Below are positions 1 through 64,000 of a stretch of 64,000 bases of DNA, piece by piece; position 1 is the stretch's first letter; every line of letters starts with the position of its first letter. The translations under genes and the position numbers were made by a program. The notes beneath the pieces were generated by a model that was given only the letters and a program-made list of their open reading frames with translations, had not been told where the DNA came from and ran no database searches. Origin of the DNA: Nitrospirales bacterium. GTDB lineage: Bacteria; Nitrospirota; Nitrospiria; Nitrospirales; UBA8639. Location: the NCBI GenBank assembly GCA_022825885.1, contig JAJDVY010000029.1, positions 1 through 64,000 on the forward strand, read 5' to 3'.

Positions 1-164
1 ATCCTGAGCTTGTCCCGAGCAACGCGAAGGACCTGCGAACGGATCTGCTGTTTTAGGCGTTCGACGGCTGCAACGACAAGATTCCTCGCTAGACCCGTTC
101 ACTTCGTTCAGGGCAAGCTCGGAATGACAATTCTGGGGTGATCAGTCCCTCTATTCTGTCAACG

Positions 165-236
165 CCTGCCCTGCCTGTCCTGCCTGTCCTGAGCGAAGCG
201 AAGGAAGCGAAGCGAAGGAAGCGAAGCCGAAGGGAA
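165..236. repeat. Low-complexity intergenic repeat (CCTGCC / GCGAAG units)
   Basis: The stretch first repeats CCTGCC/CCTGTC units and then GAAGCGAAG units, ending in CCGAAGGG. A shorter relative, CCTGAGCGAAGTCGAAGG-like, lies at 5671-5700, and a more diverged one at 16247-16279. Such GAGCGAAGxCGAAGG units are widespread intergenic repeats in environmental genomes. The first 309 bases contain no gene I can support. Confidence 0.6.
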
Positions 237-309
237 TGAGTGAACACATACAGAATGACAGAAAGAGAACGGAAGCAAAAGATAACGACGCTGGATTCGT
301 CCCCGACGC

Positions 310-1062
310 ATGAGCCTTTTCTCCTCTATCCTGGTAAGCGGTATCTTGAGCCTCCTCATCGCGGGATGCGGTGGCGGATGGCCCCAGGCCCGCCTTGATG
401 CGTATCTCGGTCAGCAGCCGGAGACCGGGCGCGTTGCGGTTGGCGGGTTGCCGAAGGGTCCGCTTCATGCCGGCCTCTGGGTGCTCAACGATACCCGTGC
501 TCCGGGTTCGGCCCCCACACTCTCCGAAACCGCGTTCGCCGGCCTGACCGAGCACGTGCGGCGGCAATTGTCGCACGCCGTTCCCATCAAGGTGCGCATG
601 GTTCACCCATCGGGTCCCGGCGCTTCGCCCCCGGATTTCGCTGCGGTTCTCCGCTGGGGAAAAGAGCAACGCGTCGATTACCTTGTGCTGGCCATTCTCT
701 CGAGTGCCGAAATCGAGGTGCCGGAACGATTCCCGTGGCGAGGGTCAACCCTGGGGGCCATCGCGCGCGGCTTGCAGTTCGGGTATCGCGCGGAAAACCT
801 GGCGCTGGCCGAATTGGCGCTGGTCGACGTGCGTGCCGGCCGCGTGCTGGTGCGCGTCGAGGGGAATGCCTGGGCTTCCCTAGACCGGCTGGACCCGCCC
901 ATTGAGTCCAACGAGTACCCGGTGGTTCGACGGAACCTGGAGGATCCGCCCATTTACCCCGAGAAAGAAGCCGACGCGCACGACGTCATGCGCGCGGTCG
1001 CCGCCGGCGATGCCATCGACCAGGCGGTGCTGCATATGAAAGAGGCCTGGGGCGGGTCCTGA
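310..1062 (+). CDS. Putative outer-membrane or periplasmic lipoprotein, unknown function
   Basis: This 250-residue protein opens with a short hydrophobic segment ending in a lipobox (LIAGC, Cys20), so it should be lipidated by Lgt and cut by signal peptidase II. After it come Gly residues and no second membrane segment. The rest alternates alpha/beta-like stretches; residues around 115-125 contain a YLVLAIL strand and the centre resembles proteins that report on another component's state, but I recognise no named family. It ends 13 bp before the convergent yajQ gene, so the two share a terminator region. Function is unknown; lipoprotein status is well supported. Confidence 0.8.
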   Translation: MSLFSSILVSGILSLLIAGCGGGWPQARLDAYLGQQPETGRVAVGGLPKGPLHAGLWVLNDTRAPGSAPTLSETAFAGLTEHVRRQLSHAVPIKVRMVHPSGPGASPPDFAAVLRWGKEQRVDYLVLAILSSAEIEVPERFPWRGSTLGAIARGLQFGYRAENLALAELALVDVRAGRVLVRVEGNAWASLDRLDPPIESNEYPVVRRNLEDPPIYPEKEADAHDVMRAVAAGDAIDQAVLHMKEAWGGS

Positions 1063-1075
1063 GTGGGTGCCGCGT

Positions 1076-1573
1076 TTAGCGGTAATTGACGAATTGCAGG
1101 TCGATGCCGAAGTCTTGCTGTTTCAGGAAATTGATGACGTCTTGCAGTTCGTTTTTGCTTTTGCTCTGCACGCGCACCTGGTCGCCTTGAATCTGCGCCT
1201 GCGCCTTGAACTTTTTTTCCTTCAGGCTCTTGGTGATGGCTTTGGCTTTCTCTTCGACGATCCCGCTTTGCACCGTGACGTGTTGCCGGACGGTTCCCCC
1301 CAGGGCTTGTTCCACCTTGCCGTAGTTGAGGGCTTTCAATGACACGCTGCGTTTGACGCATTTCCCCTTGAGGATGTCGATGACCGCCTCGAGTTTGTAG
1401 TCGTCGTCCGCCACGATCTCCAGGACGTGCTCTTTTTCCTTGAGCGTCACGTTGGATTGCGACCCTTTGAAATCGAAGCGTTGCCCGATCTCTTTCATGG
1501 TTTGATCAACCGCGTTTTTGACCTCTTGCAGGTCCACCGTGGATGTCACGTCAAACGAAAACGTCTCCGCCAT
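1076..1573 (-). CDS. yajQ: YajQ family nucleotide-binding protein
   Basis: The 165-residue product has the family length and its typical ends: an N-terminal MAETFSFDVTSTVDLQE and a C-terminal QDFGIDLQFVNYR. The duplicated RNP-like ferredoxin folds are evident, with the FDFKGS segment at about residues 33-38. YajQ members bind RNA/nucleotides, and in Xanthomonas a homologue is a cyclic-di-GMP effector; whether that holds here cannot be read from sequence. The protein is cytoplasmic. It is convergent with the upstream lipoprotein gene and runs in the same direction as the AlbA_2 gene behind it, 28 bp away. Confidence 0.93.
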   Translation of the reverse strand: MAETFSFDVTSTVDLQEVKNAVDQTMKEIGQRFDFKGSQSNVTLKEKEHVLEIVADDDYKLEAVIDILKGKCVKRSVSLKALNYGKVEQALGGTVRQHVTVQSGIVEEKAKAITKSLKEKKFKAQAQIQGDQVRVQSKSKNELQDVINFLKQQDFGIDLQFVNYR

Positions 1574-1601
1574 GAACTTGTCTCCTCTGTCATGATTCGG
1601 C

Positions 1602-2807
1602 TTATGATGGTTTTTTCCATAGCGTCACCTTGAAATGATCTTCAGTCACCTCAAAATCCGGTTCTCTCTCATTGTGTTGTTGCATGAGTGGAATGACCTT
1701 TCGGCGAATGCCGATCCCTTGGTCTTCAACGTAGCCGTAGTCTCTAAAAATCCTGACGGATGACGGATTGCGTTGGAGTTGCGCCCCGCTTTTGATTTTC
1801 TCGGTTGTCATGCCGTTCGGCAGAGACCCCGGGCTGGTTATTTCCATGCGGTTCTTGTAGACGACAACGCGCACATAGTCTTGTTTTGTCCAATCTCTAT
1901 GGATCAACGCATTAATCAAAAGCTCCCGTATGGCCTCAAACGGATAGTCCCACACCCGTCTGCGACTCATTCCATGCAGTGTTTCATGACTGATATAGGG
2001 TTGAATGAGCGTGCCGGCTCTTTCATGCAGAGCCGGCTCAAGAGGGTCATGGGGACCGCCGCTTCCCCGGCGTTCGAGCAAAGGCGCGTCCACTACCTTG
2101 TCGAAAATCGTGTTGTAATCCTTATCATTCCCGTCATAAACGGAAAGCCTGACGCCGGCTTGCGGCAATCGCAAATAGGGTTTTTTCGCAAACGACGCAT
2201 ACGCGAAATAGCTGCAAGCCAGCGGTGTGGCGTCGCCCACCAGGAAGCTGTGGTTGATCATCATGTCCTGCAAATCCTCGTCCGGCGACTGTATCAGAAT
2301 ATCCCGGAAATATTCCTGGCAGCGATGTTGATCCAAGTCTGAAACTGAAGATCCATGCACGGGAAATTTTTCCGCTGAGAGCAGGCCGCCCGAATCAAAC
2401 AACCGCGCCTGTTGTTCACGGCCAGCCAGTTGGCACGTATCACCGTATCGCACGTAGATATCTTGACGGTCCTGGTGCTTGAGAACATAAGGCTTACTGT
2501 TGCCTTGAGGAATCTTCACGACGGCCACGCGCTTCCCCTCAACCAGGACCTCCTCGTAATCCGGCAAGATAAAGGGATGAACGTATCTGCCGATAACCGT
2601 ATCCATCAGCCACTCTTGCAGATTATCCCGCTGGATGCCGCTAATGCCGCCGTCATCCTCGACACCAACCAACACGATACCGCCGTTCATGTTGGCAAAA
2701 GCCACGACTTCTTTGGCAAATGTCTCGGGGCGCTCATCATCACGCTTAAACTCCAGCTTTGCGCCTTCAGGCTGGGCAATGAGTCCCAATACGTCGCGTT
2801 TCAACAT
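1602..2807 (-). CDS. AlbA_2 (Schlafen-like) domain protein with C-terminal HATPase_c_4 region, putative regulator
   Basis: The 401-residue protein begins with an AlbA_2 putative DNA-binding domain, marked by LEFKRDDE at residues 18-25 and the NMNGGIVLVGVEDDGG strand-turn around 39-54. The C-terminal half carries a GHKL-type ATPase-like region (AIRELLINALIHRDW, then SPGSLPNGM and a GIGIRRKVIPLM helix), the arrangement often annotated as RecG-like or transcriptional regulator. No helicase motifs are present, so it is not RecG. These proteins are often accessory or defence-associated, but no partner is evident here. Composition is somewhat more AT-rich than cstA. Confidence 0.85.
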   Translation of the reverse strand: MLKRDVLGLIAQPEGAKLEFKRDDERPETFAKEVVAFANMNGGIVLVGVEDDGGISGIQRDNLQEWLMDTVIGRYVHPFILPDYEEVLVEGKRVAVVKIPQGNSKPYVLKHQDRQDIYVRYGDTCQLAGREQQARLFDSGGLLSAEKFPVHGSSVSDLDQHRCQEYFRDILIQSPDEDLQDMMINHSFLVGDATPLACSYFAYASFAKKPYLRLPQAGVRLSVYDGNDKDYNTIFDKVVDAPLLERRGSGGPHDPLEPALHERAGTLIQPYISHETLHGMSRRRVWDYPFEAIRELLINALIHRDWTKQDYVRVVVYKNRMEITSPGSLPNGMTTEKIKSGAQLQRNPSSVRIFRDYGYVEDQGIGIRRKVIPLMQQHNEREPDFEVTEDHFKVTLWKKPS

Positions 2808-2813
2808 TGCTTA

Positions 2814-2933
2814 CTATCCGTCTTTGTGCCCGTGCATCTCACAAGCGGCCTTGGCCGCCTTCCAGGATTTCCGCTGTGCGTTCACGCACCTCCGGTTTGT
2901 GAATGGCGCCCATTTCTCTGATTGTTCCTCCAT
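2814..2933 (-). CDS. Possible 39-residue peptide upstream of the AlbA_2 gene
   Basis: An ATG at 2933 opens a 39-codon frame that stops 6 bp before the AlbA_2 start, an operon-like spacing. The peptide is rich in Lys, Ala and Cys (SWKAAKAACEMHGHKDG at the end). No strong ribosome-binding site precedes it and I recognise no family; it may be a gene remnant or chance. Confidence 0.25.
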   Translation of the reverse strand: MEEQSEKWAPFTNRRCVNAQRKSWKAAKAACEMHGHKDG

Positions 2934-3018
2934 GCACGCATGATAGTATGTCTGCCAGCCACGAATTTGTCTATCGTGTCATGCGGATGTTGTCTCTGGA
3001 AGCAAAGCAGGCCTCAGG

Positions 3019-4971
3019 TCAGCAACATTTGCCTTCCGGGATCCTGATGCCTTCGCCGTCGAGAATTTCCGTGGTGGTGTAGGGTTGTTTCAGAATCAGG
3101 TATTGGTACCATTTCTTTGCGCTTTCGGTCAGGACCACGAGGGCCAGGATCGCGACCAGCGCGACCAGCGCCGCGTTGAGCGTCATGGTGACGCGCGCGA
3201 CCGGGTCCGTCGCGGTTTGTGCCCGGTCCAGAAACATCCACCACAGGTCATGACAGCCCGTCAAGGTGATGATCCCCACGAAGACCATCGGGACGGCCGT
3301 CACCCACAGGTAGCGGGCTTTGCCCATTTTGATGAACAGGGTCGTGCCGATGCAGAGCGCCAGGGTTCCCAATAGCTGGTTGGCGGCTCCGAACATGGGC
3401 CAGACCGTGGCGATTGTGCCCGTGGCGATTAGCCATCCCCATGCCCCGACCACGAGCGCGCTGGACAGGATGACGCCGGGCCACCAGTTGATCCGGCGAA
3501 GCGGGGCGTAGACGTATCCGCCCATTTCCTGGATGAGGTAGCGCGCCACGCGCGTACCCGCGTCGATGGTCGTCAGGATAAACAGGGCCTCGAACAGGAG
3601 CGCGAATTGGTACCAGTACGCCATGAGTCCGGCCATCCCCGGCAGCGCGGAAAAAATCCAGGCCATGCCCACGGCCAGCGACACCGCGCCTCCGGGCCGG
3701 CCCGAGACGTCCGTTTCGACCAGTTGCGAAAGCATGTGAATGTTTTGAACGGGGAACCCCATGGCCGCCAGGGTCTCGGCCGGGAGGCGCGTGTTGATCG
3801 CAAAATAATCGCCCGGGATGAGCAGGGACGCCGAGATCAGCGCGACCACCCCGACAAAACTTTCCAGCAACATGGCGCCGTACCCCACCATGGCCTGCGA
3901 TTCACGGGCGATCATTTTCGGTGTGGTGCCCGACGACACGAGCGAATGGAATCCCGAAATGGCGCCGCAGGCGATGGTGATGAACAAAAACGGAAACAGG
4001 GGACCGGGGATGATCGGGCCGCCCCCGGCGATGAAGCCGGTGACCTTGGGCATGTGCAGGTCGGGTGCCAGAATGATCACGCCGGTCGCCAGCAATCCGA
4101 TGACCCCGAGTTTCATGAACGTCGAGAGGTAATCCCTCGGAACCAGCAGCATCCACATGGGCAGCACCGAGGCCAGAAATCCGTATCCGGCCAACAGCCA
4201 GACCAACGTGGTCCGGTCGTGGGTAAACCACGTCGCGATATGCGATTGCGCCACCACTTTGCCCAGAGCCACGGCCAGGAGAAGCAGGACGATACCCATG
4301 AGGGACATTTCGCCCACGCGCCCGGGTCGCACGCGGTGATGGTACCAGCCCATGAGAAAGGCGATGGGGATGGTCATGGCAATCGTAAACGTGCCCCAGG
4401 GATTGGCCACGAGCGCGTTGACCACGGCCAGCCCCAGACCGGCCAGGGCCACGATCACGATGAACAACACGGCCACGGCCGTGGCCGTGCCGGTGATCCA
4501 CCCGATCTCCGCGCGCGCGATTTCCGGAAGGGAACGGCCATTGCGGCGCAGGGATCCGACCAGGATGACGAAATCCTGGACCGCGCCGGCCAGCACGGCC
4601 CCGATCACGATCCAGAGAAATCCCGGCAGAAATCCGAACTGGGCCGCCAACACCGGACCCAATAACGGGCCGGCGCCGGCAATGGCCGCGAAATGGTGTC
4701 CGAAGAGTACGTATTTATTCGCGGGATAGTAATTGGTGCCGTCTTCCAGTCTCAAGGCCGGGGTGCTGCGCGCATCGTCGAGTTGCATGACGCGCCGGTT
4801 CAAAAATCCTCCGTAAAATCGATAGGCCAGCACGTAAAAACATCCGGCTGCGGTCACCAACCAGAGCCCGTTGACCTTCTCGTCGGGATTCAGCAAGCCG
4901 GTGACAAAGCCGAAGGACACGGCGCACAGGAGGGAAACGAGAATCCACGCGGTTGTCTTCAGGGCCGTCAT
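3019..4971 (-). CDS. cstA: Carbon starvation protein CstA, peptide/pyruvate transporter family
   Basis: The 650-residue polytopic inner-membrane protein matches CstA throughout. Diagnostic segments include the GTNYYPANKYVLFGHHFAAI signature near residues 78-97, GAGPLLGPVLAAQFGFLPG just after, and the AVQDFVILVGSLRRNG loop. CstA/BtsT relatives take up pyruvate or peptides in exchange for ions, usually when carbon is scarce. In an autotroph it would import small organic compounds; that is inference. The gene is followed on the same strand, 5' side, by a small PGPGW-type membrane protein gene. Confidence 0.95.
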   Translation of the reverse strand: MTALKTTAWILVSLLCAVSFGFVTGLLNPDEKVNGLWLVTAAGCFYVLAYRFYGGFLNRRVMQLDDARSTPALRLEDGTNYYPANKYVLFGHHFAAIAGAGPLLGPVLAAQFGFLPGFLWIVIGAVLAGAVQDFVILVGSLRRNGRSLPEIARAEIGWITGTATAVAVLFIVIVALAGLGLAVVNALVANPWGTFTIAMTIPIAFLMGWYHHRVRPGRVGEMSLMGIVLLLLAVALGKVVAQSHIATWFTHDRTTLVWLLAGYGFLASVLPMWMLLVPRDYLSTFMKLGVIGLLATGVIILAPDLHMPKVTGFIAGGGPIIPGPLFPFLFITIACGAISGFHSLVSSGTTPKMIARESQAMVGYGAMLLESFVGVVALISASLLIPGDYFAINTRLPAETLAAMGFPVQNIHMLSQLVETDVSGRPGGAVSLAVGMAWIFSALPGMAGLMAYWYQFALLFEALFILTTIDAGTRVARYLIQEMGGYVYAPLRRINWWPGVILSSALVVGAWGWLIATGTIATVWPMFGAANQLLGTLALCIGTTLFIKMGKARYLWVTAVPMVFVGIITLTGCHDLWWMFLDRAQTATDPVARVTMTLNAALVALVAILALVVLTESAKKWYQYLILKQPYTTTEILDGEGIRIPEGKCC

Positions 4972-5054
4972 GGTGTTTCAGGACGTCGAGCGAACGATCC
5001 GCGTGCGCCGCGTATGGCCGCACGACGCGTTTGTCGCGGTACGGAGTCCGTCGC

Positions 5055-5489
5055 TCATGCCGGTTGCGAAAACGGGGGTTTGTCGAACTTTTGTCGAATG
5101 GCGTTCATGGCGTTGAAGACCATGGGTTTCGTGAGGAGTCGATGTTCGATTGCGCGCTTGCCGGGAAAATCGAGTAAGGATACTCCAATGACCATGGTGA
5201 GTAAACCTTGGCCCGGGAGGACGAGCATGGCAATCCCCGCCAGGAGAAATACCAGGCCGACCGTGTTCTTGATGAGCAAACCCGCGTAGCGCAGAACCGG
5301 ATGGTATCCTTCCAGCCACACGTGCTCCTCATCGTGCAAAAAGTAATCCACGGGCAGGCGGATGATGATGATGGGAATGAGCAGGATGGTCCCGAAGAAC
5401 ATGACGACCGAGACGATGGTGATGGCAATCAGGGCATCGGGGGGGACCAGGGCGGTCAGTTCGTCGTAGAGAGTCAGAATCGTGTCCAT
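5055..5489 (-). CDS. PGPGW-type small transmembrane protein
   Basis: From the ATG at 5489 the product is 144 residues; a GTG at 5525 would add 12. Two hydrophobic segments flank a cytoplasmic loop, and the second half has LPGQGLLTMVIGVSLLDFPG, the core of the putative transmembrane PGPGW family. A short basic helix (KRAIEHRLL) follows. Function is unknown. It lies upstream of cstA on the same strand with an 83-bp gap, so co-transcription is possible. The shorter start is preferred because it aligns with a hydrophobic N-terminus, though neither start has a good ribosome-binding site. Confidence 0.8.
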   Translation of the reverse strand: MDTILTLYDELTALVPPDALIAITIVSVVMFFGTILLIPIIIIRLPVDYFLHDEEHVWLEGYHPVLRYAGLLIKNTVGLVFLLAGIAMLVLPGQGLLTMVIGVSLLDFPGKRAIEHRLLTKPMVFNAMNAIRQKFDKPPFSQPA

Positions 5490-5670
5490 CGGGCAAACTC
5501 TGTGCGTCGCAAGGGGAAATAGCACGTTCTCAGCGATTCGACAAGCATCGCCGAACGTCCGGAAGCGGATTCGTCGCCGGAAGCCCGTTGAAGGGGCGTT
5601 CTTGAACAGGGTAGGATCTTCTATGTCCGGTCATTCGTTGACCATCTCTGCCTTGCCATTCCCCTCCTTT

Positions 5671-5700
5671 GCCTGCCCTGAGCGAAGTCGAAGGGTCAGG
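5671..5700. repeat. Intergenic repeat, GAGCGAAGTCGAAGG type
   Basis: CCTGCCCTGAGCGAAGTCG followed by AAGGGTCAGG resembles the repeat at 165-236. CCTGmCC and GGGTCAGG form imperfect inverted arms. It lies between divergent genes and may only be a mobile non-coding repeat. Confidence 0.5.
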
Positions 5701-5739
5701 AATGGCCAGGGGCGGTAGAAGCATTCGGAGACCCAGGAG

Positions 5740-6210
5740 ATGCCCGCTTACTGGTTACTCAAATCGGAACCTTCGGCGTTTTCCGTTGAGGATCTGGCGC
5801 GTTCGCCCAAACGGACGACGTGCTGGGAAGGCGTGAGAAATTATCAGGCGCGCAACTTTCTGCGATCCATGGCCGTCGGCGATCTGGGCTTTTTTTATCA
5901 TAGCAATGCCGATCCTCCGGCGATCGTGGGTATTGTCGAGGTCGTCAGGGCCGCTTATCCCGATTTTTATGCGTGGCAGCGCGAGAGCCGGTATTTCGAC
6001 GAAAAAAGTTCAGAACAGAATCCGCGATGGGTGATGGTTGACGTCCGGTTGAACAAGGTGCTGCGCACGCCGCTTGCCCTGGAAAGCCTCAGGGGCGTGA
6101 AAGGTCTGGAAACCATGGAACTGCTCCGCAGGGGCTCCCGTCTCTCGGTTCAACCGGTCCGCGCAAGCGAATGGAAGATCATTGTGCGGTTGTCGGGGAT
6201 CAACGCGTGA
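5740..6210 (+). CDS. EVE domain-containing protein
   Basis: The 156-residue protein is an EVE domain from end to end (PUA-like fold). It starts with AYWLLKSEPSAFSVEDL, followed by WEGVRNYQARNFLRSM and GFFYHSNADPPAIVGIVEV, all standard for the family (the thymocyte nuclear protein 1 type). EVE domains bind modified bases in DNA or RNA. Stand-alone bacterial copies are usually chromosomal and their target is unknown. It is monocistronic here, 71 bp upstream of the cupredoxin gene. Confidence 0.93.
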   Translation: MPAYWLLKSEPSAFSVEDLARSPKRTTCWEGVRNYQARNFLRSMAVGDLGFFYHSNADPPAIVGIVEVVRAAYPDFYAWQRESRYFDEKSSEQNPRWVMVDVRLNKVLRTPLALESLRGVKGLETMELLRRGSRLSVQPVRASEWKIIVRLSGINA

Positions 6211-6281
6211 ACCGTCTATTTGTGCGGGTTTCCGGGACTTTGGTACACTGAATACATTATTGGGCGGGAGACGGACACACC

Positions 6282-6719
6282 ATGATGAAAAGATGCAAAT
6301 TGGCCGGCGTTGTTGTGGCCCTGGTGTGTGGCGCGTGGAGCCCCGGTCCCGGCTTTGGTGCGGCCGTGCCCGCCGCGGCGTTGGGCCAGGAAGACGTCGC
6401 CGTGACCGTTCACATCGAGGGGCGCCGGTTTATTCCGCACGTGGTGAACCTGCGCGTCGGGCAACGGGTCCGCCTTATCTTCAAGAACGAAGACGTTGAA
6501 CTGCACGCGTTTGTTCCCGCGAATCTCCTGGTTCGGACAAACGTCCAGGTCAGTGGCGACGGGGCGCCGCAGTTCGGCAAGGAAGGCTTTCGTCGCGTGT
6601 TGATTCCTTCGGGCGGCCGGGTCGAATTGGTGTTTACGTCGAAGGAAGCCGGCTCGTTCCCGTTTTTCTGCGATTTGCCGGGACATGTCATGAACGGGGT
6701 GATCGTGGTTGACGGTTAG
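6282..6719 (+). CDS. Exported cupredoxin-domain protein
   Basis: The 145-residue protein has an N-terminal signal sequence (hydrophobic residues about 8-20, possible cleavage after AAALG) and a single cupredoxin domain. The type 1 copper ligands are visible: His75, Cys130, His135 and Met137 in the FFCDLPGHVM loop. It resembles the periplasmic cupredoxins related to nitrosocyanin or to the CuA-like domain of oxidase subunit II, but has one Cys, so it is a mononuclear rather than a CuA site. It probably carries electrons in the periplasm. Partner unknown. Confidence 0.88.
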   Translation: MMKRCKLAGVVVALVCGAWSPGPGFGAAVPAAALGQEDVAVTVHIEGRRFIPHVVNLRVGQRVRLIFKNEDVELHAFVPANLLVRTNVQVSGDGAPQFGKEGFRRVLIPSGGRVELVFTSKEAGSFPFFCDLPGHVMNGVIVVDG

Positions 6720-6787
6720 ATGGATAAATTGGATATGCTGGTGTGAGATGTCTAGTTTCGTGTTCCACTATGATTTGAGGAGGAGAA

Positions 6788-8542
6788 GTGCTCATGACGT
6801 ATCGGATGGTTGATGGCTTATATGGTGGACGGATCTCCAAGGATGACCGAACCCGCTTTCGAGTCTCCAAACGACGTGGTCTTGGCCTTGGGGTCCTTAT
6901 CCTCGGGCTGGTCGGCTTCGGGTCGGCCGGTCTGTCGATCGCTGCGGACCCCGCCCCGACCGCACAGGGCGAGGAGGCCGTGCAGGCGGTCCGAACCTAC
7001 GCCCAAGCGGTGGCGGACCGGGATTCGATTCGGGTGGCCCGGAACGATTTTGTCTGTCTGTTGAAGATGGTGGAAACCGGGGCCACGGGGCAGGGGCAGT
7101 TTTTGCCTGAATCGGACCCTGTCTATTCCTGGTGTTGGGACCGGATCCTTCAGGCGCATGCGGAAGTGATCGACAACCGGGACCGGGCGCTGGATGAGTT
7201 GTGGCCGGGCGTCGGCAAGTTGGTAAATTTTCGGGATTTCAAGCGGTTCGAGATTGCGGAAACCCAAGCGCATCAGCGAGCCCCGTCCTTTTTTGTCATG
7301 CCGGAGATCGGCGACATGTCCGGGGCGCCGGGGTTCACCCTGGATGTGATTGGTACCGGCCCGCTTCCCCATGCCTCCTTTCAGGTTCCGGGCTCCGATC
7401 ACATGGTGGCCGTGCCCACGACCCTGGTTCGGGTACGCATTGCCTATCCGGATCCGATGACGTCGCCGGCCGCGAACGGCCCTGGTCAACAGGATTGGGT
7501 CGTGCCGTATAAAAAACCGATCCATCCCGTCAAAGCGGTGACCGTGAAGTGGGTGGTGTTGTCAGGGCTGGAACAGCATGGGTTTCCCGTGGACACCGCC
7601 GTCCTCAATATGCCGATGACCTCTTCCATGGGGACGCCGATTCCCTTCGTCGTGGACGCGGGCGGGTTTGAGCAGAAGTCCACGGAATATTGGAGTGCGA
7701 ATGAAGCGCAAGAGGCATTGACCGCCGGGCTGGAGCGGATGAAAACCTTGCCGACGCGCCGGGAACGGATCTCCATGCTCAACCGGATTTTGGTTGTGAA
7801 TCCTTCGCACCTGGAGGGGTTGCAAGCCATTTCGAGGGAACTCTACGCCGGCTTGTTGGACTTTGGCGCGCGGACGCATGGCGTGCAGTTGGAGAGCGAG
7901 CCGCTGTACCAGGCCTTTAATGCCCTCTATTGGACGATCCAGTCGTCAACGGACCGGATGGATATTTCCCTTGAGATGGAAATGGGCGGTAAAACCGAAC
8001 CGACTCCGGCCGATTATCTGTATCGCTTGATCCCCGCGATGGAAACGTTGGTGGATTTGCAACCCGGAGATTTTGAAACGCGCTTGAAACTGACGATGGC
8101 CTATCGCTGGACAAACGATCAGGTGTCAGCCATCATGGCCCCTCAGCAGTTGCTTTCCGAATTGCCCACGGATCAACCGAATATGCGTGCCAGGATCTTG
8201 ATGGCCATTGCCTGGTCGCGGATCAGCAAGGTCGCGTGGAATCGTTTCTTTGACGACCCGGATATCATCCAGGGGTACAGTGAAGCCGATGAGGCCTTTA
8301 CGTTGTCCTCAGATCCCCTGATCAAGTTTTCCGCGGCCTATGCCAAGGCGTACAGTTTGGTTTTTCGTCCCAAGCGTGACGATGAGGCGATGTTCACGCT
8401 GTTGAAGGAAGCGCGACGTTGGTATGAGCAGATTCCGGGAGCCACGCCCCAGTCCTGGACGTTTCTCCTGCAAAACGATACCTTGAAAGGATTCGTGGAC
8501 ACGGACCCGAAGTTTCGGTCGTTGGTGAAGGCAAATTCTTAA
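6788..8542 (+). CDS. Exported protein of unknown function with helical-repeat C-terminus
   Basis: A strong AGGAGG at 6777-6782 precedes a GTG at 6788 (an ATG at 6794 is the alternative). The 584-residue product has a basic N-terminus and one hydrophobic segment near residues 31-50, ending in a signal-peptidase-like AA site. The N-terminal third has two Cys in a WCW-like setting and a beta-rich region; the C-terminal half (from about 300) has predicted helical pairs, in the manner of TPR-like repeats (RISMLNRILVVNPSHLEGL and VDLQPGDFETRLKLTMAYRW). I recognise no named family. It is 21 bp upstream of the sigma-54 activator and may be co-transcribed. Confidence 0.8.
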   Translation: MLMTYRMVDGLYGGRISKDDRTRFRVSKRRGLGLGVLILGLVGFGSAGLSIAADPAPTAQGEEAVQAVRTYAQAVADRDSIRVARNDFVCLLKMVETGATGQGQFLPESDPVYSWCWDRILQAHAEVIDNRDRALDELWPGVGKLVNFRDFKRFEIAETQAHQRAPSFFVMPEIGDMSGAPGFTLDVIGTGPLPHASFQVPGSDHMVAVPTTLVRVRIAYPDPMTSPAANGPGQQDWVVPYKKPIHPVKAVTVKWVVLSGLEQHGFPVDTAVLNMPMTSSMGTPIPFVVDAGGFEQKSTEYWSANEAQEALTAGLERMKTLPTRRERISMLNRILVVNPSHLEGLQAISRELYAGLLDFGARTHGVQLESEPLYQAFNALYWTIQSSTDRMDISLEMEMGGKTEPTPADYLYRLIPAMETLVDLQPGDFETRLKLTMAYRWTNDQVSAIMAPQQLLSELPTDQPNMRARILMAIAWSRISKVAWNRFFDDPDIIQGYSEADEAFTLSSDPLIKFSAAYAKAYSLVFRPKRDDEAMFTLLKEARRWYEQIPGATPQSWTFLLQNDTLKGFVDTDPKFRSLVKANS

Positions 8543-8563
8543 GGAACCTCTGATATCCAGCCA

Positions 8564-9973
8564 TTGCCAGAAGAAAACTTCCAGCTTGATTTTCGGAAAA
8601 ATCCGGACGTCCTCGGCACCATGGTCGATGCCATGGGCGATGGCGTCTTTACCGTGAATGCCCAGGGGCATATTGTCTCGTGGAGCGCAGGCGCGGCGCG
8701 GATTACCGGCTATTCCGGCGACGAAGTCATCGGGAAATCCTGCCACATTCTTGAAGGGAAAAACTGTAAAGGGTTCTACAAACTCACCGAGTTCTTGGAG
8801 AATCCGACACCCTATCCATGGGGCATTTGCAACCAGGAATGTAAGGTATCGGCAAAGGACGGCCGGGAGTTGTATCTCTATGGAAACGTGTCCGTCCTCC
8901 GCGATGAACGCGGCGCGGTCATCGGCGCCGTCGGGACTTTCACGGATCTCACCTCCTTTATTTTAGCCAAAGAAAAAATCCAGGTTCTCGAAGAACAGGT
9001 TCGGTCCAGGGATTCATTTCAGCAAATGATCGGGCGTAGCGGCGTCATGCAGGAAGTCTTTCGCCGCGTGCGTTTGGCTGCGCAAGGCGACGTGCCCGTC
9101 CTGCTGACCGGGGAGTCGGGAACAGGAAAGGAATTGGCGGCCCGGGCCATTCATGCCATCAGTGGCAGAAAAGACAAGCCGTTTTTTGCCATCAATTGTT
9201 CGGCCATTCCGGAGACCTTGATCGAAAGCGAGTTGTTCGGTCACGTAAAAGGAGCCTTTACGGGGGCCATCCGGGATAAAATCGGTGTCTTCCAGGCGGC
9301 CGAAGGCGGCACCCTGTTTCTGGATGAAATCGGCGATACGAGTCCCTTGCTCCAGCTCAAGCTTCTCCGGGTTTTGCAGGAGAGCGAGGTTCGGCGCGTC
9401 GGCGATGAACAATCCGTGAAGGTCGACGTGCGCTTCATCACGGCGACCAACAAAAATCTCAAACATTTGTTGTCCACGGGAGCCATCCGGGAAGATTTCT
9501 TTTATCGCATTCGAGTTTTTGAAATTCCTCTCCCGGCCCTCAGGGAACGGCGTGAAGACTTGCCCTTGTTGGTCAGTCACTTTGTGGCCGAAGGGTCAAA
9601 AGTCTGTCCCCGTACTATTCACGATATTGCGCAGGATGCGATGCAACAGATGCTGAAATATGCGTGGCCGGGGAACGTTCGTGAGTTACGCAATGCCGTT
9701 GATCATGCGTTTGTGACGGCTGAAGGGGGCTGTTTGACCGCACTCGATCTGCCTCCGGAAATTCGTGCGTCCGCGTCCCCTGCTTCAAAAGCGTCAGTTA
9801 CGGGGCCTCTGCCTCCGGAACAACAGGCGGAGCGCGACCGGATACTTGAGGCCCTGCGACAGACCCGTGGCAGCAAAACCAAAGCGGCTAAATTATTGGG
9901 CTACAGTCGGGTGACGCTGTGGAAAAAGCTGCAAAAATTCTCTACTCCTGAAATATCCCCTCAAGGCCGCTAA
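8564..9973 (+). CDS. PAS-containing sigma-54-dependent transcriptional activator (Fis type)
   Basis: From the TTG at 8564 the protein has 469 residues (an ATG at 8621 would be 19 shorter). An N-terminal PAS domain (about 15-130) is followed by a short coiled coil, an AAA+ domain with Walker A GESGTGKE at 183-190 and the sigma-54 contacting loop GAFTGA at 230-235, and a C-terminal Fis-type helix-turn-helix (KTKAAKLLGYSRVTLWKKL). The PAS domain has four Cys (60, 68, 89, 93), which could bind a metal cluster or sense redox state. There is no receiver domain, so it senses its signal directly. A canonical sigma-54 promoter lies 136 bp after its stop, making the downstream cytochrome operon its likely target. 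Confidence 0.93.
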   Translation: MPEENFQLDFRKNPDVLGTMVDAMGDGVFTVNAQGHIVSWSAGAARITGYSGDEVIGKSCHILEGKNCKGFYKLTEFLENPTPYPWGICNQECKVSAKDGRELYLYGNVSVLRDERGAVIGAVGTFTDLTSFILAKEKIQVLEEQVRSRDSFQQMIGRSGVMQEVFRRVRLAAQGDVPVLLTGESGTGKELAARAIHAISGRKDKPFFAINCSAIPETLIESELFGHVKGAFTGAIRDKIGVFQAAEGGTLFLDEIGDTSPLLQLKLLRVLQESEVRRVGDEQSVKVDVRFITATNKNLKHLLSTGAIREDFFYRIRVFEIPLPALRERREDLPLLVSHFVAEGSKVCPRTIHDIAQDAMQQMLKYAWPGNVRELRNAVDHAFVTAEGGCLTALDLPPEIRASASPASKASVTGPLPPEQQAERDRILEALRQTRGSKTKAAKLLGYSRVTLWKKLQKFSTPEISPQGR

Positions 9974-9999
9974 CAAGCTCCTTAATGCTAACTTATCAG

Positions 10000-10019
10000 G
10001 TTAACATTATGGCGTTAAC
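10000..10019. promoter_or_regulatory. Candidate activator-binding site (paired GTTAAC)
   Basis: Two GTTAAC palindromes (10000-10005 and 10014-10019) are repeated with a 14-bp period. They lie about 90-110 bp upstream of the -24 element at 10109, the usual distance for the enhancer site of a sigma-54 activator. Binding by the adjacent Fis-type activator is inference. Confidence 0.4.
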
Positions 10020-10108
10020 GTCATGCCCCTTCTTGTGTTCCTCCCATTGAACCAAGTCACAACCTGTTGAAATAGCGGGACATTTTTTGCCGGCACGAAA
10101 TTGAAAGC

Positions 10109-10124
10109 TGGCACAAGTCTTGCT
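10109..10124 (+). promoter_or_regulatory. Sigma-54 (RpoN) -24/-12 promoter
   Basis: TGGCACAAGTCTTGCT matches the consensus TGGCAC-N5-TTGCW exactly, with GG and GC separated by 10 bp. It lies about 190 bp upstream of the DUF1264 gene at 10301 and directly after a sigma-54 activator gene. Confidence 0.9.
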
Positions 10125-10300
10125 CTACATACATATGAACCAATGATATGAACCGATGAATTTTGGTGACATTCATGATGATCATTGGTACATTTTCCAA
10201 TCAACAGTATTTTTTGGCAGATGAATGGTTGCTTTACTTCTTTGTATGGAATGGAGCGTTATTCATTTAGCCACAAGGATTAACCGCAAGGAGGTGGGTA

Positions 10301-10816
10301 ATGTCGTATTCGATTCGCTCGATGAGTTTCATGGCGCTTGTCAGTTGTCTGTTTGTCATATTGATGGTGACTCCGGCCATGAGTGAAGGTGGTCCGGCCG
10401 ATGGCTTCGACCTGCACGTCCAGGCCCCGCACATGATGGCTGATGGAAAGGTTGGCGGTCCGTTCCATCACTATTGCAAGGGCATCTCCGATCAAATACT
10501 CCAATGCCTGCTTTTTCCCTCCACCGACCCCAAGGCTCCTTTGGTGGCGGTGGAATACTTCGTGGCCAAGGAGCTGGCCCGCAAGGAAGTTCCGCTCATC
10601 AAATGGAACAGAAACTTCCATGACCATGAGGTAGAAATCGCCACCGGTCGCGTACACATTCTGGACATTGAGGATAAAGATAAGGTCGCGGAGATTGCCG
10701 CCGTCGCCGCCCAAACAGATGGTATCATCTATCATCTCTGGCAAGAAGGCCAGAAAGTCCCTGATGGGACGGTCACGATTCCGAATTCGGTCGGTCACAC
10801 GTTCCGAACCGAGTAA
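10301..10816 (+). CDS. Exported DUF1264 (OBAP-like) protein
   Basis: The 171-residue protein begins with a signal peptide (hydrophobic residues about 8-25, cleavage near AMS) and continues with the DUF1264 signature: HVQAPHMMADG, HHYCKG, QCLLFPS, then AVEYFVAKELA and WNRNFHDHEVEIATGRV. The family is known from plant oil-body associated proteins and from many bacteria; its biochemical role is unsettled. The His/Cys-rich centre (HHYCKG, HDHE) could bind a metal. A strong AAGGAGGTG sits 6 bp before the ATG. It is the first gene after the sigma-54 promoter and is followed by a hairpin and then cytochrome genes. Confidence 0.9.
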   Translation: MSYSIRSMSFMALVSCLFVILMVTPAMSEGGPADGFDLHVQAPHMMADGKVGGPFHHYCKGISDQILQCLLFPSTDPKAPLVAVEYFVAKELARKEVPLIKWNRNFHDHEVEIATGRVHILDIEDKDKVAEIAAVAAQTDGIIYHLWQEGQKVPDGTVTIPNSVGHTFRTE

Positions 10817-10824
10817 CGCATTGT

Positions 10825-10858
10825 GCCGGTGCGGGAGCGTCTGACTGCCCGCACCGGC
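10825..10858 (+). terminator. Strong hairpin between the DUF1264 gene and the cytochrome genes
   Basis: GCCGGTGCGGG and CCCGCACCGGC form a perfect 11-bp stem with a 12-nt loop. Only a short CCTTTCCC follows, so it may work as a partial terminator or mRNA stabiliser giving the first gene more transcript than the cytochromes. Confidence 0.6.
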
Positions 10859-10898
10859 CCTTTCCCGCCGTCGTTTCTTCACAAGAAGGAGAAATCTG

Positions 10899-11345
10899 AT
10901 GTCGTTGATACGCAAACGAGGGGTGAGTTGCGTCTTCGCCGTGTTCCTGCTGGGAGGTTCGGTGGCTTGGGGAGGCGACCCTGCGGTTCTCAAGCCGCGT
11001 GTGCCGCCTGACCGGATCGAAGAAGCCAGGACGTGGCGGAATCCGTTTCCCGTCACGCCCGAACGTCTTGAACGCGGCAAGAAACTGTTTCATGGCAAAG
11101 GGTTTTGCGTGACGTGTCATGGACGGGACGGCAAGGGGTTGGGAAATATTCCGGGTTTGCGAGGAAAACTCCCGAGAAATTTCACGGATCCTCAGTGGCA
11201 GGATGCGCGGACTGACGGCGAACTGTTTTGGATTTTGCAAAACGGCAGCCCGGGCACGGATATGGCCTCGTTCATTCCGCTTGTGTTGACGGAAGAAGAG
11301 GCGTGGCACGTCCTCTTGTACGTGCGCGCCTTTGGCGGCACGTAA
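10899..11345 (+). CDS. Exported mono-haem c-type cytochrome
   Basis: The 148-residue protein has an N-terminal signal sequence (about residues 10-25) and one haem motif, CVTCH at 70-74, embedded in the standard class I context KKLFHGKGFCVTCHGRDGKG. A Met near the PGTDMASFIP segment (about residue 124) may be the sixth ligand. It resembles the small cytochromes that shuttle electrons between periplasmic enzymes and an oxidase. A GAAGGAG precedes the ATG by 8 bp. It is followed 28 bp later by the tetra-haem gene, with which it probably forms an operon. Confidence 0.9.
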   Translation: MSLIRKRGVSCVFAVFLLGGSVAWGGDPAVLKPRVPPDRIEEARTWRNPFPVTPERLERGKKLFHGKGFCVTCHGRDGKGLGNIPGLRGKLPRNFTDPQWQDARTDGELFWILQNGSPGTDMASFIPLVLTEEEAWHVLLYVRAFGGT

Positions 11346-11373
11346 ACCATGTGATTGAGAAGAGGGTGTTGTC

Positions 11374-12816
11374 ATGAAACAAAAACTCTGCTCATTAACG
11401 AACATTCTGAAAACGGCAGGCCGGGTTGTGGTCACCGGAGCTTTCGTCGGAGCCTGTGTGGCCTTGTTTGCATCCTCCCCAACTTGGGCTGCCGGTGCAG
11501 GACAGGCTGAAACGATGGTGCGGAACGTGTGCTCGACCTGCCACAAATTTGCAGGTGAGCCGGCAAGCCGGTTCAATTTGAAGGCCCCGGACTTAATGTG
11601 GGCCGGGAGCAAATACCAACACGCCTGGCTGGTCGGGTTTCTCTCCGGAAAAGAAAAACGGTTGTATGCCAAAAGTTATCGCTGGGATCGGGGGTGGGAG
11701 CCGGATGCGCACGTGACCCTTCCCGAGGATCAAGCCGAAGCAATCGCGGCCTACTTGGAAAAACGGTACATTGACCCGCGCGTGGAAGTCGGTGCGTTTG
11801 ACGTTTCAACGGTCACCAAAAAAGAAGCGGAGTTCGGCGCCGTCGCGTACAGGGAGCATGCCTGTATCGGCTGTCATACCATCAAGGAGAATGGGCAACT
11901 GGTCGGGGGACCGCAGAGTGTCGACTTGGCGGAGGCCGGCAGGCGCTACAATCCGGATTGGCTTTACCGGTTTGCGCTCAATCCGCAGGACTTTACGCCT
12001 CACAGCGGAGAATTTTTGGCTGACGCCACGGATTTCGGCGTACGGGCGATTGTCGGGTATCTCATGACCCTGGGCGTTCCGGGTTTCAACTATGACGAAC
12101 CGTGGACCAGTCCGGAGTTTGCGCGGGCAAGCGCGGAACGCGGAAAGGTCGTGTATCAAGAGTACTGTTCGCAATGTCATGGTGCGACGGGGGAAGGGGA
12201 CGGTCCGGCTGCATCGGGTTTGAGTCCCACACCCGCGGTGCATGCAAAGATGGCTTTTGACAAGCTGCCGGTGGAATATCTCTACAACGTGATCTATCAT
12301 GGCGGGCGAAGCGTGGGAAAGTCGCCCGTGATGCCGTATTGGGGCCTCACGATCGGGCAACAGGGTGTGGCGGACGTCATGGCGTTTCTGAAAGCGACGT
12401 TTACAGGCGCGGCGGAATCCACCCCCGCCCGAACGGGGACGGGTTCGTCCGGGGTGTGCCCGCAGCCGCGTCGCACCAAACGCGCTCCGGGAACGTTCCG
12501 AAACATGACGAATCCCGTACCTGCAAATGCGGCCAACGTCAAAGCCGGGGAAACATTGTTCCAACAAACGGCTCAACCGTTGGCGTGCTTCAATTGCCAT
12601 GGGACCAAAGGTGACGGACAGGGACCCATGGGAGCCGCCCTGAATCCGCCTCCGCGGAACTTTACGTGTGGGGAAACCATGAAGGAGCTCTCCGATGGCC
12701 AGATGTTCTGGATCATCAAAAACGGCTCCAAGGGTACCGGTATGATGGCCTTTTCCGGTATGCCGGACAATCAGATCTGGCAGTTGATTCACTACATCAG
12801 GACGTTGGTGGAATAG
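11374..12816 (+). CDS. Exported tetra-haem c-type cytochrome
   Basis: This 480-residue protein has a signal peptide ending near WAA (residue 40) and four CxxCH motifs at about 53-57, 164-168, 265-269 and 405-409, so it should carry four haems in a chain of class I-like domains. The third and fourth domains have the CSQCHG...GEGDGPAA and CFNCHG...GDGQGPMG context found in FixP-like or cytochrome c6-like proteins. A Pro/Thr-rich linker (about 345-375) separates domains 3 and 4. Its place between a mono-haem cytochrome and an unknown exported protein suggests a periplasmic electron-transfer path. The substrate side is unknown. Confidence 0.9.
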   Translation: MKQKLCSLTNILKTAGRVVVTGAFVGACVALFASSPTWAAGAGQAETMVRNVCSTCHKFAGEPASRFNLKAPDLMWAGSKYQHAWLVGFLSGKEKRLYAKSYRWDRGWEPDAHVTLPEDQAEAIAAYLEKRYIDPRVEVGAFDVSTVTKKEAEFGAVAYREHACIGCHTIKENGQLVGGPQSVDLAEAGRRYNPDWLYRFALNPQDFTPHSGEFLADATDFGVRAIVGYLMTLGVPGFNYDEPWTSPEFARASAERGKVVYQEYCSQCHGATGEGDGPAASGLSPTPAVHAKMAFDKLPVEYLYNVIYHGGRSVGKSPVMPYWGLTIGQQGVADVMAFLKATFTGAAESTPARTGTGSSGVCPQPRRTKRAPGTFRNMTNPVPANAANVKAGETLFQQTAQPLACFNCHGTKGDGQGPMGAALNPPPRNFTCGETMKELSDGQMFWIIKNGSKGTGMMAFSGMPDNQIWQLIHYIRTLVE

Positions 12817-12931
12817 AAAAAGAAGTGGGCGCGAGCATTGACCCGGCTTTTTTACGGGATGTACCCTGTTGCACACGTGGTCGTCGAGGGAATACCCTTG
12901 ACTGCAAATCTCTAACAAAGGAGCATCCATC

Positions 12932-13480
12932 ATGAAAGACAAAAAGCACAAATCTCTTTCTCCGGCGGAAGGTATGGGGACGTCCTGGCGGTTAATGTCT
13001 CTCGTCATTGGCATGTTGGGTGTCTGCGGCATGATCTTGACGGCCGCCCCATCCCTTGTTCAAGCCGACGCGTCGCAGGATGACGTCAACGAAGCCTTTG
13101 GGCCCGTGTTGAAGTTGGAAGGCAAGGCCCGTAAGGAAATTAACGCGATTGCGAACATGATTGCGCCCGGGTCGAAGATGGTCCCCATTGATGCCACCAA
13201 GGCGAGTGGAGAAATGTGCATGCTGGAGACGGTGACCAAACACAATATGATCCATTTTTCGCAAACGCCCGAACAAACCCATGAGGACGTGGTGTATTAC
13301 CTCAATCCTGCCACGTTTATTGAAAACGGCCTGGATGTCAAGAAACTTCCTCGTCACCCCAGTGAATTGGGGAAGATGGAGCCGCTCCAATGGTATTACT
13401 ATGATGGGACCTACGTGGAACCCCATCAGGGCAGCCAACTGAATAAGGAATTTGTCATCATGAGCGTGGACGTGAAATAG
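12932..13480 (+). CDS. Exported protein of unknown function in the cytochrome operon
   Basis: The 182-residue protein carries a signal sequence (hydrophobic about 23-42, cleavage after VQA). The mature part is soluble and ends in FVIMSVDVK. I recognise no family; a GTYVEPHQG segment and two Met-rich turns are visible, and a single Cys remains (about residue 91) after cleavage. AAGGAG stands 9 bp before the ATG. It follows the tetra-haem gene after 115 bp and is followed by a good terminator, so it closes the operon led by the sigma-54 promoter. Confidence 0.8.
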   Translation: MKDKKHKSLSPAEGMGTSWRLMSLVIGMLGVCGMILTAAPSLVQADASQDDVNEAFGPVLKLEGKARKEINAIANMIAPGSKMVPIDATKASGEMCMLETVTKHNMIHFSQTPEQTHEDVVYYLNPATFIENGLDVKKLPRHPSELGKMEPLQWYYYDGTYVEPHQGSQLNKEFVIMSVDVK

Positions 13481-13512
13481 CTCAGCGAAACTTTTCTTTC
13501 CCAATGCCCCAC

Positions 13513-13577
13513 TGCCGGCTCCCTGGCCTTGACCGGCCAAGCGGTCATTGCGCCAGGATAGCCGGCAGCCGGTTTCT
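13513..13577 (+). terminator. Rho-independent terminator candidate
   Basis: A two-part stem (TGCCGGCT with AGCCGGCA, and CCTGGC with GCCAGG inside) is followed by GCCGGTTTCTT. It closes the cytochrome operon. Nothing further is seen between here and 13763. Confidence 0.65.
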
Positions 13578-13763
13578 TAATCCCGTCCCGTCGTCCTTCA
13601 CCCAATCTCCAATTTGATCCGGCACCCCTTGCCCATCGGTTTGGCGCGGTCGTCGCGGCTGCATGGTTGACAAAATGGTGAAAATAGGAGTGTATTTGAC
13701 ATATCAGTCTAGATCTGAATGTCTTGGCGTACGACTCAAGAGCCTTTTCGCATTTCGAGGATC

Positions 13764-15338
13764 ATGCAAGTTCCGGCTATTAACGGACCGGCCAGCGCGG
13801 CCCACGGGCTTTCTGACCGGCAACGGGAGAGGAGAGGGCACACGGGGCTCCTCTTGCCAGGCATTCTCGTGGTTTGCATGGCGGCGAGTTGCACGGCCGG
13901 TCCCGTCCAATCACCTGGGCCGCCGCTGAGTGAATTTCCCAAAAAACCACGGGACCTTCAGCCTGACGCTCGTTCCGTGGACGTCACGACCCTGGAACCT
14001 TCCGAAGTCAAACCGGCCCCGTTTTCGCTCGAAGACCGGATGGTGCTCGAAACCTCCTCAGGTTTGCCCCTTAACGACGGAGAACCGGGACGGGTGTTCA
14101 GTTTTCGTGCCCGGGAAATGCCGCTGGTCGATGCCTTGCGGCTGTTCTCGCGCGCGAATACGCTCAATATCGTCGTGGAGCCGGGAATCGAAGGCGTGGT
14201 GACGGTCGATTTTCAGGGTCTCGCGCTTCCGAAAGCCATGGCCGCCTTGCTGGATACGCAGGGATATTATTGGGAAAGAGACGGAGAACTGATCGTCGTG
14301 CGCCGGCTGAAAACGCGCATTTTCACGCTGGATTACATTCGCCTGGAACGTTCGGGCGAGGGACGCAATAAAGCGCAGGTCACGTCCGGGTCCGGGACAA
14401 GCGGAGGGCAGGACGCGGGTGAGGTGATCCTGAGTCAACAGGACCATATCAAGTTTTGGGAAGAAATTGAAACACAGATCGAGGCCCTCCTCTCGGACGA
14501 AGGACGCTTCGTGGTGAACCGGTTGTCCGGCACCATTCAAGTGACGGACCTGCACCGTCGGGTCGAAGAGGTGGCGACGTTTCTGGTCAACGTCCGCAAC
14601 TCTCTCTATCGTCAAGTCGAGATCCAGGCCAGGATTTATGAAATCGCGCTCCGGGACGATTACAGCCTGGGAGTGGATTGGAGCCGGATTGATCTCAGAA
14701 CGCCCAAGGGCCGTTTCAACCTGACCAATATCGTTACGGCACCGGCCGGCGGCTTTGTCGCGCGCGCCGCGACGGCGGCCTTCAGTTTCAACGACGGCGA
14801 TTTTCAGGGCGTTATCCGGGCCTTACGGGAGCAGGGCGACGTGCAAGTGGTGTCCCAGCCCCGGATTCTGACGCTGAACAACCAGCCGGCGCTGATTAAG
14901 GTCGGGACGGATCAATCCTTTTTTACCTCGACCACCACACAAGGGACGGCAGGGGCCGGGAACATTATTACGGAGCAGGTGCGGACCGTGACCTCGGGGC
15001 TCGTCCTCTCGGTGACCCCGCAGATTTCCCGGGACGGGTGGATCATGATGGACGTATCGCCGATTATCACCCGGTTGACCGATATCGTCGAATCACAGAA
15101 TGGCTCCACCGCGCCCGTTTTGGAGGTGAAACAGTCCGGAGGGCTGGTCCGGGTTCGTGACGGACAATTGGTGATTATCGGCGGATTGATCCAGGAGCAA
15201 CTCACAACGACCGAGCGGAAGGTCCCGTTGCTGGGCGATCTTCCCGTACTGGGTTCTTTCTTCAGCGGCACCTATCAGGCCGAGCGAAATACCGAACTCG
15301 TGATCTTCCTCATGCCGCGTATCCTGCGGGAGACGTGA
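13764..15338 (+). CDS. Secretin, MshL/PilQ/GspD superfamily
   Basis: The ATG at 13764 (with GAGG 5 bp upstream) gives 524 residues. The N-terminus has a hydrophobic segment ending in a lipobox-like AASC, followed by a Pro-rich region. Next come an STN-like short domain (VDALRLFSRANTLNIVVEPG), then the secretin core with VQVVSQPRILTLNNQPALIKVG and the C-terminal GG(L/I)I-type motif VIIGGLIQEQ and KVPLLGDLPVLGSFF. Such proteins form outer-membrane pores for type II secretion, type IV pili or MSHA pili. The neighbouring ExeA/MshM ATPase and TPR protein point to the MSHA type. Other pilus genes must lie elsewhere. Confidence 0.93.
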   Translation: MQVPAINGPASAAHGLSDRQRERRGHTGLLLPGILVVCMAASCTAGPVQSPGPPLSEFPKKPRDLQPDARSVDVTTLEPSEVKPAPFSLEDRMVLETSSGLPLNDGEPGRVFSFRAREMPLVDALRLFSRANTLNIVVEPGIEGVVTVDFQGLALPKAMAALLDTQGYYWERDGELIVVRRLKTRIFTLDYIRLERSGEGRNKAQVTSGSGTSGGQDAGEVILSQQDHIKFWEEIETQIEALLSDEGRFVVNRLSGTIQVTDLHRRVEEVATFLVNVRNSLYRQVEIQARIYEIALRDDYSLGVDWSRIDLRTPKGRFNLTNIVTAPAGGFVARAATAAFSFNDGDFQGVIRALREQGDVQVVSQPRILTLNNQPALIKVGTDQSFFTSTTTQGTAGAGNIITEQVRTVTSGLVLSVTPQISRDGWIMMDVSPIITRLTDIVESQNGSTAPVLEVKQSGGLVRVRDGQLVIIGGLIQEQLTTTERKVPLLGDLPVLGSFFSGTYQAERNTELVIFLMPRILRET

Positions 15339-16168
15339 TGGCCGCGCTCGATCTGAACGTATGCTACCAACAACTGGGTTTCACCGAAGCGCCGTTTCGG
15401 ATAACGCCGGATACCGATTATTTTTTTCGATCGCCGCAACACCTGCGGGCCTTGGCGCATTTGCAATTCGGGATCGCCAGTGGTGAGTTGACGATGTTGA
15501 CCGGTGAGGTCGGTGTGGGCAAAACGCTGGTGTGCCGGTATCTGTTGCGGCATCCTCCGAAAGGCGTGCGTTTTGCCTATCTCTTGAATCCCGATCAATC
15601 ATACGTGGATCTGCTGGGTTCAATCTACCGGGACCTCACCGGACAGATTCCCGAAGATCACGGCATCGGTGCCTTGCAACGGAGTTTGTCCCACGTGTTG
15701 CTGGAATTAGCCGGGCGGGGTGAACGCGTGGCTGTCCTGGTTGATGAGGCGCATCGGTTGGGCGGGAACGCGTTGGAGGGGCTCAGGCTGCTGTCGAACC
15801 TGGATACGGAAAAAGAAAAACTCATGTGTCTGTCGTTTGTTGGACAACCGGAACTCGAACGAACGTTGTCGCGTCGCGTGTTGCGCCCCCTGTCGCAACG
15901 CATCAGCATTCGATTCCGATTGAAGCCGTTCGATTGCCGGGAAACCATGGACTATATCCGTCATCGCCTGAGGGTCGCAGGCCCGCGGACCCGGTTCCAG
16001 TTTTCTCCGGGCGTCATGATGCTCACGCACTATCTGAGCGGAGGAGTGCCGCGCCGGATCAACCAGCTTTGTCATCGTTCCCTGCTTGCCGCCTACGCCC
16101 GCCACCGGTGCGACGTCAGTCTTCGCATGGTTCTGCGTGCGAGACGGGAAATTACCGGCCTGACCTGA
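15338..16168 (+). CDS. ExeA/MshM-like AAA ATPase
   Basis: The start ATG overlaps the secretin stop by one base (TGATG), so the two are translationally coupled. The 276-residue protein has the ExeA family opening (YQQLGFTEAPFRITPDTDYFF), Walker A GEVGVGKT near residue 48, Walker B VAVLVDEAHRL and the GGVPRRINQLCHRSL sensor region near the end. ExeA/MshM help to place the secretin through the peptidoglycan layer. This member lacks the periplasmic peptidoglycan-binding part, matching the shorter MshM form. Confidence 0.92.
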   Translation: MAALDLNVCYQQLGFTEAPFRITPDTDYFFRSPQHLRALAHLQFGIASGELTMLTGEVGVGKTLVCRYLLRHPPKGVRFAYLLNPDQSYVDLLGSIYRDLTGQIPEDHGIGALQRSLSHVLLELAGRGERVAVLVDEAHRLGGNALEGLRLLSNLDTEKEKLMCLSFVGQPELERTLSRRVLRPLSQRISIRFRLKPFDCRETMDYIRHRLRVAGPRTRFQFSPGVMMLTHYLSGGVPRRINQLCHRSLLAAYARHRCDVSLRMVLRARREITGLT

Positions 16169-16246
16169 GGCATCAGCGCGATTCTCGGAAAAGAGAAACT
16201 GTCAATGTTCACTCGTTAAGGAAATCAGGCATCGACCTCCCCATCA

Positions 16247-16279
16247 TTGTCATTCTGAGCCGGAGGCGAAGCATCTCGT
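16247..16279. repeat. Intergenic repeat TCATTCTGAGC... type
   Basis: CATTGTCATTCTGAGC followed by GGAGGCGAAGCATCTCG is a version of the common intergenic TCATTCTGAGCGAAGCGAAG repeat. It separates the ATPase and TPR genes. Confidence 0.45.
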
Positions 16280-16303
16280 CGTTGCAACAATCAGAGACAC
16301 CCA

Positions 16304-17353
16304 ATGAGTATTATCATGGATACGCTGAGCCGGTTGCAGGCTGAACAGACGCAACGTTCAGGGCAATCCCGGGCCTCGGCACCGCGGGAAGGCGCGGAAG
16401 CGGCCGATTTCCATGACGTTGATGATTCCTCTCCGCATGTCCCGGCCGGGTCTCTTCGTGGTCGTCTGCCGTCTCTTCTGGTCCTGTCGGGATGTCTTGG
16501 GATTGCAGTCTACCTATGGGGATTACCCCTTACTGCAGCTCCGGACAAGGTGATGTCGGAGCAAGGAAACGTGAAGGAATCCCAGTTCGCAGAACCCGTT
16601 TCGTCCGGGACCGTGGAGGCGGAACCTGAACAATGGGAAGAACCTCTTCTCGTCCCCGTGACGGACGAGCGCAAGGATTCCCATTCAACGACGGCAGCTC
16701 CGGTTTCCGGCCCGCCGGCAAAGATGTCTTCGCCTGTTGCCGGGCATTCACGCGTCCCCAAGCCTCGTCCCTCTCCCGGCATTCGGTCAACGGTAACACC
16801 GTCACCAACGCGGGATGCCCATTCGGCTTCATCCGGCCAACGAAAAGACCGCAGTTCCTCACCGCTCAGGAATGCCACTCCCTTTCAAGTCAGATTGGCG
16901 CGCGCGCAACATTTCATTACGCAGAGGCAATACGCGGAGGCCGTGAACGTGTTGCGACCTCTCTTTGTTCGGCCCCCCGACCGCTGGGAGCCCTGGTTTT
17001 GGTTGGGGACGGCGCAGTTGGGATTGGGCCGATTGGAGAAGGCTCAGGCGTCGTTCGTGGATGGACTTGCGCGGGATGCCACGGTGCCGCAACTATGGGT
17101 GCAACGAGCCCTGGTGAGTCAGCAGCAGGGCCGGTTCGGCGAAGCATTGGATGCGCTCAGGCAAGCGGAACTGCTGGCGCCTGAACTTCCCGAGGTGCAA
17201 CTGAATCTGGCGTATGCCCTGGAAGTGGCGGGAGACGGGCGCGTTTCCGTCAAGCATTACCGGACGTTTCTGACTTTGACCGAAGGGGAAAAAGCCTATT
17301 ACACAACGCGCAAGAAAGTGTTGGACCGTATCAGTCGCTTAAGCAAAGCCTGA
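16304..17353 (+). CDS. TPR protein with single membrane anchor, MshN-like
   Basis: The 349-residue protein has a basic/acidic N-terminal tail, one transmembrane helix around residues 52-75, a long Pro/Ser-rich periplasmic linker (about 80-190) and C-terminal TPR units (from about 205: ARAQHFITQRQYAEAVNVL, then three further helical pairs to AYALEVAGDG). That architecture and its place after the secretin and ExeA/MshM genes match MshN-type assembly proteins. No family signature beyond TPR is certain. The gap of 135 bp to the ATPase contains a repeat. Confidence 0.8.
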   Translation: MSIIMDTLSRLQAEQTQRSGQSRASAPREGAEAADFHDVDDSSPHVPAGSLRGRLPSLLVLSGCLGIAVYLWGLPLTAAPDKVMSEQGNVKESQFAEPVSSGTVEAEPEQWEEPLLVPVTDERKDSHSTTAAPVSGPPAKMSSPVAGHSRVPKPRPSPGIRSTVTPSPTRDAHSASSGQRKDRSSSPLRNATPFQVRLARAQHFITQRQYAEAVNVLRPLFVRPPDRWEPWFWLGTAQLGLGRLEKAQASFVDGLARDATVPQLWVQRALVSQQQGRFGEALDALRQAELLAPELPEVQLNLAYALEVAGDGRVSVKHYRTFLTLTEGEKAYYTTRKKVLDRISRLSKA

Positions 17354-17393
17354 CCTCATCCTGCACGCGGTATTGGAATCTTGTGTCGCGCGG

Positions 17394-17741
17394 CTAGCCT
17401 CGGCGGAATGCGTTGCGGATCGTCCGGAGAAGTTGTGTGAGGATTCCCCGGGTCATGGGGTCGGGGTGCTCTTCCCACGGTTCCTGGCTGCCCAAATACG
17501 CTCCGTCTCGAAATTGGAGCCGGCTGCGCAGTTGGGTGTAGCCTCGGCTCTGCAATTCCGTGATGAGCATGGCGAGGGCGGCTGGCTCGGTGGCGTGCGG
17601 TTCGGTCTCAAGAAGGAAGCGTTCATACCGGAAGACCGCCTGAAACGTGCCGTTCAAAACCTGCATGTCGACCTGCCGGTTAAACCCTCGGCCCAGGTCA
17701 TCGAGCCCGGCAATTTGATAGGTGTTGGTCGGGGAGTTCAT
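17394..17741 (-). CDS. Conserved-looking small protein of unknown function
   Basis: The ATG at 17741 yields 115 residues (a GTG at 17765 would add 8). The protein starts MNSPTNTYQIAGLDDLGRG and is soluble, with a predicted beta strand (VDMQVLNGTFQAVFRYERFL) followed by a helix that recurs in small cytosolic proteins. I know no family. It is convergent with the TPR gene and only 23 bp downstream of the response-regulator gene on the same strand, so it may be the last gene of that operon. Confidence 0.6.
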   Translation of the reverse strand: MNSPTNTYQIAGLDDLGRGFNRQVDMQVLNGTFQAVFRYERFLLETEPHATEPAALAMLITELQSRGYTQLRSRLQFRDGAYLGSQEPWEEHPDPMTRGILTQLLRTIRNAFRRG

Positions 17742-17788
17742 GCCATCGACCGGGAGGGGCAACACGCGTCGTGTTTTCTCAGGCCGGG

Positions 17789-19183
17789 CTATTCTGAGTC
17801 ATCGGCGATCTTTTTCAGTCGCCGGTCCAGCGCAAACCGGGTGAGCCCCAATTTTTGAGCGGCTAAACTTTTATTCTGTTCACACAGTTTCATCACTTCT
17901 TCAATAATCGCGAATTCGGTTTCCGCCAATGTTTGCTGTCCCAAGATCATCTCCAACCGGAGAACCGGTTCGCCGGTTTGGGTCGCGGCTGACACAATTT
18001 TTTTGGGTTCCTCATTGAGTTCACGGGGCAAATCCCCGGGCGTTAACGTTTTGCCGCGACAAAAGATCACGGCTCGTTCGATGATGTTCTCCAGTTCGCG
18101 AATGTTTCCGGGATACGTGTAGCGCTCAAGCAAGGTCCGGGCCTCCGGGTCGATCTGGCTGATGTCTTTGTTGACCTCCCGGCTGTGGTGGATCAGGCAG
18201 CGAAGACTCAGGGGATAAATATCGTCGACGCGTTGTCGCAGGGGCGGGAGTTCCAAAGACACGACGTTGAGACGGAAAAACAAATCTTCCCGAAACGCGC
18301 CTTGGTCGACTTCCTTTTTCAGATCGCGATTGGTTGCGGCAATCAGCCTGAAGTCCACGGTAATATCATCCTGTCCTCCCAGCCGTTTGAAGGACCGTTC
18401 CTGAAGGACGCGAAGCAGCTTGGCTTGCATGGACGGATTCAGATCCCCGATTTCATCAAGGAACAGCGTACCGCCTTCAGCTTGCTCGCAAAGCCCGGGT
18501 TTTCGCTGGGCGGCACCGGTAAACGCTCCGCGTTCGTACCCGAACAGTTCGCTTTCAAAGAGTTCCTGGGGAATGGCCGTGCAATTCACGCCGACAAAAG
18601 GCGCGTCACTTCGAGGGCCGTTGTGATGCAGGACGCGGGCGATGAACTCTTTGCCCGTCCCGGTTTCGCCTTGAAGCAGCACGGTGGCCTTTGCGTTTTC
18701 GCTCAATTCCCGGACTTGAGCCACCAACTCCCGCATGCCGGGACTGTCGGCGATGAGATCCTTGAGGGCATAGCGGCCGGCACTGCCCTGGCTTTCAAAA
18801 CTGACCCGGCGCCGGAGGGTCAAATAGTCAATTGCGCGTTCGACCACCGGACCGACACCGGAGAGATCCACGCTTTTAATCAAAAAGTCATACGCCCCCA
18901 AGCGCATGGCTTCTACGGCGTCTTCAATGGTCCCGTAGGCCGTCAAAAGGATGACAAGCGTTTGCGGGGCTTTGGGCCGGATATGCTTGAGGGTTTCGAG
19001 GCCGGTCATCCCCGACATTTTCAAATCGAGCAGGATAATGTCGGGAACGTCGTCGTCCAGTCCTGCGAGAAGCGCTTCTCCGGAATCAAAGCTTCGGACT
19101 TCGTGTCCGCCGCGAGCGAGCCGGCGGGTGATTGACGAGCGAACGACTTCATCATCATCCGTGACAAAAATCGATGCATGCAT
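17789..19183 (-). CDS. NtrC-type sigma-54 response regulator
   Basis: The 464-residue protein has a receiver domain (1-120) with the phosphoacceptor Asp53 in the LLDLKMSGM segment. The AAA+ domain has Walker A GETGTGKE and GAFTGA, and a short Fis-type helix-turn-helix ends the protein (SLAAQKLGLTRFALDRRLKK). It starts 2 bp after the histidine kinase stop, so the two form a classic pair. It may serve the sigma-54 promoters found at 10109 or 25651, which is inference. Confidence 0.95.
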   Translation of the reverse strand: MHASIFVTDDDEVVRSSITRRLARGGHEVRSFDSGEALLAGLDDDVPDIILLDLKMSGMTGLETLKHIRPKAPQTLVILLTAYGTIEDAVEAMRLGAYDFLIKSVDLSGVGPVVERAIDYLTLRRRVSFESQGSAGRYALKDLIADSPGMRELVAQVRELSENAKATVLLQGETGTGKEFIARVLHHNGPRSDAPFVGVNCTAIPQELFESELFGYERGAFTGAAQRKPGLCEQAEGGTLFLDEIGDLNPSMQAKLLRVLQERSFKRLGGQDDITVDFRLIAATNRDLKKEVDQGAFREDLFFRLNVVSLELPPLRQRVDDIYPLSLRCLIHHSREVNKDISQIDPEARTLLERYTYPGNIRELENIIERAVIFCRGKTLTPGDLPRELNEEPKKIVSAATQTGEPVLRLEMILGQQTLAETEFAIIEEVMKLCEQNKSLAAQKLGLTRFALDRRLKKIADDSE

Positions 19184-19184
19184 A

Positions 19185-21116
19185 TCAGACCAACATTGCG
19201 GGTTGAGGTTGAAGGGTTAACGGAAGCCAGATGGAGATCACCGTGCCGACGTCTACCTGGGAGTCGGCCCGGATGTTGCCCCCATGCGCTTCAATGATAT
19301 TGCGGCAGATGGCCAATCCCAGCCCGGTACCACGCCGTTTGCCCATCGTGAAAAAGGGATCGAAAATTTTCGGAAGATCGTCAGGGCTGATGCCTTTGCC
19401 GTTGTCCCGAATGGCGGTGAGGAGCCCCCTGTGCCCGTCCCGCAATTCCTCTTGAGCCTCGATCCGGATATCCCCGTATTCTGCCAATGCCTCGACGGAA
19501 TTCTGAACCGCGTTGAGCACGACCTGTTTGATCTGGTCACGGTCGGCTTCGAGTGCAGGAAGATCCGGGGGAAAGGACACGGTCAGGTTCAAACGTTTCT
19601 GGCCGGCGGAGTGACGCACGAGGTCCAGGGTTTCTTCAACCAGCGCGGACATGTCGAATGTGCCGGGGACGATGTCGCGCGGTCTGGCGTATTCGACGAT
19701 TTGCGTCACGATCCGGTCCAGCCGCCGGGTTTCCCGGAGGATGGTCTGCAAGTCCTGCCGTTTGGCGTCTTCAGGCGGAAAGTCCTCCATGAGCAACGAC
19801 GTCGTGGAGCCGATACCGACGAGAGGATTCCGAATTTCATGCGCGATACCGGCGGCCACCTGTCCCAAGGTGGCCAGGCGTTCGGTCCGGCTGAGTTTTT
19901 CCTTCATCTGCTCAAAAGCGGTGATGTCCACGTTGAAGCCTTGATAGAGCGAACCGCCGCCTTGTCCGTCCTGAATCGGAACGGCGCGACTCAGGATTTT
20001 ATGCGTGGTGCCGTCAGGATGAACGAAACGAAAGACATTTTCAAAGGGGACCTGTTGCGTGGTTGCTTTGGAGAACGCGTCAGAGACCTGGTCATGGTCG
20101 CCGGGATGGAGGGCATCCCAGATCCGCTCCGGGTCCGGGGAATGATCCGGGTTGCGTCCGGCCAGCCGCCAATTCTGGCGATTGCAAAAAATCATGCGTC
20201 CGTTCTTGGCCGTAAAAATACCGAATGGGGCATTGTCCACGATCCCGCGATATTTGGATTCCGAATTCGACAGATCGATATTGAGGTTGCGCAACGCAGC
20301 TTCCGACGTTTGGATCTGGCCGATGAATTCCCGAATCTGTTGACCCATCTCATGCATCACCCTGGTCAAATCACCGATTTCATCGCCCCGGTCCAGGACC
20401 TGGACCTCAGGGACCATTCCGCCCGGTCGGTTTTCAACGGATTTGGCCAGTGAGACCAAGGGGCCGGCAATCGATTGCGCCAACAGACGGAGCGCCAACA
20501 CCATGGGGATGAGTGCCAATGAGCCGCCACCGACGATCACGGTCAACAGAAACCCCCGGTCCTTTGACGTGCGTTCCAGAGTTTGCCGCAAGACGGTATC
20601 CTCCCGCTTGTTGAAACGGGCAATGTCTTCCCGAATGTTCAGCATCAGCCTCCGTCCCTCCCCGGATTCGATGTACTCGAGCGCTTGATCCGCATGGCCC
20701 AGCTTGGCTTGTTCGATCAGTCGATCCTTATCTTCCATCAACGTTTGCACCAGGGCCTGCGCTTTCAGGATTTCCGCGTGTTGTTGCTGATCGTGTTCGA
20801 CCATGTGGGCGAGGGTCCGTCCGACCTCCAATACGCGCTGTTTGGCGGCATGATAGGGATTCAAAAATTTCGGTTGGAGGGTCAGGACGAACCCGCGGAA
20901 TCCCGTCTCCAAATCCACGATCAGCCGCAGGTAATCCGCGGCCGTGGTCTGCACGTGATACACTTGGTTGAGCCGGTCCTCGTCTCGGGAAAAGGTCTGA
21001 ACGCTGTTAAAGGTGATGATGCTGAGGACGGCGAGGGTCAGGATCGGAATGACCGAGACCAGAAGGAGCTTTTTTTCGATGGGGAGGTTGTTGAATCGTC
21101 GAAAAATTCGCATCAT
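19185..21116 (-). CDS. Sensor histidine kinase with CHASE3-like, HAMP and PAS domains
   Basis: The 643-residue membrane kinase has a first transmembrane helix at about 16-38, a periplasmic helical sensor (CHASE3-like, with DLETGFRGFVLTLQPKFL), a second helix near 190-215, then HAMP, a PAS domain (YRGIVDNAPFGIFTAKNG), HisKA with phosphoacceptor His in GIAHEIRNPLVGI, and an HATPase with N, G1 and G2 boxes (DNGKGIS, GTGLGLAI). It pairs with the response regulator behind it. The signal is unknown; CHASE3 sensors are extracytoplasmic. Confidence 0.93.
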   Translation of the reverse strand: MMRIFRRFNNLPIEKKLLLVSVIPILTLAVLSIITFNSVQTFSRDEDRLNQVYHVQTTAADYLRLIVDLETGFRGFVLTLQPKFLNPYHAAKQRVLEVGRTLAHMVEHDQQQHAEILKAQALVQTLMEDKDRLIEQAKLGHADQALEYIESGEGRRLMLNIREDIARFNKREDTVLRQTLERTSKDRGFLLTVIVGGGSLALIPMVLALRLLAQSIAGPLVSLAKSVENRPGGMVPEVQVLDRGDEIGDLTRVMHEMGQQIREFIGQIQTSEAALRNLNIDLSNSESKYRGIVDNAPFGIFTAKNGRMIFCNRQNWRLAGRNPDHSPDPERIWDALHPGDHDQVSDAFSKATTQQVPFENVFRFVHPDGTTHKILSRAVPIQDGQGGGSLYQGFNVDITAFEQMKEKLSRTERLATLGQVAAGIAHEIRNPLVGIGSTTSLLMEDFPPEDAKRQDLQTILRETRRLDRIVTQIVEYARPRDIVPGTFDMSALVEETLDLVRHSAGQKRLNLTVSFPPDLPALEADRDQIKQVVLNAVQNSVEALAEYGDIRIEAQEELRDGHRGLLTAIRDNGKGISPDDLPKIFDPFFTMGKRRGTGLGLAICRNIIEAHGGNIRADSQVDVGTVISIWLPLTLQPQPAMLV

Positions 21117-21314
21117 GAAACTCTGGCCGTAATCTTAGAGTTGACCCGTGGAGGTGTCAAACCGCAGCCGGACACCACGTCGCGGTCGACGCGCAGAGGT
21201 GGTGAGGTCCGGTGAACGCCCTCTGGTGAGCCGGGTTCGGTTCAGGTATGATGATGCTTCGACGGTATCGCATCCGGCGGACGGCCGGGGAAATGAGAAA
21301 GGCGAATTGAAAAC

Positions 21315-21893
21315 ATGAAGGGACGAACACTCTGGCTGTGCGTGGTTCTTTTTGTGCTGGGGCTCGTGACGGGGTGGACCCTCAACACTCAACGACTGCC
21401 CGTCGAAGGCATTTCCGCCAGGACCGCGGCCGATTACCTCCACGGGGTGATTGAGGCCGACCGGACGTTTTATACGCAGCACGTGGTTGAACGCATGGAA
21501 GCCATGCTGATTGTGAATGCGTCGGAGGAATGGATCACTGAGAAAACCTTGCCGCTGCCCGCGCAGTTTTTGCGCGAGGCCTCGCGGAGTCTGCGTTTGC
21601 GTGATGCCCCGTTTCGCTACCGGTTGGTCAGCCTTTGGCCGCTGAATCCCCACAATGCGCCCGCTTCGGATCACGAACGCCAGATGTTGGAGCAAGTCGT
21701 CGAATTCGGCGAGGTCATGGAGGGCGAAGTGACGTCGAACGACAAACGCTACTTTCAGGCGATCTATCCGGACCGGGCCGTGAGCCGGGCCTGCGTGTCC
21801 TGTCACAATGCGCATACCGAGTCTCCGAAGCGTGACTTCAAACTCAATGACGTGATGGGCGGACTGGTGATCGAAGTGCCTTTGGATTCATAA
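21315..21893 (+). CDS. DUF3365 (Tll0287-like) haem-binding protein
   Basis: The 192-residue protein has one N-terminal membrane helix (about 5-22) that is either an anchor or an uncleaved signal. The domain behind it is DUF3365: VIEADRTFYTQHVVERM, RLVSLWPLNPHNAP and the single haem c motif CVSCH at 160-164, ending DVMGGLVIEVPL. In this family the haem sits in a PAS-like fold and is used for redox or gas sensing. It is divergent from the histidine kinase, 198 bp away, and could report to it. Confidence 0.88.
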   Translation: MKGRTLWLCVVLFVLGLVTGWTLNTQRLPVEGISARTAADYLHGVIEADRTFYTQHVVERMEAMLIVNASEEWITEKTLPLPAQFLREASRSLRLRDAPFRYRLVSLWPLNPHNAPASDHERQMLEQVVEFGEVMEGEVTSNDKRYFQAIYPDRAVSRACVSCHNAHTESPKRDFKLNDVMGGLVIEVPLDS

Positions 21894-21942
21894 AATGTAT
21901 GTAAAGAGTCCGCATGCGTTTGGCGTGAAATTAACCTGAAGC

Positions 21943-22060
21943 TGTCATTCCTGCGGAAGCAGGAATCCAGAGTCTTTCTCTTCTGTCCCTTCATTTGTGC
22001 GGCCCAGCCTGGAACAAAAAGTTTCTGGATTCCCGATTAAAAATGTCGGGAATGACGGAA
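21943..22060. repeat. Inverted intergenic repeat pair (GTCATTCC ... GGAATGAC)
   Basis: GTCATTCCTGCGGAAGCAGG at the left end and TTCCCGATTAAAAATGTCGG followed by GAATGAC at the right end form two hairpins that face one another. The left unit is the well-known intergenic GTCATTCCxGCGxAxGCxGGAATCCAG repeat. The region holds no gene and may also act as a terminator for the DUF3365 gene. Confidence 0.6.
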
Positions 22061-22127
22061 TGGTTATTGAAGCCTTGTTTCAGCCTTTGCTACATTCCTT
22101 CCCATTTGGACTGACGACAAACCGATC

Positions 22128-23564
22128 ATGATACAGACACGAACACTAACAATGTTGTCCTTTAGCGTCGCTGCGTCGATGCTTGGTTTGCCCGAGCTTT
22201 GCTGGGGAACGGACGACTCGATCACTCACGTCGATCTCACCCAGTCAGCCATCGGGTATTTCGCGCTGGGTATCTTTGTCTTGGCCTATGCGCTGGTCAT
22301 GGCCGAGGAGTTTACGCACCTCAGGAAATCCAAACCGGTCATGTTGGCGGCGGGCATCATTTGGGCTTTGGTGGCTTGGTCGTATCCCGGCAATGACTCG
22401 CATGCCGTTGAGCATGCGCTACGTCATAATATCCTCGAATATGCGGAATTGATGTTATTTCTGCTGGCCGCCATGACGTACATCAACGCCATGGAAGAAC
22501 GGCTGGTCTTCGAAAGCCTGCGATCATGGCTGGTGCGCAAGGGGTTCACCTATCGCCAACTGTTTTGGCTCACGGGCGTCTTGGCGTTTTTTATTTCGCC
22601 GGTGGCGGACAACCTGACGACGGCCTTGCTGATGTGCGCGGTGGTCATGGCGGTGGGAGCGGACAATCCCCGGTTCGTCAGTCTGGCGTGCGTCAATATC
22701 GTGGTGGCCGCCAACGCGGGCGGGGCCTTCAGTCCCTTCGGCGACATCACGACGCTGATGGTGTGGCAAAAGGGGATCGTGGGCTTCTTCACGTTCTTTC
22801 TCCTGTTCGTGCCCTCGGTCGTCAACTACGTGGTGCCGGCCGCGATTATGCACTTTGCCGTGCCGCAGGTCTCTCCGGCGCCGTCCGACGAAATCGTACG
22901 CATGAAGCGTGGCGCCTACGTGATCATGCTCCTGTTCTTTTTCACGATTTGTACGGCCGTGAGTTTTCACAATTTCCTCCATCTCCCCCCCATGGTGGGC
23001 ATGATGACCGGCCTGGCGTACCTGAAATTTTTCGGGTTTTACCTGCAGAGAACGCACAATCGATACGCGGCACCGGGAACATGGAGTGAGAAGAAAGCTC
23101 AGGAAACGCTTGGCGACATGATCCCATTCGAAATCTATCAGCACGTGGCCCGGGCGGAATGGGATACGCTGCTGTTTTTCTACGGGGTCGTCCTGAGCGT
23201 GGGCGGGCTGGGCTTTCTCGGCTACCTCGCGGTTGTGGCGCAGGTGATGTATATTGACTGGGGACCCACGTTCGCGAATACGATGGTCGGGATTTTGTCC
23301 GCCATCGTGGACAACATCCCGGTGATGTTTGCCGTGTTGACGATGCATCCCGACATGTCGCAGGGACAGTGGCTGTTGGTGACGCTCACGGCCGGAGTCG
23401 GCGGGAGCATGCTGTCGATCGGGTCCGCCGCCGGGGTCGCGTTGATGGGGCAGGCGCGAGGCAAGTATACGTTTTTCAGTCATCTCAGATGGGCCCCGGT
23501 GATTGCACTCGGGTATGCCGCGAGCATCGTGGCCCATCTCTGGATCAACTCGAGTCGATTTTGA
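22128..23564 (+). CDS. nhaD: NhaD-type Na+/H+ antiporter
   Basis: The 478-residue integral membrane protein has about 12 hydrophobic segments. Family segments are visible: GILSAIVDNIPVMFAVL with the key Asp, SPVADNLTTALLMCAVVMA, and NAGGAFSPFGDITTLMVWQKG. Members of the NhaD (ion transporter) superfamily extrude Na+ (or Li+) in exchange for H+. Its location next to SulP and Dab genes suggests that it supports Na+-coupled bicarbonate uptake or pH balance; this is inference. The N-terminus has a possible signal-like helix. Confidence 0.93.
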   Translation: MIQTRTLTMLSFSVAASMLGLPELCWGTDDSITHVDLTQSAIGYFALGIFVLAYALVMAEEFTHLRKSKPVMLAAGIIWALVAWSYPGNDSHAVEHALRHNILEYAELMLFLLAAMTYINAMEERLVFESLRSWLVRKGFTYRQLFWLTGVLAFFISPVADNLTTALLMCAVVMAVGADNPRFVSLACVNIVVAANAGGAFSPFGDITTLMVWQKGIVGFFTFFLLFVPSVVNYVVPAAIMHFAVPQVSPAPSDEIVRMKRGAYVIMLLFFFTICTAVSFHNFLHLPPMVGMMTGLAYLKFFGFYLQRTHNRYAAPGTWSEKKAQETLGDMIPFEIYQHVARAEWDTLLFFYGVVLSVGGLGFLGYLAVVAQVMYIDWGPTFANTMVGILSAIVDNIPVMFAVLTMHPDMSQGQWLLVTLTAGVGGSMLSIGSAAGVALMGQARGKYTFFSHLRWAPVIALGYAASIVAHLWINSSRF

Positions 23565-23867
23565 GGTCCGCGACGGCCGGCCGTCGGGAAGAAATCTTGT
23601 TGCTCCGAGCAGGCGGGCCGTCTACAATTCGATGAACAACAAACCGGAGGAGGAATCCGAATCTCCGAAAAATCCGAACGGCTGTAGAGAAAGTCCCGTT
23701 TGCCCGTAGACGGGAGGTTCTTCTCACGGACGTGTCAGGCATGTAGGGTAGCTGGCTGTCGGCTGTCTCAGGCCGGTCACAGTACAAGCCGGTTGAGCAT
23801 TCAGGAACGTGGTTTCTGAATGGCAACCGGTTTTTTTATCTTGTAACCCGATCGACGAGGTGAGAGC
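23565..23867. other. Intergenic region with palindrome and possible 25-residue ORF
   Basis: A perfect 16-bp palindrome (CGACGGCCGGCCGTCG) lies at 23571-23586, just behind nhaD. At 23632-23709 an ATG opens a 25-codon frame with two Cys near the end (CRESPVCP); support for translation is weak. A small stem TCCCGT/ACGGGA follows. The rest shows nothing I can name. Confidence 0.35.
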
Positions 23868-25508
23868 ATGAACGCTGAGAAAGCAGACGCACCGCGAGGC
23901 ACGCTGGCCGGGCTTCGGGAGAGCTGGAAGGCCGACTTGCTGTCAGGATTCCTGGTGTTTCTGATCGCGCTGCCGCTGTGCCTCGGCATCGCCCTGGCCT
24001 GTGGCTATCCGGCTATCGCCGGTATTTTTACCGCTATTATCGGCGGCATCCTGGCCACGTTCTTCAGTAATTCCGAACTCACCATCAAAGGCCCGGCCGC
24101 GGGACTCATCGTCATTGCCATCGGCTGCGTAACCGAATTCGGGTTTACCGGCGGAAAGGATCCGGCCGCCGATTTTCAAGCCTACCGGTTGGCGTTGGGT
24201 GTCGGGGTGGCCGCGGGTATCATTCAGATGTTATTCGGGGTTTTCCGCGCCGGGATTCTCGGAGAGTTTTTCCCCACGACGGCGATTCATGGGCTCTTGG
24301 CCTCGATCGGCGTCATTATCATCGCCAAACAGTTTCCGGTGGTCATGGGGCTCAGCCCCGAAGGCTCTCCCTTGCACCTGCTGGCCAACATTCCCACGTT
24401 TATCCTCAACATGAATCCCAAAATCGGCCTGATCGGGATCGTGAGTCTTCTCATCGTCTTTGGGTATCCGTTCATCAAAAACCCCACGTTCAAAATGATC
24501 CCGGCACCGATGATCGTGTTGATCGTGGCGGTGCCGATGGGCCTGTATCTGAACGTCGGTCAGGAAGGAACCTACACCTTTAACGATCAGACGTATGCCT
24601 TGGGAGCGAAGTTTCTGGTGGACGTGCCGGCGAACATGTTCAGCGCGCTCACGTTCCCGGATTTCTCCGGACTGACAACGTCCGTCGGCATCAAGTACGT
24701 GATCATGTTTGCCCTGATCGGAAGCCTGGAATCGTTGCTCAGCGCGAAGGCCGTCGACCAGATTGACCCATGGCAACGAAAAACGGACATGGACCGGGAT
24801 ATGCTGGCCGTCGGGGTTGGCAATACCGTCTCGGCCTTTGTGGGCGGACTCCCGATGATTTCCGAAATCGTGCGGAGTAAAGCCAACATCGACAATGGGG
24901 CCAGGACGCGATTCGCCAACATGTTCCACGGCTCGTTTCTGCTGGTCTGCGTCGCCTTGATCCCGGGGATCATCAACCTGATCCCCCTGGCGGCTCTGGG
25001 CGCGTTACTGGTCTTTACGGGATTCCGGTTGGCCTCCCCCCACGAATTTGTCCATATGTATCATTTGGGAAAAGACCAGTTCCTCGTGTTCGTCTCCACC
25101 GTCATCGGCGTGCTGGCCACCGACCTCCTGATGGGTATTGGGATCGGCATTGCCGTCAAGGTCGTCATTCACGTTATCAACGGCGCCCCGATCCTCTCGT
25201 TTTTCAAACTGAATGCCGAGATCATTCAAGAAGACGACACCTCGGCGACCATCGTGGTGCGGGAGTCCGCCATCTTCAGCACCTGGATCTCCTTGCGCAA
25301 ACACTTGGACCGGTTGCTCCGGGAAGGCAAAACCGTCACCCTGAATCTGGCCGAGACGCAACTCGTGGATCACACCGTTATGTCGAAACTCTACGAATGG
25401 GTCGGTGAATTCGAAGAAAGAGGGTGTGACCTGTTCATCAAAGGGTTGGCACAACACCGCCCGATGTCCGATTCCGTGGTTGCGGCGCACGTCAAACGCA
25501 AGAACTAA
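23868..25508 (+). CDS. SulP family anion transporter, likely bicarbonate or sulfate
   Basis: The 546-residue protein has the SulP core (about 12 membrane segments) with the opening DLLSGFLVFLIALPLCLGIA and the KGPAAGLIVIAIG segment. A short STAS-like domain fills the C-terminus from about 440, with the NLAETQLVDHTVMSKLYEW core. The specificity of SulP proteins cannot be read from sequence, but this bacterial subgroup with ALPLCLGIALACG is frequently linked to carbonic anhydrase or Ci genes. Position between NhaD and a DAB cluster suggests bicarbonate uptake. GAGGTGAG lies 5 bp before the ATG. Confidence 0.92.
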   Translation: MNAEKADAPRGTLAGLRESWKADLLSGFLVFLIALPLCLGIALACGYPAIAGIFTAIIGGILATFFSNSELTIKGPAAGLIVIAIGCVTEFGFTGGKDPAADFQAYRLALGVGVAAGIIQMLFGVFRAGILGEFFPTTAIHGLLASIGVIIIAKQFPVVMGLSPEGSPLHLLANIPTFILNMNPKIGLIGIVSLLIVFGYPFIKNPTFKMIPAPMIVLIVAVPMGLYLNVGQEGTYTFNDQTYALGAKFLVDVPANMFSALTFPDFSGLTTSVGIKYVIMFALIGSLESLLSAKAVDQIDPWQRKTDMDRDMLAVGVGNTVSAFVGGLPMISEIVRSKANIDNGARTRFANMFHGSFLLVCVALIPGIINLIPLAALGALLVFTGFRLASPHEFVHMYHLGKDQFLVFVSTVIGVLATDLLMGIGIGIAVKVVIHVINGAPILSFFKLNAEIIQEDDTSATIVVRESAIFSTWISLRKHLDRLLREGKTVTLNLAETQLVDHTVMSKLYEWVGEFEERGCDLFIKGLAQHRPMSDSVVAAHVKRKN

Positions 25509-25539
25509 AATGGTTTTCCGAGCGATTTCGCTCACCTGT

Positions 25540-25559
25540 ATACGTGCGTTTTTGCGTAT
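25540..25559. promoter_or_regulatory. Inverted repeat upstream of a sigma-54 promoter
   Basis: ATACG and CGTAT are separated by 10 bp, about 95-110 bp before the -24 element at 25651. This is the usual spacing for an enhancer-binding site. A GAGCGATTTCGCTC hairpin just upstream could terminate the SulP gene. Confidence 0.35.
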
Positions 25560-25650
25560 TGCCTCATCAAGACAATGCCGGTCCGGTGTTTGAGGCCAAT
25601 AACAGATCGTTTTTTAAGGGTTTCGTCAATCATGGACTAATGCGGAATTC

Positions 25651-25666
25651 TGGCACGTCCTTTGCT
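25651..25666 (+). promoter_or_regulatory. Second sigma-54 (RpoN) promoter
   Basis: TGGCACGTCCTTTGCT matches the -24/-12 consensus with 10 bp between GG and GC. It lies about 42 bp upstream of the small ORF start at 25709, leaving a short leader of roughly 30 nt. Confidence 0.88.
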
Positions 25667-25708
25667 TTATGGAAGGTAGTGCTTGCTCAAACTTTTGGAG
25701 GGGATATC

Positions 25709-25864
25709 ATGAGTGAATTTTCCATCTTGTACAAAAGCCTGCATTGCGAACAGAAGCAAACGAAGAAAACCGAAAAAAACGATGCCTCCTCTGAAGTCAA
25801 GAGTGAGACGAAATCCGTACCGGCCGTCAACCCATTTCGGGCGTTGATAGCCAAGATTTTCTGA
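25709..25864 (+). CDS. 51-residue protein behind a sigma-54 promoter, unknown function
   Basis: GGAGGGG stands 5 bp before the ATG, and a consensus sigma-54 promoter lies immediately upstream, so expression is well supported. The peptide is hydrophilic and Lys/Glu/Ser-rich in the middle (about residues 14-36), with a short amphipathic N-terminus (MSEFSILYKSLHCEQ, one Cys) and a hydrophobic end NPFRALIAKIF. No family is recognised. It could be a small regulator that touches a membrane transporter through its C-terminus. It is a single-gene unit between SulP and convergent DUF2294. Confidence 0.7.
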   Translation: MSEFSILYKSLHCEQKQTKKTEKNDASSEVKSETKSVPAVNPFRALIAKIF

Positions 25865-26100
25865 TCCGGTCGTTTCTCTCCAAAGCCAGAAACATCTTCC
25901 GGCCCCTCCCCAAGGGAAGGGCGTTCGTTTTATCTCTTCCCCATCGTTCAAAGTTCAGAAGCTTTTTTATTCTCCAAGGCCAGTAGTCAGAGCAAAATAC
26001 CAATGGCAGTCCGGTATGGGCTTGACTGACCCATTCTATAACTGGATTGATAAACCAGTTTGTTATTCATGGAGAAATGATGAAAGAAGGAAAGGCGTCG

Positions 26101-26472
26101 TTAGCGAACGGAATTGTCGAGGTCGTGTTCGAGGGTCAACACGATCATCCGCTCACCGCTGTGCGTTTCGATGTCGGTGAAGAGACCCGTGACTTCGACG
26201 CCGGTGATGGCGGAAATCTGGCTGCAGAGGCGTTCCCGTCCTTGGGAAATCAGGTTTTGCCGCATGCGTTTAACCATGTCCACGCCCTCGGCGTTCTTGG
26301 CGAGTTGGCGTTCGGCCGGGGTCAGGACGCCCTTGAGCCGTACGACGACCATGTCACGCAGGATGAACGCCTTGACCTCCGTGGGCCCGCGTCCCATAAA
26401 TTCCTGCTCGAATTTAATGACGGCATTGCGGATGGCCGTCTCCGACTCGCCTTTGGTGAGTCCATTTTTCAT
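26101..26472 (-). CDS. DUF2294 domain protein
   Basis: The 123-residue soluble protein matches DUF2294 (Na-translocating-decarboxylase-associated / COG5609): AVIKFEQEFMGRGPTEVKAF at the start, VVVRLKGVLTPAERQLAK, then GREMLxxQI-like ISQGRERLCSQISAITGVEV and the end segment FTDIETHSGERMIVLTLEHD. Its function is unknown. In other bacteria it sits near transporters. Here it lies within the carbon-uptake cluster and is convergent with the 51-residue gene. Confidence 0.9.
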   Translation of the reverse strand: MKNGLTKGESETAIRNAVIKFEQEFMGRGPTEVKAFILRDMVVVRLKGVLTPAERQLAKNAEGVDMVKRMRQNLISQGRERLCSQISAITGVEVTGLFTDIETHSGERMIVLTLEHDLDNSVR

Positions 26473-26605
26473 GTGAGGAAGAAGGGACGATCGACCGACC
26501 TGAGCCTGTCGGCATTCCCTGCCAGAACAACGGTATAAGCAATTTCGTTGGAGCGGTCAAGAAGCGTCCCCTGCATCTTTCTCTGCCGGTTCCGGATATC
26601 CCGCC

Positions 26606-26646
26606 TCAAAAGAGAGGGAGACCCGGGCGTGTTCCCTGTCTCCCTC
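26606..26646 (-). terminator. Rho-independent terminator, minus strand
   Basis: GAGGGAGAC and GTCTCCCTC form a perfect 9-bp stem followed, on the minus strand, by TCTCTTTTG. It ends the small exported protein gene at 26703-27071. Confidence 0.8.
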
Positions 26647-26702
26647 CCATGCGTGCCAGCCGAATCTTTTTCAAGGCACCAAGTAGGCCTCTGTTCGACT
26701 AT

Positions 26703-27071
26703 TCACTTTTTCCAGGTTTCCAACCGACCGATTTGGTCTTCATGCCAGACAATGTGTCTCTGAATGTCCTTCAATTCCCAGCGCCACGTCCCAAGCAGTC
26801 TTTTCCAGCTGGCGATTCGAAATCCTTTGGGGTCCCGGTAGGAGTTCTTGACCATGTCCAGCCGGTGTTCCAATTTTTGGATTTTTTGTTCAAGCATGGC
26901 TGCTTTGTCCTGATGGTGCTGAATGGCTGTCTTGTGATAATCCGCGGATTGCCCTACGGCCTCTTTTGCGAAGAAGGGTCCTCCGGGAACGGTGCCGTCG
27001 GCAGCAAAGCCTGGCAGGGCGAGCCCCACACAAAGCATCACACTTGGAATGATAGAGGCTAAGTTTTTCAT
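26703..27071 (-). CDS. Small exported helical protein, unknown function
   Basis: The ATG at 27071 is preceded by AAAGGAGGTTGTC, an excellent ribosome-binding site, so the longer reading from 27125 is rejected. The 122-residue product has a signal peptide (about residues 5-22, cleavage GFA-A) and a mature part forming long helices. It includes a His-rich segment (YHKTAIQHHQDKAAMLEQK, about 45-63) and a heptad-like coil (KIQKLEHRLDMVKNSY). Several His spaced along one helix may bind metal. It has its own terminator and an AT-rich upstream region with a palindrome. Confidence 0.8.
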   Translation of the reverse strand: MKNLASIIPSVMLCVGLALPGFAADGTVPGGPFFAKEAVGQSADYHKTAIQHHQDKAAMLEQKIQKLEHRLDMVKNSYRDPKGFRIASWKRLLGTWRWELKDIQRHIVWHEDQIGRLETWKK

Positions 27072-27158
27072 GACAACCTCCTTTCTCGTTTTTTGTTTGT
27101 CAATTCTTAATTTATTAACGACCATGAAAATTAATAAAACAAATAAATAATATAGAGT

Positions 27159-27185
27159 ATATAAATCTATTAATTAGATTTATAT
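27159..27185. promoter_or_regulatory. AT-rich perfect inverted repeat upstream of the small exported protein
   Basis: ATATAAATCTA and TAGATTTATAT are separated by TTAAT. The 11-bp arms make a strong dyad about 90-115 bp before the gene at 27071. It is the right size for a dimeric regulator; the surroundings are much richer in A+T than their neighbours. Confidence 0.45.
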
Positions 27186-27300
27186 TTTATGCCTGCTGAC
27201 AAGCCGCATTAAGGTACCGGACGTGTGACACGTCGATGTTCAAAGGTGAATTGTTCTGCAGGCGGAAAGAGAGCGAGGCGTCTGAAAAAAGCCGGCTCTT

Positions 27301-27331
27301 TCAATAATGACGGTCAGTCAATAATGACGGT
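27301..27331. repeat. Direct repeat TCAATAATGACGGT, two copies
   Basis: The 14-bp unit occurs at 27301-27314 and 27318-27331, with a 17-bp period. It lies between the end of the small membrane gene and the upstream region of the exported protein gene. Confidence 0.6.
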
Positions 27332-27356
27332 AAAAAACTGGCCTGTCCGGTGAGGG

Positions 27357-27539
27357 TTACCGCGAAAGAGACATCTTCCGGCAAGAAGGATGCTTGGTGA
27401 TATAGGCATCGACGGGGGAGATTTTGGAAAATTCTGGTGGAGGAGGTTCATTCACCTCCAAAGCGATGTCTTGATCGCTTAACTTCCAGTATCTGCACCA
27501 TTTCCGGGTGATCGTTCCCCAAAGAACCCATAAAGCCAC
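27357..27539 (-). CDS. Small membrane protein of the PII-dab operon, start uncertain
   Basis: From a GTG at 27539 the frame encodes 60 residues, but the frame is open upstream to a stop at about 27645-27647 with no ATG, GTG or TTG. The open extension reads LRFASLCFAGVALWVLWGTI, clearly a single transmembrane helix. Either the start is non-standard, or a frameshift joins it to the overlapping frame that begins at 27684. The C-terminal tail is Pro-rich (EVNEPPPPEFSK) and cytoplasmic. It follows the PII gene on the same strand. Confidence 0.4.
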   Translation of the reverse strand: MALWVLWGTITRKWCRYWKLSDQDIALEVNEPPPPEFSKISPVDAYITKHPSCRKMSLSR

Positions 27540-27628
27540 GCCCGCGAAGCAAAGAGACGCGAACCGTAGCGCTTCTTTGGCCTGGCGGCTGGTCTTTTCT
27601 GAAGTCCCCCAGGCATTCCTGCCCGGTT

Positions 27629-27964
27629 TTAGGATTCCGCTGATTCAAAATGGCCTTTTCTGAGAACCCCGACGTCCGACACAAAGAGACTTCCGGAATG
27701 GCGTTCCAGGAAGGGCTTCAGTCCTGAAAGGATGGGTTCGACTTTGTCCGCGGGAACGACCGTCAGGACCATTTGCAGGCTGCTCTCGTCGTTAAACATG
27801 AGGTGCCCTTCATGGAAGCCGCTATGACCCTTTCCCGATAGATTGTTGAAGATGGTATAGCCACTGGCTTTGATCCGATCAAGCACTTCCGTCACGAAGG
27901 GCAGGTGCTCGCCGTTAATAATGATCTTGATTTCCTTCATCGGGTGAAGCGTAATGCTACTCAT
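27629..27964 (-). CDS. PII-like signal protein of the dab operon
   Basis: The 111-residue protein has the ferredoxin-like PII fold: strands KEIKIIINGEHLPFVTEVLD, LQMVLTVVPADKVEPILSG, and a loop between about residues 40-57 (NLSGKGHSGFHEGHLMF). That T-loop lacks the Tyr uridylylation site of GlnB. PII-like proteins next to DabA genes are known from several autotrophs and probably read adenylate or carbon status; the binding ligand here is unknown. It is 31 bp downstream of dabA on the same strand. GAGGAGG lies 11 bp before the ATG. Confidence 0.85.
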   Translation of the reverse strand: MSSITLHPMKEIKIIINGEHLPFVTEVLDRIKASGYTIFNNLSGKGHSGFHEGHLMFNDESSLQMVLTVVPADKVEPILSGLKPFLERHSGSLFVSDVGVLRKGHFESAES

Positions 27965-27995
27965 GGTCTTCTCTTCCTCCTCAAAACCTGATGGA

Positions 27996-30900
27996 TTACT
28001 GAATGCGTTGCCATTTTTTCAAAGAATGCTGGTGAAAAAATCCCATTGTCTCGGGATCCAATGCCACAAGGTTGATCCATTGATTGCCGACGAGTCGTTT
28101 TAACACTTCATGTCGTGAAATAATGGTGCTAATCCGTTCCATGGGGGCTTCAATGACAACAAAGAGTCTCATGGGTTCATGATAGGGCGTTTCTACGTCC
28201 AAAACCGTTTGCACGGGCAATCCGATGCACAGGTCGCTTTGTGACCCATACATGACTCCGACGCGTCCAACCACGTTGTGATAGACTTTGCTTCCGCTGC
28301 CGTACACGATGGGGTCCACCGTGGAAAAATAATGTTCCATGTTAATCCAATTCGCAACGATCATGGGGGCGGTCATGATGATTTCCAGATATTTTCCCGT
28401 CTGATCCTGCCGGTGATCATACGAGTGTAAAAATGTTCGCCCTTCAAGATTGAGGCCCTGTGTCAAGGCGCGCCGGCCGACGATAAAAGCCGTGTGCCGT
28501 GACAGTCCCCATTCCGGCCGGACTTGTGACCAATCCAGGCTTCGCATTGCCGTTCGCGCCGTCGCATGATCCAGGGAGTGCCCACCCGTTTCCTCCGGGA
28601 AGCGACTTAACCGTTCAAGGCTGTTGTGCCTACCGGCTTCTTCCATGTCATGAATCAGTCTGCTCAAGTCTTTCCGATGCGTTGCAGGAACGTCTTCCAC
28701 GTCAAACAGTTCAACGCGGTCCGTCGTGGTATCGTGTTGCCCCGGGAGGAAATGCGTATCGGGGGGAATGGCAATCCCTTTTCGGGCGAGCATCTGCCGG
28801 ACTTTGGCTTTGTTGGCCATGGCGGCAAAGGCTCGGGCGTTGGAGACGCCGTGGTTTCCTCCGCAGGCCCCACAGTCCAAAGCCGACTCAAAGGGGTTGT
28901 TGTCTGAGGTGCTGGCATGCCCGCAAATCAGGATCAATCTGGAAAAGGTTTTCGTGAATCCTAGAATGCGAAGGGCCGTTTCGACAAAATGCGCTTGTTC
29001 GGTTGCGGTAAATCCGGTCTGTGTGATCCGGTGCATCCGATTCGTCACGTTTCGTCTGTTTACCCCATGCTCCCGCATGAGATGTTGCAGGAATTTCGCA
29101 TGATCTGCTTCCGTCCAGTGCAACAGTTCACGGAGTTCCTTATCTTCCGTGTCGTCTGTCGAAACCTCATTGGTCGCTTGCTTGCGGAGACGTTCGACCT
29201 GGTCGTGAGAGACCGTGTTGCCCAGACGACCGAACCGTTCGATTAGCACGTGATAGATGACGGCCCGATGCTCCGAGGCCACCATTTCCTCTGCTTCCTG
29301 CTTGGTCAGTTTTTCGACCGTCAACGTCGTTCCAATGGAAATGGCAAAATGCTCTTTTATCCAGCTCGCAAGCCGTTGATACCACAGCGGTGCTAACGTC
29401 TGGCCGAATAACCGGAGCCCAAAAAACCATCCAATGGCTTCAACCATCACGTACGGCGTGATGATGTTTTCCTTCAAATCATGCAGGAGGGTGTGTCCGG
29501 TCCTGGCGAGTTGCCGTCTTTCCAGATATTTCTCCGCAACCTTGGCTTGATAGGCGCGAGGCACTTCTCTGATGACGTGTTTCGGTTTGAGGAGGACCGG
29601 GCACTGGTCGGTTTCATGTTCGTGTCCGAACTCCCCGAAGCATAAGGGGACCCCGAAAAATCCAGCAAACCCGAATGTTTCATTTCCACCCACTTCTTCA
29701 AGGTGTCTTCGAAAGCCTTCCGAACGAACATCGATACAAAAGATGGCTTGAGTCAATGGACGTGATTCGGAAGGGTGTTCTCCCGCCTCGCCACTCTGAC
29801 GAAGTCGTTCAACGTTGGGGGAGAAATGTCGGATAAAGTCCGTCACGAAACTGCGCTCAAGCGCCCTCAGCCAATACGGACCATGATGCGACTCCGGAAA
29901 ACGTTCAATCCAATCGAGCAAAACTTCCAGGTTTTCCGAGGGAGTTTCCATGAGATCCTGCACGGAGCAATCAAGGCAACGGGCGAGGTGGACAAGGATA
30001 CAGGCTTCACGCTCCCTGGCCTGTCGTTGACGAACGGTTTCCCACGTGTGACGGGTGATCTCGCCCAGCCGGTCCAACTCAGCAATGGGGAGGGGTTCCT
30101 GAATGAACAGGGACGGATCAAGGTTCGCCACCACTTCCTCGGCCAGCCCTCGTGTACGCCATTCTTTGTAGAGACCGTAGCCACCCGGATGGTCGTGCAG
30201 GAAAGACATGATTGAAGCATACGTGCCTGGGATGCCGAGTTTTGCTTCGCATGCACGCGAGACGAGTTCTCTTTCATAGAAGAGACGGATGGCGATGTAC
30301 TTGACCAAATCGATGGGGAAGGCCTGTTGCCATTGGTGCTCCGATTGTTCTGACCGCCATTTGATGAATCCCGACCATCCCGGCAACTGAGCCAAGTGCA
30401 AGGTGAAATAGTCTATCCACAGATTCTGAGGAATGGCCAATATCTCCAGGCTTTCACGAATGGTATCTGGGGGGCGGTCAGGAAGGTTTCGGATTTTGGA
30501 TGTCCAGCCCCGAATGCCGAACAACGGGCCTGACCGGTCTTCTTGGGCCAACATTTTCCACCCACCATAGAACGTTTTGTTGCGATGCGGCATCGGCCAT
30601 GGCGCATGGCCTTCGTCGAGAAAGCCTCCGCACCATTTGATGAGTTCCTGATTGATCCGGTCTTGGATGTCCGTGCCGAGTGCGGCATCGCACCAATGGG
30701 CAAGGGTGTACTTCACCCCAAGTTCGTTTTGTTCCCTGTCGGCGTGAAGGTTGAGGGAACATTGCGGCTTCTCTGACCCGGAGAAGGTTTGGAGTTTTTC
30801 ACGCAGACCGGTCACGTCGGTTTCGCGTAGCGAACGTTCTAAAACGGCTGAGGCCACGTCAGGCTCGATGGTTCCTGTCCCATTGATGAAAACGGTCTTC

Positions 30901-31241
30901 AGGACTTCCAGATGAGCAACCGTTCGATTTCCAATCCTCACGCTCTCCCCTTGTGCTCTGAGCGTTAAGGCTTCATGAATGGCGTCCGAGGAGATTCGGC
31001 CCTGTTGAAAATACTTCCGGTATTCCCCATTGGGCAGATAGCCGTTCCCGCCGATGAATGTCCTGGCCTGCTCGATGGCTTCTTCGAAGGGTAAATGTTC
31101 CAGGCCATGGAGTGGATTATGGTGGATAAAGGTTTGCATGGGCCAGTAATGGGAGATGGTCTCGCTCGCAAGTTTGACGAGCGAGACTATCTCCATGCGC
31201 TGGGTCTCTTGGGCGACAACCGGTTCTTTGACGTTTGCCAT
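27996..31241 (-). CDS. dabA: Inorganic carbon pump subunit DabA (DUF2309)
   Basis: The 1081-residue protein is the DUF2309/UPF0753 family throughout. The beta-carbonic-anhydrase-like zinc site is complete: Cys502 and Asp504 in FCIDVRSE, His775 in ICGHAS, and Cys790 (with Cys793) in DCGACGGNHG. DabA with DabB forms an energy-coupled inorganic-carbon accumulator that hydrates CO2 to bicarbonate in one direction. The N-terminal segment SHYWPMQTFIHHNPLHGLEH is also typical. At 1081 residues it is longer than the shorter type (about 800) of Halothiobacillus and belongs to the long class. It follows the Nuo-like gene by 11 bp. Confidence 0.97.
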   Translation of the reverse strand: MANVKEPVVAQETQRMEIVSLVKLASETISHYWPMQTFIHHNPLHGLEHLPFEEAIEQARTFIGGNGYLPNGEYRKYFQQGRISSDAIHEALTLRAQGESVRIGNRTVAHLEVLKTVFINGTGTIEPDVASAVLERSLRETDVTGLREKLQTFSGSEKPQCSLNLHADREQNELGVKYTLAHWCDAALGTDIQDRINQELIKWCGGFLDEGHAPWPMPHRNKTFYGGWKMLAQEDRSGPLFGIRGWTSKIRNLPDRPPDTIRESLEILAIPQNLWIDYFTLHLAQLPGWSGFIKWRSEQSEHQWQQAFPIDLVKYIAIRLFYERELVSRACEAKLGIPGTYASIMSFLHDHPGGYGLYKEWRTRGLAEEVVANLDPSLFIQEPLPIAELDRLGEITRHTWETVRQRQAREREACILVHLARCLDCSVQDLMETPSENLEVLLDWIERFPESHHGPYWLRALERSFVTDFIRHFSPNVERLRQSGEAGEHPSESRPLTQAIFCIDVRSEGFRRHLEEVGGNETFGFAGFFGVPLCFGEFGHEHETDQCPVLLKPKHVIREVPRAYQAKVAEKYLERRQLARTGHTLLHDLKENIITPYVMVEAIGWFFGLRLFGQTLAPLWYQRLASWIKEHFAISIGTTLTVEKLTKQEAEEMVASEHRAVIYHVLIERFGRLGNTVSHDQVERLRKQATNEVSTDDTEDKELRELLHWTEADHAKFLQHLMREHGVNRRNVTNRMHRITQTGFTATEQAHFVETALRILGFTKTFSRLILICGHASTSDNNPFESALDCGACGGNHGVSNARAFAAMANKAKVRQMLARKGIAIPPDTHFLPGQHDTTTDRVELFDVEDVPATHRKDLSRLIHDMEEAGRHNSLERLSRFPEETGGHSLDHATARTAMRSLDWSQVRPEWGLSRHTAFIVGRRALTQGLNLEGRTFLHSYDHRQDQTGKYLEIIMTAPMIVANWINMEHYFSTVDPIVYGSGSKVYHNVVGRVGVMYGSQSDLCIGLPVQTVLDVETPYHEPMRLFVVIEAPMERISTIISRHEVLKRLVGNQWINLVALDPETMGFFHQHSLKKWQRIQ

Positions 31242-31252
31242 GAGCGCTCTTT

Positions 31253-32497
31253 CTAATTGAACACGATGCTAACACTTGCGCCGAAAATGATCAGGGCCAG
31301 GCAACAGATTTCGGCAACTTTCAGATCGGTATAGGGGATGTCCGATCGTGCTTTTCCGAAGAGTGTATGATGCAGCACATGTGAGAAATGCCAACTTCCA
31401 AACATCCAGACACCGAGAAACAGCAACGAAATGATGACGAAAGAGCCCTCCTGGCTTTCCGCTCCCGGCATGGTCGTGATACCCCCAAAGAGTGGAATGA
31501 TTGGAAACAGGACGGCGATGCTGATCAAAAGGCTCACGAACGTCCCGAGACGCGGCATGGGAGCTGCCAACCCGGGGAGATTGCCGATGATGTGCGACCC
31601 ATACCGTTGCTGGACAAACGTATAGGCGACAAACAGTCCGTTCATGATCAATCCGACCGTGACCCCGAATGGGATTCCCCATAGGGAAAAAGAAGAGAAG
31701 ACGGTCGTCAGTCCCCACAAAAGCGCGACCTGGACAATAGTCGCATAGGTCAGCAAAACATGGATCTGGTTCTGCCCCAAACACTTCAGGGCCGCGTACA
31801 GCCCGCCCAGTAAGGCCAGTAATCCGATGGCGACGCGCATTTCCGTTTCCATGGGAATCATGGTTTGCAGGTTCTGGATTTCGGCCAATCCGAGGGATAA
31901 GAACGCCACGGTCCATACCCCGGAAAGAATGCCTCGAGCAGAACCGACCAGGGAGGCGAAGAGAACGTGAAATGGAGGCAGCGGCACGAGCGTGACCGCG
32001 AGAAAAAGGCCGGCTGGTTCGTAAAAAGAATCCCCCGCCCAGAAAGACACACAGACGAGCAATATGGCAAGAGCCGACTGCGCAAGACCGAAGGTTTTGC
32101 GCGTGACGGAAATATTCGACCGGTAGAGAGAATAGGCCGCATAACCGAGCAAGCCAATGAGAAAATACCCGTTGGTGGGCGCGGGGCCGAGCAATGCGGC
32201 AAGACACAGTCCCAATACCGCCAGGGGTTCGTCCAGGATGCTTGAAGAACGTGTGGAATGCCATTGTCCGAGGACGACGCAAAACGTCGAAAAGATGACG
32301 GCCGTTGATAGATACATCGCCGTGTGAGTGATTTCGAATGTGGCGTGCATGTAGAACGTCGTTCCGGCTTCCCACCCGATGCACAGCATGGCTAAAACCT
32401 GAAAGGTCAAATGCGAAATGCGGCAGGTTCGGTTAATGAACCAGAGAGCAAAGGGGATGAGAACAGCCAGCAACGTGATGGAAAATTCTGAAGCCAT
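31253..32497 (-). CDS. Nuo-like (proton-translocating) membrane protein between dabB and dabA
   Basis: The ATG at 32497 lies 8 bp after the dabB stop (an ATG at 32518 inside dabB is the alternative), giving 414 residues. About 12 membrane helices are visible. The sequence resembles an antiporter-type subunit (NuoL/M/N): VPLPPFHVLFASLVGSARGI has the usual broken-helix Pro, and conserved-looking Glu and Lys lie in helices (SLGLAEIQNLQ, YAALKCLGQNQIHVLLTYAT). It is more diverged than DabB and I cannot assign a standard name. It is in the dab operon, so it may be a second channel for the pump. Confidence 0.75.
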   Translation of the reverse strand: MASEFSITLLAVLIPFALWFINRTCRISHLTFQVLAMLCIGWEAGTTFYMHATFEITHTAMYLSTAVIFSTFCVVLGQWHSTRSSSILDEPLAVLGLCLAALLGPAPTNGYFLIGLLGYAAYSLYRSNISVTRKTFGLAQSALAILLVCVSFWAGDSFYEPAGLFLAVTLVPLPPFHVLFASLVGSARGILSGVWTVAFLSLGLAEIQNLQTMIPMETEMRVAIGLLALLGGLYAALKCLGQNQIHVLLTYATIVQVALLWGLTTVFSSFSLWGIPFGVTVGLIMNGLFVAYTFVQQRYGSHIIGNLPGLAAPMPRLGTFVSLLISIAVLFPIIPLFGGITTMPGAESQEGSFVIISLLFLGVWMFGSWHFSHVLHHTLFGKARSDIPYTDLKVAEICCLALIIFGASVSIVFN

Positions 32498-32505
32498 GAC
32501 GGATT

Positions 32506-34209
32506 TTAATATCGGCATCCGAATTTTTGTGCCAATTGGAAGAGTTTGTTGCCCCACCGCATATAGATCAGATCGACGTACAACCGGTTGATCAGAAGAA
32601 TATAGAGCCGTTGTTGCCATGCAGAAATCCAGTCCGGACTCAAAATCGCGTGTCCTCTGGCATCGGTATAGACGTAGCCCCAGCCGAAAAGAATAAACAC
32701 GGTCGCCAGCAGGATCATCGTATCGAACACTGCAGGGTTCAATGCCGCGGCCACGAAGAATGCTTCGGCCGCACCTGGTTCGGGATACAGAAAGTGCGTG
32801 AATTGCTCGCCCGCCCAGAGGTACGTGAATCCAATGAGAAACAACGTACCGATCATGGCGCTGGCTATTTTCCAGGAAGCCACGTCATGCAGTCGATACA
32901 AACTGAAAATGGCTTGAGAGGCGGTGACCCAACTGAAAAAGAGAAATATGACCGCTCCATGGGCGTCCTGGAGAGGCACTTCCAACAGACCGTGTGCGAC
33001 CATCAAAATAAACAACGGCATGATTAAGGTGATGATCAATCCCGTCACCCAGCTTGCCTGGGTGGGAATCCTCGCTGGCTTGTGGGTTGACGAAGCAGGG
33101 AATTTGGGTTCGTGTCTGGCATCATGAATCACGGCCCCGGCGCTTAAGAAGAGTGAGGCCTTGAACAGGCCGTGTGCAATCAGATGGAAAATGGCCAGGG
33201 CAAAGGCCCCCAGGCCACATTCCATGATCATGTATCCCATTTGTCCCATCGTGGAAAATCCCAGCGTCTTCTTAATGTCGTTTTGGACGAGCATCATGGA
33301 GGCTCCCAGAAGAACGGTGGCGACGCCGACGATGAATACGATATGCAGGACTTCTGGTGAGAGGGCATACAACGGTGCGAGTCGATTCAGCAGGAACCCT
33401 CCCGCGTTGACAATGCCCGCATGCATGAGCGCCGAAACCGGGGTTGGAGAATCCATGGTATCCGGCAACCAGACGTGGAGAGGAAACTGAGCCGATTTGG
33501 CCATGGCTCCGATGAAAATCAGCACCGTAATGACGGACGTGGCCGAGACGTCGAGCAAATTTGCGGGCAGCAGTGAGATCACGTGGGTTTGTTCCGAGGC
33601 TCGTTGGAAGAGTTCGGTGAATTCGAGCGTGCCGAAATAGTGATACGTCAAGACAAGGCCGCAGAGGAAAGCGACGTCTCCGACCCGGTGGACGATCAAC
33701 GTTTTGAAGGCATTCTGATAGGCCGGCACGTGCGAAAAATTAAACGCAAGAATGAGGTACAGGACCCAACTCAGCAACTGCCAGAAGACAAACAGCATCA
33801 GGAGGTTCGGACTGGAAACAAGAGCGAGGATGACAAAGGTCATGAAGCTGAGTAACGCGAAAAATCGGGCATAGCCGGAATCGCCTCGGAGATAACGAAC
33901 GGAATACACGTGAATCACGGTGCTGACGCTGGTGATCAGGACCATCATCACGGCCGTGAGCCGGTCAACCCACATGCCGAACGTGAAAAACGAGGAATCA
34001 TTGTTCTGGAGCGGCCAGAAGGACACCCGAAAAGGCTCGCCCGAGCTGACGGCGTACAGCGTCACAATGGAGAAGATGCCGGCGCCGACCGTGGCACTGA
34101 TTCCTATCGTGGTCACATACGAGGCGAATCGTTTCCCGAGGACACTGATCAACACTCCGGCAAAAAACGGAAGAAGGGGAATGAGGATGGCTGTTGTCGT
34201 CATCATCAA
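32506..34209 (-). CDS. dabB: Inorganic carbon pump subunit DabB (NuoL-like)
   Basis: The 567-residue protein is an NADH dehydrogenase subunit 5/NuoL homologue without any other complex I gene around. Signatures are AKSAQFPLHVWLPDTMDSPTPVSALMHAG (as AKSAQFPLHVWLPDTM and then SPTPVSALMHAG), the VQNDIKKTLGFSTMGQMGYM helix and GLFKASLFLSAGAV. In DAB pumps this subunit couples cation flow to CO2 hydration by DabA. It heads the operon dabB - Nuo-like - dabA - PII. Its divergent upstream neighbour is a decayed LysR gene. Confidence 0.95.
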   Translation of the reverse strand: MMMTTTAILIPLLPFFAGVLISVLGKRFASYVTTIGISATVGAGIFSIVTLYAVSSGEPFRVSFWPLQNNDSSFFTFGMWVDRLTAVMMVLITSVSTVIHVYSVRYLRGDSGYARFFALLSFMTFVILALVSSPNLLMLFVFWQLLSWVLYLILAFNFSHVPAYQNAFKTLIVHRVGDVAFLCGLVLTYHYFGTLEFTELFQRASEQTHVISLLPANLLDVSATSVITVLIFIGAMAKSAQFPLHVWLPDTMDSPTPVSALMHAGIVNAGGFLLNRLAPLYALSPEVLHIVFIVGVATVLLGASMMLVQNDIKKTLGFSTMGQMGYMIMECGLGAFALAIFHLIAHGLFKASLFLSAGAVIHDARHEPKFPASSTHKPARIPTQASWVTGLIITLIMPLFILMVAHGLLEVPLQDAHGAVIFLFFSWVTASQAIFSLYRLHDVASWKIASAMIGTLFLIGFTYLWAGEQFTHFLYPEPGAAEAFFVAAALNPAVFDTMILLATVFILFGWGYVYTDARGHAILSPDWISAWQQRLYILLINRLYVDLIYMRWGNKLFQLAQKFGCRY

Positions 34210-34411
34210 GTATTCTCTTGCAAACGGACGAGTCTGTCGATCATGACGGTCTTTGCCAACAAAAACGGAGACGTTCGGTTATACGTCTTTTCATCGTTCA
34301 GTTTGTGCCAAAGAAGGTGGGGAGGGTGACGTACGGCCTGACATTTGGTCTTCTTTTCCGCTCAAGCGGAAGCACGTTCATCAATGATTACTGGTAATAA
34401 TCAACGTGTCT

Positions 34412-34465
34412 TTTATAGGCAAATAAATAATTTTTATGAATTCATCTATTTTTTAAATGTACAGG
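34412..34465. promoter_or_regulatory. Relic LysR promoter/operator region upstream of dabB
   Basis: This block resembles the region before the intact LysR gene (38813-38866): both have TATAGGCxAATAxATAATT, then GATTCATCTATTTTTT (here AATTCATCTATTTTTT) and TACAG before the start codon. It lies between the divergent dabB gene and the LysR remnant, where a LysR-type operator is expected. AT-rich; may still serve dabB. Confidence 0.5.
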
Positions 34466-34473
34466 ATGGCGTC

Positions 34474-34605
34474 ATGAAGTGGTTGAATGACCGCCATTTG
34501 CTTCATTGAATTATGCGCGCTTGAAGACGCCGGTCGGTGAGAAGTTGTTTTTGCGCGCAGGCCGGAAACTGGTTCTGAGGGACCTCGGGAAAGGAGTCTC
34601 TCTTG
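34474..34605 (+). pseudogene. Decayed LysR-type regulator gene (5' remnant)
   Basis: The first codons (MKWLNDRHLLH, then stop at 34507) match the start of the intact regulator at 38877 (MDWLNYHHLLYF). After a gap of about 75 bp relative to that gene, bases from about 34515 match the codons for TLEDAIGEKLF...RKLILTDVGK, but with one inserted base near the EDA segment. So the copy has an internal deletion, stops and a frameshift, and later bases are not recognisable. It points away from dabB, the usual LysR arrangement, and lies on the boundary of the exporter genes. Confidence 0.8.
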
Positions 34606-34702
34606 TGCCTGTCTGTTGAACGTGTATCTCTGCGGCAAGCGAACGAAGAGCCTGAACGAAACCGGGTTTGACAATATTGGCGAAATAGCAGGGACACGTG
34701 CG

Positions 34703-35743
34703 CTATCTCTCGGGTAGTGCCTCGCCGTGGCTTTCTCCCGGCATTCCCGGCATTAAAGCCGCGGAATCGGAAACGTCGGCCATTGCGTCATCCGGCAACG
34801 AGAACAACGCATCAAGTTCGGTTAAGGCGCTGAAAAAGTAAAACACGACATACGTACGTTTTATGACGGATTCCAGATTGACCAACAGACTTGCGACGAT
34901 AACTTCGGCTGCGACAAGTTGCCCCAAGGTCAATTCCCCTTGGCTGAGCAGCCACCCCGCGGTTCCCAACAAGCCGGTCTGCAGAAACACCTGAAGCGCC
35001 AGCCAACCGATATATTGACGCAGCAGGATGCCGAAACGGGATTCGCGCGCCCTGACGTAAACTCTCGCCAATGCATCCGCTTGTCCCATGAGGTCGATCC
35101 CGGTTGCCGCATTGAAGCGAGCCCGGTCGCTGGTTACTTCCTGAAGCCAGCGAAAGACGTTGTATTTGGCTTCAGACATATGCAACGTGGTGTGAACCCC
35201 TCCTTTGCCCAAAATCCCGATCAGAACCACCGAGCCCAGCAACATGAGGTCGAAGACGATGAAGTACGGATGATAGAGGACCAGCAGCGCCATGCCGATC
35301 AATCCTCCGACCAACACATTGGTAAAATCGACCAGCAAGCCGGAGAGGGCTCGTTGCAGAAAGACCGTTTCAAAAAAACGATTGATCGAATCAGATTGAA
35401 AGGTCTCTCCCTTGACGCGTGAGACGATTTGCGCGAGTGCCAGCGTGACGCGAACAAAAAGACGTCGTTCGAGAATATCGGTTGCATAGAATTGCAGAAT
35501 GCGAAAGGCGCCGACGAAAAACAGAATAATCGCCATAATGCCGATGATCGTCGCCAACATCACCGGCGAAACCGTGAAGGCAAAGGTATTGACCAGTTCC
35601 TGAACCGTGAGGGGAATGATCAGGGAGAAGATCCCCACCGCGACGGCATAGGTCAGAATCGACAGAAGAAGCATGCGTTCATGCCAGATGAACAGTCCCA
35701 GGCGGTCGAGATAACTTTTGTAGTCAGGCAGAGTTGTCCTCAT
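34703..35743 (-). CDS. ABC exporter transmembrane protein lacking the ATPase domain
   Basis: The 346-residue protein has the six-helix type I exporter fold (ILTYAVAVGIFSLIIPLTVQELVNT at the start; LERRLFVRVTLALAQ coupling helix; LTLGQLVAAEVIVASLLVNLES near the end). Type I exporters continue with a nucleotide-binding domain after the ELDALFSLPDD linker seen here, but this one stops after a short Pro/Gly tail (about 25 residues). Walker A, signature and Walker B motifs are absent, and no free-standing ATPase gene lies nearby. It might work with an ATPase encoded elsewhere or be a cut-off gene. It is 6 bp from the tolC-like gene. Confidence 0.85.
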   Translation of the reverse strand: MRTTLPDYKSYLDRLGLFIWHERMLLLSILTYAVAVGIFSLIIPLTVQELVNTFAFTVSPVMLATIIGIMAIILFFVGAFRILQFYATDILERRLFVRVTLALAQIVSRVKGETFQSDSINRFFETVFLQRALSGLLVDFTNVLVGGLIGMALLVLYHPYFIVFDLMLLGSVVLIGILGKGGVHTTLHMSEAKYNVFRWLQEVTSDRARFNAATGIDLMGQADALARVYVRARESRFGILLRQYIGWLALQVFLQTGLLGTAGWLLSQGELTLGQLVAAEVIVASLLVNLESVIKRTYVVFYFFSALTELDALFSLPDDAMADVSDSAALMPGMPGESHGEALPER

Positions 35744-35749
35744 GCTCTT

Positions 35750-37234
35750 TCAAGGCCTATCGTGGGTTGCGTCCGGTATTGAGGGGTGCGACGGTCCGTT
35801 CACCCATTGTCCGATCGCCCATTGATACAACGCCAGCGCTTTTTGGTAGTCGGCCAGCGCGTGAATCCACTCCTCGGCCGACCGAATGACGTTTCTTTCC
35901 CGAAGATTGACGAAGACCAAACTCGTTGCTCCATGCCTAAATCGCTTGCGTTCCCCCTTTTCCAGGGCTTGGGCCAGGTCAAGCGCCCGTCGGGAAACTT
36001 CGATCCGTTCCTCCGCGCGGGCGACGGCTGATCGGGCATTGTCCACGTCCAGGGACACTTGTTGAATGCGATAGTGCTGCATGAATTTCAGGCGTTGGGC
36101 TTTGCCCTCGATCTGAAGGTGGTCCCCTCGTGCATTCCGTTGCAGGAACGGAAAACTCATCTGTACGCCGAATCGATAGCCCAGACCCAGGACGAACTCT
36201 CCGGGCTTTCTCGATGGCTGGGCATCTGCGGTCAGATTTGGAAGAAAATTATTATTGGCCACTTCCAAGTCGATGTGATTCAATTTGGCTTCCAGATTGA
36301 CGAGTTGGACCTCCGGACGAACGGCGATGGCCCGTTGCTTGTCCTGCTCGTGGTGAGAGATCGTCTCTTGTTGAAGCAATGAAATGTCCGGAGGCTTCAA
36401 GTGTCGTACGACGACCGGATTGCCGTCCTCCCACAGGAACAAGGCGAGTTTCAACTGTTCCCTCTCGAGCGTGCGTCTCGCCTTGATCGAGGCTGCTCGT
36501 CGTCGTTGCACTTCCTGGTTGGCTTCAATGACGTCGAACTCGGCCCTCGCTCCGGCCTTGGCTTGTCTCGTCAATTGCCGGGAACGAGTCCCGGCTACGG
36601 TGACGGCTTTCTCCTGTAACTCCGCGAATTTATGCGCGGCAGCCCAGTTCCAGAATTGCATTGCCGCCCCACGATACAAATCCTGCCGTGTTTGTTGAAT
36701 GTGGAGTTCGGCCTGTTTGGTGGCCAATTCGGATTTCTTGAGTTCTGCATGGGCAGGATTTGTGACCAGCCCGCGCAGGAGAGGAAATGCAATTCCCAAC
36801 AACGGTTGGTTCGTCGAATTGATATCCAAATCCGCGATTCTGACGTCCCCGATGCCTGCCCGGAATCCGGCAAATCCCTGGACGCCCCATGGGTGACGGA
36901 ATTCCACAAACGTATCATTGAATCCCATACTCGTCGTGGTGTCGGAACTGCCGGCGAGTCGTTCCAATTCCCAATCGTTGACGAGTTTTGGTTCGAAAGT
37001 CCCCAACGCTTTCAGTAATTTCCCGCTGGCCACGATCTTTTGTGTTTGACTTCCCTGAAGAAGCGGATGCCCTTGTTCCACTCGGGCCAAAACGTCTTTC
37101 AACGTCAGAATAGCCCGTGGCGTTTTTTTTGAAGATGGCGTTGCCGGTTTTTCCGCCCCCGCGGGGATCACGAGGAATCCCATAAGCCAGATGACAACCG
37201 CTATTCGTAGACTCTTCATCTTCACTTCTCCCAT
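35750..37234 (-). CDS. TolC family outer-membrane channel protein
   Basis: The 494-residue protein has a signal peptide (MKSLRIAVVIWLMGFLVIPAGA reading, about 22 residues, likely start near the MKSLRI Met) and the two alpha-helical repeats of the outer-membrane efflux family (RQTRQDLYRGAAMQFWNWA..., RARRTLEREQLKLALF..., LRERNVIRSAEEWIHALADY). TolC-like trimers form exit ducts for type I secretion and drug efflux. It is the middle gene of an HlyD-TolC-ABC set. Confidence 0.9.
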   Translation of the reverse strand: MGEVKMKSLRIAVVIWLMGFLVIPAGAEKPATPSSKKTPRAILTLKDVLARVEQGHPLLQGSQTQKIVASGKLLKALGTFEPKLVNDWELERLAGSSDTTTSMGFNDTFVEFRHPWGVQGFAGFRAGIGDVRIADLDINSTNQPLLGIAFPLLRGLVTNPAHAELKKSELATKQAELHIQQTRQDLYRGAAMQFWNWAAAHKFAELQEKAVTVAGTRSRQLTRQAKAGARAEFDVIEANQEVQRRRAASIKARRTLEREQLKLALFLWEDGNPVVVRHLKPPDISLLQQETISHHEQDKQRAIAVRPEVQLVNLEAKLNHIDLEVANNNFLPNLTADAQPSRKPGEFVLGLGYRFGVQMSFPFLQRNARGDHLQIEGKAQRLKFMQHYRIQQVSLDVDNARSAVARAEERIEVSRRALDLAQALEKGERKRFRHGATSLVFVNLRERNVIRSAEEWIHALADYQKALALYQWAIGQWVNGPSHPSIPDATHDRP

Positions 37235-37274
37235 CTGATGGCATGCTCTTGCGCATCCGGTCCGTCTGCCTGGT

Positions 37275-38702
37275 TCACTTGTCGCGGCGTCCGGCTTTCG
37301 GCAGAAACACGTCGGTCAACGCTTTTTCTCCAGTTTCATAATCTGGCGGAAATAAATTGAACCGACGCCACATCTCGTACCACAAGGGGACGCGATTGAG
37401 GATCACCCATCCCATGGCTTGGGTCCCTTGCCGGACTTGTTCTTGAGGCGGCCAGTCTCGACGTGTCGTCTCAGGCACCACCCATAAACGAAATTTGCCG
37501 TTTGCCGAAGCCGATTGATCCACGACCCGAATGCGTCCGTCGTAGGTGCCCACCATCGACTCGGGCCACGCCGGCAGGGGAATGGCCGGGATGCCGTGAA
37601 GCAACAAGCGAACCGGTCTGCCCGGCTTCAGCAGTGGGGCATCAATCGCCTCGGCCCACATTTCAACGGCTCGGTTGGCATTCGATGGGACGATCGTAAA
37701 TAACGCGTCCCCCGGATGCACGATTTCGCCCAGACCGACCGGGGTCACATGGACCACGGTGCCGTCCAGAGGGGCGACGACACGGCCGGCCTCACGTCGT
37801 TGCATGGCATTGGACCGTTTCAATTCCAAATCCGCCAATTCTTCGGATGCCTTGGCTGCATCGGCAAGGGTGGAAGCCCTTTGGGATCGCGTATCCAGTT
37901 CCCGTTGGATCAATTCCGCGTCAATTTGTTCACGACCGTGTGCCAAGGCCCGTTGTGCCTGTACCGCTTCGCGCAACGCAGCTTCGGCCGCCTTCAGTTC
38001 CGCGCGGGAGGCGATTTCGGTTTGGATCGCCAATTCAAGTTCCCGTCGGGAAACCAAGCCGTCAGCCTCCAAAAGGCGTGAACGCTCCAAGTTCAAGGTG
38101 GCGGTCTCCAGGGTCACTTTTGCCCCGGCTACGCGTTGCCTGGCAATTTGGATTTTATGATCAGCCTCGGACACCCGGGCTTGGGCCGATGTCGTGGCGG
38201 CTTGCGTCAGCTTCGTCATTTCTTCAAGACGCTGGGCCAAGATATCGGCACGCGTCAAAGCGGCTTGACGGCGGTCTTCCAGGGCTTTCCGGGATTGATC
38301 CAATCGTTGCTGGAGATCCGGAGCCATGAATTGAGGATTCACGTCGTCCATCTCGAGAATCAGGTCTCCGGTCTTGACGGCCATGCCTTCATTGACGTGC
38401 CACGCGCGGACGCGCCCGTTGATCCGGGCGTGAATTTCCTGAGGTCGTTCGGATGGCGAATATGCGGATAATTGGCCTTCGACGGTGACCGTCTGCGTCC
38501 ACGGCACGAAACTCATGATCATGCCGAAGACCAGAAGAAGTCCGATGATCGAGCGCGCCCACGTCCGCAATCGACGTGGAATGCGTACTGCGACATGAGA
38601 GCTCAGCCGTCTAGTCGATGGAAGAAAATGGACGCCGAAGAGCCCGAGTTCTCGGCCGGGTTTCCATCTTCTCGGCACAAGATTTTTTCCTGGAACATCC
38701 AT
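37275..38702 (-). CDS. HlyD-type membrane fusion protein
   Basis: The 475-residue protein has one membrane helix near 48-66, then a biotinyl-lipoyl-like hybrid motif (INGRVRAWHVNEGMAVKTGD), a long coiled-coil hairpin (about 125-290) and the second half of the lipoyl domain (RVVAPLDGTVVHVTPVGLGE) with the beta-barrel segment. It joins an inner-membrane exporter to a TolC channel. It is divergent from the LysR gene with a 174-bp gap, so the exporter operon may now be under LysR control. Start ATG at 38702. Confidence 0.92.
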   Translation of the reverse strand: MDVPGKNLVPRRWKPGRELGLFGVHFLPSTRRLSSHVAVRIPRRLRTWARSIIGLLLVFGMIMSFVPWTQTVTVEGQLSAYSPSERPQEIHARINGRVRAWHVNEGMAVKTGDLILEMDDVNPQFMAPDLQQRLDQSRKALEDRRQAALTRADILAQRLEEMTKLTQAATTSAQARVSEADHKIQIARQRVAGAKVTLETATLNLERSRLLEADGLVSRRELELAIQTEIASRAELKAAEAALREAVQAQRALAHGREQIDAELIQRELDTRSQRASTLADAAKASEELADLELKRSNAMQRREAGRVVAPLDGTVVHVTPVGLGEIVHPGDALFTIVPSNANRAVEMWAEAIDAPLLKPGRPVRLLLHGIPAIPLPAWPESMVGTYDGRIRVVDQSASANGKFRLWVVPETTRRDWPPQEQVRQGTQAMGWVILNRVPLWYEMWRRFNLFPPDYETGEKALTDVFLPKAGRRDK

Positions 38703-38801
38703 GTTGTTACTTTCTCGCGGTATTCATGCAAAGATGACACGGTCATTGTCATGGCCTTTACGTCGCTCAAAAGAGCGCGTTTTTCGAATCTTAACTTAAT
38801 C

Positions 38802-38826
38802 ATTCGACGATTGCCTATAGGCGAAT
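38802..38826. promoter_or_regulatory. Candidate LysR operator (nested palindrome)
   Basis: ATTCG at 38802-38806 and CGAAT at 38822-38826 flank the central palindrome GCCTATAGGC (TTGCCTATAGGCGAA at 38811-38825). LysR regulators bind interrupted dyads of T-N11-A type in the gap to the divergent gene, as here between hlyD and the LysR gene. A degraded version (TTTTATAGGCAAAT) is at 34411. Confidence 0.5.
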
Positions 38827-38876
38827 ACATAATTAATTCTTGATTCATCTATTTTTTGAATATACAGTTTCAAGTC

Positions 38877-39776
38877 ATGGATTGGCTCAACTACCACCAT
38901 CTACTCTATTTCTGGGTGATTGCCCGGGAAGGATCCATTAAGAAAGCCTGTGAAGTGCTGACGTTGTCCCAGCCCGCGCTGAGTGCGCAATTGCGCACCC
39001 TTGAAGACGCGATAGGTGAGAAATTGTTTTCTCGCGTCAGCCGCAAACTGATTCTGACGGACGTGGGAAAAGTGGTCTACCGTTACGCGGACGAAATTTT
39101 TTCGCTCGGCAGAGAATTGACCAGTACGCTGAAAGGCTATGGAACCCAACGCCCTATTCGCCTGGTGGTCGGCATTGCTGAAGTCGTCCCCAAAATGGTG
39201 GCCTATAAACTGCTGAAGGTGGCGTACAAACAGTTCGAGCACATGAAGATCGTGTGCTGGGAGGGTCGATTGGAACGGTTGTTGGGTGAACTCGCTCTTC
39301 ATGCACTGGACATTGTCTTAACGGACACTCCCGTTCCGCCCAGCGTCAGCATCGAAGCTCACAGCCATCTGCTCGGGGAATCAGGCGTGACGCTTTTCGG
39401 TCCGGAAGACTTGGCCTCTCACTATCGGTGGAAGTTTCCACAATCATTGAATGGAGCCCCGTTTCTGTTGCCCACGCCCAATTCCATACTCAGACGGGGC
39501 TTGGATGATTGGTTTCGAAAATACGGGATAGAGCCGCTCATTGTCGGCGAGTTTGAAGACGGGGCCACGATGCAAGCGTTCGCCCAGGAAGGGCACGGGT
39601 TGTTTCCCGGCTCTTCGGTCGTTGAGTCGGAAATCACTCGGCAGAATCAAGTTCAAAAAGTAGGGCGCATTACGGGGCTCAGGGAACGCTTCTATGGCAT
39701 TACGGTTGAACGCCGTTTAAAGCATCCGGCCGTTTTGGCGATTTCCGAGTCCGCGAAAGAACAAGTCTTTCGGTAA
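38877..39776 (+). CDS. LysR-type transcriptional regulator, NhaR-like
   Basis: The ATG at 38877 gives 299 residues (a TTG at 38856 would add 7). The N-terminal winged helix-turn-helix (MDWLNYHHLLYFWVIAREGS, then KKACEVLTLSQPALSAQLRTLE) and the effector domain resemble NhaR, the activator of Na+/H+ antiporter genes in E. coli; the C-terminal FEDGATMQAFAQEGHGLFP also fits. Members related to this type often stand by carbon- or ion-related operons. The matching remnant beside dabB suggests that the regulator originally controlled dab genes. Product should bind the dyad at 38802 and perhaps that at 34412. Confidence 0.92.
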   Translation: MDWLNYHHLLYFWVIAREGSIKKACEVLTLSQPALSAQLRTLEDAIGEKLFSRVSRKLILTDVGKVVYRYADEIFSLGRELTSTLKGYGTQRPIRLVVGIAEVVPKMVAYKLLKVAYKQFEHMKIVCWEGRLERLLGELALHALDIVLTDTPVPPSVSIEAHSHLLGESGVTLFGPEDLASHYRWKFPQSLNGAPFLLPTPNSILRRGLDDWFRKYGIEPLIVGEFEDGATMQAFAQEGHGLFPGSSVVESEITRQNQVQKVGRITGLRERFYGITVERRLKHPAVLAISESAKEQVFR

Positions 39777-39780
39777 TGTT

Positions 39781-39972
39781 CTTGCTGTCATACATAATAC
39801 CACCACGGCCCGGATCACGGCGATCATCCAAAAGCACGCAATCCTTCGGCAACTCCTGCACAATCAATGGCTCACCCTCGTGTCCCATGACCCCTCTCCC
39901 TTCGAGTTTCATCGCTACAATCCCGATGCCACTTGGGAATTGATCGGGCAAAACATGTTCTCCACGGCATAA
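39781..39972 (+). pseudogene. 3' remnant of a second dabA gene (DUF2309 C-terminus)
   Basis: This frame, without a start, encodes 63 residues that align to the C-terminus of the DabA in this window: ARITAIIQKHAILRQLLHNQW here against ERISTIISRHEVLKRLVGNQW there, without gaps over about 30 residues. Then LTLVSHDPSPFEFHRYNPD aligns with INLVALDPETMGFFHQHS. Both end some 15-20 residues later. The upstream part of the gene is missing because the LysR gene precedes it by only 4 bp. The sequence differs strongly from dabA, so it is a different paralogue, not a recent duplicate. Confidence 0.85.
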
Positions 39973-40009
39973 GGCTGCCCCTCCGGGAGAGGCCAAAGCA
40001 GAGGAACAT

Positions 40010-40036
40010 TTGTCAGCGCCGAGCGTATGGTATAAT
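40010..40036 (+). promoter_or_regulatory. Possible sigma-70 promoter for the protease gene
   Basis: TATAAT at 40031-40036 is a perfect -10 box; the best -35 (TTGTCA, 40010-40015) is spaced only 15 bp away. A start near 40043 would give a leader that includes the SD before 40087 and exclude a GTG at 40051. Confidence 0.35.
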
Positions 40037-40086
40037 CTCGTCGTCGGTCCGTGCGAAGAATTTCAAGTAACAATGAGGAAGGTAAG

Positions 40087-41625
40087 ATGCGAGAACAAGG
40101 GTCCCTGACTACTGTCCTGAAAAACCCCGTCGTCCTGGCGATCGGGAGTTTTCTCTGCGTGTGCCTGGCGTTGGGCGCGACGTTCTTTCAGCCGTCCACG
40201 GTCACCCAGGCTTCGGAAGAGCAGGTCGCGTCCCCTGACCTGCTTGTGCAAGCACCCTTGGCGCAGCCGGCTGCCTTTTCCCCTCCCGCCACGAGCGAAG
40301 ACCTCCTCCGGTTCAACCGGCACCTGATCGCGATTGCCAAGAAAGTCACTCCCGCGGTGGTCAATATTTCCATCGTGAAGAAGACCGCCCCGAGAAATTC
40401 TCCGTTTCCACACTCCCCGTTTTTTGACGACCCGTTCTTTCGGAAATTTTTTGGAGAGCGGTTTAGAGAGGAACGCCGTCAGGCCCCGAGACGCCGGCAA
40501 CAGGGCATGGGCTCCGGGGTGATCGTCAATCCCGATGGCTATATCGTCACGAATAATCACGTGGTGGCCGAGGGCGATGAAATCCAGGTGGTCTTGGGGG
40601 ATCAGCGGAAGTTCGAAGCGGAATTGATCGGGACCGATCCCAAGACCGACTTGGCCATCTTGAAGATTGATGCGTCGGATTTGCCGTTCCTCTCCTGGGG
40701 CGATTCCGGCGGGTTAGAGGTGGGAGAGATGGTCGTGGCCGTGGGGAATCCCTTCGGCCTGAACCAGACCGTGACCATGGGTATTATCAGTGCCGTGGGA
40801 CGGGCCAACGTGGGCATTGCCGACTACGAGGACTTCATCCAAACCGACGCGGCCATCAACCCCGGCAATTCCGGCGGGGCCCTGGTGAACGTCCGAGGGG
40901 AACTCATCGGCATCAACACGGCCATTTTCAGCCGCAGCGGCGGGTATATGGGTATCGGTTTTGCCATCCCGAGCAATATGGCCAAAGGGGTGGCGCAGAG
41001 TTTGAAAGTCTACGGCAAAATGGTACGAGGGTGGCTCGGCGTGTCCATCCAGGACCTGACTCCTGACCTGGCGAAACAATTTGACGCCACGGAGACCAAA
41101 GGCGCCCTGGTGACCGACGTGGTCGAGGGCAGTCCCGCCGAAGATGCCCTGTTTCAACGGGGCGACATCATTCGCGAATACGACGGGCGCGCAGTCGAGA
41201 ACTCGACCAAGTTGCGCACCTACGTGGCCGAGACGCCTCCCGAAACCAAGGTGGACGTGGAGATTCTTCGCGAAGGCAACAGGAAGCGCCTGACCGTCGT
41301 CATCGGACTGATGCCCAAGGATATGGCCGGGACAGGCGAAGTGGGGACCGTCGGCGAACATCACGCCCTGTCCGGCTTGACGGTCGAATCGGTGGAGCAG
41401 TCTGCCGGTGACAAAGGGGTGCGCGTCATGAAGGTCCAGCCTGACAGCCGTGCCGCCCGGGCCGGGATACGGAAAGACGACGTCATCATGGAAATCAACC
41501 GGATCTCCATCGCGGATGCGGACGACTTCGATCGCGTCACCAGTCAACTCGACGAGGACGATGCGGTCCTGGTCCTCCTCAGACGAGGCCGCTCGACGCT
41601 CTTCCTGTCGATCGGCGGAAGATAG
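40087..41625 (+). CDS. Periplasmic Do/HtrA-type serine protease
   Basis: The ATG at 40087 (GAGGAAGG upstream) gives 512 residues. An N-terminal membrane anchor (about 14-34) leads to a trypsin-like domain with the full triad His158 (NNHVVAEGDE), Asp188 (KTDLAILK) and Ser262 (NPGNSGGALVN), followed by two PDZ domains (about 295-390 and 415-505, RVMKVQPDSRAARAGIRKDD). These proteases and chaperones handle misfolded envelope proteins. Single transcription unit after the dabA remnant. Confidence 0.93.
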   Translation: MREQGSLTTVLKNPVVLAIGSFLCVCLALGATFFQPSTVTQASEEQVASPDLLVQAPLAQPAAFSPPATSEDLLRFNRHLIAIAKKVTPAVVNISIVKKTAPRNSPFPHSPFFDDPFFRKFFGERFREERRQAPRRRQQGMGSGVIVNPDGYIVTNNHVVAEGDEIQVVLGDQRKFEAELIGTDPKTDLAILKIDASDLPFLSWGDSGGLEVGEMVVAVGNPFGLNQTVTMGIISAVGRANVGIADYEDFIQTDAAINPGNSGGALVNVRGELIGINTAIFSRSGGYMGIGFAIPSNMAKGVAQSLKVYGKMVRGWLGVSIQDLTPDLAKQFDATETKGALVTDVVEGSPAEDALFQRGDIIREYDGRAVENSTKLRTYVAETPPETKVDVEILREGNRKRLTVVIGLMPKDMAGTGEVGTVGEHHALSGLTVESVEQSAGDKGVRVMKVQPDSRAARAGIRKDDVIMEINRISIADADDFDRVTSQLDEDDAVLVLLRRGRSTLFLSIGGR

Positions 41626-41679
41626 CGGACGCCCAGTCGTTGAGTGACGCCAGGGCTAATAACCGGACATTCGGTGTCT

Positions 41680-42588
41680 ATGTTGGGAACCTTTTGCAGA
41701 AGGATATTTTCCAAAACGATAGAAACCATAGAAATAAAAACGTGGGAAGATCTACTAAAACAGGAAGAAGACCTAAGAGTAAATGAGTGGTTGTTCAGAG
41801 GCATGCCGTGTGCCGGATGGAAGTTAAAAACCTCCCTGGAACGCGCTTGCGAAAATTACTATGAAAATTGCCACGGCGGTCATCTTAGTAAAGCTGCGCA
41901 CCTCGAATACGTTCTTTACCGCGAATTTCGACGCCGGTATCATAACCACAGTGTTGGAATTCCTGACCCAGTTGGGATTGAATGGCTTTCACTCATGCAG
42001 CATTATGGTGCCCCTACACGCCTCCTCGATTTTACCTACTCCTTTTTCATTGCAACCTATTTTGCAGTCGAAAAGCCATGTGAGGAATCATGTTGCCATG
42101 CCATATGGGCCGTCAGGAGCAAATGGGTCGAAGAGGAGGGGATTAAATTGCTTAAATGTGGGAGGAAGGACACAGGCTATCTCGACAATAAGCAGAACGA
42201 ACGGGAATGGGAATTACAAAAATCTTTTTTTGAATCACTCTTGAATCTTGAAGAGCACGATCTTGAAAAACGTACTGAACACAGTCAACGTGATCCTCTT
42301 TGTGTCTTTCCGATAAACGCGATGAAACTTAATGATCGATCCACGATACAACAGGGAGTCTTTCTCTGCGCAGGTAATGTCACAAGACCCTTTGAAGAGA
42401 ATTTGAAAAATCTACACGGCTTTGACAAACGAAAAAATCTTGTAAAACTCTTCATTCCACATAAACTGCGCATAGATGTTCTCAGAAAACTGTATTCAAT
42501 GAACATCAACAAAGCAACCCTCTTTCCGGGACTTCAAGGCTTTGCCGAATCTTTAGGAATCTATCATCCGCTGGCATTTGGTTCATGA
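41680..42588 (+). CDS. FRG domain protein at the border of a defence island
   Basis: The ATG at 41680 gives 302 residues (the open frame begins at 41644). An FRG domain is marked by LFRGMPCAGWKLKTSLERAC (F-R-G motif near residue 50) and LSLMQHYGAPTRLLDFTYS near 110-130. FRG domains occur in phage and mobile-element-associated proteins of unknown activity. The gene is clearly more AT-rich than the protease gene before it, which suggests acquisition. It ends 28 bp before the mod gene and is on the same strand. Confidence 0.85.
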   Translation: MLGTFCRRIFSKTIETIEIKTWEDLLKQEEDLRVNEWLFRGMPCAGWKLKTSLERACENYYENCHGGHLSKAAHLEYVLYREFRRRYHNHSVGIPDPVGIEWLSLMQHYGAPTRLLDFTYSFFIATYFAVEKPCEESCCHAIWAVRSKWVEEEGIKLLKCGRKDTGYLDNKQNEREWELQKSFFESLLNLEEHDLEKRTEHSQRDPLCVFPINAMKLNDRSTIQQGVFLCAGNVTRPFEENLKNLHGFDKRKNLVKLFIPHKLRIDVLRKLYSMNINKATLFPGLQGFAESLGIYHPLAFGS

Positions 42589-42616
42589 CAAAAATTCTAA
42601 TGTTTTCATCCATCAT

Positions 42617-44907
42617 ATGCCGCCCTTGTCTTCGCTGAAATTATCCGACCAGGAGAAGCAGGAGATCATCCGGTATCTGGAGGCGGACAAGCCTTTGCCG
42701 GAGAAGTATCGCTTTTTTCTGTTCGGGGATAAGCGTGAAGTGGAACTGGTCTGGAATGGCAAGACCAATGACGTCTGCAATGTCGTCCTGCCGTTTCAGA
42801 CCATCGAACAGGTGGATGAGCCTCGGGCGGAAAAGCCGTCGGATGCGTCCTCGCAGATAGGCCTGTTCTCAACAGACGAGCGCGGGCGGCAACTCAAAGG
42901 CTGGACCAACAAACTCATCTGGGGCGATAACAAGCTGATTTTGTCCTCGCTCAAGAACGGACCGCTCCGCGAGGAGATCGAAGCCCAGGGCGGCATTAAG
43001 CTGATCTACATTGACCCGCCGTTCGACGTGGGCGCGGATTTCTCGATGGACCTCGAAATCGGCGGTGACACCTTCACCAAGAAGCCGAATATTCTCGAAG
43101 AAATCGCCTACCGCGACACCTGGGGCAAAGGCGCGGATTCCTTTATTGCGATGATCTACGAGCGGCTAGTGCTGATGCGCGTCTGCTGATGGAGGATGGG
43201 AGTATTTACGTGCATTGTGACTGGCGAGTGAATGGTTATTTGCGGTTAGTTTTGGATGAAATTTTTGGAACAGGAAGCTTCTTAAACCAAATCACTTGGA
43301 AACGTCAGACTTCATCTGGTTATAAAGGAAAGAATTTTCTTGGGAAAAATCACGATGACATTTTTCTTTATCGTCGTTCTTCTCAAACATCTTACAGTGT
43401 GGAAATGCTTCCATACAGTGAAGAGTATGTTAAACAACGATTCTCCCACATAGAAGAAAAAACAGGGAGGAGATTTAAAGATGCTTTTTTAGGAACTGCT
43501 ACAACCAATGAAACAATTGAGAGACTAAAAAAGGAAGATAAAATATATTATACGGAATCTGGTGGGATGCGTCTGAAAATCTACCTTGATGAGACTGCAG
43601 GCGTCCCGCTTGATGATATTTGGGCGGACTTGAACTTTATTAACTCAATGTCAGCAGAGCGCATCAACTATCCTACCCAAAAGCCCGAAGTTCTGCTTGA
43701 ACGTATCATCAAGGCTTCCTCCAACGAAGGCGATCTTGTCGCCGATTTCTTCTGCGGCTCTGGCACAACTGCAGCGGCTGCAGAAAAATTGGGCCGCAAA
43801 TGGATTTGCTCCGATCTCGGCAAGTTCGCCATCCACACAACCCGCAAACGTATGATTGAAGTGCAAAGGCAATTGAAAGCGGACGGTAAGGACTACCGCG
43901 CCTTTGAAATTCTCAACCTTGGCAAATACGAACGCCAGCACTTCGTCGGTATCAACCCCAGCCTTCGCGAGGAAGAACGACAGAAGCAATTGCAAGAGAA
44001 GGAAGCGGCCTTCCTCGATTTGATCCTCAAAGCCTACCATGCAGAAAAAATAGAACATGTTTCTGTCTTCCACGGTAAAAAAGCCGGGCGGCTGGTAACG
44101 GTGGGACCGGTGAACCTACCCGTCACCCGCCTCTTTGTGGAAGAGATTATTCTGGAGTGCCGAAAGCATCACATCACGAAGGTGGATATGCTCGGCTTCG
44201 AGTTTGAGATGGGGTTGTTTCCCAACGTGCTGGACGAGGCGCGTGCCAAAGGCATTGATCTGGCGCCCAGATACATCCCTGCCGAGGTCTTCGACAAGCG
44301 AGCCGTGGAGAAGAACCAAGTCGTGTTTCACGACGTGGCTTTCATCGAAGTCAAACCGCACGTGCAAGCGGGTAGGAAGAACCAGCCTGCCACGGTGGCG
44401 GTAGAACTCACCGATTTCTCGGTATTCTACTCCCAGGATTCAATCGCCAACGCCGAGGTCGCCCTGTCGGCCAACACAAAAGCCGGGAGTAAGATTGTGG
44501 TGGAAAAAGGCCGGATTGTGAAACTGAGCAAGGACAAAAACGGCGTCATGAAACGCGAGACGTTGACCCGGCATTGGACGGACTGGATCGACTACTGGAG
44601 TGTGGATTTCGACTTCGAGAGCAAACGAGAAATTATCCGCGTCAAAAAAGAGGAACTTTCACCTGATGCACAAACGACCCTGGAAGAGATGGGCGATGCA
44701 CAACAGAATCTGTCGGTCTGGGAAGAGCAGTGGACCGGCGACTACATCTTCGAGAACGAATGGCAGAGCTTCCGCACGAAAAAGGACCGCTCCTTGGAAC
44801 TCAAAAGCGTGGCCCACGAATGCCAGCCCGGCCGCCGCAAGATCGCCGTCAAAGTGGTAGATATCTTCGGCAACGACACTATGACGATTGTGGAGGTAAT
44901 GGTATGA
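42617..44907 (+). pseudogene. mod: Type III restriction mod (DNA methyltransferase), interrupted by one frameshift
   Basis: Two frames together make a Mod protein. The first (to 43189) carries the DPPF catalytic motif IV (YIDPPFDVGADF). The second (from about 43180) carries the SAM-binding motif I (VADFFCGSGTTAAAAEKLG). The beta-class order, DPPF before FxGxG, matches type III Mod. Near 43175-43185 the frame breaks: restoring one A (CGC G-T CTG CTG to CGC GAT CTG CTG) reconnects LVLMRDLLMEDGSIYVHCD. Codons from 43200 to about 43660, the target-recognition part, are much more AT-rich than both flanks. Either an indel or a sequencing error. ATG at 42617 is preferred. Confidence 0.85.
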
Positions 44908-46256
44908 ATACAATCAATAAATTCTTCTTGCGTGACGTGCGCTGCTTTGATGGTGAACATGAATTTAATATACGTCCATTAACTTTTCTGATTGGTGAAA
45001 ACAGCACGGGGAAATCGACCCTCCTTGGTTGTCTTCAAGCGTTAGGGAATTTATTCAATTACGGAGGTCCTTCTGAATCCCAAATTGATTTTAATTTTGA
45101 ACCCTATCAGATGGGGGCCTTTGCAGATATTGTCAGAAGGTCAACTCCCAAAAAAGAGGATTTTCGATTGGGCATTGAGTACAAAAGTGGAGAAAAAAAA
45201 TTAAAGTTTTCTCTAACCCTAACCGAGAGAGGCAGGGGATCTGAACCAATTATTCAGTATACAAGATGGGCTTTTGATGATGGACAAATAGTTTTTTTTA
45301 TAAACGAAAGCGACCGAGACTCAAAGAAAAAGCGTAATTTCGAGGTCACATATGGAGCAAATCAAAGCGAATTTCTTGTTTTAACTAATAATAGATATTG
45401 GTTTCGTTGGCATTGGTTCTCTTTAGGCTACTTATATGAGTATTTGTCTGAATCACGAAAAGAGCTAGAATCTCCCGCAAACAATCTTTTGCAGTTTTTG
45501 GATCGTCAATTTGCCAAGGATCGTGAAAAAAAAGAGAGTCGTCCCCGTCGCTTTCGACTCGTGGAAGATTTGCACTTCGACTTATCCCAGATTTACAGCA
45601 TTGCGCCGATCCGTTCAAAGCCAAAACGCACCTATGATCCTCTGAAGGAGACGGAAACGCCTGATGGCAGTGAAATACCAATGGTGCTGATGAATTTAAG
45701 TACAGCAAGTGGGGATGCATGGGAAACCCTAAGAAAAGGTCTATTGAAGTTTGGACATGCTTCCGGTCTGTTCACCGATATTGCGCTTAGAAAATTAGGA
45801 AGTTCCAAGAGCGATCCCTTTCAATTGCGGATTAAAGTCAGGGGACCCAGCACAAATCTAATGGATGTGGGATACGGCGTCAGTCAGGTGTTACCTATTT
45901 TGGTGCGCATCTTTACAGAGCAGCACGCAACGTTTTTGTTGCAACAACCAGAGGTCCATTTGCATCCAAGAGGACAGGTCGAACTGGCTTCTTTGCTCGT
46001 TGATATAAATCGGACACATGGAAACTCTTTTGTCATCGAAACTCACAGTGATTACATGATAGATCGTATTCGAATTGAGATCCTGAATGGCAATATAAAA
46101 CCCGATGATGTTTCGCTAATTTATCTGGAGCCTTTCGGCAACAGAGTGAAGACCCATAACATTAGCTTTGATGCTCAAGCCAATATGATGAACGTTCCTG
46201 AAGGTTATAGGGAATTTTTCCTCAACGAATCGAACAAATTGCTTGGTTATGATTGA
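44904..46256 (+). CDS. AAA/ABC-type ATPase embedded in the type III restriction locus
   Basis: The start overlaps the mod stop (ATGA at 44904-44907), so it belongs to the operon. The 450-residue protein has Walker A GENSTGKST at 31-39, a long insertion, and near the C-terminus LLQQPEVHLHPRGQVELASL (ABC-type Walker B/D-loop region) and IETHSDYMIDRIRIEI (H-loop). This matches the AAA_15/AAA_21-type family (DUF3696-like) that occurs in OLD-type and other defence systems. It lacks a TOPRIM nuclease domain. AT-rich. A PIN-like gene follows 3 bp later. Confidence 0.88.
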   Translation: MNTINKFFLRDVRCFDGEHEFNIRPLTFLIGENSTGKSTLLGCLQALGNLFNYGGPSESQIDFNFEPYQMGAFADIVRRSTPKKEDFRLGIEYKSGEKKLKFSLTLTERGRGSEPIIQYTRWAFDDGQIVFFINESDRDSKKKRNFEVTYGANQSEFLVLTNNRYWFRWHWFSLGYLYEYLSESRKELESPANNLLQFLDRQFAKDREKKESRPRRFRLVEDLHFDLSQIYSIAPIRSKPKRTYDPLKETETPDGSEIPMVLMNLSTASGDAWETLRKGLLKFGHASGLFTDIALRKLGSSKSDPFQLRIKVRGPSTNLMDVGYGVSQVLPILVRIFTEQHATFLLQQPEVHLHPRGQVELASLLVDINRTHGNSFVIETHSDYMIDRIRIEILNGNIKPDDVSLIYLEPFGNRVKTHNISFDAQANMMNVPEGYREFFLNESNKLLGYD

Positions 46257-46259
46257 GTT

Positions 46260-46676
46260 ATGTGCCTGATACTAGACGCGAATAAATACGGTGAGTTTCT
46301 TGATCCGGGCAATACAGACATGGAGCCGGTAAGACATTGGATCAAGAAGAACAATGGAAAAATAGTTTATGCGGCGACTGAAAAGATGCAGGATGAACTT
46401 AGCAGATTTCAGTCGATGAAAAGACTTTTTAGTGAATACCGGCAGGCGGGACGATTAAAATTATTCGATAAAGAAAAAGTAAAGGAAGAAGAAAATGAGA
46501 TAAGGGATCTCTTATCCAACGATAAACATATTATTGCGTTAGCTATGGTGTCTGGCGTCAAACTATTGATTTCGGGAGATAAGAAATTACAAGAGGATTT
46601 TAAGGGAATCATAAGAGGAAAAATTTATAAAAATAAGAGTCATAAGCATCTTCTTAGGCAAGACACTTGCCCCTAA
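46260..46676 (+). CDS. PIN-domain-like protein paired with the ATPase
   Basis: The 138-residue protein begins MCLILDANKYGEFL with the first PIN acidic residue Asp6. Other acidic positions fit a PIN fold: Glu46 in KMQDELSRF, Asp88 in LSNDKHIIALA and Asp107 in ISGDKKLQEDF. PIN domains are metal-dependent RNases. The gene follows the ATPase by 3 bp and precedes res by 24 bp, so an ATPase-nuclease pair is likely: one controls, one cuts. Only weak similarity can be judged by eye, so a divergent PIN is the best call. Confidence 0.75.
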   Translation: MCLILDANKYGEFLDPGNTDMEPVRHWIKKNNGKIVYAATEKMQDELSRFQSMKRLFSEYRQAGRLKLFDKEKVKEEENEIRDLLSNDKHIIALAMVSGVKLLISGDKKLQEDFKGIIRGKIYKNKSHKHLLRQDTCP

Positions 46677-46700
46677 TTCTGCCGCATCCATTCTAGGATA

Positions 46701-49393
46701 ATGGCCCTCCATCGCTATTTTCCCCACTCCCCCCACGAGATTCTTGACCCCGAACGCCGCTGGTTCCCGGCGGATGAAGCCCTCCGTGATACGACGATGG
46801 AGAAGCTGATGCCGCCGCTGGTGGCGGAACTTCGGCGAAGGGTAAAGGAATTGCGCGATAACGGGTACGAGAGGGCATCCGATACCAGTCGAAGTCTACT
46901 CAACTGGTGGTTCAAGGAACAGCATTTGCTGCCCGGAGCAGACGGCAGCATGGAGACTTTTGAATACTACTTCGCCCAACGGGAGGCGATAGAGACACTT
47001 GTTTACCTCTATGACGTTGTTGGTGCCAAGGACAAATACGATCTGATGCGTTTTGATAGTAGTGGAGTAGTGTCAACCGGGATGTTCGATGAAACGTGGC
47101 GGCGCTACGTGATCAAAATGGCGACGGGCAGCGGCAAGACCAAGGTGATGAGCCTAGCCTTGGCATGGAGTTTCTACCACAAGCTCTATGAGCCGGAGTC
47201 GGAGTTGTCCCGCAATTTTCTGGTGATCGCGCCCAATATCATCGTCCTAGACCGCCTTTATCGTGATTTTCAGGGCTTACGGATTTTCTTCACCGATCCG
47301 GTTATTCCCCACAATGGCTTCGATGGCCGCAATTGGCAGGATGATTTTCAATTGACCCTGCACAAACAGGACGAGGTACGGGTGACTCACCAGACGGGAA
47401 ACATTTTCCTGACCAATATCCACCGTGTGTATTCCAGCGAGGACATCCCCCCGTCGTTCGACGACGAGAACACGATGGATTACTTCCTCGGCAAGCGGCC
47501 CACAGGAGCCACAACTGATTCCAGCGTCGATTTAGGGATGATCGTGCGAGACATTGACGAATTGATGGTCCTCAACGACGAGGCCCATCATATCCATGAT
47601 TCGCGGATGGCTTGGTTCAAGTCGATAGAAGACATTCACAACCGGTTATTGCAGAAGGACAGCGGCCTGAGTTTACAGGTGGACGTGACAGCTACGCCCA
47701 AGCACAACAATGGGGCGATTTTTGTGCAAACGGTGGCCGATTACCCTCTGGTTGAGGCGATTTCGCAAAATGTGGTCAAGCATCCCGTATTGCCGGATGC
47801 CCCGAGCCGGTCCAAGCTGCAAGAGCGGCAGAGCGCGAAGTTTACCGAGAAGTACGCGGACTACCTTGATCTGGGGGTAATCGAGTGGCGTAAAGCTGAT
47901 CAAGAGCACCGGAAACTGGGTAAGAAGGCGATCTTGTTTGTCATGACGGACGATACAAAGAATTGTGACGAGGTCGCCGCGTACTTGGAGAATCGCCATC
48001 CTGATCTGCAGGGCAGTGTACTGACAATTCACACAAAGCAGAACGGGGAGATTTCCGAAGCATCCTCCGGGAGGGCGAAGGAAGAGTTGGAGAAGCTGCG
48101 CAAAGAGGCAAACGAAATCGACAATCCGGCGAGTCCCTACAAGGCAATTGTCTCTGTGCTGGTGCTGAAGGAAGGCTGGGATGTGCGGAACGTCACGACG
48201 ATTGTCGGATTACGTGCTTACTCGGCGAAGAGCAATATCCTGCCGGAGCAGACGCTGGGGCGTGGCTTGCGCAGGATGTACCCTGGGGATGCAGAAGAAT
48301 ATGTCAGCGTCGTGGGCACCGAGGCTTTCATGGATTTCGTCGAGTCCATCCAAGCCGAAGGTGTAGAATTGGAACGCCGGGCCATGGGAAAAGGCACCGC
48401 ACCGAAAGCCCCCTTAGTCGTGGAGGTTGATCAGGAGAATAAGGACAAAGATTTTGATGTACTGGACATTGAGATTCCGGTGCTGACGCCTCGTATTTAC
48501 CGGGAATACAAGAACTTGGCTGATCTTGATGTCGTCGCGATGGCGTTTCAAACCTGTGAATATCGAAAATTTAGCGAGGAAGATCAACGCGAGATCGTGT
48601 TCAAGGACATCACCACCGGTGAAGTGACCCACATGACTGTGCTGGACGGTGCGGGAATTGCCGACTACCAGAGCGTGATAGGTTATTTCGCGCAGACCGT
48701 CATGAAGGAAATGCGGCTGGTGAGTGGCTACGATGTGCTGTACGCTAAGATAAAGCGTTTCATGCAGGAAAGATTATTTTCGCGATCAGTCGATCTGGAA
48801 GCGCCCAACACCTTGCGGAACCTTTCCGAGATAGCTGTGACCAGCACGTTGATCGAAACATTCAAGAAGGCGATTAACAATCTGACCGTACGCGACAAGG
48901 GCGATGCGAAAATCCGCGACACCATCAAACTGCGCCGGACGAGGCCTTTTGTGGTGAAAAATCAGAGCTACATGATGCCAAAGAAGTCGGTATTTAACCG
49001 GATCATTGGTGATAGCCATTTTGAGTTGGAATTTGCCAATTTTCTTGAGCAGTGCGGCGACGTGGTGTCCTACGCGAAGAACTACCTGGCGGTGAATTTC
49101 AAATTGGATTACGTTAAAGCTGATGGTGACATCTCGAATTACTATCCGGATTTCATCGTAAATTGAGCAACGGACGAGTGGTAATTGTGGAAACCAAAGG
49201 GCAACAAGACCTGGATGTGCCGTTAAAGATGGTCCGCCTGTGCCAATGGTGTGAGGACATCAACAAGGCACAGATTGAAACAAATTTTGACTTTGTTTTT
49301 GTAGATGATACAGGGTTCGAAAAGTACCAGCCAAAGACCTTTGCGGAATTGTTCGCTGTTTTCAGGGAATATAAATCCTATTCTGCAGAATGA
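46701..49393 (+). pseudogene. res: Type III restriction res subunit, interrupted by one frameshift near the nuclease motif
   Basis: The 821-residue first frame (46701-49166) carries helicase motifs: KMATGSGKTKVMSLALAW (Walker A), DEAHHIHDSRM (motif II) and LPEQTLGRGLRRM (motif VI). The C-terminal endonuclease has the PD in YYPDFIVN, after which the frame stops. The second frame (from about 49163) supplies VVIVETKGQQDLD, the ExK of the PD-(D/E)XK site. One added A in GTAAATTGAGC rejoins them as PDFIVKLSNGRVVIVETKG. So the nuclease motif is split exactly; the helicase part is intact. Confidence 0.88.
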
Positions 49394-49702
49394 ACGAGTT
49401 TTTTAATCTGGTAGCTACCACCACGAGAGGCTATTCCCGTCACGTAATGTGCAGGTTCCAGCTCTGTCTGGAGGATTCTCCTTCCTGTCAGGCTGAGGAT
49501 GAGACCGGTTTCTTCTGAATTTCTGGTCCTGAAAGCCGTGCCGTTCCTCAACGTGGTGGATGCCAGCGTCACGTCTCTCATTCAACACACGACGGGCGCA
49601 CCGGCGGTTTCTCAACTGCCCTGACAAATCGTTAGCGTTTCTGTCAAATGAAAATTTTCCGTTCTCTTGACTTGTTCCTTTATGAGGATTATCAATTTTA
49701 GT
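49394..49702. other. Intergenic region after the restriction locus
   Basis: A 309-bp stretch without a supported gene. I see no clear terminator, repeat or RNA. The tail may contain the promoter of the 49703 gene (AT-rich from 49640 to 49700). Confidence 0.4.
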
Positions 49703-50410
49703 ATGGAACGCACCCGACCTTTGACCCACGATGAAAAGAAAGCTGCGGAAGCGGCTTACCGGGGCCGGCCATTCGATGCCTCGTGGTCGCAGGCCGCCCG
49801 GGCCGTGTATGACGGCGTTCTCATGGCCCGGGGATATGCGGTGGATGCGTTTGATTCCGGTGACGTCAACCGGGAAGCCGTGAAAGAAATCCCGTCCGCT
49901 GAAACCTTGTTTACGGAAACGATGGGCCCGGCGCTTCTGTCCGAGGAGAAGGGTCCAAGTGAGCGGGCAACGGCCCATCCTCTCCTTTCCCGCCAGGAAG
50001 CCATCGAGGCCGGCTTGCTCGTCGACGTGACCAAGAAGGCCAAACGTATCGGCTTTCACGTGACAGTCGGGGTCACGAAATTCTTGTGGGACCGGAACAT
50101 CACGAAGTCCTTGGATCTCGACCCACATGAATGGGACCTGCGCGTCCGCGACCTGTTGTTGGCGGTGCGTCTGAAAATGGCCGGTTCGGCCACGTCAGGT
50201 CCGTGGGTGGAAGTGCCGGTCGTGTTTCCGTCAACGCAAGGTGAAGAGCCACCCCAGGTGTTTTCCATCTATGCATTGTTTCATAAGGATCCGGTCGCCG
50301 AAGATTGTGTGACTTTGATTCATCGCAACGAATTGTCTTCTATCATGCGCCCCGCTTCTTCTCCTTCCGAGACGGAAGACAACCCGTCTTTCCCTATCGA
50401 TTCCCTGTAA
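49703..50410 (+). CDS. DUF6573-like protein, unknown function
   Basis: The ATG at 49703 gives 235 residues. The central part has the segment RQEAIEAGLLVDVTKKAKRIGFHVTVGVTK, read here as RQEAIEAGLLVDVTKKAKRI and GFHVTVGVTK, resembling DUF6573-type proteins found on plasmids and in genomes. The C-terminus is Pro/Ser-rich. There is no signal peptide or membrane segment. The composition is GC-rich, like the core genome, in contrast to the flanking accessory genes. Confidence 0.65.
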   Translation: MERTRPLTHDEKKAAEAAYRGRPFDASWSQAARAVYDGVLMARGYAVDAFDSGDVNREAVKEIPSAETLFTETMGPALLSEEKGPSERATAHPLLSRQEAIEAGLLVDVTKKAKRIGFHVTVGVTKFLWDRNITKSLDLDPHEWDLRVRDLLLAVRLKMAGSATSGPWVEVPVVFPSTQGEEPPQVFSIYALFHKDPVAEDCVTLIHRNELSSIMRPASSPSETEDNPSFPIDSL

Positions 50411-50501
50411 GTCTTCCTGTTCTCCCGTTCTTCCGTGATGCTCTACGGCGACGTGCAAGGTGTCGTGCGGGCATCCGAAGAAATGTGCTAAGGTGACGAA
50501 C

Positions 50502-50930
50502 ATGCCCAACGATGCCAAACTGTTAGTCAATGCGGTTCTCGGCGCCATGGCCGTCGCGGGAGGGCTCTGGTTTCTTCAGGGAGGTCTCTCCCTTGCCGTG
50601 ACTGTCACCGTCGTGGTGGGGCTCATGGTGGTGTTTGCGAAGACCTGCCCCGGCGTTCCTCACGTCTGGATGTGGTCCACCTTGCTGCTGGGCCTGGAAA
50701 GTCTCGCGTGGCCGTTTCTTATGCTGGGTGAACTGCAACAATTCGGTCCCGAACCGCCTCTCGAAGAGATGAGCAAGGTCTTTACCGCGGTGTTGTTCGG
50801 CGTGTTTTCCGGAATTTTTTGGCTGACCTTCGCCTACGGCTTGTATCGCCGGACCCAGCCAGGACCCGAGGAACCGGCTGCCCCCTTAACGCCGAACCAA
50901 GCCAAAGCCAAGAGAAAGAAGCAGCGGTAA
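50502..50930 (+). CDS. Small integral membrane protein, unknown function
   Basis: AAGGTGA stands about 6 bp before the ATG at 50502; a GTG at 50460 is unlikely. The 142-residue product has four hydrophobic segments (about 8-25, 30-48, 58-78, 95-115) and a charged tail (AKAKRKKQR). No family recognised. It is GC-rich, like the gene upstream, and separates the two accessory parts of the island. Confidence 0.75.
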   Translation: MPNDAKLLVNAVLGAMAVAGGLWFLQGGLSLAVTVTVVVGLMVVFAKTCPGVPHVWMWSTLLLGLESLAWPFLMLGELQQFGPEPPLEEMSKVFTAVLFGVFSGIFWLTFAYGLYRRTQPGPEEPAAPLTPNQAKAKRKKQR

Positions 50931-50984
50931 AAAACTTCCTTACACCTTGATTGGGTGAGGCTGTTTTCTGTAAAATCGTAAATC

Positions 50985-51224
50985 ATGAAATACGATTCAA
51001 AAAGCAAATCTCGTAAATCTGTCCCCGACAGTAGTAATCGGGGATGGGTGGTCCGTGAGGAATCTCCGGTGTTCGGAGTAAATTCTGGAGAAATGAAACG
51101 TCTGACGATTGACGTGCCAGCCTCTTTGCATGCCAATATCAAGGCAGGGTGTGCACGACAAGGCATTAAAATGGCAGATGCGATCAGGGAGCTTCTGGTA
51201 GAACAATTTGGAAATACCGAGTAG
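50985..51224 (+). CDS. Ribbon-helix-helix (RHH) small DNA-binding protein
   Basis: The 79-residue protein has a disordered, basic N-terminus and a C-terminal RHH motif ([20 protein letters not shown] and then [18 protein letters not shown]), similar to ParG or CopG-like regulators. It likely binds DNA as a dimer. The stop overlaps the GTG of the next frame and the methyltransferase ATG lies 3 bp after, so it is probably its transcriptional regulator. Confidence 0.75.
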
Positions 51225-51226
51225 TG

Positions 51227-52009
51227 ATGAACACGAAACAAGTTGAAATGTCTTTTGGCTTGACTGAACAACGTACGCCTTCAGGAAGAAAAAGCCCTAA
51301 TGGTGCGGCAACGTCAGACCTTATATTCTCTGCGTACGTTGGAAATAATTCAGATGTTTTTCCAAGGGTGTTGAAGCTTCATGTTGCGAATGGAGCAAAG
51401 ATTGCGGATGTCACGTATGGCAAAGGAATCTTTTGGAAAAATATCGATACGAGTCAATACGATTTTTCCCCGTCCGATATTGCAGATGGCATAGATTGCC
51501 AAAAACTTCCTTACAAAAGCAGTTCCTTTGACGCGATAGTCTTCGACCCGCCTTACATGGAAGGGTTTTACAGGAAAGGGAATACTACAAAGGCGGGCGA
51601 CGGGACACACAACACGTTCAGAGAGCATTATTCGAATGGCGACGAAGCGCCTCAACCTAATGGCGGTAAATGGCACGAGGCCGTTTTGGAAATTTACGAT
51701 GGAGGAGGCAAAGAGGCGCACCGCGTTCTAAAGGAGGGAGGAATATTTATCGTCAAATGCCAAGATGAAGTGAGTGCAAACAAGCAGAACTTGACGCACG
51801 TGGAAATCATCAACGCCTACGCCACCATCGGATTCTTCTGTAAAGATTTGTTCATTGTCGTTCGACCAAACAAACCCGGAATGAGCAGGGTTATCAAGCA
51901 GGTGCATGCCAGAAAGAACCATTCATACTTCCTTGTCTTTGTAAAAAGACCGAAGGGCAAGAAGGCATCGCAAATGCGGTTTACTAAAGCATCTCGTTCA
52001 TCAAAGTAA
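51227..52009 (+). CDS. DNA methyltransferase with DPPY motif
   Basis: The 260-residue protein has a SAM-binding motif I of variant form ([14 protein letters not shown], near residue 60-73) and the catalytic motif IV FDPPYM (about residue 106). Motif VIII-X region ([15 protein letters not shown], then [10 protein letters not shown]-like) follows. It is of the amino-methyltransferase (N6-A or N4-C) type. It follows an RHH regulator. The end overlaps the convergent putative endonuclease gene by 26 bp, an arrangement known for type II systems. Confidence 0.85.
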
Positions 52010-52565
52010 AGGGTTCCTCATAGAACGGCGGCTCGGGTGGCCAATGAACCGTGACGAGAGTCGCAAGCAAATGACTCCGTTGATACTCGGTATAGCCTTT
52101 ATATTTGGAGGACGGTAGGTCGCTGTTTTTTGCAAACACAAATCTCCATTTGTCTTCGAAGGCAAAAACGTTGACTGCCAGAATATGAAATTCGTTACGA
52201 AGTAAACAGGTTGTATTGACTTTTGTTCCATCGGGAAGAATTACTTCGCGTCTGTCGCTCGCATCGACTTGGGTTTTGCCAACCCAACCTTCATCTGTCT
52301 TTCGTATCGAATTGGTCTGTAGAGATTTTGATTCGAAGATAAACTCCCTGCCTTTGTATCCGACAACGCGGTCGCCTTTCTTTTTCCTGTCATGATCGTC
52401 ATGCTTCGATACGTCAGAAACTCCAGTACGTCTGAGCCATAATTTTTCCAGCTTCATCTCTGCCAGATAGCCGAGCAGCATTCCCCTGAGGCTTGGGTTT
52501 TGATCGACCACTCGCGTGAGTTCTTCGACCGTGATATCCCACCGTTTCAGTATGGAGTCAGTCAT
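51984..52565 (-). CDS. Putative type II restriction endonuclease (PD-(D/E)XK)
   Basis: The ATG at 52565 gives 193 residues (a longer frame starts at 52631). A PD-(D/E)XK-like core is visible: [20 protein letters not shown], with Asp, then Glu-Ser-Lys near residue 90. The N-terminal helical part ([20 protein letters not shown], then [18 protein letters not shown]) looks like a DNA-recognition segment. Convergent overlap with a methyltransferase gene supports a restriction role. I know no exact family, and specificity is unknown. Confidence 0.6.
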
Positions 52566-52674
52566 GGATTTCTTATTCAACAAACTTTTCTCATAACCGG
52601 CTGTTAAAAGAGAGAGTTCGCTGAAACACAAAAGGATTCATAACGTTTTTGATCTCCCAAGCGAAATTACTTTG

Positions 52675-53322
52675 TTAGCCGGGGTTAAATTTGGTCAGCA
52701 AGAATTGCTCAACGAAACCAATAATGCTATTGACATCAGGTCCCGATATTTTTTGCCAGTCCGCGTGCATTGCGTAATTTCTTATCTTAGGCATAGTGCC
52801 TAGAAGCGATTTTTGGACACCCGATACCAGCATTTTCGATTTGAGCGCATTGATTACCGATATCATTGATCCGTTATCAACAGATAGCCCATTAGCAATA
52901 GCATAACGTTTCAAAGCATCTTCCAGTGCCGCACATGCCAAAACGGCTGCCACATCTTTGTAGCCTTCAGCAAGGGATTGCTTAGCTAAAACAATAAAAT
53001 CACCGAAAACCTCCCCGGAAATTCTAAGATCAACATTAAAAACATAGCCACCTTCAAAATCCTCTTTAGCACTTTTGAATATCCCTTGAAGGGCCTTAAT
53101 AGTGTGATCATCTCCATTGCATCTCTCTAGGTTTTTTGTAAAGTTTGTGTATGTTGGCGAATTTTCGCCGAATACGGCTTTAATTAAATTCTGAGAGCTT
53201 GTGGCCCATTGTTCCCACATGCCGCTTGGTACGAAATCACCGAAATCGTTTGACTGAAACGGCAATGTTTCTGATTTCTCTTGGAGTTCTTGAAACCGCC
53301 TTGAAAATGTATCAGTCAGCAT
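52675..53322 (-). CDS. HEPN-like (DUF4145-type) protein with Rx4H motif
   Basis: The 215-residue, mainly helical protein contains VAAVLACAALEDALKRYAIA (about 124-143), typical of DUF4145/abortive-infection type HEPN, and the Rx4H motif at Arg181-His186 in KIRNYAMHADWQKI. HEPN domains with Rx4H are often RNases in toxin or defence systems. It is behind a large GTPase gene on the same strand, with a 257-bp gap containing a hairpin, so the two may form a pair. Confidence 0.75.
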   Translation of the reverse strand: MLTDTFSRRFQELQEKSETLPFQSNDFGDFVPSGMWEQWATSSQNLIKAVFGENSPTYTNFTKNLERCNGDDHTIKALQGIFKSAKEDFEGGYVFNVDLRISGEVFGDFIVLAKQSLAEGYKDVAAVLACAALEDALKRYAIANGLSVDNGSMISVINALKSKMLVSGVQKSLLGTMPKIRNYAMHADWQKISGPDVNSIIGFVEQFLLTKFNPG

Positions 53323-53358
53323 AGAGTTCCTCAGGATAGTGAGATGTCACCAATGAAA

Positions 53359-53382
53359 AAGGTCTTAAATAGTTTAGACCTT
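53359..53382. other. Hairpin between the GTPase and HEPN genes
   Basis: AAGGTCT and AGACCTT are separated by 10 nt. No T-run follows. It may be a weak terminator or an RNA processing site. Confidence 0.35.
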
Positions 53383-53579
53383 GTCGGGCGCAGTTCCATA
53401 CGACATGATGGCATTTGAAACAAGAAGACTTGAGATCATAGTTTGAACCGGCAAATGGAGCAAGCGTGGCCAGACTTCTCGATCTTGATGCGTCGGTACT
53501 AGACGTGACCTAACTGGCGACGACGATGGTTGAAGGTTCACGGTCATTAGTGAGCATCTATTGGGATTGTTGTCGGTAT

Positions 53580-55877
53580 TTAGCTGAGGACATTGCTAAC
53601 GAGATCGCCGCCGCCTTCGCGAATGGCTTCATGAACTAGTTGTCGGATTTCGCGCAGGAACTGCTCCGAATATCTATCGAGTGCAGGTCCCGGAATGGGA
53701 ACTGAAGAGTCATAGATGGTCCTGATTGCTTGAGCACGGATGCGCGTTGAAGCATATCCTCTGTGTTCAAAAGCTTCTATCCATTGTTTAAGGGGAACAC
53801 GCAGGAGTTTCTTATCGACGAATTCATGGAGACGGGCGAAAACTTCTCGCTGAACTCGTGAAAGCGCTTCTTCGGCTTCAGAGTCGGTGTGATCCTTTGG
53901 CTCCCAACGAATCGGTTTGTCGAGAAACCTAGTGATCGATTCTGATAAACGCGCAACAAAATCCGCAACTGGTTTCAGATCCCTATACTCACTGTCATCT
54001 AGATTGTGTGCGACACGGCGGTTAAAGGCCTTAACCTCAGCCCAGTGCACCGTACGGACATTGCCGGAACGTTCGAAGCCAAGGATGGCGTTCCACCGGT
54101 CATGGAAGTTTTTGGCGGCATCTTGAATCGCCAACACAAGGCCGGCCGTATCGTATACGGGGCTGATTTGTGGCTGTTCGGCAGGCTCGATAGCTTCTTC
54201 GCAAAAGTCGATGAGCCTTACTAACTCTTTTACGGGACCGCGATTTTCCTTTGTAAGAAAACGATCGAGATAGCCCAGCATAAAGCAGCATCCATCAAGT
54301 TCCCTCTCAATGGCACGTATGGCTGGCTGACCGACCACCTCTCGGAGACGTGTCAGTTTTTGGTGAACAGAAGATATAACGTGCTCTCGTTGCGCTTCGA
54401 ACGTTGGCAGGTTTGCTTGTCCACGGACTAGATCGAAGTGGGTGAACGCCAAAGCGAGCTTCTTTTGATACCCACTGGCGGCGATCTGCCGGAGTACGGA
54501 AGTAGGCGCTTCCAGCATCGGTGCTTTCGCCGAATCGACCAACAGTACAATGTCTGCATCGCTGAATCGTTTAGCGATTCGTGATGGAATGCCTGCCGCC
54601 GACTCGCCAATATGACCGAGGCCTTCACCGTCCAAGAGCACAAGTTTGGGACATCTTTCTGCGAAGGTAGGGAAAAATGGACCTTGAATTCTGATGCCAT
54701 CAACGAGAGGGGTCAGCAGAGTGCCAAAAGCTGGTGCATTGTTGGATGAAAAACGACGTACTGCTTTGACAAAGTCGTTACGATCAGAGCTTTGATATTC
54801 CCAGGTGAGAGGCCAACCATTAGGATGAGTACTGAGCATATTATCTACACTTACTGGATCAAATCGCTTTCTAACCTGATCCATGATGTCATTGACTAGG
54901 TCATCGAAGTCAGAAGAATCTTGGACAAGATCCTCGAATAGATCCTGTGCAGCTTCTTTCTCCAACCCCTTAATGTTATCAAGATTAATTTCCATCTCTG
55001 AAAACAGACGTTCCTTGGCGTCGGCAGCAAGTGCCTTGATCCGGTCAAGATATGATTTAAGAATGTCTTGCATTATTTCCTTGTCGGCATTCATTGGCAA
55101 AGTGCTGTCGGGTTCGTCCATTGAACCAGAGGGTTCCTCAGGATCTGTGTCGTATTCCCAAGGATCATCATTTTTGGCTGTTAAAGGTGAGTCTTGCTTC
55201 CACGAACCGATGATATATCCCAATCGAAAACGCAGGTCGCGGTGTGTCAGAAACCTCTCTGCAAGCTTGTCGTCGGTCAAGTCGTCCCAGAGGGCAGTGC
55301 AGGCGTTAGCCACACACTCATGAACGTTCGTATGGACAGTTGGTTCGTCGAAAAAGGTGACCACGGCTTTATATAGCTCCTCAGTGGAACTAATTACTTC
55401 AATATCAGAAATCGTCGTCCTAGAGGCGGAAGTCGAGGGGAAGCGGTCGAGTTTTGGATGGGAGCCGATCAGGTGACGTAGAAGCGATGTCTTGCCTGCA
55501 CCTGTCGTTCCAACCATCATGACCCGTGTATAGCCTTCATTCCGGGTCGGGAGCGGTAAGACTTTGTTCCGAATGTCCCAAGAGTTAAAGGGTATACCTT
55601 CGATATCGTCATAAAAAGCGTCTACGACAACAGGACTGAAGCGCCGCTCAGCCTCTGGTCGTTTCGCGATACTGTGCCAGTTCACATCCCCAAGAAGGTC
55701 GTTCATTTCGTCTACAAGTGCCTGCGCCTTGCTCTCGTCTGACGTGCCTAGTCCGCGCCGGATTTTGCGTCCCTGCTTACCACGCCCGTCTTTCCGCAAG
55801 GGATGGCGGAAACTTATTACCCATGACGTTCCAGCTTCGGTCGAACTCTTAGATGCGGTGTATTTTTGTTTTCGCAT
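53580..55877 (-). CDS. Large GTPase with integrase-like N-terminal DNA-binding segment
   Basis: The 765-residue protein has a P-loop GTTGAGKT at 123-130, a G3-type DGEGLG at about 416-421 and a G4-like THFD at 479-482 (TKxD variant), so it is a predicted GTPase of the dynamin/septin-like class. A large acidic helical insertion lies at about 225-350. The N-terminus (residues 18-64) resembles the arm-type DNA-binding domain of tyrosine integrases: WVISFRHPLRKDGRGKQG and then RKIRRGLGTSDESKAQALVD. No catalytic integrase motif follows. It is not a known named system; a role in anti-phage defence with the HEPN gene is inference. AT-richer than the core. Confidence 0.7.
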   Translation of the reverse strand: MRKQKYTASKSSTEAGTSWVISFRHPLRKDGRGKQGRKIRRGLGTSDESKAQALVDEMNDLLGDVNWHSIAKRPEAERRFSPVVVDAFYDDIEGIPFNSWDIRNKVLPLPTRNEGYTRVMMVGTTGAGKTSLLRHLIGSHPKLDRFPSTSASRTTISDIEVISSTEELYKAVVTFFDEPTVHTNVHECVANACTALWDDLTDDKLAERFLTHRDLRFRLGYIIGSWKQDSPLTAKNDDPWEYDTDPEEPSGSMDEPDSTLPMNADKEIMQDILKSYLDRIKALAADAKERLFSEMEINLDNIKGLEKEAAQDLFEDLVQDSSDFDDLVNDIMDQVRKRFDPVSVDNMLSTHPNGWPLTWEYQSSDRNDFVKAVRRFSSNNAPAFGTLLTPLVDGIRIQGPFFPTFAERCPKLVLLDGEGLGHIGESAAGIPSRIAKRFSDADIVLLVDSAKAPMLEAPTSVLRQIAASGYQKKLALAFTHFDLVRGQANLPTFEAQREHVISSVHQKLTRLREVVGQPAIRAIERELDGCCFMLGYLDRFLTKENRGPVKELVRLIDFCEEAIEPAEQPQISPVYDTAGLVLAIQDAAKNFHDRWNAILGFERSGNVRTVHWAEVKAFNRRVAHNLDDSEYRDLKPVADFVARLSESITRFLDKPIRWEPKDHTDSEAEEALSRVQREVFARLHEFVDKKLLRVPLKQWIEAFEHRGYASTRIRAQAIRTIYDSSVPIPGPALDRYSEQFLREIRQLVHEAIREGGGDLVSNVLS

Positions 55878-55898
55878 GTCCGAACCTCCAAATTTTTA

Positions 55899-55996
55899 TT
55901 GTTCCTCATTGTTCCATTAAATAGATGCTTTTCATTTTTGCATGTTAGAGGCTTTTATTTTAGCTTGTCAATACAGCTTGGAACAATGAGGAACAA
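55899..55996. repeat. 17-bp perfect inverted repeat upstream of the GTPase gene
   Basis: TTGTTCCTCATTGTTCC (55899-55915) is repeated in reverse orientation as GGAACAATGAGGAACAA (55980-55996), 64 bp apart. Each arm has an internal 10-bp direct repeat (TTGTTCC twice). A partial copy (TTGTTCCTCATTGCC) is near 56253. It lies 22 bp before the GTPase start and may be its operator or a recombination site. Confidence 0.75.
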
Positions 55997-56376
55997 TTTT
56001 GAGCTGTAGAAGATGACAGCCAGAAATTGCCAGTTAATTTTCTATAAATTATTGAAATTATGTATAAAATAGAAGAATGAAAATCAGTGGTTTTACTATA
56101 TCTGTAGTCACAGCGATGCTTTATGTCGGTTTTTTTTAAACTTTGCCTAGCCCTGATGAATAGGCGTGTGCTCACTGGGTTTATCAAATCGGTTATGTTG
56201 TTCCTTTCGGAATCATGATTGTGTGAGACGACAAGACCGCGAGCGTGAACTTGTTCCTCATTGCCTTCCTCGCGTCATAGGTAACAGGTCGGAGCATGAT
56301 GGGCAGGTGATAGAAGGGGCGAGAGATCGCGCTGTTACGAAGGGTGTGGTGTGTTTGGTATTCCTGCAGTTCCCTG
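55997..56376. other. AT-rich intergenic region at the border of the accessory island
   Basis: About 380 bp, very AT-rich up to 56150 and then mixed. No gene is supported. It contains the partial repeat near 56253 and may hold the right-hand end of the island before priA. Confidence 0.45.
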
Positions 56377-58608
56377 TTACGTCACGTCGAGTGGGTCCAC
56401 GTTCACCCCGAATTTTAGGCGTCGATAGGCTTTTCTCTGGGCCATCAACTCGAGCGTCCGTCGAACGAGGGTGCGCCCGGTGATCCCGTCTGCGACTTTG
56501 ACCAACAGGTGATAGCGTGACATCCCGCGCGGTTTGGCCCCATATGTGGCAAGGGGACCCAGTATGGCGTCCTGTTCACGCCGTGGCATGTCGCCTTGGG
56601 CGATCATGTGGGCCAGTTGTTCCGTGAGAAGCCGTCGCCATGTTTCAGCGGCATTCCCGGTTTCCGTTGCATCCTGTCCCGAGACGTGCAACTGGATGAG
56701 TTGTCCGAAGGGGGGATAGCCTACCAGCCGGCGAAAGGCCAATTCATGGTCATAGAAAAGGTCGGGTTGTTGTCGGCCGATGGCATGCATGACCGGGTGC
56801 GAGAGAAGGCGCGTTTGAATCATCGCGGACCCTGAGAGTCCCGGTGTCAACAGATCGACGGCCTGTTGAAGATGGTGAAACACGCGTTCCGACGATCGGA
56901 AATCCGGCACGTGCAGACCGGCGTCCGCATAAGGGATGCCGACGCATCGCACCGGTGTGAACGGTGAAGCCTGGAAGAGCAGTTCCGTCCCGACGACAAT
57001 GTGGATCCTGCCCTGCGAAAATTGTTCGCGGATGCGGCGCGCGATGGAATCACTCCGAATCGTGTTGCCGTCATAGCGGGCGATGGTGGCGTGAGGGTAG
57101 AGTCGGCGCAATTCTTCTTCAAGACGTTCGGTGCCGAAGCCCACCGGTTCCAAACGAATGCCGGAACAGGCCGGGCACGCGGACGGGATGGGCTCGGTTT
57201 GCCCACAATACGAACACCGCAATTGTGATTGTCGGAGGCTCAAGGCAATCCGGCAGCGAGGGCATTGTGGCGCGGTTCCACAATCCCGGCACGTGACGGA
57301 CGAAGAGAACCCCTTGCGATTATGGTAGACAACGACCCCGCCACCTTGGACCAAGGCCTGTTCCATGCCGTTTTGCAGGGTATCGGAGAACATCGTGCCG
57401 AACGGGGTTTCTTGAAGGCTGACCACCTGAACCGGATGCCGTGTGCTCCTGTCGGCGAACGTTCGTTGAATATCATCGCCATCCGCAAAGCGTTGGAACG
57501 TCTCCAACGTGGGGTAGGGCGCGTGCAGCACGAGCACGGCGTCGTCCAACTCGGCTCGTTTTCGGGCGACCTCCCGGGCGTGATAATGTGGACTCGGATC
57601 CTCCTTGTACGCGCTGTCCCCTTCGCGTTCGATCCATATGCAGCCCAGGGAAGGGAGGGGGAGGAACAGCGCGGATCTGGTCCCCACGACCACGGGATAG
57701 TGCCCGTGTTTGATGGCTTGCCAAAGTTGAAGACGTTGTTTCTCTGAATGGCCGCTGTGAAATTCGCCTATCGGCTGTCCCACCGAGTGCCGAAGATAGG
57801 AGACCAGGCGTGCTGACCGGTTGATATTCGGGGCAATGACCATGACCGTCCGTCCTTGGGCCATTGTTTCTTGTATGACGTCGCCCAATCGCGATTGCGG
57901 GTCTCCCAAATCAGTGAGCAGCATCTCACGAAATCGTTTGCTTGCAAGGTGTTGCCGAAAACGGCCCCACCATGAGAATAAGCCGGGGTTTTCTTCAGGG
58001 GCCCGGAGAAAGTTCTGTGCAGGAACTGCCGGTTTGGGGCTGCTTTGAACCGGCAGTTCGGTCCAGTCTTGCCGGTCCTGAATCCACTTGTTTCGTTTGA
58101 GCCTTTGTAAAACTGTGGAGGGGTGGTCCAGCAGCGTCTCGATGGTTGATTGCGCCAGGCCCTTGGGACGTTTGGCAAGAGCGGCAAGGAGTCTGTGAGT
58201 GGAGGTGCCGGTCCGTGTGGCTCGCAGGCGTTGTTGCCCTGGCGGGGTGATGGTCCAACGGGTGCTGCTGCGGAAAGGAATACCCGGTGGCTGGACCAGC
58301 AGAAGGCAGGCTCCCGTGGGAGCCACGTAATAATCGGCCATCCATTCCGCCAGGGCAACGAGTTTGGGGGCCGGGTCCCAGTGTGCGGAGGTGCTGCGAT
58401 GCAGTTCGCGAATGCGCCCAGGCTCGACCGGGGGTTGCTTCACGTTCCCGGCTAGAGAGACAATAATCCCCGGCTTGACGCGCGGCCCGAACGGCGCCAG
58501 GACCCATTGCCCTATTTTGGGGAGGGAACGCCACGCTTGAGGAATACGATACGTAAACGCTTGAGAGGTCCTGGGAGGAAAGACGACGTCGGCATAGGTT
58601 GGTGGCAT
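56377..58608 (-). CDS. priA: PriA-like primosomal protein N' with degenerate helicase motifs
   Basis: The 743-residue protein aligns with PriA: a 3'-DNA-binding N-terminus, a winged-helix region, a helicase core and eight zinc-binding Cys in four CxxC pairs (440/443, 449/452, 465/468, 478/481). However, the usual Walker A (LLxGVTGSGKTEVY) is replaced around residues 229-243 by LTDLGDPQSRLGD, and the DEEH of motif II by IERE (326-329). Later motifs and the C-terminal domain are recognisable (GTELLFQASPFTPVRCVGI). It may keep DNA and replisome binding but have lost ATP hydrolysis. It is the only PriA-type gene in this window. Confidence 0.88.
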   Translation of the reverse strand: MPPTYADVVFPPRTSQAFTYRIPQAWRSLPKIGQWVLAPFGPRVKPGIIVSLAGNVKQPPVEPGRIRELHRSTSAHWDPAPKLVALAEWMADYYVAPTGACLLLVQPPGIPFRSSTRWTITPPGQQRLRATRTGTSTHRLLAALAKRPKGLAQSTIETLLDHPSTVLQRLKRNKWIQDRQDWTELPVQSSPKPAVPAQNFLRAPEENPGLFSWWGRFRQHLASKRFREMLLTDLGDPQSRLGDVIQETMAQGRTVMVIAPNINRSARLVSYLRHSVGQPIGEFHSGHSEKQRLQLWQAIKHGHYPVVVGTRSALFLPLPSLGCIWIEREGDSAYKEDPSPHYHAREVARKRAELDDAVLVLHAPYPTLETFQRFADGDDIQRTFADRSTRHPVQVVSLQETPFGTMFSDTLQNGMEQALVQGGGVVVYHNRKGFSSSVTCRDCGTAPQCPRCRIALSLRQSQLRCSYCGQTEPIPSACPACSGIRLEPVGFGTERLEEELRRLYPHATIARYDGNTIRSDSIARRIREQFSQGRIHIVVGTELLFQASPFTPVRCVGIPYADAGLHVPDFRSSERVFHHLQQAVDLLTPGLSGSAMIQTRLLSHPVMHAIGRQQPDLFYDHELAFRRLVGYPPFGQLIQLHVSGQDATETGNAAETWRRLLTEQLAHMIAQGDMPRREQDAILGPLATYGAKPRGMSRYHLLVKVADGITGRTLVRRTLELMAQRKAYRRLKFGVNVDPLDVT

Positions 58609-58706
58609 ACGGGCTATTGTGCCAAAGGAATCGTGACCTCACAACGGAGGGGCCCGCGTGCTTGGGTTTTCCGTGACAATATCCGTAGGGGATCGAGGTA
58701 CAGGCC

Positions 58707-59240
58707 ATGATCAACAAGAGAACGTGGAAGGATGCTCTTCTCGTGATGCTGTGGGTTGTTGTCCTGGTCGTGGGGATGCCGGCCTTGCGGCTCTATGGAC
58801 AGGAAGTGCCCCCGGCCTTGCCGCCGGGTTCTTCAACGTCCCAATCTTCCCAGGAAACGCATCTGCGGGATTTCTCGCCTCTTCCGGAAGAACCCGAAGA
58901 GTTTGATGATCGTGAAGTCAAGGCGTATTACGATTGGCGCAATGACTTGTTCTTCCGGGAATTCGACATGAACGGGGACGGCGCGGTGAATTACATGACC
59001 GCACGGCGAACCTACAAGGTATGGCTGGATGAATTCGGCACGCCGGTTGTCGTCACGGTCGGGGCTCCGTTGTTCTATTGGTTGGACCGCAACGGGAATG
59101 GGGAATTTGAAACGGGGAAAGGGGAGATGTGGTCGGATCCGGACGAGGACGGCATCACCGGCAATGAACGCACATATGATACCAGCCATCTGGAAAAAGA
59201 GCCTTCCCGTATTCCACAATGGTCCGCGCCCGTTCCGTAG
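58707..59240 (+). CDS. Exported protein with EF-hand-like calcium-binding loops
   Basis: The 177-residue protein has a signal peptide/anchor (about 10-29) and a mature domain with two or three D-x-[DN]-x-[DN]-G-like loops: DMNGDGAVNY (about 91), DRNGNGEFE (about 127) and DPDEDGITGNE (about 144). These fit EF-hand or dockerin-type calcium sites. Such proteins are usually periplasmic and of unknown function. It is divergent from priA, with 98 bp between. Confidence 0.75.
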   Translation: MINKRTWKDALLVMLWVVVLVVGMPALRLYGQEVPPALPPGSSTSQSSQETHLRDFSPLPEEPEEFDDREVKAYYDWRNDLFFREFDMNGDGAVNYMTARRTYKVWLDEFGTPVVVTVGAPLFYWLDRNGNGEFETGKGEMWSDPDEDGITGNERTYDTSHLEKEPSRIPQWSAPVP

Positions 59241-59346
59241 TGCCGCTTCGGAAAACCCGTGAAGGCTTTCTTGAGAGAACCATCGGTGGACTTCCGCATC
59301 CGGATTCTTTTAAGATGATGTCTTGGCGATAGAAGGAGAAAGAGCC

Positions 59347-59568
59347 ATGGCAAATTCCACTACACAAATAAAGTCGGTCATTCGAGAGAGCGTCCGGACC
59401 ACGATTCGCAACACCCTGGCCTCGGTGATTCAGGAAGTCACGGAAGAAGAATTACGGATGGCCTTAAAAAAGAAAAATTTTCGTGAGCCGCTGATGGAAA
59501 TGATTCAATCCGAATTGCAACTTGCCATCAAAGACTTGTCGAAAAACGGGAAACGACCCCGGTCCTGA
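59347..59568 (+). CDS. Small helical protein, unknown function
   Basis: GAAGGAGA stands 9 bp before the ATG at 59347. The 73-residue product is almost all amphipathic helix (ESVRTTIRNTLASVIQEVTE, MALKKKNFREPLMEMIQSEL). No family recognised. It may oligomerise as a coiled coil. A hairpin follows. Confidence 0.65.
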   Translation: MANSTTQIKSVIRESVRTTIRNTLASVIQEVTEEELRMALKKKNFREPLMEMIQSELQLAIKDLSKNGKRPRS

Positions 59569-59597
59569 GGATTTCTCTCCAAGAGGCTTCCTTAGAA

Positions 59598-59619
59598 GGG
59601 CGAACACACAGGTTCGCCC
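59598..59619. repeat. Inverted repeat GGGCGAAC/GTTCGCCC
   Basis: The 8-bp arms flank a 6-bp loop. The sequence GGGCGAACACACAGGTTCGC is a version of a common intergenic repeat. It may terminate the small gene before it. Confidence 0.55.
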
Positions 59620-59641
59620 CTACCTACTATGCCGTGAATCT

Positions 59642-59827
59642 ATGAATCGCGCTCAGCCGGATAAAGAAAGACCAGCCGCCGAAACGTCGTCGAAACGCAT
59701 TAACACGCAGATCCACCGGCGAAAGAAGGCCAAGGCGGTCTCTCCCCTGATGGATGAATGGGAAAGTTCGCAAGCCACGCCCCCCAAGGGCTTGAAACGC
59801 CCGCTCAAGGATATGCGGGACTCGTAA
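59642..59827 (+). CDS. Possible 61-residue basic protein
   Basis: An ATG at 59642 opens a frame of 61 codons with many Lys/Arg (RINTQIHRRKKAKAVSP). No good ribosome-binding site is visible and the protein appears disordered. It could be a nucleic-acid-binding peptide or simply an open frame. Confidence 0.4.
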   Translation: MNRAQPDKERPAAETSSKRINTQIHRRKKAKAVSPLMDEWESSQATPPKGLKRPLKDMRDS

Positions 59828-59969
59828 ATCTTCCGCTCCTTCGATCTTGGCCATTCAAGCGCGACGCAAGAAGAATCCCAAAAGCAGTCAAGAATCTCAG
59901 CAACGGGCGATTACAGCTCATACGAGTTGCCTGCCATAATGCCGTAGTATCCTGATCTGGGGTCAATTC

Positions 59970-62321
59970 ATGCATAAGGATTTGATTCGGGCCCTTGCCA
60001 ATGTTGACCGGCCGGGGGAGGTCTTTGCGGATGGCGATCTGCCTCTGACGATGCCGGGTTTGGAGGTTGAGGGAGTGGGGATGCTACGTCTGCCGCTGGC
60101 GGGGGCTCAGGCCCGTGCTCTGATAAAGCAATGCCGGCAGGCTCCCTATGGCAAGGGCACGAAAACGCTGGTCAATACGGACGTACGTCGCGTATGGGAA
60201 ATGGATCCTGCGTGTTTCGAGTTGACCAACCCGAAGTGGGAGCTGTTGATTGAGTCGATTCTCCATGAAATCCAACAGCGGTTGGGGCTCGAGGAACGCA
60301 AGCTGTCCGCACATCTGCACAAGCTGTTGGTCTACGAGAAAGGGAGTTTCTTCCTTCCGCACCGTGACGGGGAAAAGCTGGACAGAATGGTGGCCACATT
60401 GATCGTCGCTTTGCCGTCGGTGCATGAAGGCGGGGAGTTGGTTATCCGACACCAAGGCCGGATACATGAGATTGTTTTCCCCGGCGCAGCTTCCGGGCTG
60501 GAGTTGAGTTACGCGGCCTTTTATGCCGACTGCCAGCATGAGGTAAAACCCTTGAGTAGTGGGTATCGCCTTTGTCTGGCTTACAACGTAACGCTTGCTA
60601 AGTCACCGGGCAGGCAAGGTCTCAAGGCACCATCGTATGGCACCGTGGTTGCCAGTGTCACACAACTGCTGGGAGCGTGGCGCGAGAAGGGAGTAACGGG
60701 GAAGCTCGCCGTCACGCTGGAGCATCGGTACACGCGGGATGGGCTCACGCTGAACAAACTCAAAGGCGCCGACCGCGCACGTGCAGAGGTGTTGTTCGAG
60801 GCGGCGGAGCAGGCTGACTGTGTCGCGCACCTGGCCTTGGTCACTCTGTGGCAGTATGGCGCCGTCGAATATGATGAAGGTGATTATTCCCATCCGGTCC
60901 GGAGACACTATTACCGGCGTAATCGCAGTGATGACGTTGATGAAGACATTGGCAGCGAACGTGAGATGAGTGAAATCTTCGAGACCAGCTTGACGGCGAA
61001 TGACTGGTCAGACCGTCATGGGGATACCTGCCGGTTTGGCAGGATGGAACTGGATGATGATGAAATTGTCACCAACGCGGCCCTCGACGCCAATGATCCA
61101 AGTGAGGAAGAATTCGAAGGCTATACCGGTAATGAGGGCATGACCTTGGCGCGCTGGTACCATCGGGCCGCGGTCCTGATCTGGAGGAGAGAGCAACACT
61201 TTTCCGTGCTGTGCGGCGCCGGAACGGCGGCCGCCATCGGCGGCCTGGAGGCGATGGTGAACGCACTGGAACGGGCTTCTGGGGTGCAGCGGGCAGCCCG
61301 GAAGCTGGACTGTTTGAAATTTGCAGAAGCTATCCTCGATAGCTGGCAGCCATCACGTGGCAGTTGGTTTGACGATGGGAACGGGGAAACGGATAACGGT
61401 GAAACGGACCGAAACGTATTCTCGATGCTGTTGAGCACGCTGGACGCTCCGGACCTGATGCGTCGTTTCCTGTCGGAGGTTGTCCCGAATGATGGCGACA
61501 TCAGGTTCACTCGCGAGTTCGTAAAATTCTACAAGCGCCATGGCTTGGCCGGCTTCGAGGCAGAATTGGCGCAGGTGATCGGCGCCGTTACGGAAGTGAC
61601 TCTTCTCAGGAACGCGGAATTGCTGCATTTGCTTTGCCACCAGCCTGCTAACGACACGGACGACGTGGCGCTCTGCACCCGCTTGTGCGAACGCGCTGCC
61701 CTGTCATTGGAGAGATTTGACGGTCAAGCTCCGGAAGATCAGGGGCAAGCCCAGAAGCTTGACCGTACCGCCTTGCTCCGCGCGTTGGTGAGCGCGATGC
61801 TGGACATCGATGCGGAAGGCCCGTTGCTGAAAGTGATCGAGCACGCCTTGGCCCATCGGGACAAGTATACATTGACCAAGACGCACTTGGCCGCAATCTT
61901 CAAGCTCGAGTCCCGCCTTAGAACGCGGTCGTCGCCAGGCGAGGCGATTGGACACTGGCTATCAACGTGCCGGCGCGAATTGCAGGAACGAACAGCAGAG
62001 GCTCCGCAGCCGCCCGTGGACTATCGGCGCGCCGATGAGCTTTCCTGCAACTGCCTTGACTGTCAAGTCCTGAGCCGGTTTCTGGCCAATCCGGTCGAAC
62101 GGGAGTGCCGCATGCCGTTAAACAAGGAGCGCCGCCGGCATCTGCACCAGATCATTGACGGAAATTGTTGCGACCTGACACACGTGACGGAGCGCCGGGG
62201 CCGCCCATTCACCTTGGTTTGCAGGAAAACCACCGCCTCATACGAGAGGGCTTGCGCAACGTTCAAAAGGGACAAGCAGAATCTTTCACGGCTTATTGGG
62301 ATCGAGCAACGCCTCGGTTAA
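59970..62321 (+). CDS. Large 2-oxoglutarate/Fe(II) oxygenase-domain protein
   Basis: The 783-residue protein has an N-terminal prolyl-4-hydroxylase-like 2OG oxygenase domain (about 30-210) with the Fe ligands His131 and Asp133 in FLPHRDGEK and distal His190, and the 2OG-binding Arg200 in SSGYRLCLAYN. The rest (about 580 residues) is helical without a known domain; near the end is CNCLDCQVLSRFL (about residues 691-703) with three Cys, a possible zinc site. The substrate is unknown. ATG at 59970 has only weak ribosome-binding sequence. It is followed by the HigBA module. Confidence 0.85.
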   Translation: MHKDLIRALANVDRPGEVFADGDLPLTMPGLEVEGVGMLRLPLAGAQARALIKQCRQAPYGKGTKTLVNTDVRRVWEMDPACFELTNPKWELLIESILHEIQQRLGLEERKLSAHLHKLLVYEKGSFFLPHRDGEKLDRMVATLIVALPSVHEGGELVIRHQGRIHEIVFPGAASGLELSYAAFYADCQHEVKPLSSGYRLCLAYNVTLAKSPGRQGLKAPSYGTVVASVTQLLGAWREKGVTGKLAVTLEHRYTRDGLTLNKLKGADRARAEVLFEAAEQADCVAHLALVTLWQYGAVEYDEGDYSHPVRRHYYRRNRSDDVDEDIGSEREMSEIFETSLTANDWSDRHGDTCRFGRMELDDDEIVTNAALDANDPSEEEFEGYTGNEGMTLARWYHRAAVLIWRREQHFSVLCGAGTAAAIGGLEAMVNALERASGVQRAARKLDCLKFAEAILDSWQPSRGSWFDDGNGETDNGETDRNVFSMLLSTLDAPDLMRRFLSEVVPNDGDIRFTREFVKFYKRHGLAGFEAELAQVIGAVTEVTLLRNAELLHLLCHQPANDTDDVALCTRLCERAALSLERFDGQAPEDQGQAQKLDRTALLRALVSAMLDIDAEGPLLKVIEHALAHRDKYTLTKTHLAAIFKLESRLRTRSSPGEAIGHWLSTCRRELQERTAEAPQPPVDYRRADELSCNCLDCQVLSRFLANPVERECRMPLNKERRRHLHQIIDGNCCDLTHVTERRGRPFTLVCRKTTASYERACATFKRDKQNLSRLIGIEQRLG

Positions 62322-62490
62322 TGGCTCGACGTCAGGGTTAGGAAGTCGTTAGTACAGTCAGCGGTGGTCAACCTTTCGGCAAGAGCGACGTGCCATGCGC
62401 AGTCGTCGTCCCGAAAGTGAATCTCCTTGGGTACAGTGCGGCCAAGACTTTTCTCCATGGCAACTTCCTATTTTAAGACACGTAATGATC

Positions 62491-62793
62491 TCATTGACAT
62501 ACTGAGGTCTGGGGCTGGTAGCGTTCGACGTTGATCCGGTCTTGGCCTTTGCGCGCTTGGGCCAGATCGTAAGTGGTCTGCCGGCGCAACCAGAATTCGG
62601 CATTCGACCAGCCTGCCTTTTCCAGTCGAATGGCCATCTCCGGCGAAATGGCCGCGCGTCCATTCAAGACACGTGAGAGGGTGTGACGTGCCACACCCAA
62701 AACTTTCGCCGCTTCGGTTACGTTCAAACTGAGTGGGGCCAAGCAGTTCTCTTTGATGCTGCAGCCTGGATGTGGTGGATGTTTCATAGCCAT
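62491..62793 (-). CDS. higA: HigA-type antitoxin
   Basis: The 100-residue protein begins with the HigA family opening MKHPPHPG and has an XRE helix-turn-helix ([20 protein letters not shown]) and the C-terminal signature [17 protein letters not shown], with [21 protein letters not shown] lies 8 bp before the ATG at 62793. It is 15 bp behind the toxin gene in HigB-HigA order, as usual. HigA binds HigB and represses the operon. Confidence 0.93.
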
Positions 62794-62808
62794 GGCTTCG
62801 CCTTCCTG

Positions 62809-63088
62809 TTAGTGATAATCAACCAAGTCGACTTCATATGCATCACCTTCCTCAAAGCGGAAGATGATCCGCCAGTTTCCGGAAATCGAAATACTCCACA
62901 ATCCCTCCAGATTGCCCTTCAGCCGGTGCAGCCGATACCCGGCAAATCAAGGTCCGAGGGCTTATACTGGCGTCATCAAGGTCAGCCAAAGTGAGTGCGA
63001 TTCGTTCCGCCTGATCGGTACGCACTTTGCTCGGGTCTCCGCGTTCATACAATCGCTTGAGCCCTCGATGGCGAAACGTTTGAATCAT
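62809..63088 (-). pseudogene. higB: HigB toxin gene, frameshifted
   Basis: The first frame (from 63088) reads MIQTFRHRGLKRLYERGDPS and continues to DDASISPRTL, typical of the RelE-like HigB family, and then goes out of frame. In another frame the expected end appears: GYRLHRLKGNLEGLWSISIS, GNWRIIFRF, and EVDLVDYH before the stop at 62809. The change is near 62962, where TTGATTTGCC may contain one extra T. Thus the RNase toxin is likely inactive, or the base is a sequencing error. Confidence 0.85.
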
Positions 63089-63397
63089 GGGCCACTGTAC
63101 CGTATTCCGATACGCGTACCAACTCACAGATTGGGCCATTTTTATCAAACACCTGCAGGACTGCTCTGGCGGCATGGGAAGTTGTGGGATTCCCACAAAC
63201 TCCTGCCAAATCATCAGGTTCGTATTGCAGTTTGCCGGTTGACGGGACCATGGGGCTTTTGAAGTGGGATGGTAGGTCTTTTGTTCTCTTGATTCGCTGG
63301 AAAATTGGGTGCTACGATCCAAAATTCTGCGAAAAGATTGAAGTTTTTGACCCCCGCTGCCGGATGACGGGGCAAGTTCCTTTGAGGTCAAATCCTT
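63089..63397. other. Upstream region of the nuo operon
   Basis: No gene is supported in these 309 bp. A weak promoter (TTGATT at 63289-63294, TACGAT at 63313-63318, 18-bp spacing) could drive nuoA. Nothing else is visible. Confidence 0.35.
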
Positions 63398-63784
63398 ATG
63401 GTCGGTGGCCTGGATCTGTTTCTGGACTATCTCGCGAAATATTCGCCAATTGTCGTGTTTATTGTCCTAGCGGCGGGATTTGGCCTCGTCACGCTCATTC
63501 TGAGTTATCTCGTCCAACCGAAATATCCTGAAGACGAAAAATTGAGCGTCTATGAATGCGGCAGTGAGCCGTTTTCCGATTCCCGGATGCCGTTTCCCGT
63601 CCGGTATTACGTCATCGCGATGCTGTTTGTTATCTTCGACATTGAAGTCATTTTTCTCTATCCTTGGGCCATCACCTTTGACCAATTGGGTGTGATCGGC
63701 CTCATTGAAATGATGATTTTTATCGGCCTGTTTGTCGTGGCCTACGTGTACGCGTGGAGAAAAGGCGCGTTGGAGTGGGATTAA
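63398..63784 (+). CDS. nuoA: NADH-quinone oxidoreductase subunit A
   Basis: The 128-residue membrane protein has three helices and the NuoA signature: [20 protein letters not shown] with the loop Cys, then [20 protein letters not shown] with the conserved Asp and Glu, YPWAI and [13 protein letters not shown]. It is part of the proton-pumping membrane arm of complex I. nuoB follows after 13 bp, so a nuo operon begins here and continues beyond the window. Confidence 0.97.
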
Positions 63785-63797
63785 GGACGAGGCATCC

Positions 63798-64000
63798 ATG
63801 GGGTTGATCCAAATAGGGAAAAAACACGAAAAAGACGGCGATATCGGCGTCATCACGCTGTCTTTGGAGAAGGCCGCGAATTGGGCGCGCAAAGGGTCGC
63901 TCTGGCCGATGACGTTCGGGTTGGCGTGTTGCGCGATTGAGATGATTGCCGCGGTGTCCTCACGGTATGACGTCGACCGGTACGGGGCTGGCGTGTTTCG
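63798..64000 (+). CDS. nuoB: NADH-quinone oxidoreductase subunit B (partial, 3' end outside window)
   Basis: The frame starts at ATG 63798 and runs off the window, giving 67 residues. It contains [19 protein letters not shown] with the tandem Cys44-Cys45 ligands of the N2 iron-sulfur cluster, then [14 protein letters not shown]. These are hallmark NuoB sequences. Confidence 0.96.

Follow-up and report, generated by a model that had tools for sequence, protein, structure and literature searches.

A dabA remnant beside an intact LysR gene points to a probable in-place replacement of one carbon pump by another in a Nitrospirales genome

Introduction

The window analysed here, a stretch of 64,000 nucleotides from a Nitrospirales bacterium (assembly GCA_022825885.1, contig JAJDVY010000029.1), contains an intact dabA with a LysR remnant beside its dabB partner and, elsewhere, an intact LysR gene followed by a start-less frame resembling the C-terminus of DabA. 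The questions are what this frame is left from, and what was lost together with it. The earlier note took the two places for twin LysR-dab loci that had decayed in complementary ways. The lost gene is called dabA2 below and the intact one dabA1; the name dabA2 implies no orthology to DabA2 of Halothiobacillus neapolitanus. Genomes compared are designated by G numbers (G000 is that of the window), and most of them are draft MAGs. The records include Nitrospira sp. bin75, SB0677, SB0662, RHO3, CO36405 and Plut, which, going by their isolate names, we take to be mostly of sponge or coral origin.

Results

The frame at 39778-39972(+) is open for 63 codons, has no start codon ahead of its homologous part, and contains a genuine DabA C-terminus of 47 codons (A11-G57 of the frame). 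A PF10070 (DabA) profile search of the whole genome revealed two places only, the intact dabA and the fragment, the latter aligning to model positions 718-747 (30 positions at the extreme C-terminus) with 10.7 bits, under the cut-off of 25. It was also found by tblastn with the window's own DabA (E=1.5e-5, 35% identity, 55 residues). Comparison with the dabA2 C-termini of G011, a member of the same genus, and of G004 and G006 gave 76%, 72% and 71% identity, respectively (E 6e-20 to 1e-21; 1e-21 for G011), and nucleotides 39806-39947 matched the end of dabA2 of G006 over 142 bp (75% identity, E=4e-24). The position is orthologous too, directly upstream of degP, as dabA2 is in relatives. By its identity to G011 and the degP synteny the fragment is thus orthologous to an intact member of the DabA family, which scores 888 bits with PF10070.

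The start-less frame reported in the earlier note is therefore real, but the DabA homology is confined to a part of it. The first ten codons (VLAVIHNTTT, about 30 bp) appear from the comparison to be the 3′ flank of LysR and not DabA, and the residues QNMFSTA after ELIG are seven read-through codons beyond a mutated stop. The zinc ligands and the Asp-Arg dyad, which are required for DabA activity (PMC13144422), are present in intact dabA1 and dabA2, and none of them falls within the last 47 codons. We regard the fragment as the remnant of a dead gene because it has no start, no catalytic residues and a mutated stop codon. Its dN/dS against intact dabA2 was about 0.1 over 46 compared codons, which are too few to prove life or death; the low value speaks for recent decay, and the codon pattern would not by itself prove death.

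Table 1. Coordinates of the features discussed, in the numbering of the window
Feature	Position	Strand	Evidence and remarks
mpsC	26101..26472	-	PF10057, 127.8 bits; adjoins and diverges from dabA2 in relatives
Region that once lay upstream of the dabA2-side LysR, with a small secreted-protein gene at 26703-27125(-)	26608..27193	.	matches the LysR upstream region of G006 at 78% over 588 bp
PII-like gene, downstream of dabA1	27629..27964	-	PF00543, 79 bits
dabA1, intact, with catalytic Cys-Asp-Arg, His and Cys motifs	27996..31241	-	PF10070, 892 bits; motifs
dabBb1, between dabA1 and dabB1	31253..32620	-	no Pfam match
dabB1, NuoL/MrpA-like	32506..34209	-	PF00361, PF00662
Second LysR gene remnant with its upstream region, divergent from dabB1	34354..34599	+	
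Efflux operon (transporter membrane protein, TolC-like OEP, HlyD-like) in the dabB1-LysR interval	34703..38702	-	also in G009 and G012
Intact LysR-family regulator, NhaR-like	38877..39776	+	NF008284 (NhaR), 222.1 bits, cut-off 219; 89-92% in 9 congeners
LysR 3′ flank joined to the dabA2 remnant	39777..39807	+	left deletion junction, accurate to a few bases
dabA2 remnant	39808..39948	+	last 47 codons (ARITAIIQKH...WELIG); without start and catalytic residues
Read-through past the lost dabA2 stop to the next stop	39949..39972	+	TAA in G005, G007, G012 and G013 against CAA in the window
degP/htrA serine protease, conserved right neighbour of dabA2	40051..41625	+	TIGR02037, 499.5 bits; synteny
Defence-like island between degP and the mrpE-nuoM fossil	41644..49166	+	FRG-like protein (PDC-S15); type III restriction-modification genes (type III methyltransferase, type III restriction enzyme); NsnB-like ATPase
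mrpE′-′nuoM deletion fusion	49490..49625	+	13 mrpE codons and some 28 from the end of nuoM; fossil left by the Mrp-NuoL-NuoM operon
Conserved gene after nuoM in dabA2-bearing relatives	49667..50410	+	79% to G011

A tree of 32 full-length DabA proteins separated the clades A1, which holds the dabA of the window, and A2 with 100/100 support, and on this phylogeny we take A1 and A2 to be two old dabA clades. The fragment is too short for the full-length tree, and a separate tree of C-termini was used, in which it fell among the A2 rows with weak support; in its columns 38/56 positions are identical to A2 of G011 and 19/56 to its own A1. A recent copy of the window's own dabA was ruled out, the identity to it being only 33%. 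The view that the frame stems from a second, anciently divergent dabA was thereby upheld.

The surviving genes correspond to a DAB complex (DabA plus DabB), with adjoining DabA and NuoL/MrpA-like DabB and intact catalytic motifs. The open reading frame at 31253-32620, named dabBb1 here, had no Pfam or NCBIfam match, and it shares 115 overlapping bases with dabB1. The dabB1 of G009 (L040, 5513-7206) is split across two frames, owing to a frameshift or an assembly error.

The dabA2 of relatives lacks a dabB neighbour and sits with degP and a Mrp-type, sodium-antiporter-like operon ending in nuoL and nuoM. The order in G006 is LysR-dabA2-degP, followed by an operon of MnhE, MnhG, MbhDE-like, MnhB, chain-4L-like, MrpD and NuoL-like genes; in G010, on whose proteins the Mrp operon families were scored, the operon directly follows dabA2 and NuoM comes last. 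All 17 of the 17 genomes checked from other genera of the family have a dabA and a NuoL-like gene, on which the linkage was judged, on the same strand and about 4-17 kb apart. The linkage of dabA2 to Mrp-NuoL-NuoM was found in G002, G006 and G010 too, and the window keeps only the fossil ends. G011, with LysR-Mrp and dabA2-degP about 265 kb apart, counts against the reading preferred below. The coordinates of degP in Table 1 are those of the open reading frame, and the alignment favours a start at 40088.

The second fossil lies about 10 kb from the dabA2 remnant. Thirteen mrpE codons (MRPVSSEFLVLKA) are fused in frame to the end of nuoM, ahead of the gene that follows nuoM in G011. Because mrpE is joined to the nuoM end, the operon was evidently removed by an internal deletion. 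The fusion forms a 41-codon open frame with a start; it is probably a fossil, and its translation is possible in principle. Of the defence-like island upstream, the type III methyltransferase is spread over two frames that overlap (42578-43189 and 43189-44907), perhaps through a frameshift. Sister genomes also hold Mrp leftovers, namely about 40 mrpB codons in G001, G003 and G005, and mrpE, mrpG and nuoM pseudogenes in G007.

The gene dabA2 was lost through at least five deletion structures: that of the window; that common to G012 and G013, where the LysR stop is joined to the final dabA2 codons; an internal deletion common to G003 and G007, with CACGTGG at both ends; a different internal deletion with a frameshift in G005; and that of G001, where no dabA2 is left. 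One in-frame TGA in dabA2 is common to G003, G005 and G007, and since all three have it, the nonsense change probably preceded the deletion. The dabA2 remnants stop where the conserved degP upstream sequence (TATGGTATAATCT) starts, a boundary that fits with selection having kept degP.

On the other side of the locus, the PII-dabA1-dabBb1-dabB1 cassette, the LysR remnant and the efflux operon separate the region at 26608-27193 and mpsC from the intact LysR gene, so that the former LysR upstream region is now about 12 kb from it. The presence of this region on the far side of the dabA1 cassette argues that the cassette entered at the LysR of the dabA2 locus. G007 has the LysR upstream region on both sides of the cassette. 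Its repeat on the PII side (L038, 2271-2976), covering that region and the LysR 5′ end, is 94% alike over 470 bp, and it looks as if it had been duplicated by the insertion. G014 and G016 are arranged differently, with dabA1 genes downstream of dabA2 in tail-to-tail orientation, and the arrangement of this genus is thus its own.

The intact LysR is only just above the curated NhaR cut-off; as an NhaR it would respond to sodium and activate an antiporter gene. In relatives, LysR adjoins dabA2, the Mrp operon, dabB1 or an HlyD-TolC operon. A LysR beside dabA2 was seen only inside this genus, and none stands there in G004, G010, G002, G014 or G016. The LysR remnant beside dabB1, which the earlier note had also recognised, is real, belongs to the same family and is nearest to the genus's own LysR, but it is too short and decayed for its parent copy to be traced. 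In G006, a small secreted-protein gene and then mpsC lie upstream of LysR. The small protein encoded at 26703-27125(-) in the window has no Pfam match; it is conserved as a LysR neighbour in G006, and L059 has a similar one. The transporter membrane protein at 34703-35743(-) is 346 aa long, has no Pfam match and may be truncated, its L059 relative being 548 aa.

The two systems are distributed in a complementary way within the genus. Intact dabA2 and a 703-aa NuoL-like subunit, without dabA1/dabB1, were found in six genomes (G002, G004, G006, G008, G010 and G011), while eight (the window's, G001, G003, G005, G007, G009, G012 and G013) have dabA1/dabB1 and neither such a NuoL nor an intact dabA2 (Fisher p=0.0003, counted on genomes and not corrected for kinship). 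A search for MnhE concurred, except for a partial copy in G007 and none in G008, whose assembly is fragmented. On an RpoB tree, which is poorly resolved, the dabA1-only genomes nest among dabA2-only lineages, except for the poorly placed G007, which stands apart from the other dabA1 genomes. Genomes of other genera, G014 and G016, have both systems. Relatives with a second dab locus, as the earlier note had expected, thus do exist, intact in G014, G016 and G024 and decayed in G003, G005 and G007.

Discussion

We consider the fragment to be the fossil, in place, of a dabA2 that was replaced in situ, together with its Mrp-NuoLM system, by dabA1-dabB1, and we put the probability of this reading at roughly 0.87. 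In the genome of the window and seven of its closest kin, the event is an in-place exchange of one known type of carbon pump for another. The homology, the synteny, the two fossils, the complementary presence and absence and the several deletion structures are what we observed. The ancestor would have had the order NhaD-SulP-mpsC-LysR(NhaR)-dabA2-degP-[mrpE..mrpD-nuoL-nuoM], with DabA2 serving an older system of inorganic-carbon uptake as its cytoplasmic subunit and working jointly with the Mrp-NuoLM proteins. A PII-dabA1-dabBb1-dabB1 cassette with its own LysR would then have entered at the LysR gene and parted it from its upstream region. Given a second pump, presumably doing the same job, dabA2 and the Mrp-NuoLM operon would have become dispensable, and deletions would have removed both, sparing LysR, degP and the degP promoter region. 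In the window, one deletion fused the LysR 3′ flank to the final 47 codons of dabA2 and a second one the initial 13 codons of mrpE to the nuoM end, while beside dabB1 a LysR copy, one of two, decayed. Among the genomes of the genus compared, none has both systems intact, so that the gain of the dabA1 cassette before the loss of dabA2 can only be inferred.

The complementary twins of the earlier note, two separate and equal LysR-dab loci of which one kept the pump and the other the regulator, would account for the occurrence of LysR as an intact copy and a remnant, and for the dabA2 remnant adjoining the intact LysR, next to which dabA2 also lies in G006. There was indeed a second dab locus, only one of two LysR genes survived, and the phrase describes the present map. 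However, the lost unit was dabA2-degP-Mrp/NuoL/NuoM with no dabB, usually without LysR in the relatives, and all parts belong to a single merged locus that encloses the cassette. The phrase is thus too simple for the loss of an old dabA2 and Mrp-like system at one merged locus, and we hold the equal-loci reading to be unlikely. A better contender, though it falls somewhat short of even odds, is that the intact LysR goes with the divergent HlyD-TolC efflux operon and adjoins dabA2 incidentally. LysR and hlyD are oriented divergently in the window, G009 and G012, and likewise in the relatives L059 and L063, whose retrieved regions contain no dab genes, and more distant Nitrospira LysR (about 55% identity) adjoin TolC operons. 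Yet in G006, G001, G013, G003, G005 and G007 LysR stands beside dabA2 or dabB1 without that operon, and its upstream neighbour in G006 and G011 is the small secreted-protein gene. As a regulator of the surviving pump LysR is putative.

Two further explanations concern the fragment alone. Continued use, whether in the form of a small peptide or within a transcript, might be read from the 63 open codons and the low dN/dS against intact dabA2, but the frame lacks a start, its old stop and any catalytic residue, and the remnants in sister genomes differ or are absent, which makes this very improbable. Chance resemblance or an assembly artefact might be suspected from the PF10070 score alone, which is under the cut-off; it was refuted by the relatives and the synteny, given the match to a congener at E=1e-21, the nucleotide identity of 75% and the exact orthologous position, and we give it practically no weight.

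Both sides of the proposed replacement resemble systems described elsewhere. DabA2 of the H. neapolitanus DAB2 complex (PDB 9rd0, 9rd8, 9rd9; PMC13144422) matches dabA1 at E 3e-112 and the intact relatives of the fragment at 6e-121, and it aligns across the C-terminal stretch that the fragment represents; unlike it, the fragment lacks every zinc ligand. DAB2 is a two-subunit DabA-DabB complex, whereas the dabA2 lost here lay with a Mrp-NuoL-NuoM operon. A COGNAT analysis of 2017 (PMC5700660) described operon types of YbcC/COG3002. PII-dabA1-dabB1 is similar to the type that has PII at its 3′ end, and the lost dabA2 locus to the type in which ybcC stands upstream of nuoL and SulP and NuoM are also present; the account of these types there leaves the small Mrp subunits (MnhE, MnhG, MnhB and others) unmentioned and does not describe one type replacing another. 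MpsABC of Staphylococcus aureus (PMC6689103) has the NuoL-like, DUF2309 and MpsC (PF10057) families in common with this locus, but at the present locus mpsC diverges from dabA2 in relatives and outlives its loss. In Ca. Nitrospira alkalitolerans, Mrp genes share a locus with genes like nuoM and nuoL and with a BicA transporter (PMC7784846), and in this it resembles the lost one; DabA is unmentioned in the description of that locus. A literature search for Nitrospira with DUF2309 or DabA found nothing directly on point.

The eight related genomes without dabA2 and Mrp-NuoLM but with another DabA-DabB pump, and the six with the reverse, amount to a natural experiment, and the joint loss is the type of evidence that speaks for dabA2 and the Mrp-like operon acting as one system. 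Tentatively, and with the odds rather against it, DabA2 could form with MnhE, MnhG, MbhDE-like, MnhB, MnhC-like, MrpD, NuoL-like and NuoM proteins a single large CO2-hydrating complex that is driven by cations or protons and related to the two-subunit DAB but made of many subunits; members of the genus would switch between this complex and the simpler DAB through in-place replacement. The locus also offers a case of an autotrophic lineage exchanging its carbon-uptake machinery at one place in the genome.
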